Source: an uncultured Verrucomicrobiota bacterium (lineage in GTDB: Bacteria; Verrucomicrobiota; Kiritimatiellia; RFP12; UBA3636). Taken from it: a DNA stretch of 47,951 bases. Within the stretch, counting starts at the first letter, position 1; each line of letters opens with the position of its first letter. The position numbers and the translations under genes were made by a program. Below the pieces are notes generated by a model. It saw only the letters and a program-made list of their open reading frames with translations, did no database searches and was not told the DNA's origin. The stretch covers positions 1 through 47,951 of the forward strand of contig CAMNCG010000004.1 of assembly GCA_946534105.1 (NCBI GenBank), in the 5' to 3' direction. Shown here one piece after another: positions 1 to 47,951 of this stretch.

Positions 1-2
1 TG

Positions 3-3000
3 AACAGCTACCACGACATCTTCGAGGGTTCGCTTGCCGCGAACAACGCGCTGACGGGCGAACGGGCGGTGTCCGTGGGCCTTGAGGCGCTCGATCCTTC
101 GATATCGCGCGAAGGCGTGATCAACGGCGGTACGCCGACGGTGCTGAAGCTCGCGTTCGGTGAGAACGATGATAACCGAATGGTGAAGTTCGACATTCCG
201 GCCGGAGTTCGTGTAACGTATGGCTTCGGTTTCATGCCGGGAGGGACGCGCTCCGTCGCGTCCGGCTCGGTCGTCGCGACATCCGACGGCGCGATGTTCC
301 GGGTCCCTGATGGCGCGATGGACGTGTACGTCATGCTTGAAGCGGACGCGACGGCGACCTACGCCCTCTCGACTGAAACAACCAAACTGGCGATTACCGG
401 CGTGACGCCCTCGACGCTTCCCTCCAGTGGCACGACGACGCTCACCATCGCTGGCGCCGGCTTCGGCGACGAGAACGCGGTGACGCTGTCGAATGCAAAC
501 GATAGCTATCGCGTGCAATCGATTGCCAAGGACGCCAGCGGCAACCTCATCGCCACCGTCGACTGCGCCGCGCTCACGGCGGGACAGATCTACGACCTTG
601 ATGTTTCAGGAGGGTCGCCGTCCTCGGCGACCGCAACCCTGCCAAGCGCGGTGAGTGTCGCCGCCGTGAAGGGCGAAGGCAAATTCTGGGCGCGGCTCGT
701 CGTGCCGGATTCCGTTCGCGAAGGTCGCAAGGTCTCATGCGCCATCGAATACGGCAACAGCGGCAACGCCGACTTGCTGGCGCCGGTTCTTCAGGTTTCC
801 ATGGACGGAACGGGGTCGCTGGCGTATCTCAATGGGCTTTTCGGCCTCAAGGTGTTGCAGTTCATTGCCGCTGGAGAAGCATCCAGCGCGGGCGTTCTTC
901 GTCCCGGTGCTTCTCATCTCATCAGGTTTGAGATGCTGGCCGGGTCGAGCAATCAAATTTCGCTTTCAACGTCTGTTAATAATGATTTCACCCCTGTAGG
1001 ATGGGAAAATTCAGAAGACTATCTGACGGCAATGTCTTTATCGGCTACTCGCATTGGTCTTTGTGGGCGGGATCCGACAGACTACTACGCGACCATGCGC
1101 CTAGTGTCTCGCATGTTAAATCACGAAGCCGTGTCGGTGGTGTCGGGAGTTGTCTCGGATGGCGCGGAAACGGCAATCGATGGGTTGCTTCTTGAACTAT
1201 CCAATGAAGCGAAAAAATACAATACGCTCACCGATTCTGAAGGCACGTTCTTGTTTGACGGAGTCGCGCCAGGGAACTATGAGATCGTTGCACCATTTCT
1301 TGGACTGACGCTAGGCGTAGTGAACGTTGTATCGTCAGAAGACCTTTGCGGTCTGGCCTATTCGATTGGAACCGCTCAAGGAACGAAAGTTCGTGTTGTT
1401 TCGCCAGAGGAAATTCCCAGTGATTTGATTGTTACAGCGCTTCCCATGGGCGAAAACTTTAGCAATGTCGTTTTCGCAGTAAGGACTTCGGATTGCGAAT
1501 TTGTGTTCAAGGGGTTGACGGACGGATTCTATGATATCCGTGGCATTGCCGAAGGGGTTGCAGCGGAGACTGTCGCCGAAATAGCCGATGGTGGTGTCGT
1601 TGGAATGCCGTTGCTATTGGAACTGGAACAGACTTTTTCCGTAACTGGTCATGTGGAAAACGTCGCGAATGCGGAACTTGTCACGGTTTATGCGGTGGGT
1701 TCGGCTCATGTGTCTAAAACAACGTTGAACGAAGACGGATCCTTTGTCTTTGACGGGTTGGCGGCGGATGATTATGAATTCCAAATAGTGGGCGACGAAT
1801 CGGCTTCCTATGAACCGATCTCCATGGCCGTGCCTGTGGAGGACAACGCGGCAGGGCCTGTGTTCGAGCGATTGAATGCCTTGGGGCGCAGCACCTTGTC
1901 CTTGGCGCGGACGGCATCGGCGAAGGCGGTGGATTACAATCGGTATCTCTTTTTTGAAGTGCGCCAGGTCGGACGGCATTTAAAGGAACAGGCGGATTTG
2001 CTTTATCGCCTGAAGACTGTCCCTCTTCCGGAAGTGCGATGCGCGGAGAACATGGCGACTTATGCGCATTATTGTGAGTTACGTAGGGAATTTGAACTCT
2101 GGAAACAGCATTACGAATTCATGCTTGGCTTGTATAGCCAAACAAAAGGCTCGGATGCTGTCAAAGAAAGCGTATTCCTTGTAGCAAAAGCGCTTGCGGC
2201 ATTGGCTGATTTGAAAGGGACAGGGGATTTGTTCTCCTCATACGTCGCTGAGGCCGAAAATCTTATTGATGCCGCACTCGCTGCAGAAATTGGGTTTAAT
2301 GCCGAAACGGTAGCAAACATCACAGTGTCGCTCAGAACAATGCTTACCTCTGGGCAACACGCCATTGATGTGATGACAAGTATCGACTTCGAGAACGATT
2401 CATTTTTAGTTCTTTCAGAAAAGATTGCGTCTATTTTGGCAGATCTTTCTGACATCTACAAGTCGTTTGAACGAATAAAAAGCTTCGGAGATATGCTTGA
2501 AGCGGCGGCCGGCAAGCGGAAGGCGAACACACGTCTGGTGGCAATGGCTCGTGACTACAAGTGGCAGCACACTCGGGCGCTTGGATTTGTTGGTTTCGTG
2601 AGGTCATGCCTTTCACTATATAAGTCGGCGAAAAAGGCGACGGAAACCGTGTTTTCCTACTTTAACGAAATCGAAGGTCTTCGTCGTGCCGCCAATTTCT
2701 TCCAGCCAATCGTCGACAATTATTCGAAACTAAAGTTTGATGGATACCATGATGATTGCATGAATCCCGTTCCGAACCCGCCTTATCCGCCTTCACAGAC
2801 CCTGTTCCCTTCCGTCCCACGTTCTTGCGACCCGAACGAGATGGTCGGCCCGCTGGGCGTAGGCGATCCGGAGATGGAGCGGCAGCTGGTGCCGGGCGAG
2901 TGGGCGACCTACACCATCTACTTCGAGAACCAGACGAACGCGACGGCGGCGGCGCAGGAGGTGTATGTGTCACAGGCTCTGGATGAGAACCTCGACTGGT

Positions 3001-4448
3001 CCACGTTCGAGATGTGCGAAGTGGCCTTCGGCGACCAGCTCGACCTTGGGCTGGCGGGCAGGAAGAACGGTTCGAGTGAGGCGACGATGACGGGGACGAA
3101 CCTCCTCGTGCGGACCGAGCTCGCGCTCGACGAGACGACCGGTCTGGCCATCTGGTATCTCCGCATCGTCGATCCCACGACGGACACCGGTTGGCCCAAG
3201 GACATCCTTGCCGGCTTCCTGCCGCCGAACGACCCTGAGACGCACTGCGGCGAGGGCCACATCACCTACCGCGTGAAGGTGCGCGATGACGCGGAGACTG
3301 GGGCGCGGATCGACGCCAGCGCGACGATCGTGTTCGACTACAACGACCCGATCGAGACCGATCCGGCGTGGTGGAACACGGTGGGGGCAGTCGCGGAGGC
3401 GATGCCCGTTTACCGGTTCTACTCGAAGAACTACAAGGGGCACTTCTTCACGGTGTCGGAGGGCGAGATGTGGACGATTCGCAACACGAACCGGAACTGG
3501 TCGTTCGAGGGGACGGCATACATGGCGTTCACGAACCAGGTGAACGGCACGGTCCCGCTCTACCGGTTCTACTCGAAGGGATACCGGGGCCACTTCTTCA
3601 CGATCGACGCCGACGAGGCGGAAGTCGTGAAGAAGAACCGGAACTGGGAGTACGAGGGCGTCGCCTACTACGTCTATCCCCAGGAGGTCGATGGTTCGGT
3701 TCCGGTCTTCCGGTTCTGGAGCGACCGCTACCGCCACCACTTCTACACCATCGACGAAAACGAAAAGACTTACCTTGAACAGCACGATCCCAACTGGAAG
3801 TTCGAGAACATCGCCTTCTGGACGCTCCCGGCGGAACCCGCGGAGGGCGGCGTGAAGTCGCTGAAGAAGTCGGTCTCGTCTGCGGCGGTCGCGGCGGCAG
3901 GGGAGGAAACGCGGACGGGAGGCCGCCTCCCCGGCAACGGTTCAAGCGAGGCGGCGGAGTCCGGATCCTCGCTTCGCACCGCCATGCGCGCGGACGCTTC
4001 GTCGGTGGGTGCTACCGCCGGAGACGAGTGGCTTGCCGACGCCGCGCCGTGGACGCTCTGGACGCGCGATGGAACGCCAATCCAGCGCGACGGCGCGACC
4101 GAGTTGGGGGCGATTGTCGTCGAGTCGCGCCCGGATGCGCCCGACGCGGCGGAACTCGCCGCCGGCGCGGACAGCGAATTCGACGCGGAGGATGCGAACG
4201 GAAGCCTGGCTCCTGAAACTCGCGAACCGATCCAACCCGGCTTCCTCCGCCTTGCGCTCCCCGACGGGTCGTGGAACGCGACGCTCTGGAGCGCGACCGA
4301 AGGCACGGTGTCGGAAGAGCCGGCCGAAGGGTCCTTCGACTTCGACCTGCCCGCGATGGGCGTCTGGCACTGGCTGCGGATCCGGGATGCGGCGGAGGAA
4401 AACGCGCCGGACGACTTCTCGCTCTGGCTCCGGGCGACGGAGAATTGA
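3..4448 (+). CDS. Large secreted/surface multidomain protein, 5'-partial (TIG/IPT-like, carboxypeptidase-regulatory-like, 'SCDPNEMVGP...IVFDYNDPI' conserved-repeat domain, three DUF5648-like repeats, shared C-terminal domain)
   Basis: Frame is open from base 3 (NSYHDIFEGSLAANNALTGER before the listed start at 69), so the gene begins upstream of the window. Motifs: ITGVTPSTLPSSGTTTLTIAGAGFG (TIG-like); VSGVVSDGAETAIDGLLLELS...LFDGVAPGNYEI (regulatory-like); VYRFYSKNYKGHFFT repeats. Confidence 0.85.
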   Translation, partial: NSYHDIFEGSLAANNALTGERAVSVGLEALDPSISREGVINGGTPTVLKLAFGENDDNRMVKFDIPAGVRVTYGFGFMPGGTRSVASGSVVATSDGAMFRVPDGAMDVYVMLEADATATYALSTETTKLAITGVTPSTLPSSGTTTLTIAGAGFGDENAVTLSNANDSYRVQSIAKDASGNLIATVDCAALTAGQIYDLDVSGGSPSSATATLPSAVSVAAVKGEGKFWARLVVPDSVREGRKVSCAIEYGNSGNADLLAPVLQVSMDGTGSLAYLNGLFGLKVLQFIAAGEASSAGVLRPGASHLIRFEMLAGSSNQISLSTSVNNDFTPVGWENSEDYLTAMSLSATRIGLCGRDPTDYYATMRLVSRMLNHEAVSVVSGVVSDGAETAIDGLLLELSNEAKKYNTLTDSEGTFLFDGVAPGNYEIVAPFLGLTLGVVNVVSSEDLCGLAYSIGTAQGTKVRVVSPEEIPSDLIVTALPMGENFSNVVFAVRTSDCEFVFKGLTDGFYDIRGIAEGVAAETVAEIADGGVVGMPLLLELEQTFSVTGHVENVANAELVTVYAVGSAHVSKTTLNEDGSFVFDGLAADDYEFQIVGDESASYEPISMAVPVEDNAAGPVFERLNALGRSTLSLARTASAKAVDYNRYLFFEVRQVGRHLKEQADLLYRLKTVPLPEVRCAENMATYAHYCELRREFELWKQHYEFMLGLYSQTKGSDAVKESVFLVAKALAALADLKGTGDLFSSYVAEAENLIDAALAAEIGFNAETVANITVSLRTMLTSGQHAIDVMTSIDFENDSFLVLSEKIASILADLSDIYKSFERIKSFGDMLEAAAGKRKANTRLVAMARDYKWQHTRALGFVGFVRSCLSLYKSAKKATETVFSYFNEIEGLRRAANFFQPIVDNYSKLKFDGYHDDCMNPVPNPPYPPSQTLFPSVPRSCDPNEMVGPLGVGDPEMERQLVPGEWATYTIYFENQTNATAAAQEVYVSQALDENLDWSTFEMCEVAFGDQLDLGLAGRKNGSSEATMTGTNLLVRTELALDETTGLAIWYLRIVDPTTDTGWPKDILAGFLPPNDPETHCGEGHITYRVKVRDDAETGARIDASATIVFDYNDPIETDPAWWNTVGAVAEAMPVYRFYSKNYKGHFFTVSEGEMWTIRNTNRNWSFEGTAYMAFTNQVNGTVPLYRFYSKGYRGHFFTIDADEAEVVKKNRNWEYEGVAYYVYPQEVDGSVPVFRFWSDRYRHHFYTIDENEKTYLEQHDPNWKFENIAFWTLPAEPAEGGVKSLKKSVSSAAVAAAGEETRTGGRLPGNGSSEAAESGSSLRTAMRADASSVGATAGDEWLADAAPWTLWTRDGTPIQRDGATELGAIVVESRPDAPDAAELAAGADSEFDAEDANGSLAPETREPIQPGFLRLALPDGSWNATLWSATEGTVSEEPAEGSFDFDLPAMGVWHWLRIRDAAEENAPDDFSLWLRATEN

Positions 4449-4583
4449 TTCAGAACCGTGTCATGAAAATGCCGCCGCGTTGCAACGGCGGCTGGAACAC
4501 CGTGCGCACGGAACCTTTTGGGTGTAGAATGGACTCCCAAAAGGGCAACGCCGCTTTTCACCCGCCACCGTGAGGAACCAACC

Positions 4584-7565
4584 ATGAAACATGACATTCG
4601 GATGTCCGACATGCGATGGTTCCGAAAGATTGCTCTTTGCGGGATGGTCGCTCTCTCGGCCCGCGGAACCGAAATTTCTCCGGAAGAGGCCGGAACCGCC
4701 GTTCAAAACTGGGCGGACCGGGGGTTTTCCATGGGAAAGCTTTCCGGACGAACCGTGGCGTCCGCCGAAGCGCTTTCGGACCCGGAGACCGGCGCGGCGT
4801 TCCGAATCGTGAAATTCGATGGCGGCGGATTCGTCGTGACCACCGCGGACGATCGCGTCGATCCGATCGTGGCGTTTTCCGAAACCGGAGACGCCCTGCG
4901 TCCGGACGACGGAAATCCGTTCTGGGCGCTCGTCCGGGGCAACGTCGCCGCGCGCGAGGCCGCCGCGGGAATGGCCCGGTCCGGTGACGGGGCCGTCCGG
5001 TCCCGCAAGCGGGTTCTCTCCGGTCCGGACTCCTCCCCGATGCCGACCGCGTCGCAGCGCCGTTGGGCGCAACTTCTGGATCGCGCGCCGGACGGCGAAG
5101 CCGCCGCCCTGCGAAAACGGGGCGCCGTTTCAGGCCGTTCCTCCGTTTCCGACATCCGCGTTGATTCCTTCGTCGCATCCCGATGGGGACAATCGACGGT
5201 CGGCCGGAAAAACTGCTGGAACGCCTGCACGCCGAACCACGATTACTGCGGATGCGTCGCCACGGCGGTTGCCCAGGTCATGCGGTATTGGCGGAAACCG
5301 GACGGCCCGGTCGAAGCAAAATCGCAAGTCTGCAGGGTGCAGGGCGAAAACAAACCCCGGCTGTTCACGATGTACGGGGGAACGTACGACTGGGACGCCA
5401 TGCCGCTCGTCCCGACGACCGCCGCGATGCCGACGGACGCCCAATGCCTTGAAATCGGAAAACTCCTGTACGACATCGGCGTCGCCGTGAAAATGGAATG
5501 GGGTGACGACGGAAGTCTTGCGAATCTCAATTCGGCGGCTTTCGCGCTGAAAGAGGATTTCGGATACGAAAGCGTCGTCAGTCTCCTGTACGACGCCGGA
5601 TACTACGACTGGTCGCTGGCGGAATTCGCAAAGGCGGTGATCCCGAACTTGGACGCCCGATGCCCGGTCGTGCTGGGCATCGAAAACTCCGAGTACGGAC
5701 ACGCCGCGGTCGCCGACGGATACGGATATTCCGACGGCGATTTCTTCCTCCACGTGAATTTTGGCTGGACGGGAATTTCCGACGCCTGGTACTGTCCCCC
5801 CGACCTCGAGGAATTTACGACGATCACCGACGTGCACTGCAACATTTTTCCCGAAGCGTCCGGAACCCTGGTCAGCGGCCGGGTTCTCGACGCAAGCGGT
5901 TCTCCGGTGTCGGGAGCGTCCGTGTCGCTTGTGCAAAACGGAAGAACCGTGGCCTTCGACCAAAAAACGGACGACAAGGGCATCTACGCGTTCATCGTTC
6001 CCTCCACGGGCGTCTGTTCGATCCGGGCGGCGTTTCGGGGCTCGACCGCGGCTGTGTCGGTCACCCCCGGAAAAACGGTTTCGATGGACATCATCGACCG
6101 CGACGGAACCTACTACCAGATGGCGTGCGCGATCGGAAACCGCCATGGAAACGACATCGTGCTTCCGGACGCGCCGGGGGAATCTACGGCCAGCGGCCTC
6201 TTCTGGCACGAAGACCGCGATTCGGCCGTCGCCGCGGCCTTGCGGGAAAACAAGCGCATTTTCCTCGTTGCCGGACGGAACGGGGACCCGGCGACCAGCG
6301 CCGTCCGGTTCTCGTCCTGCGAAGATGAAACCGTGCGGGCGTTTCTCACGGCGGAATTCGTCGCATGGTACAACGACCTCGACGAACGGGGGGCGGAAAC
6401 GTCGGAATACGTGCATTCGTCCGGTTCCGGCGGTTTGCCGCTCCTGTGCATTCTGGAACCCGGCGCCATGGATTCCGTCTCGGGCATGACGAGCGGATTC
6501 AAAACCGCGGCCGAGCTTCTGGCGTTTCTTTCCATGCCGACCCCTCCGGCCTCTCCCGTCTACCGCTTCTACTCGAAGAACTACAAGGGCCACTTCTTCA
6601 CCATTGACGAGGACGAGATGTGGACGATTCGCAACACGAACCGGAACTGGTCGTTCGAGGGGACGGCGTACAGGGCCTTCACGAACCAGGTGAACGGCAC
6701 GGTCCCGCTCCACCGGTTCTACTCGAAGGGCTATCGCGGCCACTTCTTCACGATCGACGCGGACGAGGCGGAAGTCGTGAAGAAGAACCGAAACTGGAAA
6801 TATGAGGGCGTTGCCTACTACGTCTATCCGCAGAAGGTCGATGGTTCGGTTCCGGTGTTCCGCTTCTGGAGCAAAGGCTACCGGCACCACTTCTACACGA
6901 TCAACGAGTCGGAGAAAAATACGCTTATCGCCACCAATCCCAACTGGGCATACGAAGGCGAGGCGTTTTACGCGCTCCCGGCGGAAACCGCAGAGGGCGG
7001 CGTGAGGTCGCTGAAGAAGTCGGTCTCGTCTGCGGCGGTCGCGGCGGCAGGGGAGGAAACGCGGACGGGAGGCCGCCTCCCCGGCAACGGTTCAAGCGAG
7101 GCGGCGGAGTCCGGATCCTCGCTTCGCACCGCCATGCGCGCGGACGCTTCGTCGGTGGGTGCTACCGCCGGAGACGAGTGGCTTGCCGACGCCGCGCCGT
7201 GGACGCTCTGGACGCGCGATGGAACGCCAATCCAGCGCGACGGCGCGACCGAGTTGGACGCGGTAGTAGTCGAGTCGCGCCTGGACGCACCCGATGCGGC
7301 GGAGCTGCGGTCCGCGGAAACGGCGGAGGGTGACGCTCTTTTGGCGGAGAAGCCGCCAGTTGAACTGAGCCTGCGCCTGTCTGGCGCTCCCGCCATGCGG
7401 AACGCAACTCTGTGGAGCGCATCGGACGGCACTGTGTCGGAGGATGACTTTGACGGAACGCTGGACTTCGACCTTCCCGCGACCGGCGTCTGGCACTGGT
7501 TGCGCGTCGCGGACGATTCCGGCAACGAGTCGATCTCCGTCTGGCTTCGGGCGACGGCGGACTGA
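4584..7565 (+). CDS. Secreted C10 family (streptopain-like) cysteine peptidase with regulatory-like domain, thioredoxin-like segment, three DUF5648-like repeats and shared C-terminal domain
   Basis: Start chosen at ATG 4584 (MKHDIRMSDMRWFRKIALCGMVALSARG). Pro-region 'AFRIVKFDGGGFVVTTADDRVDPIVAFSETG'; catalytic-type 'NHDYCGCVATAVAQVMRYW'; His region 'GHAAVADGYGYSDGDFFLHVNFGWTG'. Confidence 0.85.
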   Translation: MKHDIRMSDMRWFRKIALCGMVALSARGTEISPEEAGTAVQNWADRGFSMGKLSGRTVASAEALSDPETGAAFRIVKFDGGGFVVTTADDRVDPIVAFSETGDALRPDDGNPFWALVRGNVAAREAAAGMARSGDGAVRSRKRVLSGPDSSPMPTASQRRWAQLLDRAPDGEAAALRKRGAVSGRSSVSDIRVDSFVASRWGQSTVGRKNCWNACTPNHDYCGCVATAVAQVMRYWRKPDGPVEAKSQVCRVQGENKPRLFTMYGGTYDWDAMPLVPTTAAMPTDAQCLEIGKLLYDIGVAVKMEWGDDGSLANLNSAAFALKEDFGYESVVSLLYDAGYYDWSLAEFAKAVIPNLDARCPVVLGIENSEYGHAAVADGYGYSDGDFFLHVNFGWTGISDAWYCPPDLEEFTTITDVHCNIFPEASGTLVSGRVLDASGSPVSGASVSLVQNGRTVAFDQKTDDKGIYAFIVPSTGVCSIRAAFRGSTAAVSVTPGKTVSMDIIDRDGTYYQMACAIGNRHGNDIVLPDAPGESTASGLFWHEDRDSAVAAALRENKRIFLVAGRNGDPATSAVRFSSCEDETVRAFLTAEFVAWYNDLDERGAETSEYVHSSGSGGLPLLCILEPGAMDSVSGMTSGFKTAAELLAFLSMPTPPASPVYRFYSKNYKGHFFTIDEDEMWTIRNTNRNWSFEGTAYRAFTNQVNGTVPLHRFYSKGYRGHFFTIDADEAEVVKKNRNWKYEGVAYYVYPQKVDGSVPVFRFWSKGYRHHFYTINESEKNTLIATNPNWAYEGEAFYALPAETAEGGVRSLKKSVSSAAVAAAGEETRTGGRLPGNGSSEAAESGSSLRTAMRADASSVGATAGDEWLADAAPWTLWTRDGTPIQRDGATELDAVVVESRLDAPDAAELRSAETAEGDALLAEKPPVELSLRLSGAPAMRNATLWSASDGTVSEDDFDGTLDFDLPATGVWHWLRVADDSGNESISVWLRATAD

Positions 7566-7582
7566 TGTGGCGGTGATGGTGC

Positions 7583-7603
7583 GGCCCGCGCGGCGCGCGG
7601 GCC
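7583..7603. repeat. REP-like palindrome copy 1 (ggcccgcgcggcgcgcgggcc + ctacc)
   Basis: 21-nt perfect palindrome around a central base, shortly after a DUF5648 gene stop. Confidence 0.7.
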
Positions 7604-7624
7604 CTACCAGACGCGGCGGCTCTG

Positions 7625-7933
7625 CTATTCGCTCCAGCGCGGGCCGAAGTGGGCCGCAATTCTCGCCGGTCCGAAACGGTCGTCGAGAACTGCTTTTACG
7701 ACGACGTCCTCGCCTTCGACATCGTAGTAAATGGAAAACGGAAAGTGCGGGACGCTCGCGCGGTGGTGCCCGAACCGAACCGGATGGATTCCGGCGGTAA
7801 TGACAAGGCCGGAGAACGCCTTGTCAACGTACTCCAGAAAATGGTCAACAACCCACAGCCCAGCCTGCGCGTAGAAATCCTGCGCCTCGGCCAGATCGAA
7901 TTCGGCAAGGGCTGTGATCCGTATCCGCTTCAC
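7625..7933 (-). CDS. RelE/ParE-type toxin
   Basis: Translation from GTG at 7933: VKRIRITALAEFDLAEAQDFYAQAGLWVVDHFLEYVDKAFSGLV...HPVRFGHHRASVPHFPFSIYYDVEGEDVVVKAVLDDR; typical ParE/RelE pattern, 1 nt after the antitoxin stop. Confidence 0.8.
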   Translation of the reverse strand: MKRIRITALAEFDLAEAQDFYAQAGLWVVDHFLEYVDKAFSGLVITAGIHPVRFGHHRASVPHFPFSIYYDVEGEDVVVKAVLDDRFGPARIAAHFGPRWSE

Positions 7934-7934
7934 G

Positions 7935-8162
7935 TCAGAGAGCGGCTCTGCGTGCCTCAAGCCGCGCCTTCGCCTCGCCCCAGTCGAAGACAGGGATCTT
8001 GTTCTCCGCGTAGAGCCGGTCGCGACGCTCAAGTTCGCGGCCGTGCCATGACGGCGGCTCGTAGCCGCCTGCATCCGCCTCCAGAGAGGTCCATAGATAG
8101 TCCATGGCCTGCACCTTTTCGGCGCGGCTCATTTTGTCGATCGAGTCCAGAAGTGTCGGCAT
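7935..8162 (-). CDS. Addiction-module antitoxin-like small protein (75 aa)
   Basis: MPTLLDSIDKMSRAEKVQAMDYLWTSLEADAGGYEPPSWHGRELERRDRLYAENKIPVFDWGEAKARLEARRAAL; resembles the 'putative addiction module component' family; directly upstream of the toxin. Confidence 0.75.
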   Translation of the reverse strand: MPTLLDSIDKMSRAEKVQAMDYLWTSLEADAGGYEPPSWHGRELERRDRLYAENKIPVFDWGEAKARLEARRAAL

Positions 8163-8201
8163 GTTCAAACTCTTTCCATTGTGTCCCGTTGACGGAGACG
8201 C

Positions 8202-8230
8202 ATCATAGCACCGCGGCCCGCCGGTGGCAA
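8202..8230 (-). promoter_or_regulatory. Sigma70-like promoter for the TA operon (TTGCCA-17-TATGAT)
   Basis: Minus strand TTGCCA (8225-8230), 17-nt spacer, TATGAT (8202-8207). Confidence 0.5.
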
Positions 8231-8254
8231 TCATAAATCGAGGCGCGAAAGCCG

Positions 8255-8293
8255 TTGCGCCGGGTTTTCGTGTCTGCTAGAATCCGCGCCATG
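8255..8293 (+). promoter_or_regulatory. Orphan promoter relic TTGCGC-17-TAGAAT followed by decayed 'ATGGAACGGTAA...'
   Basis: TTGCGC 8255-8260, TAGAAT 8278-8283, ATG 8291; shares a 25-nt identical core with 13806-13830. Confidence 0.5.
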
Positions 8294-8422
8294 GAACGGT
8301 AACATCGCGGCCCATCCCTCTGCTATGATCCGCCCCGTCCCGGAACGACAATGCTGTGTTTCGCGCTTGGGGAATGGTCCAGACTGATTACAAACCCCAA
8401 GGAGAAGAATTTGACAAATCCC

Positions 8423-11400
8423 ATGAAACACGCAATTCTTTCAACAATCCTATTCTTCACAGTCCTTCCGTTCTCGATGGCTGACTCGGATTTTTCCGGC
8501 TCGCCATTGTCATCCCTTTTCATTTACGGGAATGACGGGAAAACGAAAGTGAGCTTCACGAAAAGCAAGCCAAGCGGAACGTTGGACGGGACCGGGCTCA
8601 CAGGAACGGTTTCCAGCGGCGGCGACCACTGGATTGTCAATATAACCGGCGGGGTGCTGTACGGATCCATCTGGACGAAATGGGGGGTGGAGATCAACAT
8701 CTCAGGAACGCAAGTCGGCCTTTCAAATAGCGCGAGTGGGAAAACGGCGGTTTACGGTGGCAGTGGCGTCCGCATCTGTGGTCCTGGAATGCTCCACATC
8801 GATCAATATGCCAATCAACCGGCAATTAACGGAGGCGATGGGAACGTTGCGCTGGCGCAGGGAGCCGTCGTGGGCGTCAATTGTCTTAATGGTCAGCACG
8901 CCATTGAGGGAACAGGTGTCCGCATCCTTTTGTCCTCACTTCATGTTGGCAGCACAGAAGGCATAGGCATTTACTGCGGGGGGGACGGTTTGAGCATTGG
9001 CGAATCAATCGTTTCGGTCGTTTCGGCCAAGGCGGCGGTATACATCCGGAGCAAAGGCGCATTTACCTCCACGATGAGTTCTGTCCATCTGACTTCCGCC
9101 ACCGGGTCCGCCATCCAGTCAGGCTCGGACGTCATACCTGGCGGAAGTTCCATTTCGTTCGTCAATAGTGTGTTCTGCGCGCTTGGGGCGAAACACGGCA
9201 TCCAATGCACACTTGGCGGAACGGCCATGCCCGTGTTCTTCAACAATGTCGTCGGCGTCATCGCCGGCAATGATTGCGGCATATACAATTCCGCAGCCAT
9301 CGAAGTGTCGGGCGGTTCGACGAAGCTTTCCATTGCAGGGAACATGTCAGGATCCCATTCCGGCGAAATATCCGGCGTAAATGTCCTTGCCGGTGACACG
9401 TCGTCCGGACAGGCAATCCAGATGTATTCGCCGAGGAAAACGCTTTACTACCAGGAAGCGGGTTCCGTCAAGCTCTTCAGCCCCGGAACCGTCGCCCTCG
9501 TTTCCGCGACGAACATCGTCGTCGGCGGTTCGCTGGCAATCGACCACAAGCCTTCCTACGGCGACTTCCAGACGCTCTTCACCTGGCAAGGCGCTATCTC
9601 CGCCACGGAAATTGTCGTCGGCCGGAACCTTTTCCAATCGGATGCCATTTACGCGGACTTCGACATTGCCCAGTCTTTTTCCGCGATTTTGCCCTCATCG
9701 GCAGTTCTGTTCGCGACTGACTCCGCAAAGGCTTCGACTGGCATCCGTTCCGATGTCACATACGTGACTGGCGGCAAGGTTTCCGTCAAGGCGGCCGGAA
9801 CCGGCATTCTCGTTGGCGGCCGTAATTCCGACTTTGGATTCCTGCGCATCACAGGCGGAAAAGTGTCCGTTGATTCTGACATGGTTGGAGTGGCGGATCG
9901 CAATGCGGCCAGCGGAGGCGCCCCGTCGACACTGGATTCGGATTACTACGTCGAACTGAACGGCGGACTCCTTTCCGCAAAGGGCAAGCTTGACGGCATC
10001 CTGACATGCGGCGGAATCTGGATGGATGGCGGAACTTTCGAGGCTGCGGCCACGGGCGGCTATGCGGCCGAGACGATTTCAGCACCCCCCGGACTGCGCG
10101 GCTATGCTCTGAGCGCCAACAACGGCCTATATGTCAACGGCGGCTCGTTCCTCGCGACTTCCGGGACATTGAGGACGACGCCCCGCACCTATTCCGACCA
10201 CGGCTTCGCCGCAGTCCACCCTTGCGACCTTGCCATTTCCGGTGCCAGTTCAGACAGCACAGTCACCATCACGGACATGGTTCCGTCATGGTATGGCGTA
10301 AACGACCTCTATCCCGTCAACGGAAAACTCCGCTTCTGGCTGCCCCTCGGCGCGGCGTCGCTGCAGTGGAACGGAACTTCCTACAAGGCGGGCGACAGCG
10401 GGAACGTCGTCGCCGGGAACAATGTCTTCAAGGCGGTGGGAACAACAGGAAAAACGCTCTCCTCGATTTCCGTTTCCGGCCCGGTTTCCGTGGCGTCGGG
10501 GGCGTCAGCAACATACACTTGCACGGCGACCTACTCCGACGGCAGCACCGCAATTGTAACGCCCGTCTGGTCTCTCTCGTCCGGTACGGCCTACGGCAGC
10601 ATAGATACAGCGGGCTCGCTTACGGTCAATGCCTCTGCGACGTGCGGGGTCGTGACTGTCCGGGCGAATTATGGCGGAAAAACCGCAACCAGGACGGTAG
10701 AAATCTTGAATGCGGGCAATTCTGCACCAACTTTCAAAAGCGTATTCCCGGCCGGCGATTCGCTGTCAATGAAAACAGGAGAAACACAAGAGTTTTCGAT
10801 CTCCGTTTTCGATCCGGATGGCGACAATCTGTCGATCCTATGGGGCTGGGTTGACATCGACACCGGGAAATATGGCTTCTGCGGCGATGACACGGAATGC
10901 TCGTTCGTTCCCGATGCCGAAGGACATTACAACGTTGAAGTTTACGTCTATGACGGACACGACTACGCCTACAAGGGATGGAGCGTGACCGTCATCCGAA
11001 AAGGAGCCGATTGGTACGTGGACAAGGCTACGGGAAACGATTCAAATGACGGCAGAAGCTGGTTGACGGCTAAACGCGACATACAGGCCGCAATTGACGC
11101 CGCTTCGTCGGGCGACCGCATTTTCGTTGCCGACGGAACCTATGCGCCGATCCAGACGGTAGGGAAATTGCTCAGCATAGAATCGGTTAACGGCGCCGAC
11201 AAAACCATCATCAACGCTGGCTTTTCCAGAGACCAAATTGACAATTGGAACGGATGGGAAGACGTCGAAGGTCGGTGTGCAACGCTTGTCTCCGAGGATG
11301 ATGTGGATTTTCTTTCCGCTCTTGTCGAGAAATTCGAGACAATAACGACTCTCAAGGGGTTTACGCTCCGCAACGGATTCCAGACAGGAGACGGCGGAGG

Positions 11401-13738
11401 CGCGTTCGGCGGGAAACTCGTCGATTGCGTCTTGAACAACAATGGTTGCACGGGATGCGGAGGAGGGGCCTATCAAAGCATTCTCGTCAACTGTGACGTG
11501 TCGGACAACGCATCCTACGTCTGTGGTGGCGGAGCGTGGGGGGGGATCGAGTTCCGATGCCGCATTTCTGGAAACAAGGCGGGACGCCAGAATTCCACCA
11601 GCGCTGCCGGTGGCGGGGGCTTGGCCTACGGTTTTGCCGTGAACTGCACCATCTCCGGCAATTCGTTTGTCGCACCGACATATGGAGGCGGAGGGTGCTA
11701 CGAGACGGATTTGTTCGATTGTGTCATCGACGGAAATTCCGCTTCTTATGGAGCGGCCATGATGGGTGGATCGGCTTGGCGTTGTGACATCCGCAGCAAT
11801 TCGGGCGTCTATGACATCATTTCGCCCGGTATGGCTTCTCCGACGTTATTCAACTGTCTTGTTCGAAACAACACCGCGAGTCGTTCGTCTTCGGCAAGCT
11901 ATCCCGTTTCCGAAATCTATGCATCAGGGGGGGGCGTTTTCAACTGCACTTTCTACGGAAATGTCGCCGAATCCATTGCCGGTTCGGGGGGGGAATTCAA
12001 AAACTGCATCGTATGGGGCAACTCGTGCAGCAAGAAAGTTTTTGGAACCTACGCGAACGGCATCCACAACAATTGTATTCAAGACAACAGTCATTCTGGA
12101 GCTTCGGATTCCAGCGGGAATTTTACGGCCAACCCCCTTTTCGCGAATGCGACGGCGGGCGATTTCCGTCTTTCCGCAAATTCTCCTTGCATTGATTCGG
12201 GAAACAATCTGTTCACGGAAACAGGGGCGAACTATACGACTTTTTCCGTTTTTCGCCGCTGCAACGAATCCGGGACTCTTCCTGCCGCATTCCAGTACTA
12301 TGACCTTCTCTATGGACTGGTGGATTTTGACGGCAATCCTCGCATTTCCGGCAAAACCGTCGACATCGGAGCATTTGAGTTTGGTGCTTCCGAAAAGACA
12401 TACGTCGCATTGAACCATCAAGGTGGATTTCCACCAGATGATTATCCTTTTTCGGCCACGATTGAATCCGGAAAACGAGTTGACATCGCTCCCGGTTGGG
12501 CTGATTCCAGAATGGATGGGGTTTATTGCACGAGCGCGAAAATCGGCGAACCTATGCCAACCATTTCCGTTCCGATGCGCGAGGGCTACGTTTTTCATGG
12601 ATATTGGACGGGTAAAAATGGGACAGGAACGCAATACTATGCAGCGGACGGAACGAGCGTACGCAATTGGGACTTGATAGACCCAACGACGCTTTACGCC
12701 AAGTGGACGCCTCCTACGACGTCCCTTCCCGTCTACCGGTTCTACTCGAAGAACTACAAGGGCCACTTCTTCACCATTGACGAGGGCGAGATGTGGACGA
12801 TTCGCAACACGAATCGGAACTGGTCGTTCGAGGGAACGGCTTACATGGCGTTCACGAACCAGGTGGACGGCACGGTCCCGCTCTACCGGTTCTACTCGAA
12901 GGGCTATCGCGGCCACTTCTTCACGATCGACGCGGACGAGGCGGAAGTCGTGAAGAAGAACCGGAACTGGGAGTACGAGGGCGTCGCCTACTACGTCTAT
13001 CCCCAGGAGGTCGATGGTTCGGTTCCGGTCTTCCGGTTCTGGAGCGACCGCTACCGCCACCACTTCTACACCATCGACGAAAACGAAAAGACTTACCTTG
13101 AACAGCACGATCCCAACTGGAAGTTCGAGAACATCGCCTTCTGGACGCTCCCGGCGGAACCCGCGGAGGGCGGCGTGAAGTCGCTGAAGAAGTCGGTCTC
13201 GTCTGCGGCGGTCGCGGCGGCAGGGGAGGAAACGCGGACGGGAGGCCGCCTCCCCGGCAACGGTTCAAGCGAGGCGGCGGAGTCCGGATCCTCGCTTCGC
13301 ACCGCCGCGCCGTGGACGCTCTGGACGCGCGACGGAACGCCGATCCAGCGCGACGGCGCGACCGAGTTGGGGACGATCCTCGTCGAGTCGCGCCCGGATG
13401 CGCCCAATGCGGCGGAACTCGCGGGTTCCGCGGAGGATTCGCGTGACGAAGGCCATGCGAAGTCCGTCGCGGAAACCCGGCATCCCGAAACTTCCGACGG
13501 GGATCCGGACCTTTGCCCCTTCCGTCTGATTCTCCCCGCCGGCTCGTGGAAATCTCTCCTGTGGAGCGCCGAAAGGGGCGTGATCGCGGAAGAGGAGTCG
13601 GACGGCGCGTTCGACTTCGACCTGCCCGCGACCGGCGTCTGGCACTGGCTGCGAGTCTCGCCGGATGGTTCGGATGGTTCAGATGGTTCGGATGATCTGA
13701 ACACGTCTGCCTTCTCCGTCTGGCTGCGGGCGGAGTAA
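8423..13738 (+). CDS. Very large secreted protein: beta-helix/polymorphic right-handed repeats, Ig-like/PKD-like segments, InlB-B-like repeat, three DUF5648-like repeats, shared C-terminal domain
   Basis: Start ATG 8423 with signal peptide MKHAILSTILFFTVLPFSMADS; 'WYVDKATGNDSNDGRSWLTAKRDIQAAIDAASSGDRIFVADGTY' typical of right-handed beta-helix proteins; 'YVFHGYWTGKNGTGTQYYAADG' InlB-B-like; VYRFYSKNYKGHFFT repeats. Confidence 0.85.
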   Translation: MKHAILSTILFFTVLPFSMADSDFSGSPLSSLFIYGNDGKTKVSFTKSKPSGTLDGTGLTGTVSSGGDHWIVNITGGVLYGSIWTKWGVEINISGTQVGLSNSASGKTAVYGGSGVRICGPGMLHIDQYANQPAINGGDGNVALAQGAVVGVNCLNGQHAIEGTGVRILLSSLHVGSTEGIGIYCGGDGLSIGESIVSVVSAKAAVYIRSKGAFTSTMSSVHLTSATGSAIQSGSDVIPGGSSISFVNSVFCALGAKHGIQCTLGGTAMPVFFNNVVGVIAGNDCGIYNSAAIEVSGGSTKLSIAGNMSGSHSGEISGVNVLAGDTSSGQAIQMYSPRKTLYYQEAGSVKLFSPGTVALVSATNIVVGGSLAIDHKPSYGDFQTLFTWQGAISATEIVVGRNLFQSDAIYADFDIAQSFSAILPSSAVLFATDSAKASTGIRSDVTYVTGGKVSVKAAGTGILVGGRNSDFGFLRITGGKVSVDSDMVGVADRNAASGGAPSTLDSDYYVELNGGLLSAKGKLDGILTCGGIWMDGGTFEAAATGGYAAETISAPPGLRGYALSANNGLYVNGGSFLATSGTLRTTPRTYSDHGFAAVHPCDLAISGASSDSTVTITDMVPSWYGVNDLYPVNGKLRFWLPLGAASLQWNGTSYKAGDSGNVVAGNNVFKAVGTTGKTLSSISVSGPVSVASGASATYTCTATYSDGSTAIVTPVWSLSSGTAYGSIDTAGSLTVNASATCGVVTVRANYGGKTATRTVEILNAGNSAPTFKSVFPAGDSLSMKTGETQEFSISVFDPDGDNLSILWGWVDIDTGKYGFCGDDTECSFVPDAEGHYNVEVYVYDGHDYAYKGWSVTVIRKGADWYVDKATGNDSNDGRSWLTAKRDIQAAIDAASSGDRIFVADGTYAPIQTVGKLLSIESVNGADKTIINAGFSRDQIDNWNGWEDVEGRCATLVSEDDVDFLSALVEKFETITTLKGFTLRNGFQTGDGGGAFGGKLVDCVLNNNGCTGCGGGAYQSILVNCDVSDNASYVCGGGAWGGIEFRCRISGNKAGRQNSTSAAGGGGLAYGFAVNCTISGNSFVAPTYGGGGCYETDLFDCVIDGNSASYGAAMMGGSAWRCDIRSNSGVYDIISPGMASPTLFNCLVRNNTASRSSSASYPVSEIYASGGGVFNCTFYGNVAESIAGSGGEFKNCIVWGNSCSKKVFGTYANGIHNNCIQDNSHSGASDSSGNFTANPLFANATAGDFRLSANSPCIDSGNNLFTETGANYTTFSVFRRCNESGTLPAAFQYYDLLYGLVDFDGNPRISGKTVDIGAFEFGASEKTYVALNHQGGFPPDDYPFSATIESGKRVDIAPGWADSRMDGVYCTSAKIGEPMPTISVPMREGYVFHGYWTGKNGTGTQYYAADGTSVRNWDLIDPTTLYAKWTPPTTSLPVYRFYSKNYKGHFFTIDEGEMWTIRNTNRNWSFEGTAYMAFTNQVDGTVPLYRFYSKGYRGHFFTIDADEAEVVKKNRNWEYEGVAYYVYPQEVDGSVPVFRFWSDRYRHHFYTIDENEKTYLEQHDPNWKFENIAFWTLPAEPAEGGVKSLKKSVSSAAVAAAGEETRTGGRLPGNGSSEAAESGSSLRTAAPWTLWTRDGTPIQRDGATELGTILVESRPDAPNAAELAGSAEDSRDEGHAKSVAETRHPETSDGDPDLCPFRLILPAGSWKSLLWSAERGVIAEEESDGAFDFDLPATGVWHWLRVSPDGSDGSDGSDDLNTSAFSVWLRAE

Positions 13739-13748
13739 CGGCGCGCGC

Positions 13749-13775
13749 GAGGGCGGCTCGGCGATCCGCCCTCGC
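13749..13775. terminator. Hairpin downstream of the 13738 stop
   Basis: cgagggcgg-ctcggcgat-ccgccctcg, 9-bp perfect stem. Confidence 0.5.
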
Positions 13776-13783
13776 CGTCAAAT

Positions 13784-13823
13784 CCGGCGCAACGGCTTTC
13801 GTGCACGAAAGCCGTTGCGCCGG
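13784..13823. repeat. 40-bp perfect palindrome overlapping a promoter -35
   Basis: ccggcgcaacggctttcgtgcacgaaagccgttgcgccgg; the right half contains TTGCGC (13815-13820) of the TTGCGC-17-TACAAT promoter. Confidence 0.8.
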
Positions 13824-13850
13824 GTTTTCGCGTCTGATACAATCTGCGGC

Positions 13851-13958
13851 ATGGAACAGTACTTCAACATTGCTGGGCCATGCGTTCCCGGAAAACACTA
13901 CATGATTCCCGTCCTTGAGCGTCTCTTCGAGTGTATGACCTCATGGACAGGGCGATAG
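13851..13958 (+). pseudogene. N-terminal remnant of an AAA-family ATPase gene
   Basis: MEQYFNIAGPCVPGKHYMIPVLERLFECMTSWTGR*; 'YFN(I/T)AGPxxPxxHYMxPxLERL' recalls the N-terminus of a widespread bacterial ATPase family, but it stops before any P-loop. Confidence 0.6.
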
Positions 13959-13963
13959 TTGAG

Positions 13964-15466
13964 ATGAAACGGATTTTCATATCCAGCGTCCAAAAGGAGT
14001 TTGCGGAAATCCGCAAGCTCCTGAAACGCTACATTTCGAAGAACCCCGCCTACCGGCGTCTTTTCGACACGTTCGTGTTCGAGGAGGACGTGGTGGCGAA
14101 AGACCGCCGCGCCGACGAGGTGTATCTTGACGAACTTGCGCGGTGCGACGTCTATCTGTGCCTCGTCGGCCGCGAATACGGTTTCGAAGACGCGGACGGC
14201 GTGTCCCCGACGGAACGCGAGTTCGACGAGGCGACCCGTCTCGGATTGCCGCGCCTCGTGTTCGTGCTGGACGGAACCGCCTCGCCCCGCCATCCCAAGG
14301 AAACGGCCTTCCTGTCGAAAATCTCCTCGTCGCTCGTCCGCGCGAAATGTCCGGATGCGGCATCGCTCGTGATGGAAATCTATGCGGCCCTCGACGGTCT
14401 TCTCGTGGAGCAGGGTGCGTATCGCATGGGGCCGTTCGACGCCTCGCCCTGCGACGGGGCGACGATGAAGGACGTCTCCAAGGCCAAGATCCGGGAATTC
14501 CTCCTCCTTGCGAAGATGAAGCGGCAGTTGCCGCTGGCGGTTTCCACTCCGGCCGAAAAGGTCCTGGCCCATTTCCATCTGGCGGACGAAACGGGGACCC
14601 CGCTCAATTCGGCCATTCTCCTGTTTGGACGGGATCCGCAGAAATGGTTCCCGACGTCGCATGTCATGTGCGTCGAATGGCCCACCGAACGGCGGGGCAA
14701 GCCGATCAAGGACCACCGGATCTTCTCCGGAACCCTGTTCGACATGGCCGATGCCGCGACCTCGTTCGTCCTCGACAAATTGGAGCATTGGATCGGCGTC
14801 AGGAACGACGGCGCCGTGGCCCCCACCGGTTACGACATCCCGCGTTTCGTGGTGGCGGAAGCCATCGTGAACGGAATCGCGCATCGGGACTATTCCAACA
14901 CGGGGTCGCTCCAGGTCGAACTGTTTCCGGACAGGCTCGTCGTGATGAGTCCCGGCGCGCCGCATCCGCTCACGGACGTTTCCACGCTGGACAGAACGCA
15001 CAAATCCTATCCGGTGAATCCGCTCATCGCCGACGCGCTCTACCAGACCGGCCACATCGAGCGGCTTGGCACGGGGCTTGAAGAACTCTTCGAGCAATGC
15101 CGCGCGGCGGGACTGCCCAAACCCAGAATCGAGGTGTTCCGAGGTGAATTCCGATTGACGATCTTCCGGAAACCAAAAGGCGGTCGGGTTCAGACAAAAC
15201 CCGGACAGAAAATCCGGTCAGAAAAACCGGACAGTGGCGATTCACAGAAAAGTTCACAGAAAAGTTCACAGAAAAGTTCACAGAAAATACTTGATGCGAT
15301 TTCCGGAAATCCAGACATTACCACGAAGGAACTGGCGGAAATGCTTGGCATAACGCGCAGAGCGGTCGCGAAGCACATGGCGGCACTCCAGTCTTCGGGT
15401 CTTCTCCGCCGCGTCGGCCCTGACAAAGGCGGACATTGGGAAGTCATCGCCACCAGTCCTCAATAA
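13964..15466 (+). CDS. DUF4062 + RecG-like ATP-binding (HATPase_c_4-type) + C-terminal winged HTH protein
   Basis: MKRIFISSVQKEFAEIRKLLKRYI...DRRADEVYLDELARCDVYLCLVGREYGFEDADGVSPTEREFDEAT (DUF4062); IPRFVVAEAIVNGIAHRDYSNTGSLQVELFPDRLVVMSPG (RecG-like); ITTKELAEMLGITRRAVAKHMAALQSSGLLRRVG (wHTH). Upstream in-frame GTG 13931 and ATG 13943 are also possible starts. Confidence 0.8.
   Translation: MKRIFISSVQKEFAEIRKLLKRYISKNPAYRRLFDTFVFEEDVVAKDRRADEVYLDELARCDVYLCLVGREYGFEDADGVSPTEREFDEATRLGLPRLVFVLDGTASPRHPKETAFLSKISSSLVRAKCPDAASLVMEIYAALDGLLVEQGAYRMGPFDASPCDGATMKDVSKAKIREFLLLAKMKRQLPLAVSTPAEKVLAHFHLADETGTPLNSAILLFGRDPQKWFPTSHVMCVEWPTERRGKPIKDHRIFSGTLFDMADAATSFVLDKLEHWIGVRNDGAVAPTGYDIPRFVVAEAIVNGIAHRDYSNTGSLQVELFPDRLVVMSPGAPHPLTDVSTLDRTHKSYPVNPLIADALYQTGHIERLGTGLEELFEQCRAAGLPKPRIEVFRGEFRLTIFRKPKGGRVQTKPGQKIRSEKPDSGDSQKSSQKSSQKSSQKILDAISGNPDITTKELAEMLGITRRAVAKHMAALQSSGLLRRVGPDKGGHWEVIATSPQ
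15241..15288 (+). repeat. Four copies of 12-bp in-frame tandem repeat (ttcacagaaaag), encoding SSQK
   Basis: Direct reading: ttcacagaaaag x4, encodes SSQKSSQKSSQKSSQK between the ATP-binding domain and the wHTH. Confidence 0.9.
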
Positions 15467-15559
15467 GCCTTCTCGACTCCACCACCCACAAATACCCCAA
15501 CTACTTCACTCCTCGACACGCCAACCGACCAACGGACCTGACCACCCACTCGCAACCCC

Positions 15560-16321
15560 ATGAAGAAATCGTTATTCGCCATTTGCGTCTTCGCGGCTTC
15601 GTTCTGCGCCCTTTCCGATACCGAAACCGTCGATGGCATCACGTGGAACTTCATCATTGAGGATGAAGGGGCTGTTATAGAAAAATTTGGAGAATATGGG
15701 TGGATGGAGCCGGCAATCCCGACTTCAACATCAGGTGCAATAACCATTCCGTCGGCATTGGGTGGCCATCCGGTGATGTGTATCGACAATTATGCGTTCG
15801 CTGGTTGCAGCAATCTTACGTCCGTGATAATCCCCGACAGCGTGACGAGCATTGGTGACGGTGCGTTCCATGGTTGTACAAGTCTTTCGTCCGTGACAAT
15901 TCCGGAAAGCGTCCAGACACTTGAGACCTCGGCATTTGACGGTTGCGACAGGCTGTGGACATCGTGGTATCGGTCATTGGCGAATCTCACGGCCAGCAGC
16001 GGCGATTCCGCTGGCGCCCCGCGCTATGCGCTGGCGTCCAGCCCCGCCGACCGATCCATCGCCACACTCACCGTGGACGGCGATTGCTCCATCGGGGAAT
16101 TCGCCCTTCTGGACGGCAAGGTGTTCGACATGGCGCTGCGCGTCGTGAACGTGTCGGGAGCGGACGTGACGCTCTCGTTGCCTCCAGGACACGCCTACGA
16201 GAAGTTCAAGGGAACGTCGCCACTGACAATTCCCGCCTCTTCCACGAATCTGCTGACGCTGACGAGAATTGCAGAAAACGTGTTCTTCGTGGCGCGCGAA
16301 CAACTTGAGGCGGCGCAATAG
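15560..16321 (+). CDS. Secreted BspA-like leucine-rich repeat protein
   Basis: MKKSLFAICVFAASFCALSDTETVDG signal peptide; IDNYAFAGCSNLTSVIIPDSVTSIGDGAFHGCTSLSSVTIPESVQTLETSAFDGC LRR_5 repeats. Confidence 0.85.
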   Translation: MKKSLFAICVFAASFCALSDTETVDGITWNFIIEDEGAVIEKFGEYGWMEPAIPTSTSGAITIPSALGGHPVMCIDNYAFAGCSNLTSVIIPDSVTSIGDGAFHGCTSLSSVTIPESVQTLETSAFDGCDRLWTSWYRSLANLTASSGDSAGAPRYALASSPADRSIATLTVDGDCSIGEFALLDGKVFDMALRVVNVSGADVTLSLPPGHAYEKFKGTSPLTIPASSTNLLTLTRIAENVFFVAREQLEAAQ

Positions 16322-16354
16322 AGCACCACCTGGAGCGACGCGAGGAGGTTTGCC

Positions 16355-17365
16355 ATGAGAATAGCAAGAAGATGGCCGTCATCTGTTGCCTTGGCGGCGG
16401 CGACGCTTGCCATGTGCATTCCGGCGGCGGCGATGCCACTCGGTCTGCGCACCGCGATGTGGGGCATGGAGGCTGAAATACGTGGCGACATGATCGAGCC
16501 CCTTTCCATCCACCGTTTCTACTCCAAGGCGTACAAAGGGCACTTCTTCACGATTTCGGAAGAGGAGAAGGATGACCTCATCGCGCACAACCCGAACTGG
16601 AAGTACGAGGGAATCGCCTACTACGTGTATCCGGACGAGGTCGAAGGCTCCGTGCCGGTGTTCCGCTTCTGGAGCAAAGGCTACCGCCACCACTTCTACA
16701 CGATCAACGAGTCGGAGAAAAATACGCTTATCGCCACCAATCCCAACTGGGCATACGAAGGCGAGGCGTTTTACGCGCTCCCGGCGGAAACCGCCGAAAG
16801 CGGCGTGAAGTCGCTGAAGAAGTCGGTCTCGTCTGCGGCGGTCGGCTCGCGCGGAGTCCTCGCCTTGTCGGCGGCGGATGGCGGCGCGACAGGAGCCGGC
16901 CTCGGCGCGACGCTCGGCGGCGGCGACGCGGCAGGGTCCGGCCTTCGTGCGACACTCGGCGGCGGTCGCGGAGCGACCTCGCTGCCGGACGAGACCTCGT
17001 CTCTGACCGAATGGACGCTTTCGGCGGAGGACGGCACGGCGATCGCCGAGCCGGGAACGACGGAAGTCGGCGGGATTCTCGTCGAGACGCTCCAGGACGT
17101 CCCGGATTACGCGGAGTTCGAGGAGGACGCCTCCCGTGCGGAGCGCCAGACCGTTTCCCTGCATCTGGTTCTTCCCGCCGGCGTCTGGCGTGCGAAGCTC
17201 TGGAGCGCGGTGGACGGCGAGGGCGACGAAGAGAGCGCGGAAGGAGCGCTGGACTTCGAACTGCCCGCGACCGGCGTCTGGCACTGGCTGCTGGTTGCGC
17301 CGGAAGATGCGGAAAATCCGGATTCTCCGGCCTACTCCCTGTGGATCCGCGCGACGGCGGATTAG
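16355..17365 (+). CDS. Secreted protein with two DUF5648-like repeats, Gly/Ala-rich linker and shared C-terminal domain
   Basis: SD-like gaggagg before ATG 16355; signal peptide MRIARRWPSSVALAAATLAMCIPAAAM; IHRFYSKAYKGHFFT and VFRFWSKGYRHHFYT; C-terminus DFELPATGVWHWLLVAPEDAENPDSPAYSLWIRATAD. Confidence 0.85.
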   Translation: MRIARRWPSSVALAAATLAMCIPAAAMPLGLRTAMWGMEAEIRGDMIEPLSIHRFYSKAYKGHFFTISEEEKDDLIAHNPNWKYEGIAYYVYPDEVEGSVPVFRFWSKGYRHHFYTINESEKNTLIATNPNWAYEGEAFYALPAETAESGVKSLKKSVSSAAVGSRGVLALSAADGGATGAGLGATLGGGDAAGSGLRATLGGGRGATSLPDETSSLTEWTLSAEDGTAIAEPGTTEVGGILVETLQDVPDYAEFEEDASRAERQTVSLHLVLPAGVWRAKLWSAVDGEGDEESAEGALDFELPATGVWHWLLVAPEDAENPDSPAYSLWIRATAD

Positions 17366-17382
17366 TCTGGCGGTGACAACAC

Positions 17383-17403
17383 GGCCCGCGCGGCGCGCGG
17401 GCC
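17383..17403. repeat. REP-like palindrome copy 2 (identical to copy 1)
   Basis: ggcccgcgcggcgcgcgggcc followed by ctacc. Confidence 0.7.
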
Positions 17404-17412
17404 CTACCGTGG

Positions 17413-17497
17413 GCGGCGGTCTTCAGACCGCCGCGGATGTAAGTTTCCGGCGGACTGGAGTCCGCCGCCCCTTTCCCTGCCCGCGCGCCGCGCGGGC
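17413..17497. repeat. Cluster of three further hairpins: gcggcggtc-ttca-gaccgccgc, ggcggact-gg-agtccgcc, gcccgcgcg-c-cgcgcgggc
   Basis: Perfect stems at 17413-17434, 17449-17466 and 17479-17497, between convergent genes. Confidence 0.75.
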
Positions 17498-17498
17498 T

Positions 17499-18578
17499 TT
17501 ACCGGCGATGGGACGAGAGGCGGCGGATTGCGGCGAGGGCGAGGCCAGCCGGGGCGACGAGAAGGGAGCCGAGACGAAACGAGAGCGACTTGCGCAGCAG
17601 GCCCACTTCGCGCTCCCGCGCGTTCTTCTCTTCGACGAGTTTCGCGAATTCCCGTTCGGAACGCGTTTTGAGCATCGTGTTCAGCCAGAAGGAATCCAGC
17701 GGCGGCAGGTCCGCCGCGCGGCGGCGTTCCGCGTCGTCGACGCGACCCCAAAGATACCGGACCGCCCCAACGGCCATTTTCGCGGCAATCGCCGCGGCCC
17801 GCCTCTCCTCGTCGTGCTCCGGCGGCTGATTCCAGCCAAATCGGAGGATTTCCCGCGCGACGACGGCGCAGCTCGCGACGTTGCGGAACTTCGGAGGCGA
17901 GGAAGCGTAGTCGGAATCTTCCCGGATTCGGTATCGGTGGCATGTCTTTCCGACGGCCGCCGCCCGCTTCGCGTTCACGAGCGAGAGAAAGGTGAACAGC
18001 AGGTCTTCCTGCTTGATGTCCTCGCGAAAACGGATGCCGCGTTCGGCCACGTAGTCTCGACGAAGGATGTAAAGCCAGACGGGCACGTCGTATTCGCCGG
18101 CGGCCGCCATGTCGAGAAGCAGCGCGGGGCCGGTCCTTGGCGCGGAAAAGGCGTTGGAGCGCGGGTGCCCGCGTTCCTCCTTGGGGCAGCGCTCCTTCAG
18201 GGCGGCACTGTCGAATGCGGTTTCGCTTCCGAAGAACAGAATGTCCAGATTATCCCGCCTGGCCTTCTCCAGAAGCGTTTCCAGCGCGCCGGGAAGGAGC
18301 ATGTCATCGCTGTCGAGGAAATGGACGTAGTTGCCCGAACAGGCGTCGAATGCGGCGTTGCGCGCCGCGCCCTGCCCGCGATTGGCGGCGTGGATCACGC
18401 GAACGCGGCGGTCCGCCGCCGCCCGAGCGTCGAGAATCGCACCGGAGCCGTCGGTGGAGCCGTCGTCGATGCAGACCACCTCCAGGTCCTTCACGGACTG
18501 GCCGAGGACGGAATCGAGGCACGCGTCGAGCCACGGCGCCGAGTTGAAGACGGGAATCAAAATCGAAATTTCAGGCAT
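17499..18578 (-). CDS. Glycosyltransferase family 2
   Basis: MPEISILIPVFNSAPWLDACLDSVLGQSVKDLEVVCIDDGSTDGSGAILD...VHFLDSDDML. Confidence 0.92.
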   Translation of the reverse strand: MPEISILIPVFNSAPWLDACLDSVLGQSVKDLEVVCIDDGSTDGSGAILDARAAADRRVRVIHAANRGQGAARNAAFDACSGNYVHFLDSDDMLLPGALETLLEKARRDNLDILFFGSETAFDSAALKERCPKEERGHPRSNAFSAPRTGPALLLDMAAAGEYDVPVWLYILRRDYVAERGIRFREDIKQEDLLFTFLSLVNAKRAAAVGKTCHRYRIREDSDYASSPPKFRNVASCAVVAREILRFGWNQPPEHDEERRAAAIAAKMAVGAVRYLWGRVDDAERRRAADLPPLDSFWLNTMLKTRSEREFAKLVEEKNAREREVGLLRKSLSFRLGSLLVAPAGLALAAIRRLSSHRR

Positions 18579-18596
18579 GGCGACGGTTGACGTAGC

Positions 18597-18617
18597 GGTC
18601 CGCGCGGCGCGCGAGCC
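18597..18617. repeat. Degenerate REP-like palindrome copy (ggtccgcgcggcgcgcgagcc + ctacc)
   Basis: Similarity to the 7583 and 17383 copies, including the ctacc tail. Confidence 0.6.
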
Positions 18618-18639
18618 CTACCGGATGTGTCAATGGCAG

Positions 18640-19698
18640 TTATCTGCAGAAGCGGTCGTGGAAGGCCAGGAACGTCGTCAGGGCCGTCTTCGGTTCGTGG
18701 AGCAGCTGGAACGCGCCGCCGCAGGGGATGTTGTTGGCGTCGCGGTCGGGGACGAGGAGAAGGCGCGGAATCTTGAGCGCTTCGGCCATGGCGAAGAAAC
18801 CGGTCTGGTTGCCGAGGACGAGCCGCGCCGAGCCGAGCACGTCGAGCGCTTCGGCGAAATCCGCGATTTTCCGGTGGAAAACCGGGAAGCAGCCTCTTTC
18901 GAATTCCGCGTGTTCGGCGTTGGTCCCGAGGAACAGAATTTCGTCGCGGAACGGTTCGAGGAACGAAAAGGAAAAGCCGGCGCGCTGCGACCGCTCCGTG
19001 GCGAAAAGGACGATCGTCTTCCCGCCCAGATCGGTTCTGCGTCCTCCGAAGAGCCAGGACTTCGAGAGATCGGGGACGTCGACGAGCCAGGGCGCAAGCG
19101 GCAGGTAGTAGAGCGGGATATTTCCGCGCCAGAGCGGGATGCACGTCTGGGAGCGGAAGGGATCGAGGTCCAGCGCCCCTTCCGGCAGGGCGTCGGAGAT
19201 CGTGACGGATTCCACGTAGGGCTGGCGCTCAAGCAGCGGGCGCAGGAGTTCGGCGCCGGCTCTATTGAACTGGGGCATCGGAAATACGAATCCGTCCGCG
19301 CGGACGCGCTCGACGCCGGTTCCGGTCCGAAGATGCACCGAAAAGCGATCATGACCGGTGGCGGACGCGACGGCGCGGCAGAAGGGAAGCGCAAAGACGA
19401 GGTCGCCAATCTTTCCGGAATGGGAGAAGACGAGCGGCCGGTCGGGGGACGGGCGCGGAAAGGCGTCCGGGCCGTGCGGTCCGACGATTCGCTGGAAGGC
19501 GGGCGACGGCACGGGGGCGAAGTCCTGCGGGGAGACAGCTTCCCGCCGAACGGCGCCCGGCGGAAGGGGCGGGGCCGGAGCGGGAGCGGGCGAACGAGGC
19601 GGCGCGGCGGGGGGCGGGGGGAGGAGCATCCCGCGCAGACGCCTCCAGGCGGCGAAGGCGGGGCGAAGAATGGCGGAATTTCGGAGATTCTGCGTCAT
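18640..19698 (-). CDS. GT9/heptosyltransferase-like protein
   Basis: PLVFSHSGKIGDLVFALPFCRAVA...LGSARLVLGNQTGFFAMAEALKIPRLLLVPD; ATG 19698, 4-bp overlap (ATGA) with the upstream gene. Confidence 0.75.
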   Translation of the reverse strand: MTQNLRNSAILRPAFAAWRRLRGMLLPPPPAAPPRSPAPAPAPPLPPGAVRREAVSPQDFAPVPSPAFQRIVGPHGPDAFPRPSPDRPLVFSHSGKIGDLVFALPFCRAVASATGHDRFSVHLRTGTGVERVRADGFVFPMPQFNRAGAELLRPLLERQPYVESVTISDALPEGALDLDPFRSQTCIPLWRGNIPLYYLPLAPWLVDVPDLSKSWLFGGRRTDLGGKTIVLFATERSQRAGFSFSFLEPFRDEILFLGTNAEHAEFERGCFPVFHRKIADFAEALDVLGSARLVLGNQTGFFAMAEALKIPRLLLVPDRDANNIPCGGAFQLLHEPKTALTTFLAFHDRFCR

Positions 19699-22600
19699 GG
19701 CGAGGCGTGGACAAGGCCGTCGAAAAGCCGCGGATACTCGTTCAGAATCGCTCGAAACTGGCGGTTGTTGCCGCCCTTGTCGTTGTTGTCGCGGCTGAGG
19801 GCGTGGGGACCGAGTTCGTCGGCGGTGTCGAGGCTCTGGATGTCGGAGGCGGCGACGAAGCGCACCGGCGTGCCCTGCCGGACGGCCATGGCCCAGAACC
19901 AGAGGTCGTCGGCGGTCGGGGCGAGACGGAGAAAAGCCGAGGCGTCCGTCGCGTCCGGGTGCAGGGAACCGGGCGGATAGAGGACTCCGCCGCACCCCGT
20001 GGGGAGATTCAGGGCGGAGGGATTTTCGCCGCAGGCGGCGTTCATGGGCCAGGCGGCGTAGGAAAGGGGAATCCCGAAGGAATCCAGGCGGACGTGGCGG
20101 ATGCGCCGGGCGACGATTTCGCCGGGATGCGCATGGTGGGCCTCCAGAAGGGACTGGAGCCAGTCGCGCGGGTAGAAGACGTCGTCGTCCGCGGTGACCA
20201 GGACCGCGCCGGGCCAGGTTTCCAGCGCGGGAACGAGCTTCTTGTAGGAGCGAAGTCCGGGGCGGCACCAGCGGATGTCGAGTCCTTTCTTCCTCAACGC
20301 CGCGAACTCCGGCGGCAGACCGGACTCGCGTCCGGGGAACTGCTCCGGGTCCAGCCAGAGAACGACGGCGTCCGGCCGGACGCTTTGCCGAAGGAGCGAA
20401 GCGGCGGCCACCGAAGCGAGGCGGATGCGCGCGGGATAGGAGGTGAACGAGACGACGACGGCGCCTGGAGCGGCCGGGTCCCGGCCGGTCGTTCCGGGAA
20501 CGCCGGAGTCGATTTCCTCGAGCAGAAGGCCGCGAAGCGTCTTCTCGGCGCGGAGCATGTGGTCGCGGAATACGGCGCGATCGTTCGCGAGGGTGCCGCG
20601 TTCCGCCTGAAGGTGGCGCAGTTCGGCGAGACAGGCGTCGACGGCGCGCAGGTGCGGCCCGATTACGGGAAGGCACCGCGCCAGTGCGGCGGCGGCGGCG
20701 TGAAGCGGTCCGGGTGGTGGTGCGGAAGAAGGCGCAATGCTTCCGGCGGCTTTCTTCAGGGCGGCGTTAAGAGCAGTGTCGTCCTTGTGGACCAGGGCGA
20801 GAAGCGTCGGGAGCGCGGGGCCGATTTGCGGAGCCATCGGCGCAAAGAGGGCTTGCAGCATTTCGATGCCTTCGTCGCGCGACGACGCGGGCATCGAGAG
20901 AATCGCCTCCGCGACGATCTGGTCGCACCAGGGCAGAACCGTCGCGCGCTTTTCCGGTGGGAGGCGATTGTTTTCCGCGAACTCGAACACGGATGGCAAT
21001 GCGCGCACGAGGTCGAACGAGGCGTCGATTTTTCCGCGTCTGCGAAGCGACACCAGCGATCCGCGCCGTCTGCGGTAGGTGTAGAGCCGGTCGGAAATCG
21101 TGGTCGCCTCGCCGGCGACCAGCTGGTAGCAGAAGCAGAAAACGGCGTCGAACCCGAAGCGGATGCCCGGATCGCGGGGGAAGCGCAGGCCGCTGCGCTC
21201 GATGAGGTCGCGCCGGAAAATCTTGTTCCAGAGCACGTCGTCGCGGCCGCGGACTTCCGCCGGGGCGCGAAGGACGTCCGGGCGGGTCCGGTTTCTGATT
21301 TCCCGCTCGGTGAAGGCGCCTTCGTGGCGGGCGCTGCAGATGGCGAGATCGACGCCAAGTCGCTCCATGGCGCCGACCATGACGGCGCACATCCGAGGGG
21401 CGTATTCATCGTCGGCGTCGCAGAACATCACATAGGGGGCCGTCGCCTTTTCCATGGCGACGGAACGGGCCCATTCCGCCCCGTGGTTCTCGCCGAAGAC
21501 GGCGACAATGCGCGAATCCTTCGCGGCGTAGCGGCGGAGAATCGCGGCGGTGCCGTCGGTGGAGCCGTCGTCGACGCACACGATCTGGATGTCGGGGAGA
21601 GTCTGTGCGAGAAGGGAGTCGAGGCAGTTGGGCAGAAATCGCTCGACGTTGTAGGCCGGAACAATGACGGAGACCCTGGGCGCGGCGGAAGCCGGCTCCG
21701 ATGGCGGCGGCGCGGCGAACGGAGGGCGGAGGACGGCGACGTGGAGCGCCGCGAGGCGCGCGGCGAGGGGCGAGTTCGGCGGCAGGGTCGCCTCGTCCGC
21801 GACAACGGCCTCCGCGCCGCATTCAAGGACTTGCGAGACGATTTCGTCGTCGCGGGCGAGGCCGAGCTGCGCCCAGGCGCCGGCATCGCCGCCGTCCGGC
21901 ATGACGGCTTCAAAGCCCTGAGGGGCGGAATTTCCGGAGAGCAGGAGGACGCGCGGAAGGGGTTTCGGCGCGTCGAAGGCGCGAATGCCGCGGTCAACGA
22001 GACGCAGCGCCGGCCGGCGCGCGGCCCAGAGCGGACGGTGAAGGAGCTTGAGCGATCCGAATCCCGGATGGATTTCGTTGAGCAGCCGACTGGAGGCCTC
22101 GATGCGCGCGGCGCGGTAGGCCGGATCGAACGTCCCGCCCTCGAGATGCCTGACGAACGCGCGGGTGGTGATGCGGTGCCGCCATCCGCGTTCCCAGGCG
22201 CGCAGACACAAGTCCAGTTCCTCGCCGTAGCCCTTGCCGAACCGTTCGACGTCGAGCGGCCCGACGTCGTCGAGCATGTCGCGCCGGAGGTAGAGGCAGA
22301 AGCCGTGGCCCGTATGCTGGTCGAAGGCGAATTCGTGGGCGTGGAGCCATCCGCGCGCGGTTTCGGCGACGGTGAGGCCCGGCGGCATGGGATTGGGGCC
22401 TTCCTCCGGAACGGAGGCGAACCAGGCGTTGTCGGAAATCGGGGTGGCGCTTCCGATGCGGGCGTCGGCGTATGCCGCGAGCCGGAGCGAATCGGTCCAG
22501 CGGGGGCTGACTACCGTGTCGTTGTTGAGGAGAATCACGTCGCGCGGCGCCACGGCGCGGATGCCGTGGTTGCAGGCGCCGGCGAAGCCGACGTTTTCGT

Positions 22601-23183
22601 CGAGGCATTCCACGCGGACGCGGTCCGGGTTCCTTTCGGCGAGGCGCAGGAGCGCGGGTCGGACCGCGGGATCGCGGCTTCCGTTCTCGACAAAGAGAAT
22701 CAGGACGTCCGGAGGCGTGTGCTCCAGCAGCGATTCCGCGAGCGTCGGCAGGTATTCGGGGTGATTGTAGAAGGGGATGATGACGGCGAGCGGCGGCTTG
22801 GGGGCCGCTTCGGCGCGGAGGCGCCCGCGGACCTTTTCCTCCCAGAGATCCGGCCGCAGTTCGCGCCAGAGGCGGCGGAGCGAAGCCGTGGTCGGCTTCC
22901 GCCTGCGGCCGAAGACGCGCACGTGGGCGAGCAGCGGATTTTCGCGGGGTGGAATGAGGTCGGGCGGAATGGGGGGGACCTCGGGGGCGAAGCCCCATCC
23001 CTTGCGCCAGCCCTCGGTGCAGTAGTGCAGGAGCGGGGACGCGAAACGCCGTTGCATGACTTCAGGATGCGACCTAACGTAGAAGTCCCGGTCGAAGAGG
23101 CCGGAATTCCTCGCGACGACGATGTCGCGGACGAGGCAAAGCGCGGCGGACGGATTTTCCGAAATGCCTCTTCTTTCGATCAT
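19695..23183 (-). CDS. Multi-domain glycosyltransferase (two GT2 domains plus a third GT-A-like domain), 1162 aa
   Basis: LAVIIPFYNHPEYLPTLAESLLEHTPPDVLILFVENGS (GT2 #1); VSVIVPAYNVERFLPNCLDSLLAQTLPDIQIVCVDDGSTDGT (GT2 #2); VVVSFTSYPARIRLASVAAASLLRQSVRPDAVVLWLDPEQF...LVTADDDVFYPRDWL (third domain). Start ATG 23183; the longer listed ORF is out of frame with the upstream GT. Confidence 0.85.
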   Translation of the reverse strand: MIERRGISENPSAALCLVRDIVVARNSGLFDRDFYVRSHPEVMQRRFASPLLHYCTEGWRKGWGFAPEVPPIPPDLIPPRENPLLAHVRVFGRRRKPTTASLRRLWRELRPDLWEEKVRGRLRAEAAPKPPLAVIIPFYNHPEYLPTLAESLLEHTPPDVLILFVENGSRDPAVRPALLRLAERNPDRVRVECLDENVGFAGACNHGIRAVAPRDVILLNNDTVVSPRWTDSLRLAAYADARIGSATPISDNAWFASVPEEGPNPMPPGLTVAETARGWLHAHEFAFDQHTGHGFCLYLRRDMLDDVGPLDVERFGKGYGEELDLCLRAWERGWRHRITTRAFVRHLEGGTFDPAYRAARIEASSRLLNEIHPGFGSLKLLHRPLWAARRPALRLVDRGIRAFDAPKPLPRVLLLSGNSAPQGFEAVMPDGGDAGAWAQLGLARDDEIVSQVLECGAEAVVADEATLPPNSPLAARLAALHVAVLRPPFAAPPPSEPASAAPRVSVIVPAYNVERFLPNCLDSLLAQTLPDIQIVCVDDGSTDGTAAILRRYAAKDSRIVAVFGENHGAEWARSVAMEKATAPYVMFCDADDEYAPRMCAVMVGAMERLGVDLAICSARHEGAFTEREIRNRTRPDVLRAPAEVRGRDDVLWNKIFRRDLIERSGLRFPRDPGIRFGFDAVFCFCYQLVAGEATTISDRLYTYRRRRGSLVSLRRRGKIDASFDLVRALPSVFEFAENNRLPPEKRATVLPWCDQIVAEAILSMPASSRDEGIEMLQALFAPMAPQIGPALPTLLALVHKDDTALNAALKKAAGSIAPSSAPPPGPLHAAAAALARCLPVIGPHLRAVDACLAELRHLQAERGTLANDRAVFRDHMLRAEKTLRGLLLEEIDSGVPGTTGRDPAAPGAVVVSFTSYPARIRLASVAAASLLRQSVRPDAVVLWLDPEQFPGRESGLPPEFAALRKKGLDIRWCRPGLRSYKKLVPALETWPGAVLVTADDDVFYPRDWLQSLLEAHHAHPGEIVARRIRHVRLDSFGIPLSYAAWPMNAACGENPSALNLPTGCGGVLYPPGSLHPDATDASAFLRLAPTADDLWFWAMAVRQGTPVRFVAASDIQSLDTADELGPHALSRDNNDKGGNNRQFRAILNEYPRLFDGLVHASP

Positions 23184-24244
23184 CGGACCGTTTGAACTCC
23201 CTGCTTCTTTCCACGAAAACGAGGAAGGATGATCTCCGCGATCCACCGCAACGGCGCGGTGAGCGCCATTCCAAGACGATGGGAAAGGGACCGCTCGATC
23301 GTTTCGATGCGCTTTCCGGCGCGTCCGAGCGCCTCTTGCGTGGCCGTCAGCGCTTTTTGCCTGGACTCCAGCTCGGCGTGAGTCCGCGCGAGGGCCTCGC
23401 GGGTGTCGGCGAGGACCCGGCGATGGTCGTCGAGGGCTTCGCGGTGCCGCTGAAGGGAAAGCTCCAGGTTTCGGGCGCGGTTGCGGTCCCGGAGGGCGAA
23501 GCGGTAGAGGTCGGCCAGCGCGGCGGGATCCTTTTCGAAGACGGCCGCGACGGACCGGCCGCAGGTCTCCGGATCGGATTTCCAGAGCCCGGTGATGGAG
23601 TCGACGTCCTCCGCGCGGTCCGTCGTCTGGCGGAGAAAGTGCTCCCCCGTGATCTTGCGCAGGTGGGCGGGCGGCGAGAGCCGTGCGAGGCGGCGGATGT
23701 AGTCGTAGTCGATCAGGATCCGCAACGTTTCGTCGTAGGGTCCGGCCTCGTCCGCGAGGCGCTTCGTGTGGAGGATCTGCTTGTGGTTGATCTGGTTGAA
23801 GAAGCGGATGTCCTCGAAAGAGACGTCGTCCTCGTTCTCGACCTGGCGGCGAATCTCCTTTCCGTCCGGACCGATCCAGACGGCATAGGTGTCGGAGTAG
23901 ACGAATTCCGCGCCCTTCCGCTCCGCAAAGGAGACGAGTCCCTCGAGATGGTCGGGGTAGACGATGTCGTCGTCGTCCATGTAGGCGACGAACTTCGAGC
24001 GGACGAGCGAAAGGCCGAAATTGAGGGCGGCTGCCTTGCCGAGGTGCGGGCGATCGTGCCATTCGATCCGGTCATCGCCGAACCCCGCCACGACATCCGA
24101 AACATCCTCTCCGCCGTCGTTCACGACAAGGAGCCTCCATCCCGGCATCGTCTGGTTCCGGATCGACCGGATCGCAACGGGGAGCAGCTCCCGGCGATTG
24201 TAGGTCGGGAGGAGGACCGTGACGAGGGGCGTACCCGTATTCAT
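23180..24244 (-). CDS. Glycosyltransferase family 2
   Basis: MNTGTPLVTVLLPTYNRRELLPVAIRSIRNQTMPGWRLLVVNDGGED...VAYMDDDDIVYPDHLEGLV; ATG 24244. Confidence 0.9.
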   Translation of the reverse strand: MNTGTPLVTVLLPTYNRRELLPVAIRSIRNQTMPGWRLLVVNDGGEDVSDVVAGFGDDRIEWHDRPHLGKAAALNFGLSLVRSKFVAYMDDDDIVYPDHLEGLVSFAERKGAEFVYSDTYAVWIGPDGKEIRRQVENEDDVSFEDIRFFNQINHKQILHTKRLADEAGPYDETLRILIDYDYIRRLARLSPPAHLRKITGEHFLRQTTDRAEDVDSITGLWKSDPETCGRSVAAVFEKDPAALADLYRFALRDRNRARNLELSLQRHREALDDHRRVLADTREALARTHAELESRQKALTATQEALGRAGKRIETIERSLSHRLGMALTAPLRWIAEIILPRFRGKKQGVQTVR

Positions 24245-24252
24245 GCGCGAAG

Positions 24253-24281
24253 ATTCTAGGCAAATTCCCTCTCCCACGCAA
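24253..24281 (-). promoter_or_regulatory. Promoter TTGCGT-17-TAGAAT, 8 nt before ATG 24244
   Basis: Minus strand TTGCGT (24276-24281), 17-nt spacer, TAGAAT (24253-24258). Confidence 0.6.
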
Positions 24282-24374
24282 GCGGTTGCACACAGACGCA
24301 GAGCTTCCCAGTCGGGGCGGTTGCCGTGTCGCGACCGCCCCCGATTGGGAATTTCCGAAAGTTTCGTAACGAAC

Positions 24375-24403
24375 TTTACGTAACGAACGGATTGCGCTAG
24401 AAT
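24375..24403 (+). promoter_or_regulatory. Promoter TTTACG-17-TAGAAT, 7 nt before ATG 24411, with direct repeats CGTAACGAAC (24365-24374, 24379-24388)
   Basis: Direct reading. Confidence 0.55.
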
Positions 24404-24410
24404 CCCCGCC

Positions 24411-25595
24411 ATGAAGCCGAGCAACCCCTTCCTCGTCCGCGGCTACGCCGGCCCGGAGTTCTTCTGCGACCGGGCGGCCGAGACGGCCAGCCTCGTCTCG
24501 TCGATCGAGAACGACCGGGACGTGACGCTGATCGCCCCGCGGCGCTACGGCAAGACGGGGCTCGTCCACAACGTCTTCCACCGGTTGCGGGGCAGGATGC
24601 CGACCGTCTACGTCGACATCTTTCAGACCCGCTCGCTCGCCGATTTCACGCGTCTGTTCTCCTCCGCCGTCGCGGGCGCGCTCGACACGAGGCTCGAGCG
24701 CGCCGCCGCTGCCGCCGCGCGCTTCTTCAAGAGCTGCCGACCGACCCTTTCCGCCGGTCCGGACGGCTCCCCGTCGATCTCCTTCGACGTCGTCCCCTCC
24801 CGGGCGGAGGAGACGCTGGCCGAGACGTTTGCGTATCTCGCCCGGCGCGACCGCCGCGCCGTGATCGCGATCGACGAGTTCCAGCAGGTGCTCGAGTATC
24901 CGGAGCAGGGGACCGAAGCGCTGCTGCGCTCGCAAATCCAGTTCGTCCCCGGAGTCCGTTTCGTCTTCGCGGGCTCGCGCCAGCACCTGATGCGGGAAAT
25001 GTTCCTTTCCCCGAAGCATCCGTTCTACCAGAGCACGGACATCCTCTCGCTCGGTCCGATCGACCGCGCCGCCTACCTCGCCTTTGCGCGCCGCCACTTC
25101 CGCGCGGCTTCGCTGGAGCTTTCCCAGGAGGCCTTCTCCGCCCTCTACGACCGGTTCGGTGGCGTCACCTGGTATCTGCAGATGGTCCTCAACCGGCTCT
25201 GGGCCCGACGGCGCGACGTGGAGTCCCCCGCGGCGATCGAGGAGGTCGTCTCCGAACTCCTCGAAACCCGCGCCCTCGAATACAACGACCTGCTGCGGTC
25301 CCAGCCGCCGTCCTCGCAGGCGGTCCTGCGCGCCCTCGCCGCGGAGGGGACCGTCGCCGAACCGACTTCCGGCGCCTTCATCGCGCACTGCGGGCTCGGC
25401 GCCGCCTCCACGGCGGCCTCGGCGCTGGAAGCGCTCCGCCGGCTGGATCTAGTCTACGAAACTCCGGCCGGTTGGATCGTCTACGACCGCTTCTTCGGCG
25501 AGTGGCTCGCCCGTTTCGCCCCGCCTTCCCCGCTCCCGCGCAAACGCGCCGCGCCGCGCTCCCGCTCCAAACGCCCCCGAAGGGACATTCCATGA
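24411..25595 (+). CDS. AAA-family P-loop ATPase
   Basis: MKPSNPFLVRGYAGPEFFCDRAAETASLVSSIENDRDVTLIAPRRYGKTGLVHNVF (Walker A-like), RAVIAIDEFQQV (Walker B), FVFAGSRQHLM (sensor). Confidence 0.88.
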   Translation: MKPSNPFLVRGYAGPEFFCDRAAETASLVSSIENDRDVTLIAPRRYGKTGLVHNVFHRLRGRMPTVYVDIFQTRSLADFTRLFSSAVAGALDTRLERAAAAAARFFKSCRPTLSAGPDGSPSISFDVVPSRAEETLAETFAYLARRDRRAVIAIDEFQQVLEYPEQGTEALLRSQIQFVPGVRFVFAGSRQHLMREMFLSPKHPFYQSTDILSLGPIDRAAYLAFARRHFRAASLELSQEAFSALYDRFGGVTWYLQMVLNRLWARRRDVESPAAIEEVVSELLETRALEYNDLLRSQPPSSQAVLRALAAEGTVAEPTSGAFIAHCGLGAASTAASALEALRRLDLVYETPAGWIVYDRFFGEWLARFAPPSPLPRKRAAPRSRSKRPRRDIP

Positions 25596-25828
25596 AGGAA
25601 TTCCTCCCCATCCTCCTCGCCACGCTGCGCCTGGCCTCCGCTCTCCAAGCGGAGGAGCCGGCACCCGCATCCGTGGCGCCTGAATTCACGCGGAGTTCGC
25701 GGAGTCCCGATCTCACGCGGAGTTTGCGGAGTCCGCGGAGGTTGGCTCCCCCGGACAAGAGGGACGAGCGGGACGAGCGGCCCGGGGACAGCAGGGACTT
25801 CCGGGACAGCCGTCCCCATCGTCTCTAG
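25592..25828 (+). CDS. Small hypothetical ORF, low-complexity and repeat-rich; may be a gene remnant
   Basis: MKEFLPILLATLRLASALQAEEPAPASVAPEFTRSSRSPDLTRSLRSPRR...; 4-bp overlap with the upstream ATPase; short tandem words (cacgcggagt..gcggagt; gggacgagc x2). Confidence 0.3.
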   Translation: MKEFLPILLATLRLASALQAEEPAPASVAPEFTRSSRSPDLTRSLRSPRRLAPPDKRDERDERPGDSRDFRDSRPHRL

Positions 25829-25851
25829 CCCAGATTGGAGGGGATTCGATT

Positions 25852-25936
25852 CGCCCATTTTTTCGTTTGAAATCGTCTAAATTTCACTCATCTTTTCGGG
25901 ACGGCATTCATTCAGTTCGCTCATTTTTTCGGGTTT
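25852..25936 (+). repeat. Three phased direct repeats CRCYCATYTTTTCG (starts 25852, 25885, 25919)
   Basis: cgcccattttttcgtttg, cactcatcttttcgggac, cgctcattttttcgggtt; spacing 33 and 34 nt. Confidence 0.75.
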
Positions 25937-25939
25937 CCC

Positions 25940-25968
25940 TTGCTTTTGTGGATGCGACGTGGTAGAAT
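25940..25968 (+). promoter_or_regulatory. Promoter TTGCTT-17-TAGAAT upstream of the ATPase at 25989
   Basis: TTGCTT 25940-25945, TAGAAT 25963-25968. Confidence 0.6.
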
Positions 25969-25988
25969 GTCCGCCCATTGGAAAGCAC

Positions 25989-27335
25989 ATGAACTACCTT
26001 CGGCGGAAAATGGATGACCGGCTTCTGGGCTGGAAACGCGACGAGCGGCGGCTGCCGCTTGTCGTGCAAGGTGCCCGTCAGGTCGGAAAGACCGAGTCGA
26101 TCCGGACGTTCGCCCGTGCCAACTACACCCGGTTCGTGGAGATCAACTTCGCGGAGGATCCCCGCTTCCGCGAGGTCGTGCAGGATGGCTATGCGACGCG
26201 GGACGTCCTTCGCAATCTGACGAGGATCGAGCCCGAGCTCCGCCTCGAACCCGGGCGGACGCTCCTCTTCTTCGACGAGATCCAGGAGTTTCCCGACATC
26301 GCTTCCACCTTGAAGTTCTTCGCGCAGGACGGGCGCTTCGACGTCATCTGCAGCGGATCGCTTCTAGGCGTTCACTACAAACGGATATCCCATGTCGGCG
26401 TCGGCTACAAGACCGAGCTGACGATGGAGTCAATGGACTTCGAAGAGTTCCTCTGGGCGCGCGGATACCAGGCGGACTTCATCGAAGACATGCTCGGCCG
26501 TATCGTCGCGCGCAAGCCCCTCGGCCCCGTCGAGACGACCGCCCTGTCGCGGCTCTTTCTGGACTATTGCGTCCTCGGCGGCATGCCGGCGGCCGTGTCC
26601 CGTTATTTCGAGAACGGCACCTTCGAAGGGGTGCTTGACATCCAGCGCGGCATCGTCGCGGACTACAAGGACGACATGCGCAAGTATGCTGAGGGTGTCG
26701 ACCAGGCCCGGATTCTCAACGTGTTCAACCGAATTCCCGTCCAACTCGCCGCCGAAAACAAGAAGTTCCAGATTTCAAAGGTCGCCAGGGACGCCCGGTT
26801 CAAGGACTACCGCGGCTGCATCGACTGGATCTGCGACGCCGGCATCGCCCGCCGGTGCCACTGCCTTTCGTTTCCGGCCTCGCCGCTCCGCGGCAACTTC
26901 GACCCGGACCGCTTCAAGCTCTACATGGCGGACACCGGCCTCCTCGTTTCTCTCCTCGACGACGAAACGCAGCGGGACGTTCGCGCCAACCGCAACCTCG
27001 GCGGCTACAAGGGCGGTCTCTTCGAGAACATCGTCGGGGAGGCTCTAGCAAAGCAGGGCTACGACCTGTTCTACTACAAGCGCGAAGACTCCACGCTCGA
27101 GGAGGACTTTTTCGTCCGCGCCGGCGACAACGTTGTCCCCGTCGAGGTCAAGTCCACGCAGGGGCGGAGCAAATCGCTCCGGACGCTGATCAACAGCGAC
27201 CACTACCCGGATATCCGCTGGGGCGTGAAGTTCACGGCTGGCAACGTCGGCTTCGAAAACCGAATCCTCACGATACCCTACTACACCGCCTTCCTCCTGC
27301 GAAGGATCCTTGAACGCGGAACCCCTTCCCCATGA
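25989..27335 (+). CDS. AAA_14/DUF4143-family ATPase
   Basis: MNYLRRKMDDRLLGWKRDERRLPLVVQGARQVGKTESIRTFARANYTRFVEINFAEDP; TLLFFDEIQEFPDIASTLKFFAQDGRFDVICSGSLLGV; C-terminal DFFVRAGDNVVPVEVKSTQGRSKSL nuclease-fold-like motif. Confidence 0.92.
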   Translation: MNYLRRKMDDRLLGWKRDERRLPLVVQGARQVGKTESIRTFARANYTRFVEINFAEDPRFREVVQDGYATRDVLRNLTRIEPELRLEPGRTLLFFDEIQEFPDIASTLKFFAQDGRFDVICSGSLLGVHYKRISHVGVGYKTELTMESMDFEEFLWARGYQADFIEDMLGRIVARKPLGPVETTALSRLFLDYCVLGGMPAAVSRYFENGTFEGVLDIQRGIVADYKDDMRKYAEGVDQARILNVFNRIPVQLAAENKKFQISKVARDARFKDYRGCIDWICDAGIARRCHCLSFPASPLRGNFDPDRFKLYMADTGLLVSLLDDETQRDVRANRNLGGYKGGLFENIVGEALAKQGYDLFYYKREDSTLEEDFFVRAGDNVVPVEVKSTQGRSKSLRTLINSDHYPDIRWGVKFTAGNVGFENRILTIPYYTAFLLRRILERGTPSP

Positions 27336-27456
27336 AAAAAGTCTACGTCGCCCGTCTCGCGGCCTCGCACGGCGCGCCCGCGCCGGCTTCGACCGTATGG
27401 CGCGGCTCCGCCGCGCGGAAGTCCAACTTCCGCACCAACGCAGAACGGGGTCAACC

Positions 27457-28422
27457 ATGAATTGTGCGCCAATCCTCCTGCTCGGCTTCAACCGGCCCGA
27501 ACTCCTCCGCGGACTCGTGGCGATTCTCGCCAAAGTCCGCCCTCCGAAAATCTACCTTGCGGTGGACGGACCGCGTTCCGACCGTCCGGGCGAAGCGGAG
27601 AAGTGCGCCGCGTGCGCGGCGGTCGCGGAAGCGATCAACTGGCCCTGCGAGGTGAAGAAGCTCGTCCGGGAGAAGAACCTCGGCTGCCGTCTCGGCGTCT
27701 CGGGCGCGATCGACTGGTTCTTCTCGCAGGAGGAGGAGGGCATCATCCTCGAGGACGACTGCTGGCCCGATCCGTCTTTCCTCCGCTTTGCGACGGAGCT
27801 CCTCGAACGCTACCGCGACGACGAGCGCGTGGGAATGATTTCCGGAAACAACCATTACGGATTCATGTCCGAACCGAAGGCGTCCTACCGGTTCACGAAC
27901 TTCGTCCTGATCTGGGGCTGGGCGACGTGGCGCCGCGCATGGAAACTGAACCAGCCCGATCCGGAAGCGTTTCGTGCCACGGGGCCCGACATCATCCGCA
28001 AGGCAAACCGGACTCGACGGATGAGAACAATGTATGGCCGGTTCCTAAAGGATGTCTTGGACACCCGGTCTACGTGGGACGTTCCATGGATGCTATCCTT
28101 GCAGGAAGCCGGACTGCTGTCTGTCATGCCTCGCGGCAATCTTGTTGTCAACCGCGGATACGGACAGGGTGGAACGCACACGGATGGATTCTCCTACGAC
28201 CAGTATCTCCACTCAACAGCTTTCGAAATGCCCTTCCCGCTTGTCCACCCCGACACGGTCGCACGCGATGTCGAGGCGGACCGGCTCTACGAGCTTCGCT
28301 CCTTCGCATGGCTGCCACGCATCCTGACCGTTGTCGGCTTGAAACTCGGCATGCTCGGCCGTGCCGTCGCCGACTCCGCGCATCCGGTTGAACGCGCCTT
28401 CCCTGCGTTGTTCCGGTTGTAA
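27457..28422 (+). CDS. Glycosyltransferase (HlpA/GT2-like)
   Basis: MNCAPILLLGFNRPELLRGLVAILAKVRPPKIYLAVDGPRSDRPGE...GIILEDDCWPDPSFLRFATELLERY...LIWGWATWRRAW. Confidence 0.88.
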   Translation: MNCAPILLLGFNRPELLRGLVAILAKVRPPKIYLAVDGPRSDRPGEAEKCAACAAVAEAINWPCEVKKLVREKNLGCRLGVSGAIDWFFSQEEEGIILEDDCWPDPSFLRFATELLERYRDDERVGMISGNNHYGFMSEPKASYRFTNFVLIWGWATWRRAWKLNQPDPEAFRATGPDIIRKANRTRRMRTMYGRFLKDVLDTRSTWDVPWMLSLQEAGLLSVMPRGNLVVNRGYGQGGTHTDGFSYDQYLHSTAFEMPFPLVHPDTVARDVEADRLYELRSFAWLPRILTVVGLKLGMLGRAVADSAHPVERAFPALFRL

Positions 28423-28535
28423 TCACTTGCCATCCCTCCGCATTATTGCGAAGTGTTGCATCTTCCCCGGAATCCGGCGAATTCAACCACGGCCATCATC
28501 GAGAAAATCCGCGAATAGGTAGCGGAGCGAACGGA

Positions 28536-29750
28536 TTAGGACGGTTGCTCTTGGCGTGCGAAGCCAACTGCAATCCGATGTCTGGCTCGAATGAAGGCGA
28601 GATATTTGTCGCAGGAATGCCCATCTTCGTATTCGATGAGATCACGGGCCCGTTTCCCGCACTGATTGCGGGCTTCGTCGAAACGGGAAATCGCATCGCA
28701 TAGTTCGTCGAACGTCTTCGACACGACGCCGAACCGGATGTCGGCGATGTCGGCGACAAGACCGGAGTCTTCCTTCGTGTAGTATTCGTAGTCATAGACG
28801 AAATGGAACACGGGCTTTCCCTGAAGGAAGAAGGGAACAACGCTGCTTGAATAGTCGGAAACGATGGCGTCGGCCGCCAGCCAGAGTTCGTGCGGCTCGA
28901 TGGCCTTCGCCGCCGGCCCGGCGATTGAAAAGACATGTCCGTCGCTTTCTGGATTGAGACCGGTGATACGATTCGGATGAAGCTTCTCGACTATTACGGC
29001 TCCGATTGTGTCCAGTACCGCGTCCAGCTTTTTCCGTTCGTCGGCGGAGGCGTCCCGGAAGGAATAGTTCTTTTCGGACAGATGGCGAAACGTCGGCGCG
29101 TAGACGATCCATTTCCGGTCGGAAGGCAGCCCGAATGCCGTGGCGAACTTCTGGCGGAGTGAAGCGATCAGCGCGGCTTTGTCCTTGTTCGCGAGAATGA
29201 AGTCGAGCGTGGTCGAACCGAAGGGCAGCGTAGGTGATTTGAAAGAGCCGGGAAACCCTGCGAGAGTGTTTTGGCTTTGCCACTCGCTGGGCATAACTAG
29301 GTAAGGCGGGTTATGGAGCAAACGAGACAGCGGGCTGAACTTGCCCTTTTTCCATCCAGGGCACATTTCTCCAACCTGCTTGAGCGCGATCCCGTGACAG
29401 GTGTCGATCTGGAGGGAATTACCCCAGATTGCAACGAGGGCGATGTCGTTCGGAGAATGGCTGAAAACCCAGGTCTTTGCCGTTAGTGCGTGCCACAGGC
29501 CGAGCGGCGAATGCCGAACCGCGAACGAAGCATTAGGGGGGAGTGTAGGAAGCGTCTTCGTAACGGGCCGCTTTCCAATCCAGACGACGCGGAACTCCGG
29601 ATGCTTGAAAAAGAACTCGAAGAGGTATTTTGGATTATCCGCATAACTGTTCCCATGCCAGGCGCCGAAGACAATCTTTCTCCGAAATCGTGGGAAAAGA
29701 TGTCCGAGAGCCAGAAAAGCGAGATTGATCAGGTCCTTGATTGTTCTCAT
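28536..29750 (-). CDS. CDP-glycerol glycerophosphotransferase-family protein
   Basis: KIVFGAWHGNSYADNPKYLFEFF...IDTCHGIALKQVG...IVYAPTFRH...LWLAADAIVSDYSSSVVPFFLQGKPVFHFVYDYEYY; Glyphos_transf-like signature. Confidence 0.85.
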   Translation of the reverse strand: MRTIKDLINLAFLALGHLFPRFRRKIVFGAWHGNSYADNPKYLFEFFFKHPEFRVVWIGKRPVTKTLPTLPPNASFAVRHSPLGLWHALTAKTWVFSHSPNDIALVAIWGNSLQIDTCHGIALKQVGEMCPGWKKGKFSPLSRLLHNPPYLVMPSEWQSQNTLAGFPGSFKSPTLPFGSTTLDFILANKDKAALIASLRQKFATAFGLPSDRKWIVYAPTFRHLSEKNYSFRDASADERKKLDAVLDTIGAVIVEKLHPNRITGLNPESDGHVFSIAGPAAKAIEPHELWLAADAIVSDYSSSVVPFFLQGKPVFHFVYDYEYYTKEDSGLVADIADIRFGVVSKTFDELCDAISRFDEARNQCGKRARDLIEYEDGHSCDKYLAFIRARHRIAVGFARQEQPS

Positions 29751-29757
29751 TCTGTTT

Positions 29758-30735
29758 TCACGCAAGAGCAATTGATTCAAGCGCATTGAATGCCGCACCG
29801 CCCGTCACATCTGTGAGATTGTGAAACTGTACGATCTGTGAAGCTATGAGTCTGGGAAGAATGGAAGCGGGTTTATGATGGGGGGCGGCGCCGACGATTG
29901 CAACTCGTTTGCCAAGCGCGTCGGGATAGGGCCAGAAGGCGCCTCGGCCTTCGATGCCGTTCACGACGCCGACTGCCGGCACGCCGAGCGCAGCTGCGAG
30001 GTGGAGGGTCATCGTGTCGTTGGAGACGACCGCCTTGCAGGAGGAGACAAGACGGGCAAACTCGGAAAGTGACCGGTTTTGCGGCGCTTCAAAGGCTTCG
30101 AGTTCCGAAGGTAGCAGACTCGCCAGTTCGTTCCACCTACGCCGGGGCCAGCGCTTGGTCCAGTGGGAGGCGCCCGTGAAGAACATGACGCGGTTTGTTC
30201 GCGGTGGAGGATCCGGGATGTCAAACGATAGGGGGATATCGCAGGGTTCGCCGGTGAGGTCGGAAACAAGCGCGCGGTTCCGGAGGAAAACGAACGGCTC
30301 CGGACCCGGATTCACGAGCCGGGTGTACATCGAGGAGTCGAGACCGTCGGCACGGACGCCGACAACCTCCGGCGCGAGGCCGGCGACGAACTCGTCGAGG
30401 AGCGGATCGCGGCTGGGCTGGAGGGAGAGAACGAGGTCGTATCGGCCTGCGGTCAGTTTTTCGCGTAGGCGCGCCTGCGCCTTCGCCACGCGGCGGTGCC
30501 AGACGGCGCGGGGGAGGAGGTTCTCGTACCCCTTGCGGAACAGGTCGCCGCGCCGTTCGACCCAGAACCACTCGTCGGCGAGGTCCTTGTCAAAGGCCTC
30601 CGCGAGACCCCGCCACGCAGGATTGCCGAGAATCGTCCAGTGCGTGTCCGCGAAGCGCGCGGACCGGCGCAGCGCGTGCAGGGCGTTGCGGCAGAGAATC
30701 CAGTCGCCGATCGCGTCGAGACGGACGACGAGCAC
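29758..30735 (-). CDS. Glycosyltransferase family 9 (heptosyltransferase-like)
   Basis: VLVVRLDAIGDWILCRNALHALRR...CKAVVSNDTMTLHLAAALGVPAVGVVNG. Start placed at GTG 30735 because the upstream extension crosses a 22-bp palindrome and a UUCG hairpin; the ORF track start is 30828. Confidence 0.85.
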   Translation of the reverse strand: MLVVRLDAIGDWILCRNALHALRRSARFADTHWTILGNPAWRGLAEAFDKDLADEWFWVERRGDLFRKGYENLLPRAVWHRRVAKAQARLREKLTAGRYDLVLSLQPSRDPLLDEFVAGLAPEVVGVRADGLDSSMYTRLVNPGPEPFVFLRNRALVSDLTGEPCDIPLSFDIPDPPPRTNRVMFFTGASHWTKRWPRRRWNELASLLPSELEAFEAPQNRSLSEFARLVSSCKAVVSNDTMTLHLAAALGVPAVGVVNGIEGRGAFWPYPDALGKRVAIVGAAPHHKPASILPRLIASQIVQFHNLTDVTGGAAFNALESIALA

Positions 30736-30747
30736 GCGCTTTCGCTC

Positions 30748-30769
30748 GGCCCGCGCGCCCGCGCGGGCC
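30748..30769. repeat. REP-like palindrome variant ggcccgcgcg-cc-cgcgcgggcc
   Basis: 22-nt perfect palindrome related to the copies at 7583 and 17383. Confidence 0.6.
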
Positions 30770-30831
30770 GCCGATCCGGCTTCGGCCGGATGGTCCGTGG
30801 AGGAGGGAGGTGGGGCGTCGCCGATCAATTC

Positions 30832-30877
30832 GGGGAGGGGAGGAAAGGGGTTGAAAGGGTTGAAGGGGTTGAAGGGG
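30832..30877 (+). other. G-rich tract with ~9-bp repeats, G-quadruplex candidate
   Basis: ggggaggggaggaaaggggttgaaagggttgaaggggttgaaggggg: seven runs of at least 3 G with short loops. Confidence 0.6.
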
Positions 30878-30924
30878 GCAAGTGACGAGTGAAGAGAGGG
30901 GGAAGGAGAAAGGAGGAAGGGGGA

Positions 30925-31494
30925 TTAAGCGGAGGGGACGTTGAACGGCTCCCAATCGTCGGCGCCGTCGCAGAGGACCCGGAGGAGCCGGTGGTTGAGG
31001 TAGAGTTTTTCGCGGCCGGCAGGGATTTCGCGGAGGATGCCGGCTTCGGACAGCGCGTGGAGGTACCGGCCGGCGGTCTGCTGCCGGGCGACGCCGGCGT
31101 CGACAAGGTTCCGGATCCTGCAGTAGGGAAGCTTGAACAGGGTGTCGATCAACTCGTGGGAGTACAGCCGTCCTCCCAGCGCCTTGATCGCGATCTTCGT
31201 TTCGCCCATTAGGCGGACGACGACGCGGATTCGGTCCGCGGTCCACTCCGCCGTCCGCCGCACGGCCTCCATGAAATACAGCAGCATCGGTTCGTAGTTC
31301 CCCGTCGTCCGGACATCGCCCAGCGCGCGGTAGTACGCCCCCTTGTCGCGGACGATTTCGCCGCTGAGATAGAGAACGGGTTGCTCGAGCAGGCCCTCCT
31401 CTCCAGTTTTGCGACCTGTGGGCACAATAGCGGCAAATCGTTGTTTGGCGTCAGTGGGTTCATGGCGTGTCTTTGTGGAATGGAAATGATGCAC
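30925..31494 (-). pseudogene. C-terminal fragment of a Fic-family protein (catalytic HPFxxGNGR region missing)
   Basis: GLLEQPVLYLSGEIVRDKGAYYRALGDVRTTGNYEPMLLYFMEAVRRTAEWTADRI...RIRNLVDAGVARQQTAGRYLHALSEAGIL matches the Fic C-terminus plus wHTH; homology appears to start around 31395; no Fic motif upstream. Confidence 0.7.
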
Positions 31495-31608
31495 AATTAT
31501 GGATAAAAGTCAACAATGAAATCATTTTACGAACAACATACTTACAAATTTTAAAAATATAACTATGTTTTTACCATATTGTGATGGCATCACTGAATCG
31601 CGAAAACA

Positions 31609-31635
31609 TGCTTACAAAAATCGATTTTGTAAGCA
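31609..31635. promoter_or_regulatory. Inverted repeat TGCTTACAAAAATCGATTTTGTAAGCA in an AT-rich island
   Basis: 11-bp arms; a related half site acttacaaat lies at 31540-31549. Confidence 0.6.
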
Positions 31636-31710
31636 GGTGTCAAACAGGTCGATGGCGTTTTACTTCCCCATTTACTCACCCACTTGCTCCCCATGGATGG
31701 TTGCCAACAC

Positions 31711-31757
31711 AAAAAGATGAGCCATTTTGCGGATAGACATTACAAAAAGATGAGCCA
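31711..31757 (-). repeat. Two direct repeats AAAAAGATGAGCCA (starts 31711 and 31744, 33-nt period), reverse complement of the 25852-25936 motif
   Basis: Direct reading; minus strand TGGCTCATCTTTTTGT x2. Confidence 0.75.
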
Positions 31758-32016
31758 ATTTAGGCAACATCCGCGAGGAAGGGGGCGGCAGAGCGCGTCG
31801 CGCACCGCCTGCTCACCCGCGCTCACGAAGCCGCTCATGATCGCGAAGCCCCGGTCCGCGGCCCGCTCCATGCGCGCGACTACCGAAGCGATGTCGCGGA
31901 CCTGGCGCGAGATGCGGAGGGGAGCGGATTGTAGGCGATGTAGCGCTCGGTTGCGGCGATGAAGCGCCGGGAGAGGCTTGCGGGGAGGAGGCCGCCTCTG
32001 CTAGTATCCCCGCCCC

Positions 32017-32889
32017 GTGACCGCCATCGTCGTCCTCCACTACGAGCGCATCCCGCTCACGGCCGAATGCTGCAAGACTCTGGTCGCGCAGAAGGAGAAG
32101 GCGCGCATCATCGTGGTGGACAACGGTTCGCCCTCGCACGGCGAGGCGGAGCTGCGGGCCGCGCTGCCGCCGGAAGTCGAGGTGGTGCGCCTGCCGGGGA
32201 ACCGCGGCTTCGGCGGCGGCATGAACGCGGGGATGCGCCGGGCGCTCGAAGACCCCGCCACCGACTCGGTGCTTTTCCTCAACAACGACACGCGATGCCC
32301 GCCGGAGATGGTCGGCGCGATGCGCGCCGCGCTCGCCGCCGATCCGGCGACGGGGCTCGTGGGCTGCGACATGGAGGGCGCCGGCGGCGGCGAGTCCGCG
32401 CCCGCCGGATACCGAATCGGGCGCGTCTTCGGCTATCCGCGCCCGTGCCGGCCCGGCGAGGAGCCGGACTATCTTCAGGGTTCTTGCCTGCTTCTTCCTC
32501 GCGACGTTCTCGAAGCAACCGGCGGGTTTGACGAGGACTATCGCTTCTTCTTCGAGGACGCCGACCTCTCGCTCCGCGTGCGCAAGCTCGGGCGGCGCCT
32601 CGCGATCGCGCCGGGCGTGCGGATCTTCCACTACGGCTCGGCGACGATCGGCGCCCACGACGGCCGCAAGGCCGCGTGGTTCCGAGCGGGCCACCGCCTC
32701 TTCCTCCGGAAGTGGCGCTCCTTCCCGCGCCTGCGCGCCCTGCCCCCCTTCCTCGCGGCCCTGGCATGGCACCTCGCGCGCGGGCGCTTCGCTCTGGCGG
32801 CGGGCTCCTGGCGGGGCTACTTCGAGCCGTTGCCGAAAAGCGATTCGAAGAACGCCTCGAACCGCTCCGCGATTTCAGCCCAGGAGTAG
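32017..32889 (+). CDS. GT2 family glycosyltransferase (rhamnosyltransferase-like)
   Basis: MTAIVVLHYERIPLTAECCKTLVAQKEKARIIVVDNGSPSHGE...LPGNRGFGGGMNAGMRRAL...VLFLNNDTRCPPEMVGAM. Confidence 0.9.
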   Translation: MTAIVVLHYERIPLTAECCKTLVAQKEKARIIVVDNGSPSHGEAELRAALPPEVEVVRLPGNRGFGGGMNAGMRRALEDPATDSVLFLNNDTRCPPEMVGAMRAALAADPATGLVGCDMEGAGGGESAPAGYRIGRVFGYPRPCRPGEEPDYLQGSCLLLPRDVLEATGGFDEDYRFFFEDADLSLRVRKLGRRLAIAPGVRIFHYGSATIGAHDGRKAAWFRAGHRLFLRKWRSFPRLRALPPFLAALAWHLARGRFALAAGSWRGYFEPLPKSDSKNASNRSAISAQE

Positions 32890-33854
32890 ACCGGGATGTC
32901 GCGGGCGGCGTTCTCGGCGAGACGGCGGCACAGGGCCGGATCGTCGGCGAGGCGAAGCAGGAGCGGCGCGTAGTCGCCGCCGGGCGCGAGGAGCGCATTC
33001 TCGCCATTCTTGAAGAAGTTGTTGGCCTCGCCGTCGAAGGCGAGGATCGGCTTCTTCCAGCGCAGATACTCCTGAAGCTTCGCGTTGCAGTCCTGGTCGG
33101 AGGTGCAGACGAACGCGTCGGCCTGCGACATCACGGCGAACTGCTCGGGCTTGGAGAGCCAGCCGAGGAAGACGCAGTTTTCGCTCGCGTAGGGCTTGAG
33201 ATACTCCTCCGTGCGGCCGGTGAGGTAGAGCTTCACGTCCTTCGGAACGCGGCGCATCGCCCTGCAGATGTCCTCCGTGCGCTTCCACCGGGCCTTGTCG
33301 CCGGTGTAGACGAGCTTGAAGCGGCCGTCGAGCTTCGGGCCGTCCGCGATTTCGAGCCCCTCGACCGGGTCGGCGCCGTTGGGGATGTATTCGCACTCCA
33401 CGCCCCAGCGGCGGCCGATTTTCTGCAGCTCGTAGCTGAGCGTCACGACCGCGTCCGAGTTCCGAACAATGCGCTTCTCGATCCAATCCATGAAGAGGCG
33501 ACCCGGCCAGCCCGCCAGATTGCCCCAAATGCGGCCATAGTGGTCATCCCAGCCGTGCACGATCCGGAAGTCCTTCCACCGGCAGAGAAAGCGGCGGCAG
33601 ACGAGGGGGTGCAGGGCGAGAAGCGAACCGTGCGAATACACGATGTCCGGCTTGAATTCGTCAATCTTCCTCGCCAGACGGAACGGATCGCGCGTCGAGG
33701 ACCAGCCGCACCAGGCGACCTTCCAACCCCGTTTCGACAGGTTGTATCCGATGGCTTCGATGGAATAGGGCGCGTCCCGGTAGTGGGCGAGCGGGTCCTG
33801 GTTCTCGAATCCGTTCCGCCTCGTGCTCGAGGCATAGAGAATGCGCCTGTTCAC
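32817..33854 (-). CDS. Glycosyltransferase family 4-like
   Basis: Start GTG 33854 (VNRRILYASSTRRNGFENQDPLAHYRDAPYSIEAIGYNLSKRGWKV); CEYIPNGADPVEGL...LVYTGDKARWKRTEDICRAMRRVPKDVKLYLTG. Confidence 0.85.
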   Translation of the reverse strand: MNRRILYASSTRRNGFENQDPLAHYRDAPYSIEAIGYNLSKRGWKVAWCGWSSTRDPFRLARKIDEFKPDIVYSHGSLLALHPLVCRRFLCRWKDFRIVHGWDDHYGRIWGNLAGWPGRLFMDWIEKRIVRNSDAVVTLSYELQKIGRRWGVECEYIPNGADPVEGLEIADGPKLDGRFKLVYTGDKARWKRTEDICRAMRRVPKDVKLYLTGRTEEYLKPYASENCVFLGWLSKPEQFAVMSQADAFVCTSDQDCNAKLQEYLRWKKPILAFDGEANNFFKNGENALLAPGGDYAPLLLRLADDPALCRRLAENAARDIPVYSWAEIAERFEAFFESLFGNGSK

Positions 33855-33870
33855 GAAAAGGCCCCTTCGG

Positions 33871-34926
33871 CTAGACGGTTTCTTCGGCATGAGACGGTTC
33901 CATCCCGATCCGCACCCGCTTGCGCGGAAGGTGCGAAAGGTAAAGCCAGAGGCCGAAAATCCGGCGGGAGTAGATGTAGAGAAAATCGCACAACGGAAGA
34001 GGCGCTCGCCGGTACAGCCAGCGGAAAAGCCGTTCCTTCGCGCCAAGCGGCGGAAAGGGCGGAAGGGGGGCCATGCCCTTCCATGGCGACCGGTCGCAAT
34101 ACGCCCACCAAAGATCGCGGTTGAAATCGAGGCTTCCCTCCTCGCAGGGCCGGTAGAGGAACGTCCTTGCAAGGTGGATGATCTCCGGACGGGCGACGGC
34201 CTCGAGAATTTCCTCCCTGGTGTAAACGGGCGCGTTGTGATACCGCAGCAGATTCTTCCGGGACATGTGCGTCACCATGTCATACACGTTGTACTTGAGA
34301 GGCAGCTGGACGAATTCGTCCTGAAACTCGACGTTCAGAAGGCCCTGATCCTTGCTCCCGTAGATGTCCCCGATTTCCCGGATGTGGCGGAGAATGCGCG
34401 CCTCGCAACGGTGCCGCCGCCATTCGGGCAAATGGAAGTAGACCATTTCGGCAATGCAGGCGCGGTAGCGCCAGGGATGGTATCGCTCGTGCTGCCGTTC
34501 GGTCCAGTTCATCGCGAACGGGGCACCGCCGAAATCGAAGTCCGCCAGACCTTCGAGCGAACCCGTCACGAGCGTGTCGGCGCCAACATGGAGAATGCGA
34601 TCCACGTCGGTGTTTCCGAAATAGCGGTCGAGGAGCAGCTTGAAGTACGTGACGTAACTGCCGCGGTGCGCGTGGACCCGCAGCGACACGAACTCCCTCT
34701 CGAACGGTTCCGCGTCGACAATGGTGAGGCGATAGTCCACGTCCGGATGCAAGGCCCGGAGCGCCTCGAACTTCGCGCGCGACGCGTCGGACAGGCGCAA
34801 TGCGAAATAATAGATGTCGTAAAAGACGCCGGAACTTGCGTTTTCAAGCAGCGACGACATCGCCACGCCGACCATGAACGCGAAGTTGTCGTCGCTTTGG
34901 AAAAGAAGGTTGACTCTTTTTTTCAT
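33871..34926 (-). CDS. Glycosyltransferase family 8-like
   Basis: MKKRVNLLFQSDDNFAFMVGVAMSSLLENASSGVFYDIYYFALRLSDASRAKFEAL...KLLLDRYFGNTDVDRILHVGADTLVTGSLEGLADFDFGG...KDQGLLNVEF; the listed 1072-aa ORF is out of frame upstream of ATG 34926. Confidence 0.85.
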   Translation of the reverse strand: MKKRVNLLFQSDDNFAFMVGVAMSSLLENASSGVFYDIYYFALRLSDASRAKFEALRALHPDVDYRLTIVDAEPFEREFVSLRVHAHRGSYVTYFKLLLDRYFGNTDVDRILHVGADTLVTGSLEGLADFDFGGAPFAMNWTERQHERYHPWRYRACIAEMVYFHLPEWRRHRCEARILRHIREIGDIYGSKDQGLLNVEFQDEFVQLPLKYNVYDMVTHMSRKNLLRYHNAPVYTREEILEAVARPEIIHLARTFLYRPCEEGSLDFNRDLWWAYCDRSPWKGMAPLPPFPPLGAKERLFRWLYRRAPLPLCDFLYIYSRRIFGLWLYLSHLPRKRVRIGMEPSHAEETV

Positions 34927-34969
34927 CGTTTCGGATTTCCGCTCGCCGCGCAAAGTCCCATCCGGAGTT

Positions 34970-35932
34970 TCACGGGTGCATCGCGCGTTCCGGGGCAGAC
35001 GGGGCGGGAAGGCGGGAAAAAACGCCGCGAAGAAAGCCGCGAAGGTACGCGAAGGCGATGTCGGGGCGGCGATGACGAAGGGCGACCGCGCCGTACCAGA
35101 CGACCGAGAGCGGCGCGAAGACGAAAAGCACGGAAAGGCGGCTCGGCAGGGGAAAATGACGACGCGCGAACCAGACGCGGTTCCGGGCGAAGCAGTATGT
35201 CCGGAACGGCTTTTCGACGCCGAGGGCGCGGAGCGCCGGGACGCATTCCGGCTCCAGAAAGCCGTGGTGGTCGGTGCGGGCCGCGGAGACGATCGCCGCG
35301 CGCTTTCCCGCCGCGAGCACGCGCCAGCCGAAATCCGACTCCTCGAAAAACGCGGCGAAGGCTTCGTCAAATCCCCCGACGGCCCGGAACACCACGCGCG
35401 GCACACAGAACGCGTTGGGACTGTAGGTGGTCGGAAACAGCGCCTCGGAGGAGGGGACGTCCGCCTCGCGGCTGCGCGGCGCCCGGTCGCGGGGCCGCGA
35501 CGTGAGGCGGTCGAAATCGGAACCGAGCGTCCACACTTCGCGGCGTCCGTCGGACAGGACGTGCACGGAGACCGGCGCGGCGAGCCCGAGTTCCGGGTTT
35601 GCCCGCAAGGCCGAAACGAGGGCGGCGCACGCACCGGGATCGAGGACGTTGTCGTCGTCGAGAAAAAACAGAAACTCGCCCCGCGCGATCTTCGCGCCGG
35701 CGTTCCGGGCCGCGGCCTGGAAGGAATTGCGGGGAAGCCGGACGCAACGGAAACGGGGATCGGCGCCGAAGGCGGCGCGGAGGACGGCGCCGGTATCATC
35801 GGGGGAATGGTCGTCCACGACGATGCATTCCAGATCGACGCCCCGGCTCGCAAGAACGGATTCCACGCACCGCCGGACCATTTCGGCGCGGTTGTAGGTG
35901 GGAATGATGACGGAAACGGCCGGCGGGTCCAT
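34970..35932 (-). CDS. Glycosyltransferase family 2
   Basis: MDPPAVSVIIPTYNRAEMVRRCVESVLASRGVDLECIVVDDHSPDDTG...FLFFLDDDNVLDPGACAALV. Confidence 0.92.
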   Translation of the reverse strand: MDPPAVSVIIPTYNRAEMVRRCVESVLASRGVDLECIVVDDHSPDDTGAVLRAAFGADPRFRCVRLPRNSFQAAARNAGAKIARGEFLFFLDDDNVLDPGACAALVSALRANPELGLAAPVSVHVLSDGRREVWTLGSDFDRLTSRPRDRAPRSREADVPSSEALFPTTYSPNAFCVPRVVFRAVGGFDEAFAAFFEESDFGWRVLAAGKRAAIVSAARTDHHGFLEPECVPALRALGVEKPFRTYCFARNRVWFARRHFPLPSRLSVLFVFAPLSVVWYGAVALRHRRPDIAFAYLRGFLRGVFSRLPAPSAPERAMHP

Positions 35933-35951
35933 TTCGGAAAGGCAGGGATGT

Positions 35952-35982
35952 GCGCTGAAAGACGAGCGGCGTCTTTCAGCGC
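35952..35982. terminator. Intergenic hairpin gcgctgaaagac-gagcggc-gtctttcagcgc
   Basis: 12-bp perfect stem overlapping the 3' end of the heptosyltransferase gene. Confidence 0.5.
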
Positions 35983-37001
35983 CCGGGATCGGAAGACGGG
36001 AGGGAGGAGGGGAAAAGGTGTGGAAGAAGCGGAAGAAGCGCGTCTGCGACGCGGGCGGCGGAGACGGAGAGAAGCGCGGAAACGGCGGCGGGATCGTCGC
36101 GGCGGACGGCGCGGGCGGCCCGGACGCCCTCGGCGCGGACGACGACCGCGCGCGGGCCGACGGGCCCCGTTTTCTCCGGATCGGTGACGCCGAAGACGGC
36201 GACGACGGGAACGCCGAGCGCCGACGCGAGGTGCATGCCGCCGCTGTCGTTGCACAGCACGGCGTCGCACGCGCCGAGAAGCGAGGCGAACTGCGGCAGG
36301 TCCGTGCGCCCGCACAGATCGGGCGCGCCGAGCGCCGAGGCGACGTCGGCGCAGGCGCCTTCCTCCCCCTTGCCGCCGAAGACGGCGAAACGGACGTCCG
36401 GCCGCGCGGCGGCGACGAGCGCCGCGGCTTCGGCGAAGCGCGGCCAGCGTTTCGACGGGCCGCGCGCGGCGCCGGGCACGATCCCGACGAGGGGACCGCC
36501 GCCGCGCGGAAGAAGCGAGGCGAGCGCCGGATCCGGCACGCCGGGGCGAAATCCGGTGTCCGCGGGATCGCACTGCGCGGACCCGCAGAGGATCTTCGCG
36601 TACTCGAAGACCTGGTGAAGGCGCGCCTCCGCGGCGGAAAAGCGCACGGGATCGTTCACGAGCAGCCGCCGCGCGGGCCGCGCGGTGCCGCGCCGGCGCG
36701 GGATCCGGGCGAGAAACGGGGCGACGGCGCTGCGGAAGGAATTCGGAAGGAGAAGCGCCTCCGAAAACCCGGCCGCGCGAAGGCGGCGGGCCGCGCGAAA
36801 CGTGGCGGACTCCGCCTTCGGAAGCGCGAGAACGTCCGCGACGCCTTCGACCGCGCGCCACAGCGGCGCGAGCGCGGGACGCGAAAGCACGGAGACGCGC
36901 GCCTCCGGGCGCTCCCGCACGAGGCGGCGCAGCGCCGGCATCGCCATCACGGCGTCGCCGAGCCAGTTCGGGGAAACGACAAGGAGAGCGTCCGTTTTCA
37001 T
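35976..37001 (-). CDS. waaF: ADP-heptose:LPS heptosyltransferase II-like (GT9)
   Basis: LLVVSPNWLGDAVMAMPALRRLVRERPEARVSVLSRPALAPLW...VGIVPGAARGPSKRWP...CDAVLCNDSGGMHLASALGVPVVAVFGVTDPEKTGP. Confidence 0.88.
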   Translation of the reverse strand: MKTDALLVVSPNWLGDAVMAMPALRRLVRERPEARVSVLSRPALAPLWRAVEGVADVLALPKAESATFRAARRLRAAGFSEALLLPNSFRSAVAPFLARIPRRRGTARPARRLLVNDPVRFSAAEARLHQVFEYAKILCGSAQCDPADTGFRPGVPDPALASLLPRGGGPLVGIVPGAARGPSKRWPRFAEAAALVAAARPDVRFAVFGGKGEEGACADVASALGAPDLCGRTDLPQFASLLGACDAVLCNDSGGMHLASALGVPVVAVFGVTDPEKTGPVGPRAVVVRAEGVRAARAVRRDDPAAVSALLSVSAARVADALLPLLPHLFPSSLPSSDPGR

Positions 37002-37381
37002 TGCGGAAAGTCCGGACGGGGTTCCGGCGGATCGCCCGGAAGGTCCACGGGCTCGAATTCCGGGTCAAGTTCCGGCACGGCGTCGCCACCGGGCGCGGAG
37101 AGCGTCATTTCAACCGGCGGAAGAAGGCTTTCCCTGCGGGCCCGGATGGCGAAGAGAACGGCCGCGACGGCCGCGACGACGAGCGTCGCGACGCACAGCG
37201 CGGTGGCGCGATGGTGGCTGGCGAGAAACGCCAGAAGCGGACGCTCCATGAACCAGACGAGCCGTTCGCGGCGGCGTCCGGAGAGTCCCGGCGGCGCGGC
37301 TTTCGCGGGATCGCGCGCGCGAAACCACGCGGCGATTTCGTCCCACTGCGCGTCCTCGCGCGCGGTTTGGGTCGCGTTCAT
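36998..37381 (-). CDS. Small single-TM protein, candidate anti-sigma/regulator
   Basis: 4-bp overlaps with the ECF sigma gene upstream and waaF downstream; TM segment ATALCVATLVVAAVAAVLFAI; no clear zinc anti-sigma motif. Confidence 0.55.
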   Translation of the reverse strand: MNATQTAREDAQWDEIAAWFRARDPAKAAPPGLSGRRRERLVWFMERPLLAFLASHHRATALCVATLVVAAVAAVLFAIRARRESLLPPVEMTLSAPGGDAVPELDPEFEPVDLPGDPPEPRPDFPQ

Positions 37382-37923
37382 CGCGGAAATCCTTTCTTCT
37401 TGGCGGCGAGATGCGCCGCGAGTTTCGCGCGCGCGACGTGAAGAATGAATCCGACATTGCCTTCCGAGAGGCCGGTCGCGGCCGCGATTTCCCGGTAGGA
37501 CATGTCTTCGTAGACCTTCATCGCCACGACGGCGCGATCGCGGGGGGAGAGGATGGAGAGCGCTTCGGCGGCCTCCGCGGCGGCGTCGGAGACGTCGCCC
37601 GGCGCGCCGCCCTGCCCGCTCGACGGCGCAACGGCGCCTCCCCGCTCCTCGGCGCCGCGCAGATGGAGCGCGCGAAGGCGCTCTTCGCGCCGCACGGCGT
37701 CAACCGCGGCGTTGTGGACGGTGCGGCGGAGCCACAGGGTCATCTGAGGCGAAGGTTCGAGCGGGCCCTTCCACGACGTCGCGAAGCGCAGGAAGGCGTC
37801 CTGCACGATGTCCTCCGCCGCGGAAGGATTGCCGGAGACGCGCGCCGCGTACGCGACGAGCGGGCCGCCGTATTCGCCGACGATCCGCTCGAAAAGCGAG
37901 TGTCTTCCGTCCGGACCGCCCAT
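37378..37923 (-). CDS. ECF-type RNA polymerase sigma factor
   Basis: LFERIVGEYGGPLVAYAARVSGNPSAAEDIVQDAFLRFATSW (region 2); LSILSPRDRAVVAMKVYEDMSYREIAAATGLSEGNVGFILHVARAKLAAHL (region 4). Confidence 0.93.
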   Translation of the reverse strand: MGGPDGRHSLFERIVGEYGGPLVAYAARVSGNPSAAEDIVQDAFLRFATSWKGPLEPSPQMTLWLRRTVHNAAVDAVRREERLRALHLRGAEERGGAVAPSSGQGGAPGDVSDAAAEAAEALSILSPRDRAVVAMKVYEDMSYREIAAATGLSEGNVGFILHVARAKLAAHLAAKKKGFPR

Positions 37924-37926
37924 CGC

Positions 37927-39348
37927 CTAGTCTTCGTCGCTCCCGAAGAGCCAGAGGAAGCGCCACCGCGACGACCCGTCGGCGCGGCCGGAGCGGCCGA
38001 GCAGGCCTCCGAAAAGCGACCAGTCCCACGCGCCGTCCCCGCCTTCGCCGCTGCGGAGGATTCCCCAGAGCCATTCGCGGTCGACGCGGCGCGGCGCACC
38101 GTCCGCTCCCGTGTTTTCGCCGCGGGTGTACAAGGTGAACATCCCGAGAAGGTTCCGCTCCAGCGGCCCTTCTCGCTTCTGGAAGGAGAAATCGGGAATG
38201 CGCGTGTAGCGGCGCGCCGGATCATGCCGCCGCGACCAGAACGGCCACGCGCGCACGTAGCGCTCTTCGAGCGCGTAGCCGCCCGGCGCGTCCGCGTCGG
38301 CGCGCTCGGCCGTGGAGGCGTGGAAGACCGGAAACAGAGACCATTCGGAAACGCGGCGCGTCCGCGTGACGGACCGCCGATCGCTCCAGAACGGCCACAG
38401 CACGATGCGCGAGGAGGCCTTGCCGTCCTCGCGCCAGCGGCGGCCGTAGAACGGGAAGAACCGCCGCGCGTGCGCGTCCTCGTCGTCCCGCAGCAGGACG
38501 AGCGGCCACGGCGCCCACGTCTTTCGATACGCGGGCGTCCTGCCGCGGCCGGACGCGTGCGAAAAGAACGGCGGAAGGACGTACCACGCGTTTTCGTTCG
38601 TGCGCGAGACGTGGCCGGCGAGCGGCCAGAGCATCCAGTCCGAACCGGGGTTCACGCCAACGTGTTCGGCCCGCGTCCAGAACGGCCACAGGACGAACGA
38701 GGCGTCGTAGTGCCCGTCGAACTTCGAGCGCCCCCACAGCGGAAAGATCCGCGTGGCGTCCCGCCGCGGACCGGTCTGGCGCTGGACGATCGGCCAGAGC
38801 GCGCTCCACGTGTGGTTGCCGTTGCGGTCCCACGTCGCCCACAGCGGAAACAGCGCGAACGAAATCCGGTCGTAGTACATTTCCCGGATCGTCCCGCCGA
38901 GCGGGAACAGCGCGGCGTAGTCCTCGCCGGTCTTCGCCGTGCCGGAGAACCAGAACGGGAAGAGCCACGTCCGGTCCTGCGGAGACGTTTCGCCGGAAGC
39001 GTCCTTCTCCATGCCGGAGAAGATCAGAAAACGCCACGCCGTCTGGCCGGAGCGTTCGCTCCTCGAATAGAGAGGCCACAGCCACTCGGAGAGCGCCACG
39101 CCCGGCTCGGCCGCCTCGATGCGCGTGTGCAGGAGCGGCCGCCAGGATTCGCGCCGCGCGCCGTCCTCGGTGCGCACCTCCTCCCAGAACGGCCCCGCCT
39201 TGCGGGCGCCGGAAATCCTCCGCCCCTCCGCCGGACGGCCCCACAGCAGGTGCGCGTCGCGCGCGCGCCCGGTCGGGGCGGACGCGCAGCCGGCGCAGAG
39301 CAGCGCGATGACCGAACACGCGGCCGGGATCAGGTGTGAAAGGCGCAT
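37927..39348 (-). CDS. Lipoprotein with repeated aromatic 'FPLW/LWPFW' units
   Basis: Lipobox CSVIALLCAGCAS; recurring WLFPFWFSG, ALFPLWATW, ALWPIVQR, RIFPLWGR, VLWPFWTR, MLWPLAGH, RFFPFYGR, VLWPFWSD, RAWPFWSR. Confidence 0.75.
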   Translation of the reverse strand: MRLSHLIPAACSVIALLCAGCASAPTGRARDAHLLWGRPAEGRRISGARKAGPFWEEVRTEDGARRESWRPLLHTRIEAAEPGVALSEWLWPLYSRSERSGQTAWRFLIFSGMEKDASGETSPQDRTWLFPFWFSGTAKTGEDYAALFPLGGTIREMYYDRISFALFPLWATWDRNGNHTWSALWPIVQRQTGPRRDATRIFPLWGRSKFDGHYDASFVLWPFWTRAEHVGVNPGSDWMLWPLAGHVSRTNENAWYVLPPFFSHASGRGRTPAYRKTWAPWPLVLLRDDEDAHARRFFPFYGRRWREDGKASSRIVLWPFWSDRRSVTRTRRVSEWSLFPVFHASTAERADADAPGGYALEERYVRAWPFWSRRHDPARRYTRIPDFSFQKREGPLERNLLGMFTLYTRGENTGADGAPRRVDREWLWGILRSGEGGDGAWDWSLFGGLLGRSGRADGSSRWRFLWLFGSDED

Positions 39349-39384
39349 CGCGACCGGTCCGGGAGGAAACGGCGGGCGGATGGC

Positions 39385-39801
39385 CTACCGCGCGAACGAG
39401 CAGGAATACGTTCCGCCGCCGTACTTGTAGCCGGTGCCGGAAAGGCGGTTCCCGGAAAACGAGAGTTTCCATGTGTCACCGCCCCCGATGTGGAGCGTGA
39501 CGGACGCGCCGCTGCGCGTCCCGGACACGCTGCGCGTGTCGCCGGGCCAGGCGAGGGAACCGGAAATCTTCCCGTTCGTTTCGGAGAGGTAGAGCTTCGA
39601 GGAGGCCTGGCCCGTGCCCGACCGGCCGGACCACGTGCCGGACACGCTCGACGAAGACGCCGAAGAGGACGAAGACGTGGAGGCCGCAGGGGCGTTCTGG
39701 TAGACGTAGACCGTTTTGCTCTCGTGGTCTTCGCAGGAGCAGAGGAAGACCGCGGCAACGAGAGCGGCGGCGACGGAAAGAAGTGGAAAGCGAGTTTTCA
39801 T
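39385..39801 (-). CDS. Small lipoprotein with Ser-rich linker and C-terminal beta-rich domain
   Basis: [46 protein letters not shown]...[49 protein letters not shown]. Confidence 0.75.
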
Positions 39802-39849
39802 TGGATGTTGCGTGTTGTCGTTTCTGGCGAAAAACCGGAAACGGACAAA

Positions 39850-39878
39850 ATCTTATCAGAACGCCCGTCCGCGTGCAA
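39850..39878 (-). promoter_or_regulatory. Promoter TTGCAC-17-TAAGAT upstream of the 39801 lipoprotein
   Basis: Minus strand hexamers with a 17-nt spacer. Confidence 0.5.
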
Positions 39879-39901
39879 ATCGGGTGGAACCGCGGGCGGG
39901 A

Positions 39902-40603
39902 TCAGTCGCGGCCGATGCGGACCGTGCGGTCGCAACGGGCGGCGATGGCGTCCGAATGGGTCACCACGACGAGCGCCGGGGCGGCGTCGGAAAAGCGGCC
40001 GGAAAGATCGAAGAGCAGATCGAGCACGGCGTCGCCGGTCGCGGGGTCGAGGTTGCCCGTGGGCTCGTCGGCGAGAACGAGGCCGGGGGCGTTCATGAGC
40101 GAGCGGGCCACGGCGACGCGCTGCTGCTCGCCGCCGGAAAGCTCCGCGGGGCGGTGCCCGAGACGGTCCGAAAGCCCGGCGGCGGCGAGCAGGTCGCGCG
40201 CGCGGCGGAGCGCGGCGTCGCGTGAAAAACGCGGAGCGGCGCGCGCCGGAAGCGCGACGTTCTCCTCGATCGGAAGTTCCGGAAGGAGATGGAACGACTG
40301 GAAGACGAACCCGATGCCGGTGGCGCGGACGAGCGCGCGGACGCGCTCCGGCGCGCCGACGATGTCGCGCCCCGCGATTTCGACGCGGGCGCCGAAGCCT
40401 GGATCGGGCGAATCGAGGCCGCCGAGAAGATTCAATAGTGTGCTCTTGCCGGAGCCGGAGCGCCCGAGCACGGCGACGTGCTCCCCGGGTTCCACGCGCA
40501 GGGACACGCCGGAAAGGACCTTCAGGGGCGGCGCGCCGGGAAGGCGGTAGGTCTTGTGCAGGTTTTCCGCGAAAAGGGCCGGAACGGACATGGACGTCGT
40601 CAT
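39902..40603 (-). CDS. lolD: Lipoprotein-releasing ABC transporter ATP-binding protein LolD
   Basis: [69 protein letters not shown]; start ATG 40603 overlaps the permease stop by 4 bp. Confidence 0.9.
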
Positions 40604-41826
40604 TTCTGGTTGAGCGCCTTCACCGGATCGAGGCGCGAGGCGAGATACGCGGGCAGAAACGCGGCCGCGGAGCAGAACAGGAAGACGGTCGCGACGACCG
40701 CCGCGACGTCCCCCGGAACGACGCGCCACGGAATCTCGGCGAGCCCGTACACGGACTTCGGGAAGACTTCAAGGCCGAAGGAGGCGAGAAGCGCGACGAG
40801 GCGCTGCAAGTTGTGCAGGACGAGCGCGCCGAGCACCGCGCCGAGCGCTTCGCCGGCGACGCACTGCAGAAGGCCGCCGACCACGAACGAGGCGCGGATG
40901 CGGCCGGCGGAAAAGCCGAGCGCCTTCAGCAGCCCGATGTCGTGCGTCTTCTGGATCGTGATGACGATGAGCGTGTTGGTCACGCAAAACGCGGCGACGA
41001 CCGCGATGAACGCGAGAAGCACGAACATCATCGTCTTTTCAGTCCGAAGGGCGTTGAAGAGGACGCGGTCCTGCTCCTCCCACGTCGCGACCTTGTACCC
41101 GGGTCCGAGCGCGGCGGAGAGCGAGAACGCCGCCTCCCACGCCCTTTCGGGTTCCTCGACCTGCACGTTGACCATCCCGGCGCCGGAATCGAGGCCCAGC
41201 AGGTCTCGCGCCATGCCGAGAGAGCAGACGATCACGCCGTCGTCAAAATCCCGCATGCCGAGGTCGTAGACGCCCGCGACGCGCATCTGCTCCGGAAACC
41301 ACAGTTCATCCGCCGAGCGGAGGTTGAGCGGGGAATAGCAGAGTAGACGCGAGCCGGGTCCGAGCCCGAGCCGCCACGCGAAATCGACGCCCACGACGGC
41401 GCCGTCCTCGACCGGGGAAAACGAGCCGGACGCCATCTTGGACGAAAGCCCGGAGAGCATCGACGGGCGCAACGCGTCGACGCCGACGACGGTGACCGTG
41501 ACGGGATCGCCGCCCGCTTCGTCGCGCGCCATGGCCGGGAACACGATCGCCGGCGACGCCGACACGACCCCCGGCACGGCTTCCGCCGCGGCGCACACCT
41601 TCTCCGGGTCTTCCACGACGCCGGAAAAATGCGTCACGACAACGTGCGGCTTGAACGAAAGGATCTTCTCGCGCCAGACGTCGCCAAACCCCGTCATCAC
41701 CGCCAGCACGATCATCAGGATCGCCACGCCGAGCGCGACCCCGGTCACGGTGATGACGGGGATGACCGAGGCGAACGACCTGCGCGGACGCAGGCACACG
41801 AGCGCGAAGTAGAGCGGAAAACCCAT
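40600..41826 (-). CDS. Lipoprotein-releasing ABC permease (LolC/LolE, FtsX-like)
   Basis: MGFPLYFALVCLRPRRSFASVIPVITVTGVALGVAILMIVLAVMTGF...NTLIVITIQKTHDIGLLKALGFSAGRIRASFVVGGLLQ. Start ATG 41826 preferred; 41838 possible. Confidence 0.9.
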   Translation of the reverse strand: MGFPLYFALVCLRPRRSFASVIPVITVTGVALGVAILMIVLAVMTGFGDVWREKILSFKPHVVVTHFSGVVEDPEKVCAAAEAVPGVVSASPAIVFPAMARDEAGGDPVTVTVVGVDALRPSMLSGLSSKMASGSFSPVEDGAVVGVDFAWRLGLGPGSRLLCYSPLNLRSADELWFPEQMRVAGVYDLGMRDFDDGVIVCSLGMARDLLGLDSGAGMVNVQVEEPERAWEAAFSLSAALGPGYKVATWEEQDRVLFNALRTEKTMMFVLLAFIAVVAAFCVTNTLIVITIQKTHDIGLLKALGFSAGRIRASFVVGGLLQCVAGEALGAVLGALVLHNLQRLVALLASFGLEVFPKSVYGLAEIPWRVVPGDVAAVVATVFLFCSAAAFLPAYLASRLDPVKALNQK

Positions 41827-41921
41827 GACGGCGCCCATCCTACCACAACCTTTCCCGGAGCGCGTTTCCCGCGCCCGGGGCGGACTTGACAGCCGGACGC
41901 GCGATCCGGATCATCTTCCGC

Positions 41922-43055
41922 ATGCAAACCCCGCACGAATCGCGTCGCCGAGCGCCCGCCCGCGCCGCCCGGCGTTCCCCCGGGGACCCGCCGGCCGTCC
42001 CCTGGAAAAAATTGCTCGCCTGGTACCGCGCGAATCGGCGCGAGATGCCCTGGCGCGGCTCGCGCGATCCCTACGCGATCTGGGTGAGCGAAACCATGCT
42101 CCAGCAGACCCGCGTCGAAACGGTGCGCGGCTACTTCGCGCGTTTCCTCGCGCGCTTTCCGGACGTCCGCGCCCTCGCCGCGGCGGAGACGGACGACGTC
42201 CTCAAGCTCTGGGAAGGCCTCGGCTACTACCGCCGGGCACGCAACCTCCATGCCGCCGCGCGTCTTGTGGCGGAGCGCGGCCGCTTTCCCGGGACCGCCG
42301 CCGAATGGGCGGCGCTGCCCGGCGTGGGCCCCTACACGGCCGCGGCCGTGGCGAGCATCTGCGACGACGAGCCGGAACCTGTCGTCGATGGCAACGTGAC
42401 GCGCGTCGCGATGCGGCTGCGCGCCGCGCCCGGCGACGGCCGGGACGCCCGCGAGAAAGCCCGGATCGCCGCGTGGCTGCGCCCCGCCGTCGCCGCGTTC
42501 GGCGCGCCGGGCGACTTCAACCAGGCGGTCATGGAACTCGGGGAGACGCTATGCGCACCTCAAGCCCCCCAATGCCTTCTCTGCCCCCTGCGCGCCGCGT
42601 GCCGCGCCTTCGCGGAAGGCGATCCGGAGCGCTACCCCGAGCGGCGTCCGGCCAAAGAGACGCCGGTGCGCCGCCTCTTCGCGTTCGTCGTGCGCGACGC
42701 CGCCGGGCGCGTCCTGCTCGCGCAACGGCCCGAAACGGGTCTGCTCGGCGGCCTTTGGGAACTGCCGATGGCGCCCGCCGACCCCGGGAAAAACCGCGGC
42801 GGCGCGTCCGCCGCCCGCCGGGCGCTCGCCTCGCTCGGGCTTCGCGCGCGGGCTCTCCGGTCGCTCGGAGACGTCCTCCATGCCTTTTCCCACTTCCGGC
42901 AGGAGCTCCACGTCTGGGAGGCCCTCGACGCGGAAGAGACGGAACCGCGGGAAAACCGCGCCTTCGCGAACCCTTCCGACCTCGCGGTGGCCACCGCCAC
43001 CACCCGGGCCCTCGCGCTCCGGCCCGCCCCGGAGACGGTCGTTCCGGAAACGTAG
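41922..43055 (+). CDS. mutY: A/G-specific adenine glycosylase
   Basis: PWRGSRDPYAIWVSETMLQQTRVETV; LPGVGPYTAAAVASICDDEPEPVVDGNVTRV; NQAVMELGETLCAPQAPQCLLCPLRAACRA (Fe-S cysteines); C-terminal NUDIX-like domain. Confidence 0.93.
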   Translation: MQTPHESRRRAPARAARRSPGDPPAVPWKKLLAWYRANRREMPWRGSRDPYAIWVSETMLQQTRVETVRGYFARFLARFPDVRALAAAETDDVLKLWEGLGYYRRARNLHAAARLVAERGRFPGTAAEWAALPGVGPYTAAAVASICDDEPEPVVDGNVTRVAMRLRAAPGDGRDAREKARIAAWLRPAVAAFGAPGDFNQAVMELGETLCAPQAPQCLLCPLRAACRAFAEGDPERYPERRPAKETPVRRLFAFVVRDAAGRVLLAQRPETGLLGGLWELPMAPADPGKNRGGASAARRALASLGLRARALRSLGDVLHAFSHFRQELHVWEALDAEETEPRENRAFANPSDLAVATATTRALALRPAPETVVPET

Positions 43056-43164
43056 CGCCCCCCCTGCCCCGACCCGGGCTGCTCCCGCCGCCGAAGCAGA
43101 GGAGAGGCGGTCGCCAGACCGCCGTCCGGAAGCGAAGGAGCGGGGCCGCCTGGACGGAAAACGA

Positions 43165-43194
43165 CCGCGGCGGGCGCGTTCGCGCCCGCCGCGG
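43165..43194. terminator. Strong bidirectional hairpin between mutY and rplO (convergent)
   Basis: ccgcggcgggcgc-gttc-gcgcccgccgcgg, 13-bp perfect stem. Confidence 0.75.
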
Positions 43195-43214
43195 CAGGAG
43201 TGCGGGAAACCGTC

Positions 43215-43664
43215 TTACTTGACGATCTCGACCGAACCGCCGAGAGCTTCGATCTTGGCCTTGGCCGCGGCGGAAACCGCGTTGGCCTTGACCTGGAGGC
43301 CCTTGACGGCGAGTTCGCCCTTGGCGAGGACCTTGAAGCCGCCGTTCTCGAACTTCTTGCAGAGTCCGGTGGCGAGGAGCTCGGCGGCGCCGACCGTCTG
43401 GCCCTCGGAGAAGCGGTTGAGCTGCTCGAGGTTGACGGGGGTGTAGGCGGTGCGGGCGGGGTTCTGGAAGCCGCGCTTCGGAAGACGGCGGACGAGGATC
43501 ATCTGGCCGCCTTCGAAGCCGATCTTGCGCTTGTGCCCCTTGCGGGCCATCTGGCCCTTGGTGCCCTTGCCGGACGTGCCGCCCTTGCCGGACGCGTCGC
43601 CGCGGCCGAGGCGCTTGGAGGTCTTGTGGGAACCGGGGGTCGAAACGAGTTCGTGGAGTTTCAT
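43215..43664 (-). CDS. rplO: 50S ribosomal protein L15
   Basis: MKLHELVSTPGSHKTSKRLGRGDASGKGGTSGKGTKGQMARKG. Confidence 0.95.
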   Translation of the reverse strand: MKLHELVSTPGSHKTSKRLGRGDASGKGGTSGKGTKGQMARKGHKRKIGFEGGQMILVRRLPKRGFQNPARTAYTPVNLEQLNRFSEGQTVGAAELLATGLCKKFENGGFKVLAKGELAVKGLQVKANAVSAAAKAKIEALGGSVEIVK

Positions 43665-43676
43665 TCGCGTTTCTCC

Positions 43677-44306
43677 TTATGCCTCCGCGGGGGCGGGGGC
43701 GGCTTCGGCGGGGGCCGGAGCGGGTTCGACGGAGGCGGGTTCGGCGGGCGCCTCGACGGCTGCGGCTTCGGCCGCGACCTCGGAGGCGGCGGCCTCGGCG
43801 GCCTTCGCCTTCAGGGGCGGCAGGCCGCGGTCGGCGCGGATCGCCTCGGCGGTGCGGAGCTGGGAGAGCGCGTCGAACGTGGCCTTCACCACGTTGAGTC
43901 GGTTCTTCGAGCCCTGGCTCTTGCCGATGACGTTGCGGACGCCGGCCATGTCGAGCACGGGGCGCATGCCGCCGCCGACGATCATGCCGGTACCGTCGGA
44001 CGCGGGCATGAGGAGCACGCGGCCGCCGTCGCATTGACCGCTCACGGCGTGCGGGATGGTGGTGCCCTTCATGACGACGCGGACGAGGTGGCGGCGGGCG
44101 GCCTCGCCGCCCTTGCGGATGGCGTCGGAGACCTCGTTGGCCTTGCCGTAGCCGAGGCCGACGCGGCCTTTGTGGTCGCCGACGACGACAACGGCGCTGA
44201 AGCAGTTGCGGCGGCCGCCCTTGGTGGTCTTGGACGAGCGGTTGATGAAGACGATGTCCTCGTCGAACTCCGGCTCCTCGCGCTTGCGGGTGTCTTCGCG
44301 TGCCAT
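43677..44306 (-). CDS. rpsE: 30S ribosomal protein S5 with Ala/Pro/Glu-rich C-terminal tail
   Basis: FDEDIVFINRSSKTTKGGRRNCFSAVVVVGDHKGRVGLGYGKANEVSDAIRKG; tail EVAAEAAAVEAPAEPASVEPAPAPAEAAPAPAEA. Confidence 0.95.
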   Translation of the reverse strand: MAREDTRKREEPEFDEDIVFINRSSKTTKGGRRNCFSAVVVVGDHKGRVGLGYGKANEVSDAIRKGGEAARRHLVRVVMKGTTIPHAVSGQCDGGRVLLMPASDGTGMIVGGGMRPVLDMAGVRNVIGKSQGSKNRLNVVKATFDALSQLRTAEAIRADRGLPPLKAKAAEAAASEVAAEAAAVEAPAEPASVEPAPAPAEAAPAPAEA

Positions 44307-44671
44307 TACTTGGTCTCCTTGTCGTTGAGCTTGAGGCCGGCTTCGAGCGCGGCTTCGACCGCGGCCTTGACGCGGCCGTGGTACTTGAAGCCGCCGCGGT
44401 CGACGACGACGAGCGAAATCCCGGCCGCCTTGGCGGCCTCGGCCGCCGCCGCGCCGACCTTGCGGGCCGTTTCGACGTTGAGCTTGGCCTTGAGCGGAAG
44501 GGACGAGGCGGACGCGAGGGTCTTGCCCGCGTCGTCGTCCACGAACTGGATGTAGAGGTTCGTGTTCGAGACGCAGAGCGCCATGCGCGGGCGCGCCGCG
44601 GTGCCGACGACCTTCTGGCGGAGGCGCAGGTGGCGGCGCCGGCGGTAGTCTTTGAGATTGTTGAGCTGCAT
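44306..44671 (-). CDS. rplR: 50S ribosomal protein L18
   Basis: RRRRHLRLRQKVVGTAARPRMALCVSNTNLYIQFVDDDAGKTLASASS. Confidence 0.95.
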   Translation of the reverse strand: MQLNNLKDYRRRRHLRLRQKVVGTAARPRMALCVSNTNLYIQFVDDDAGKTLASASSLPLKAKLNVETARKVGAAAAEAAKAAGISLVVVDRGGFKYHGRVKAAVEAALEAGLKLNDKETK

Positions 44672-44694
44672 GATTCGGTTCCTTCTCCGCGGCG

Positions 44695-45234
44695 CTAGGC
44701 CACGGTCTTGCCTTCCTTGCGGCGGATCTTCTCGCCCGTGTAGCGGATGCCCTTGCCCTTGTAGGGCTCGGCCGGCTTGAACGCGCGAATGTCCGCGGCG
44801 ACGCGGCCGACGAGCTGCTTGTCGATGCCCGAAACGTCGAGATGGAGGCCCTGGTTGGCGACCGTGATGTCGACGCCGGCGGGAATGTCGTAGGCCTTGG
44901 GGTTGGCGTAGCCGATGGAGAGAAGCAGCTGGCTTCCCTTCTTGTCGAACTTGAAACCGACGCCCTCGATGTCGAGGTGCTTGGCGTAGCCCTTCGAGAC
45001 GCCCTCGACCATGTTGGCGAGAAGCGCGCGGGAGAGGCCGTGGAACGCCTTGACGCGACGATCGTCGGACGCGCGGGCGAGGGTCGCCACGCCGTCCTTC
45101 ACCTCGCAGGAGATGCCGGCCGGAAGCGTCCAGGAGAGTTCTCCCTTCGGCCCCTTGGCCTTGACGACGGAGCCGTCGACCGTGACGGTCACGCCGGCTT
45201 CGAGCTTGACGGGTTCTTTTCCGATTCTGGACAT
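44695..45234 (-). CDS. rplF: 50S ribosomal protein L6
   Basis: MSRIGKEPVKLEAGVTVTVDGSVVKAKGPKGELSW...PYKGKGIRYTGEKIRRKEGKTVA. Confidence 0.96.
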   Translation of the reverse strand: MSRIGKEPVKLEAGVTVTVDGSVVKAKGPKGELSWTLPAGISCEVKDGVATLARASDDRRVKAFHGLSRALLANMVEGVSKGYAKHLDIEGVGFKFDKKGSQLLLSIGYANPKAYDIPAGVDITVANQGLHLDVSGIDKQLVGRVAADIRAFKPAEPYKGKGIRYTGEKIRRKEGKTVA

Positions 45235-45249
45235 TGGGAATTCTCCTTG

Positions 45250-45645
45250 TTACCAGACGGTGCAGACGAGTTCCCCGCCGAGCTTGCGGCGGCGGGCCTC
45301 CGTGCCGGACATGACGCCGGAGGAGGTGGAGACGACGGCGAGGCCGAGGCCGCCGAGGACGCGCGGGATCGTCTTCCAGCCGCAGTAGCGGCGGAGGCCC
45401 GGCGAGGACTCGCGGCGGAGGCCGCGGATGACGGCCTTGCCTTCGGCGTTGTACTTCAGGGCGATGCGGAGGACCTTCTTCACGTCGCCTTCGACCTCGT
45501 AGTCCGCGACGTAGCCTTCGTCCTTGAGGACCTTGGCGACGGCGGTCTTGAGGTTGGAGGAAGGCATCTCGACGATTTCGAGTCCGGCCGCCTGGCCGTT
45601 GCGGACGCGGGTGAGCATGTCCGCGATGGGATCAGACCAACTCAT
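45250..45645 (-). CDS. rpsH: 30S ribosomal protein S8
   Basis: MSWSDPIADMLTRVRNGQAAGLEIVEMPSSNLKTAVAKVLKDEGYVADYEVEG. Confidence 0.95.
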   Translation of the reverse strand: MSWSDPIADMLTRVRNGQAAGLEIVEMPSSNLKTAVAKVLKDEGYVADYEVEGDVKKVLRIALKYNAEGKAVIRGLRRESSPGLRRYCGWKTIPRVLGGLGLAVVSTSSGVMSGTEARRRKLGGELVCTVW

Positions 45646-45660
45646 TTCGATTTTCCTTTC

Positions 45661-45897
45661 CTACCAGGAGGCCTTGGTGACGCCCGGAATCTTGCCCTGG
45701 AGGGCGAGCTCGCGGAAGCAGATGCGGCAGAGCTTGAACTTGCCGATGAACGCGCGGGCGCGGCCGCAGCGGGTGCAGCGGTTGTAGGCGCGCGAGGTGA
45801 ACGCCTTAGCGCCCTTGCCCTCGGCTTCCTTCTTGTACTGCCCGGCCTTCTTCGCGCTGGCGCGCTCGGCCTTGGCGATGAGGGATTTCTTTGCCAT
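45661..45897 (-). CDS. rpsN: 30S ribosomal protein S14 (zinc-binding type, N-terminally extended)
   Basis: [78 protein letters not shown] (CxxC...CxxC). Confidence 0.93.
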
Positions 45898-45914
45898 GGT
45901 GTTGAAGCTCCGGA

Positions 45915-46454
45915 TTAGCGGCCGACGAACGGAACGCCGAGCTGCTCGAGCAGCGTGCGGGCGGCCGCGTTGTCCTTCGCGGTGGTGACGACGGTGATGT
46001 CCATGCCCTGTTCGGGGGCGCCGTGGCGGGAGAGGTCGATTTCGGGGAAGATCGTCTGCTCCTTGATGCCGAGCGAGTAGTTGCCGCGGCCGTCGAAACC
46101 GCGGGCCGGGACGCCGTGGAAGTCGCGGATGCGGGGCAGCGCGATGTTCACGAGGCGGTCGAGGAAGTCCCACATCCGGTCGCCGCGGAGCGTGACCTTG
46201 GCGCCGATGACCATGCCTTCGCGGAGCTTGAAGTTCGCGACGGACTTCTTGGCGGGGCAGAGGGCGGGCTTCTGGCCGGTGATCTTCGCGAGGTCGTCGA
46301 CGACGGACTTCTGCGTGTCCTTGTCCACGATGCCGAAGGCCATGTTGACCACGATCTTCACGAGACGCGGAACCTGCATGGGGTTCTCGTATCCGAACTT
46401 CTCGCGGAGGGCGGGGACCGCCTTTTCCACGTAGGTATTCTTCAGGTTAGCCAT
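45915..46454 (-). CDS. rplE: 50S ribosomal protein L5
   Basis: [41 protein letters not shown]...GITGQKP-like [28 protein letters not shown]. Confidence 0.95.
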
Positions 46455-46465
46455 TTCCGTTTCCT

Positions 46466-46783
46466 TTATTCGAAGCGGGTTCCGGTGCCCTTGGCGACGC
46501 GGACGGAGCGGTCGCCCTCGCGGACGCGGGAGATGCGGACGCCCTTCTTGGCCTTGGCGTCCCAGGGCATGACGTTGGAGATCGCGATCGGCGCGGGGCG
46601 CTCGACGAAACCGCCTTCGGGGGCGGCCTCGCTCTTGCGCACGGCCTTCTTCACGAGGTTGACGCCCTCGACGAGCACGACGCCGCGCTTCACGTTGACG
46701 GCGACGACCTTGCCGGTCTTGCCCTTGTCGCGGCCGGCGATGGCGACGACGATGTCGTCCTTCTTGATTCTTTCGACGCTCAT
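46466..46783 (-). CDS. rplX: 50S ribosomal protein L24
   Basis: MSVERIKKDDIVVAIAGRDKGKTGKVVAVNVKRGVVLVEGVNLVKKAVR. Confidence 0.94.
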   Translation of the reverse strand: MSVERIKKDDIVVAIAGRDKGKTGKVVAVNVKRGVVLVEGVNLVKKAVRKSEAAPEGGFVERPAPIAISNVMPWDAKAKKGVRISRVREGDRSVRVAKGTGTRFE

Positions 46784-47149
46784 CTAGAGGACCTCCGGTG
46801 CGAGAGAGATGATCTTGGCGTTGTCGCCGTCGCGAAGTTCGCGGGCGACCGGCCCGAAGATGCGGGTGCCGATCGGCGACTTCTTCGCGTCGACGATGAC
46901 GCAAGCGCTGTTGTCGAACTTGACGTACGAGCCGTCGGGGCGGCGGATCGGGTAGCCGGTGCGGACGACGATGGCGAGGCAGACCTGCCCCTTCTTCACC
47001 GCGCCGCCGGGCTGCGCTTCCTTGACCGCCACGCGGATGGTATCGCCGAGATGCGCGTACTTCTTGCGCTGGCCGAGAACGCGGAAGCAGCGCACGCGGC
47101 GCGCGCCCGTGTTGTCGGCGACGGCGAGGTCGGTACCTTCCTGGATCAT
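46784..47149 (-). CDS. rplN: 50S ribosomal protein L14
   Basis: [56 protein letters not shown]. Confidence 0.96.
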
Positions 47150-47152
47150 GGC

Positions 47153-47494
47153 TTACTTCCCTTCTTCCTTGGCTTCGATCGCCTCGGCCTTGGCCTCGGC
47201 GGCGGCCTCCTTGGCCTTCGCGGAGACGAGAACCTCGACGAGGCGCCAGCGCTTGGTGGCGCTGAGGGGGCGCGTTTCGGCGATGAGCACGACGTCGCCG
47301 ACGCCGGCTTCGTTCTTCTCGTCGTGAACGTGGTACTTCTTGGCGTCGGTCAGCTGTTTGCCGTAGACGGGGTGGGCGTAGCGGCGCTCGACGAGCACGG
47401 AGAGCGTCTTGTCGCCGCTCTTCTTCACGACGGTGCCGCGGCGCGTCTTGCGGTTGCCGCGCACGGCCGTTTCGTTTTGGGTTTCTTCGCTCAT
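47153..47494 (-). CDS. rpsQ: 30S ribosomal protein S17 with Ala/Glu/Lys C-terminal tail
   Basis: [75 protein letters not shown]. Confidence 0.95.
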
Positions 47495-47703
47495 TTCTGG
47501 TTCTTCTCCCCGGCGAGCTCGCGCTCGCGCTGGACGGTGAGCATGCGCGCGACGTCGCGGCGCAGGGTGCGGATCTTGAGAGGATTGCCGCCGGCCGCGG
47601 CGGCGTCCTTCTTGATGCGGGCCTGGAGGATCTGCGCGCGAGAGTCCTTGATCTGCGCGGCGAGGTCCTCGGGGGCCGTTTCGCGGATTTGCTTGATCTT
47701 CAT
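47491..47703 (-). CDS. rpmC: 50S ribosomal protein L29
   Basis: [66 protein letters not shown]. Confidence 0.92.
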
Positions 47704-47722
47704 GCTGGTGGCTCCTTCGGCG

Positions 47723-47951
47723 CTACTGTGCCTGGACGGCACGGGACACCATGCGGGTGCGGACGCCGAGTTTGTTGGCCGCGAGGCGGAAGGCTTCGCG
47801 GGCGAGGGAGTCGGGAACGCCGGCCACCTCGAAGAGGATCGCGCCCGGGAGGACGACGGAGACCCAGAATTCCGGATCGCCTTTGCCCTTGCCCATGCGG
47901 ACGCCGATCGGCTTCTTCGAAACCGGCTTGTCGGGGAACACGCGGATGAAG
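47723..47951 (-). CDS. rplP: 50S ribosomal protein L16 (5'-partial at window edge)
   Basis: [68 protein letters not shown]. Confidence 0.95.

What the first reader, a model, noticed from the sequence alone, without database searches (positions are those of the whole stretch)
3400..13400. Mosaic near-identity among cassettes implies gene conversion or recombinational shuffling
The linker block at 3858-4130 and 7018-7256 is essentially identical over ~240 nt and recurs at 13195-13370, whereas the N-terminal domains are unrelated. Breakpoints are mosaic: the third DUF5648 repeat plus following bases of gene 2 (6855-6990) match gene 4 (16663-16797) nearly exactly (SKGYRHHFYTINESEKNTLIATNPNWAYEGEAFYALPAET), yet gene 2's linker matches genes 1 and 3. 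Genes 1 and 3 share another third repeat (SDRYRHHFYTIDENEKTYLEQHDPNWKFENIAFWTLPAEP).
Basis: seen in the sequence. Interest (0 to 1): 0.65.

Follow-up and report, generated by a model that had tools for sequence, protein, structure and literature searches.

The report
Gene conversion in glycan-binding surface proteins
A row of otherwise unrelated secreted-protein genes in an uncultured Verrucomicrobiota-group bacterium keeps copying stretches of one shared C-terminal module onto each other, and that module is probably a grip on the cell's own surface sugar coat, because a form of it is also fused to the pump that exports that coat.

Summary
Four genes in tandem (3-17365) have unrelated N-termini but share a C-terminal module: DUF5648 repeats, a disordered linker and a beta-sandwich end domain. 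Inside the module the identity is mosaic. g1 and g3 share 372 exact bases, g1 and g2 share 251, and g2 and g4 match at 139 of 140 over repeat 3. Yet the end domains of g1, g2 and g3 are only 59-60% alike, while g2's is 98% identical to a gene in another species of the genus. Trees of neighbouring segments reject each other (AU p 2e-62 and 1.5e-5). A second species shows the same pattern (584 exact bases between two genes whose N-termini are 34% alike). Identity tracts inside old paralogues, diverged on both sides, mean gene conversion plus some exchange between species. The process is known (Helicobacter babA/babB).

The newer part is what is homogenised. DUF5648 also forms the C-terminal domain of an O-antigen exporter ATPase (Wzt) in 7 of 11 genomes of this genus; the secreted genes sit among polysaccharide genes in three species; published DUF5648 toxins target O-antigen. 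I infer that the module tethers proteins to the cell's own glycan. That is untested, and short-read assembly could inflate exact identity.

The parts
3..4448 (+). g1: 5'-truncated at contig edge; TIG, carboxypeptidase-regulatory-like and DUF7619 domains, then 3 DUF5648 repeats + linker + end domain
4584..7565 (+). g2: signal peptide, Spi inhibitor, C10 peptidase, carboxypeptidase-regulatory-like, then 3 DUF5648 repeats + linker + end domain
8351..13738 (+). g3: signal peptide (likely start 8424), long beta-helix-like protein, choice-of-anchor Q and List_Bact-like repeat, then 3 DUF5648 repeats + linker + end domain
16355..17365 (+). g4: own Shine-Dalgarno and signal peptide, 2 DUF5648 repeats + different linker + end domain
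3612..3983 (+). tract A in g1: 372 nt identical to g3 12935-13306 (end of repeat 2, repeat 3, first half of linker)
12935..13306 (+). tract A in g3
3857..4107 (+). tract B in g1: 251 nt identical to g2 7007-7257 (linker)
7007..7257 (+). tract B in g2
6852..6991 (+). tract C in g2: repeat 3, 139/140 identical to g4 16655-16794
16655..16794 (+). tract C in g4
7308..7562 (+). tract D: g2 end domain, 249/255 identical to the G003 gene of another species; high identity starts near 7297 and ends about 20 nt past the stop
13304..13369 (+). g3 linker with a 60-nt in-frame deletion relative to g1 and g2
4050..4445 (+). end domain of g1 (no Pfam or NCBIfam model; predicted beta-sandwich); counterparts at 7200-7562, 13313-13735, 17012-17362
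13784..13823 (.). perfect 40-nt palindrome followed by a TACAAT promoter-like box; half copy plus TAGAAT box at 8248; near-identical element after a cassette gene in G008
17499..18578 (-). GT2 glycosyltransferase next to the array; start of a glycosyltransferase / glycerophosphotransferase cluster reaching about 37 kb

Best explanation
The region is a tandem array of secreted proteins with unrelated N-terminal working parts and one shared C-terminal module: DUF5648 propeller, disordered linker, beta-sandwich end domain. Homologous recombination between the directly repeated modules copies tracts of roughly 130-370 nt from gene to gene (gene conversion). It occasionally deletes or adds a whole 150-nt repeat, and occasionally imports tracts from related species. 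Shown by sequence: the mosaic, its bounds, incompatible segment trees, a parallel case in a second species, and a one-repeat deletion between close relatives. Inferred: that RecA does it, that it is ongoing, and what it is for. Inferred function: the module binds the cell's own exported surface polysaccharide and holds the proteins on the cell; homogenisation would keep every protein of the array fitted to the same glycan that the Wzt-DUF5648 exporter recognises.
For: Mosaic and tests. The linker is predicted disordered (pLDDT 20-30), so 251-372 nt of exact identity, third positions included, is hard to ascribe to selection. End domains of the same three genes are 59-60% alike, so the genes are old paralogues and only the inside was overwritten. 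Second species G008: 584 nt exact between two C10-peptidase genes whose N-termini are 34% identical. G001 and G003 orthologues differ by one exact 150-nt repeat. RecA is present. The g2/G003 end domain is 98% identical against recA 80-85% and rpoB 75%. Function: a Wzt-type ATPase (NCBIfam Wzt/RfbE E 7e-62, below the equivalog cut-off) carries DUF5648 in place of the usual carbohydrate-binding domain in 7 of 11 genomes of the genus. In G008 the array directly follows wzm and wzt-DUF5648. On own contig C26 and in G003 the secreted DUF5648 genes lie among RgpF and glycosyltransferase genes. The end domain occurs only in DUF5648 genes, 12 of 12. A borderline choice-of-anchor domain stands just before the module in g3. 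Literature: DUF5648 C-terminal domains of BSAP-2 and BSAP-3 target O-antigen (PMC12853789); the Wzt C-terminal domain recognises O-antigen (PMC9445017).
Against: All genomes used are MAGs, probably short-read, and exact repeats of 372 or 584 nt exceed usual read and k-mer lengths, so copies may have been collapsed to a consensus. The Wzt DUF5648 is degenerate and not homogenised with the others. Several genomes outside the genus have secreted DUF5648 proteins without a Wzt fusion. Co-occurrence within the genus is not significant (secreted genes in 4 of 7 genomes with the fusion, 0 of 4 without; Fisher p about 0.1, my arithmetic). No ligand has been shown for any of these domains here, and the published toxins bind other cells' O-antigen, not their own.
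Confidence: 0.6

Rival explanations
1. Recent duplication and domain shuffling: the whole C-terminal module was copied onto different N-terminal genes not long ago, and no repeated conversion took place.
For: N-termini are unrelated; array size varies between species (one gene found at the locus in G003, at least 4 in the window, 7 in G008).
Against: A recent copy of the whole module would also make the end domains alike. They are 59-60% alike among g1, g2 and g3, while the linker is 97-100%. The g2 end domain groups with another species (99/100) and a g1-g2-g3 clade is rejected there (p 1.5e-5).
Confidence: 0.12
2. Assembly artefact: a short-read metagenome assembler collapsed similar paralogues, or strain variants, into one consensus, so the exact identity between copies is artificial.
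For: The exact repeats (251, 372 and, in G008, 584 nt) are longer than usual reads and k-mers (general knowledge of assemblers); all genomes are fragmented MAGs.
Against: The switch in g2 between repeat 2 and repeat 3 is bracketed within about 60 nt by unique differences, and repeats 1-2 keep scattered differences with exact runs of 79 nt or less when g2 is compared with g1 or g3. The g2/G003 tract is between separate assemblies. Three assemblies show related mosaics, and tracts end at different places in different pairs.
Confidence: 0.1
3. Strong purifying selection keeps the module identical without recombination.
For: DUF5648 repeats are structured, conserved domains.
Against: Third positions are as identical as the rest; the most identical part is a linker predicted to be disordered; the same segments differ at 9-30% from G003; selection would not make trees of adjacent segments conflict.
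Confidence: 0.03
4. Function rival: the proteins are secreted antagonists aimed at the surface glycans of competing strains, as the DUF5648 toxins of Bacteroidales are; recombination changes targets instead of keeping them matched to self.
For: BSAP-2 and BSAP-3 carry DUF5648 C-terminal domains and target O-antigen of other strains (PMC12853789); genes lie beside glycan loci; one tract is 98% identical to another species.
Against: No MACPF or other known toxin domain was found in g1-g4. The module is made uniform across one genome, which suits one shared ligand. The Wzt fusion points to the cell's own glycan.
Confidence: 0.25

Closest known systems
Helicobacter pylori babA/babB and homA/homB concerted evolution (PMC3960876, citing Pride & Blaser 2002)
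   Same: Paralogous surface-protein genes; 3' segments alike within a genome while 5' segments diverge; intragenomic, probably RecA-dependent gene conversion.
   Different: There the whole genes are homologous. Here the N-termini are unrelated, the converted part is an internal stretch of a C-terminal module, and the distal end domain escapes conversion.
Bacteroidales secreted antimicrobial proteins with DUF5648 C-terminal domains (BSAP-2, BSAP-3; PMC12853789)
   Same: DUF5648 as C-terminal domain of exported proteins; O-antigen as target; three-bladed beta-alpha propeller.
   Different: Those are MACPF pore-formers anchored as lipoproteins. Here the N-termini are a C10 peptidase, beta-helix and other domains, with a further end domain after DUF5648, and no MACPF.
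Wzm-Wzt O-antigen exporters with a C-terminal carbohydrate-binding domain (PMC9445017)
   Same: ATPase of the Wzt/RfbE type next to an ABC-2 membrane protein, with an extra C-terminal domain.
   Different: The extra domain is DUF5648 and not the jelly-roll domain of characterised Wzt proteins; ligand untested.
Choline-binding and SLH-type anchoring of Gram-positive surface proteins (general knowledge, not tested)
   Same: Many unrelated secreted proteins share one repeat module that would bind the cell's own surface polymer without a covalent bond.
   Different: Different fold and organism group; binding here is inferred only.

Membership tests
Gene conversion / concerted evolution between paralogues | Tracts of near-identity within a genome, bounded on both sides by higher divergence | tested here: met
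   linker 97-100% against end domain 59-60%; N-termini unrelated
Gene conversion / concerted evolution between paralogues | Segments of one gene give conflicting trees | tested here: met
   repeat 1 joins g1, g2, g3 and rejects g2+G003; end domain joins g2+G003 and rejects g1+g2+g3
Gene conversion / concerted evolution between paralogues | Paralogues within a species more alike than orthologues between species in the converted segment | tested here: met
   linker 97-100% within, 89-94% to G003; G8b/G8e identical over 584 nt although their N-termini are 34% alike
Gene conversion / concerted evolution between paralogues | Events observed between strains, RecA dependence | not testable with these tools
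   one genome per species; RecA gene present
DUF5648 (PF18885) | Profile match above the curated cut-off | tested here: met
   93-127 bits, cut-off 25
BSAP antibacterial toxins | MACPF domain | tested here: not met
   no PF01823 in g1-g4
Wzt with usual carbohydrate-binding domain (applies to the C26 gene, not to the window genes) | Wzt-type ATPase beside ABC-2 permease | tested here: met
Wzt with usual carbohydrate-binding domain (applies to the C26 gene, not to the window genes) | Known Wzt C-terminal carbohydrate-binding domain family | tested here: not met
   only ABC_tran-type and DUF5648 matches at relevant scores
Site-specific inversion system (shufflon type) | Inverted repeats and a dedicated recombinase nearby | tested here: not met
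   no inverted repeat pair of 60 nt or more, all copies in direct orientation; no recombinase among the proteins scanned (not every ORF was scanned)
Diversity-generating retroelement | Reverse transcriptase with template and variable repeats | tested here: inconclusive
   no reverse transcriptase among the window proteins scanned, but not every ORF was scanned and the contig ends at g1
Type IX secretion C-terminal sorting domain | T9SS translocon (SprA) in the genome and a matching C-terminal profile | tested here: inconclusive
   no SprA, but no control genome rang either; no T9SS sorting profile; end domain has no significant PDB match

The most novel reading that the evidence does not exclude
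DUF5648 is a general O-antigen grip. One species uses a degenerate version inside its exporter (Wzt) to recognise its own glycan, and homogenised versions on its secreted proteins to tether them to that glycan. Gene conversion and import from other species would keep all proteins of the array matched to the glycan as it changes: a Gram-negative counterpart of choline-binding or SLH anchoring with a built-in updating process.
Probability: 0.3. Interest if true: 0.78.

Novelty: new variant of a known kind. Interest (0 to 1): 0.52.

Why it matters
Gene conversion among bacterial surface-protein genes is known. A case where only an internal C-terminal stretch is homogenised, across genes with unrelated N-termini, suggests that the shared part has a job of its own. 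The Wzt-DUF5648 fusion, together with the O-antigen-targeting toxins that carry DUF5648, gives a domain of unknown function a concrete and cheap test: does it bind the cell's own O-antigen? If so, it would show how a Gram-negative bacterium can display many enzymes on its surface and keep them matched to a changing coat.

Tried and rejected
Purifying selection alone was rejected on third positions and conflicting trees. Inversion systems and diversity-generating retroelements: no supporting parts found. Type IX sorting: the SprA search is uninformative because no control genome rang. Structure searches of the whole module and of the end domain gave no PDB match at E<=0.001; the end domain is only Ig/FN3-like in outline. 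One match in the viral structure library (A0A8S0I430, E 8e-6) has no name and was not followed. An empty-site comparison of the G003 locus in G001 failed because matches there are scattered short pieces. The pair of DUF5648 genes in G028 and the G166 array are not homogenised (64-81%). A first attempt to hand in this report failed its format check.

Full report
What is there. The window is the whole of contig C4 of a 3.93-Mb MAG, 87% complete, in 359 contigs. Named relatives that match best are uncultured Verrucomicrobia and Lentisphaerae MAGs. Four genes on the + strand share a C-terminal module. g1 (3-4448, cut by the contig edge) has carboxypeptidase-regulatory-like and DUF7619 domains. g2 (4584-7565) is a C10 peptidase with its inhibitor propeptide. 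g3 (8351-13738) is a long beta-helix-like protein. g4 (16355-17365) is little more than a signal peptide plus the module. The module is three DUF5648 repeats (two in g4), a linker, and an end domain of about 115-140 residues that no Pfam or NCBIfam model recognises. AlphaFold2 gives a confident DUF5648 domain (pLDDT about 90), a disordered linker (20-30) and a confident beta-sandwich end domain.

The mosaic. Exact matches are g1/g3 372 nt, g1/g2 251 nt, g2/g3 127 and 79 nt, and g2/g4 107 and 32 nt with one mismatch between. By segment: repeats 1-2 are 91-97% alike among g1, g2 and g3. In repeat 3, g1 = g3 (100%) and g2 = g4 (99%), with 70% between the classes. In the linker, g1, g2 and g3 are 97-100% alike. 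In the end domain, g1, g2 and g3 are 59-60% alike, while g2 is 98% identical to one gene of G003, another species of the genus. High identity to G003 starts near 7297 and stops about 20 nt past the stop codon.

Why this is recombination. (1) Runs tests give p<=5e-5, the floor of 20,000 permutations. (2) Linker and end-domain divergence differ at p 5e-36 to 2e-26 for pairs of g1, g2 and g3. (3) Trees: repeat 1 puts g1, g2 and g3 together (99/99) and rejects g2+G003 (p 2e-62); the end domain puts g2 with G003 (99/100) and rejects g1+g2+g3 (p 1.5e-5); repeat 3 puts g2 with g4 (96/97). The groups were chosen after seeing the identities, so these p-values are descriptive; repeat 3 alone does not reject g1+g2+g3 (p 0.13). 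(4) Third positions in the predicted-disordered linker are as identical as the rest, so protein constraint is not the cause. (5) The tract is bounded on both sides by old divergence, which a fresh copy of the whole module would not show.

It is not a single case. In G008 (contig CAMVRE010000003.1) seven such genes stand in a row (7.6-32 kb). Two of them, both C10 peptidases with N-termini 34% identical, share 584 exact nt from repeat 2 through the linker into the end domain. Between G001 and G003, whose copies are about 92-95% alike, one orthologue differs by an exact in-frame 150-nt repeat, with the break in the motif shared by repeats 2 and 3. G166, of another family of the class, has a three-gene array of the same plan that is not homogenised. 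The three species of the genus share the locus: parts of the glycosyltransferase cluster next to the array align at 70-87%.

Exchange between species. g2 and G003 are 98% identical in the end domain, 91% in the linker and 89% in repeat 3. recA is 80-85% and rpoB 75% identical between the two genomes, and other genes of the locus are 78-87%. The end domain is therefore more alike than vertical descent predicts. Mis-binned contigs are a caveat.

What the module does (inference). Own contig C26 carries an ATPase with ABC_tran and DUF5648 domains (E 4e-21 and 1.5e-15), best matched by Wzt/RfbE, next to an ABC-2 membrane protein, RgpF proteins, glycosyltransferases and a secreted DUF5648 protein. 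The fusion is found in seven of eleven genomes of the genus; among 338 genomes of the class, full-length strong matches were confined to this genus. In G008 it directly precedes the array. In characterised Wzt proteins this place is held by the domain that recognises the O-antigen (PMC9445017). Independently, DUF5648 is the C-terminal domain of BSAP-2 and BSAP-3, whose targets are O-antigen glycans (PMC12853789). In g3 a choice-of-anchor domain, borderline at 25.4 bits against a cut-off of 25, precedes the module. All 12 occurrences of the end domain in 30 genomes are in DUF5648 genes. The simplest joint reading is that the module holds secreted proteins on the cell's own polysaccharide and that homogenisation keeps all of them fitted to it. 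The rival is that they are aimed at neighbours' glycans. The sequence cannot decide this.

Limits. The genomes are MAGs and reads were not available. Exact repeats of 251-584 nt could be a consensus of near-identical copies. The switch from repeat 2 to repeat 3 in g2 is safer, because unique differences within about 60 nt bracket it. Only one genome per species could be searched, so movement of tracts between strains was not seen. Direction and donor of tracts are not determined. Co-occurrence of fusion and secreted genes in the genus is suggestive only.

Verdict. The process is of a known kind (Helicobacter babA/babB; PMC3960876). The added value is the link of the converted module to surface-glycan export, which makes a function for DUF5648 and its end domain testable.

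Noticed in passing
L020 10939-12225 (own contig C26); L089, L090, L091, L096, L098; G008:C3 5250-6467: Wzt-type O-antigen exporter ATPase whose C-terminal domain is a degenerate DUF5648 triad, in 7 of 11 genomes of the genus; none of the three DUF5648 papers held in the library turned up such a fusion in the passages read.
   Followed up: partly
4050-4445, 7200-7562, 13313-13735, 17012-17362: End domain without a Pfam or NCBIfam model (WHWLRV...SLWLRA), found only behind DUF5648 in the 30 genomes searched; more distant forms end in WLRH or WLGHLRTH in other families.
   Followed up: partly
7625-8165 (-): ParE-like toxin (E 9e-5) and, by eye, a small antitoxin-like ORF, lying between g2 and g3.
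   Followed up: partly
8248-8300 and 13784-13860; G008:C3 29954-30035: A 40-nt perfect palindrome (CCGGCGCAACGGCTTTCGTGCACGAAAGCCGTTGCGCCGG; only half of it upstream) plus a TAGAAT/TACAAT promoter-like box flanks g3, and recurs behind a cassette gene in another species.
   Followed up: no
13931-15466 (+): A DUF4062 + RecG-like HATPase + winged-helix gene sits inside the array between g3 and g4 and has an SSQKSSQKSSQK repeat.
   Followed up: no
15560-16354: An LRR_5 (BspA-like) secreted protein gene lies in the same frame as g4, separated by one TAG and 33 nt; in G008 an LRR N-terminus is fused to the module in one gene (G8f).
   Followed up: partly
L074 about 5549-5600 (G003:C157) and L075 530-560 (G001:C44): Behind the stop codon of a DUF5648 gene lies a remnant of the linker coding sequence (GGCGTGAAGTCGCTGAAGAAG), as if that gene had lost its end domain.
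   Followed up: no
L133 358-11319 (G166:C135): Separate tandem array of three DUF5648 genes of the same plan in another family of the class; copies 64-80% alike, not homogenised.
   Followed up: partly
G001 contigs C17, C55, C41, C166 and others: Short pieces (30-80 nt) of the intergenic DNA around the G003 array gene occur at many places of the G001 genome, like dispersed repeats.
   Followed up: no
G008:C3 15625-16062 and 27245-27682: The variable part of two G008 end domains contains a translated short repeat (SHAESAE...), as if a small dispersed repeat had been inserted in frame.
   Followed up: no
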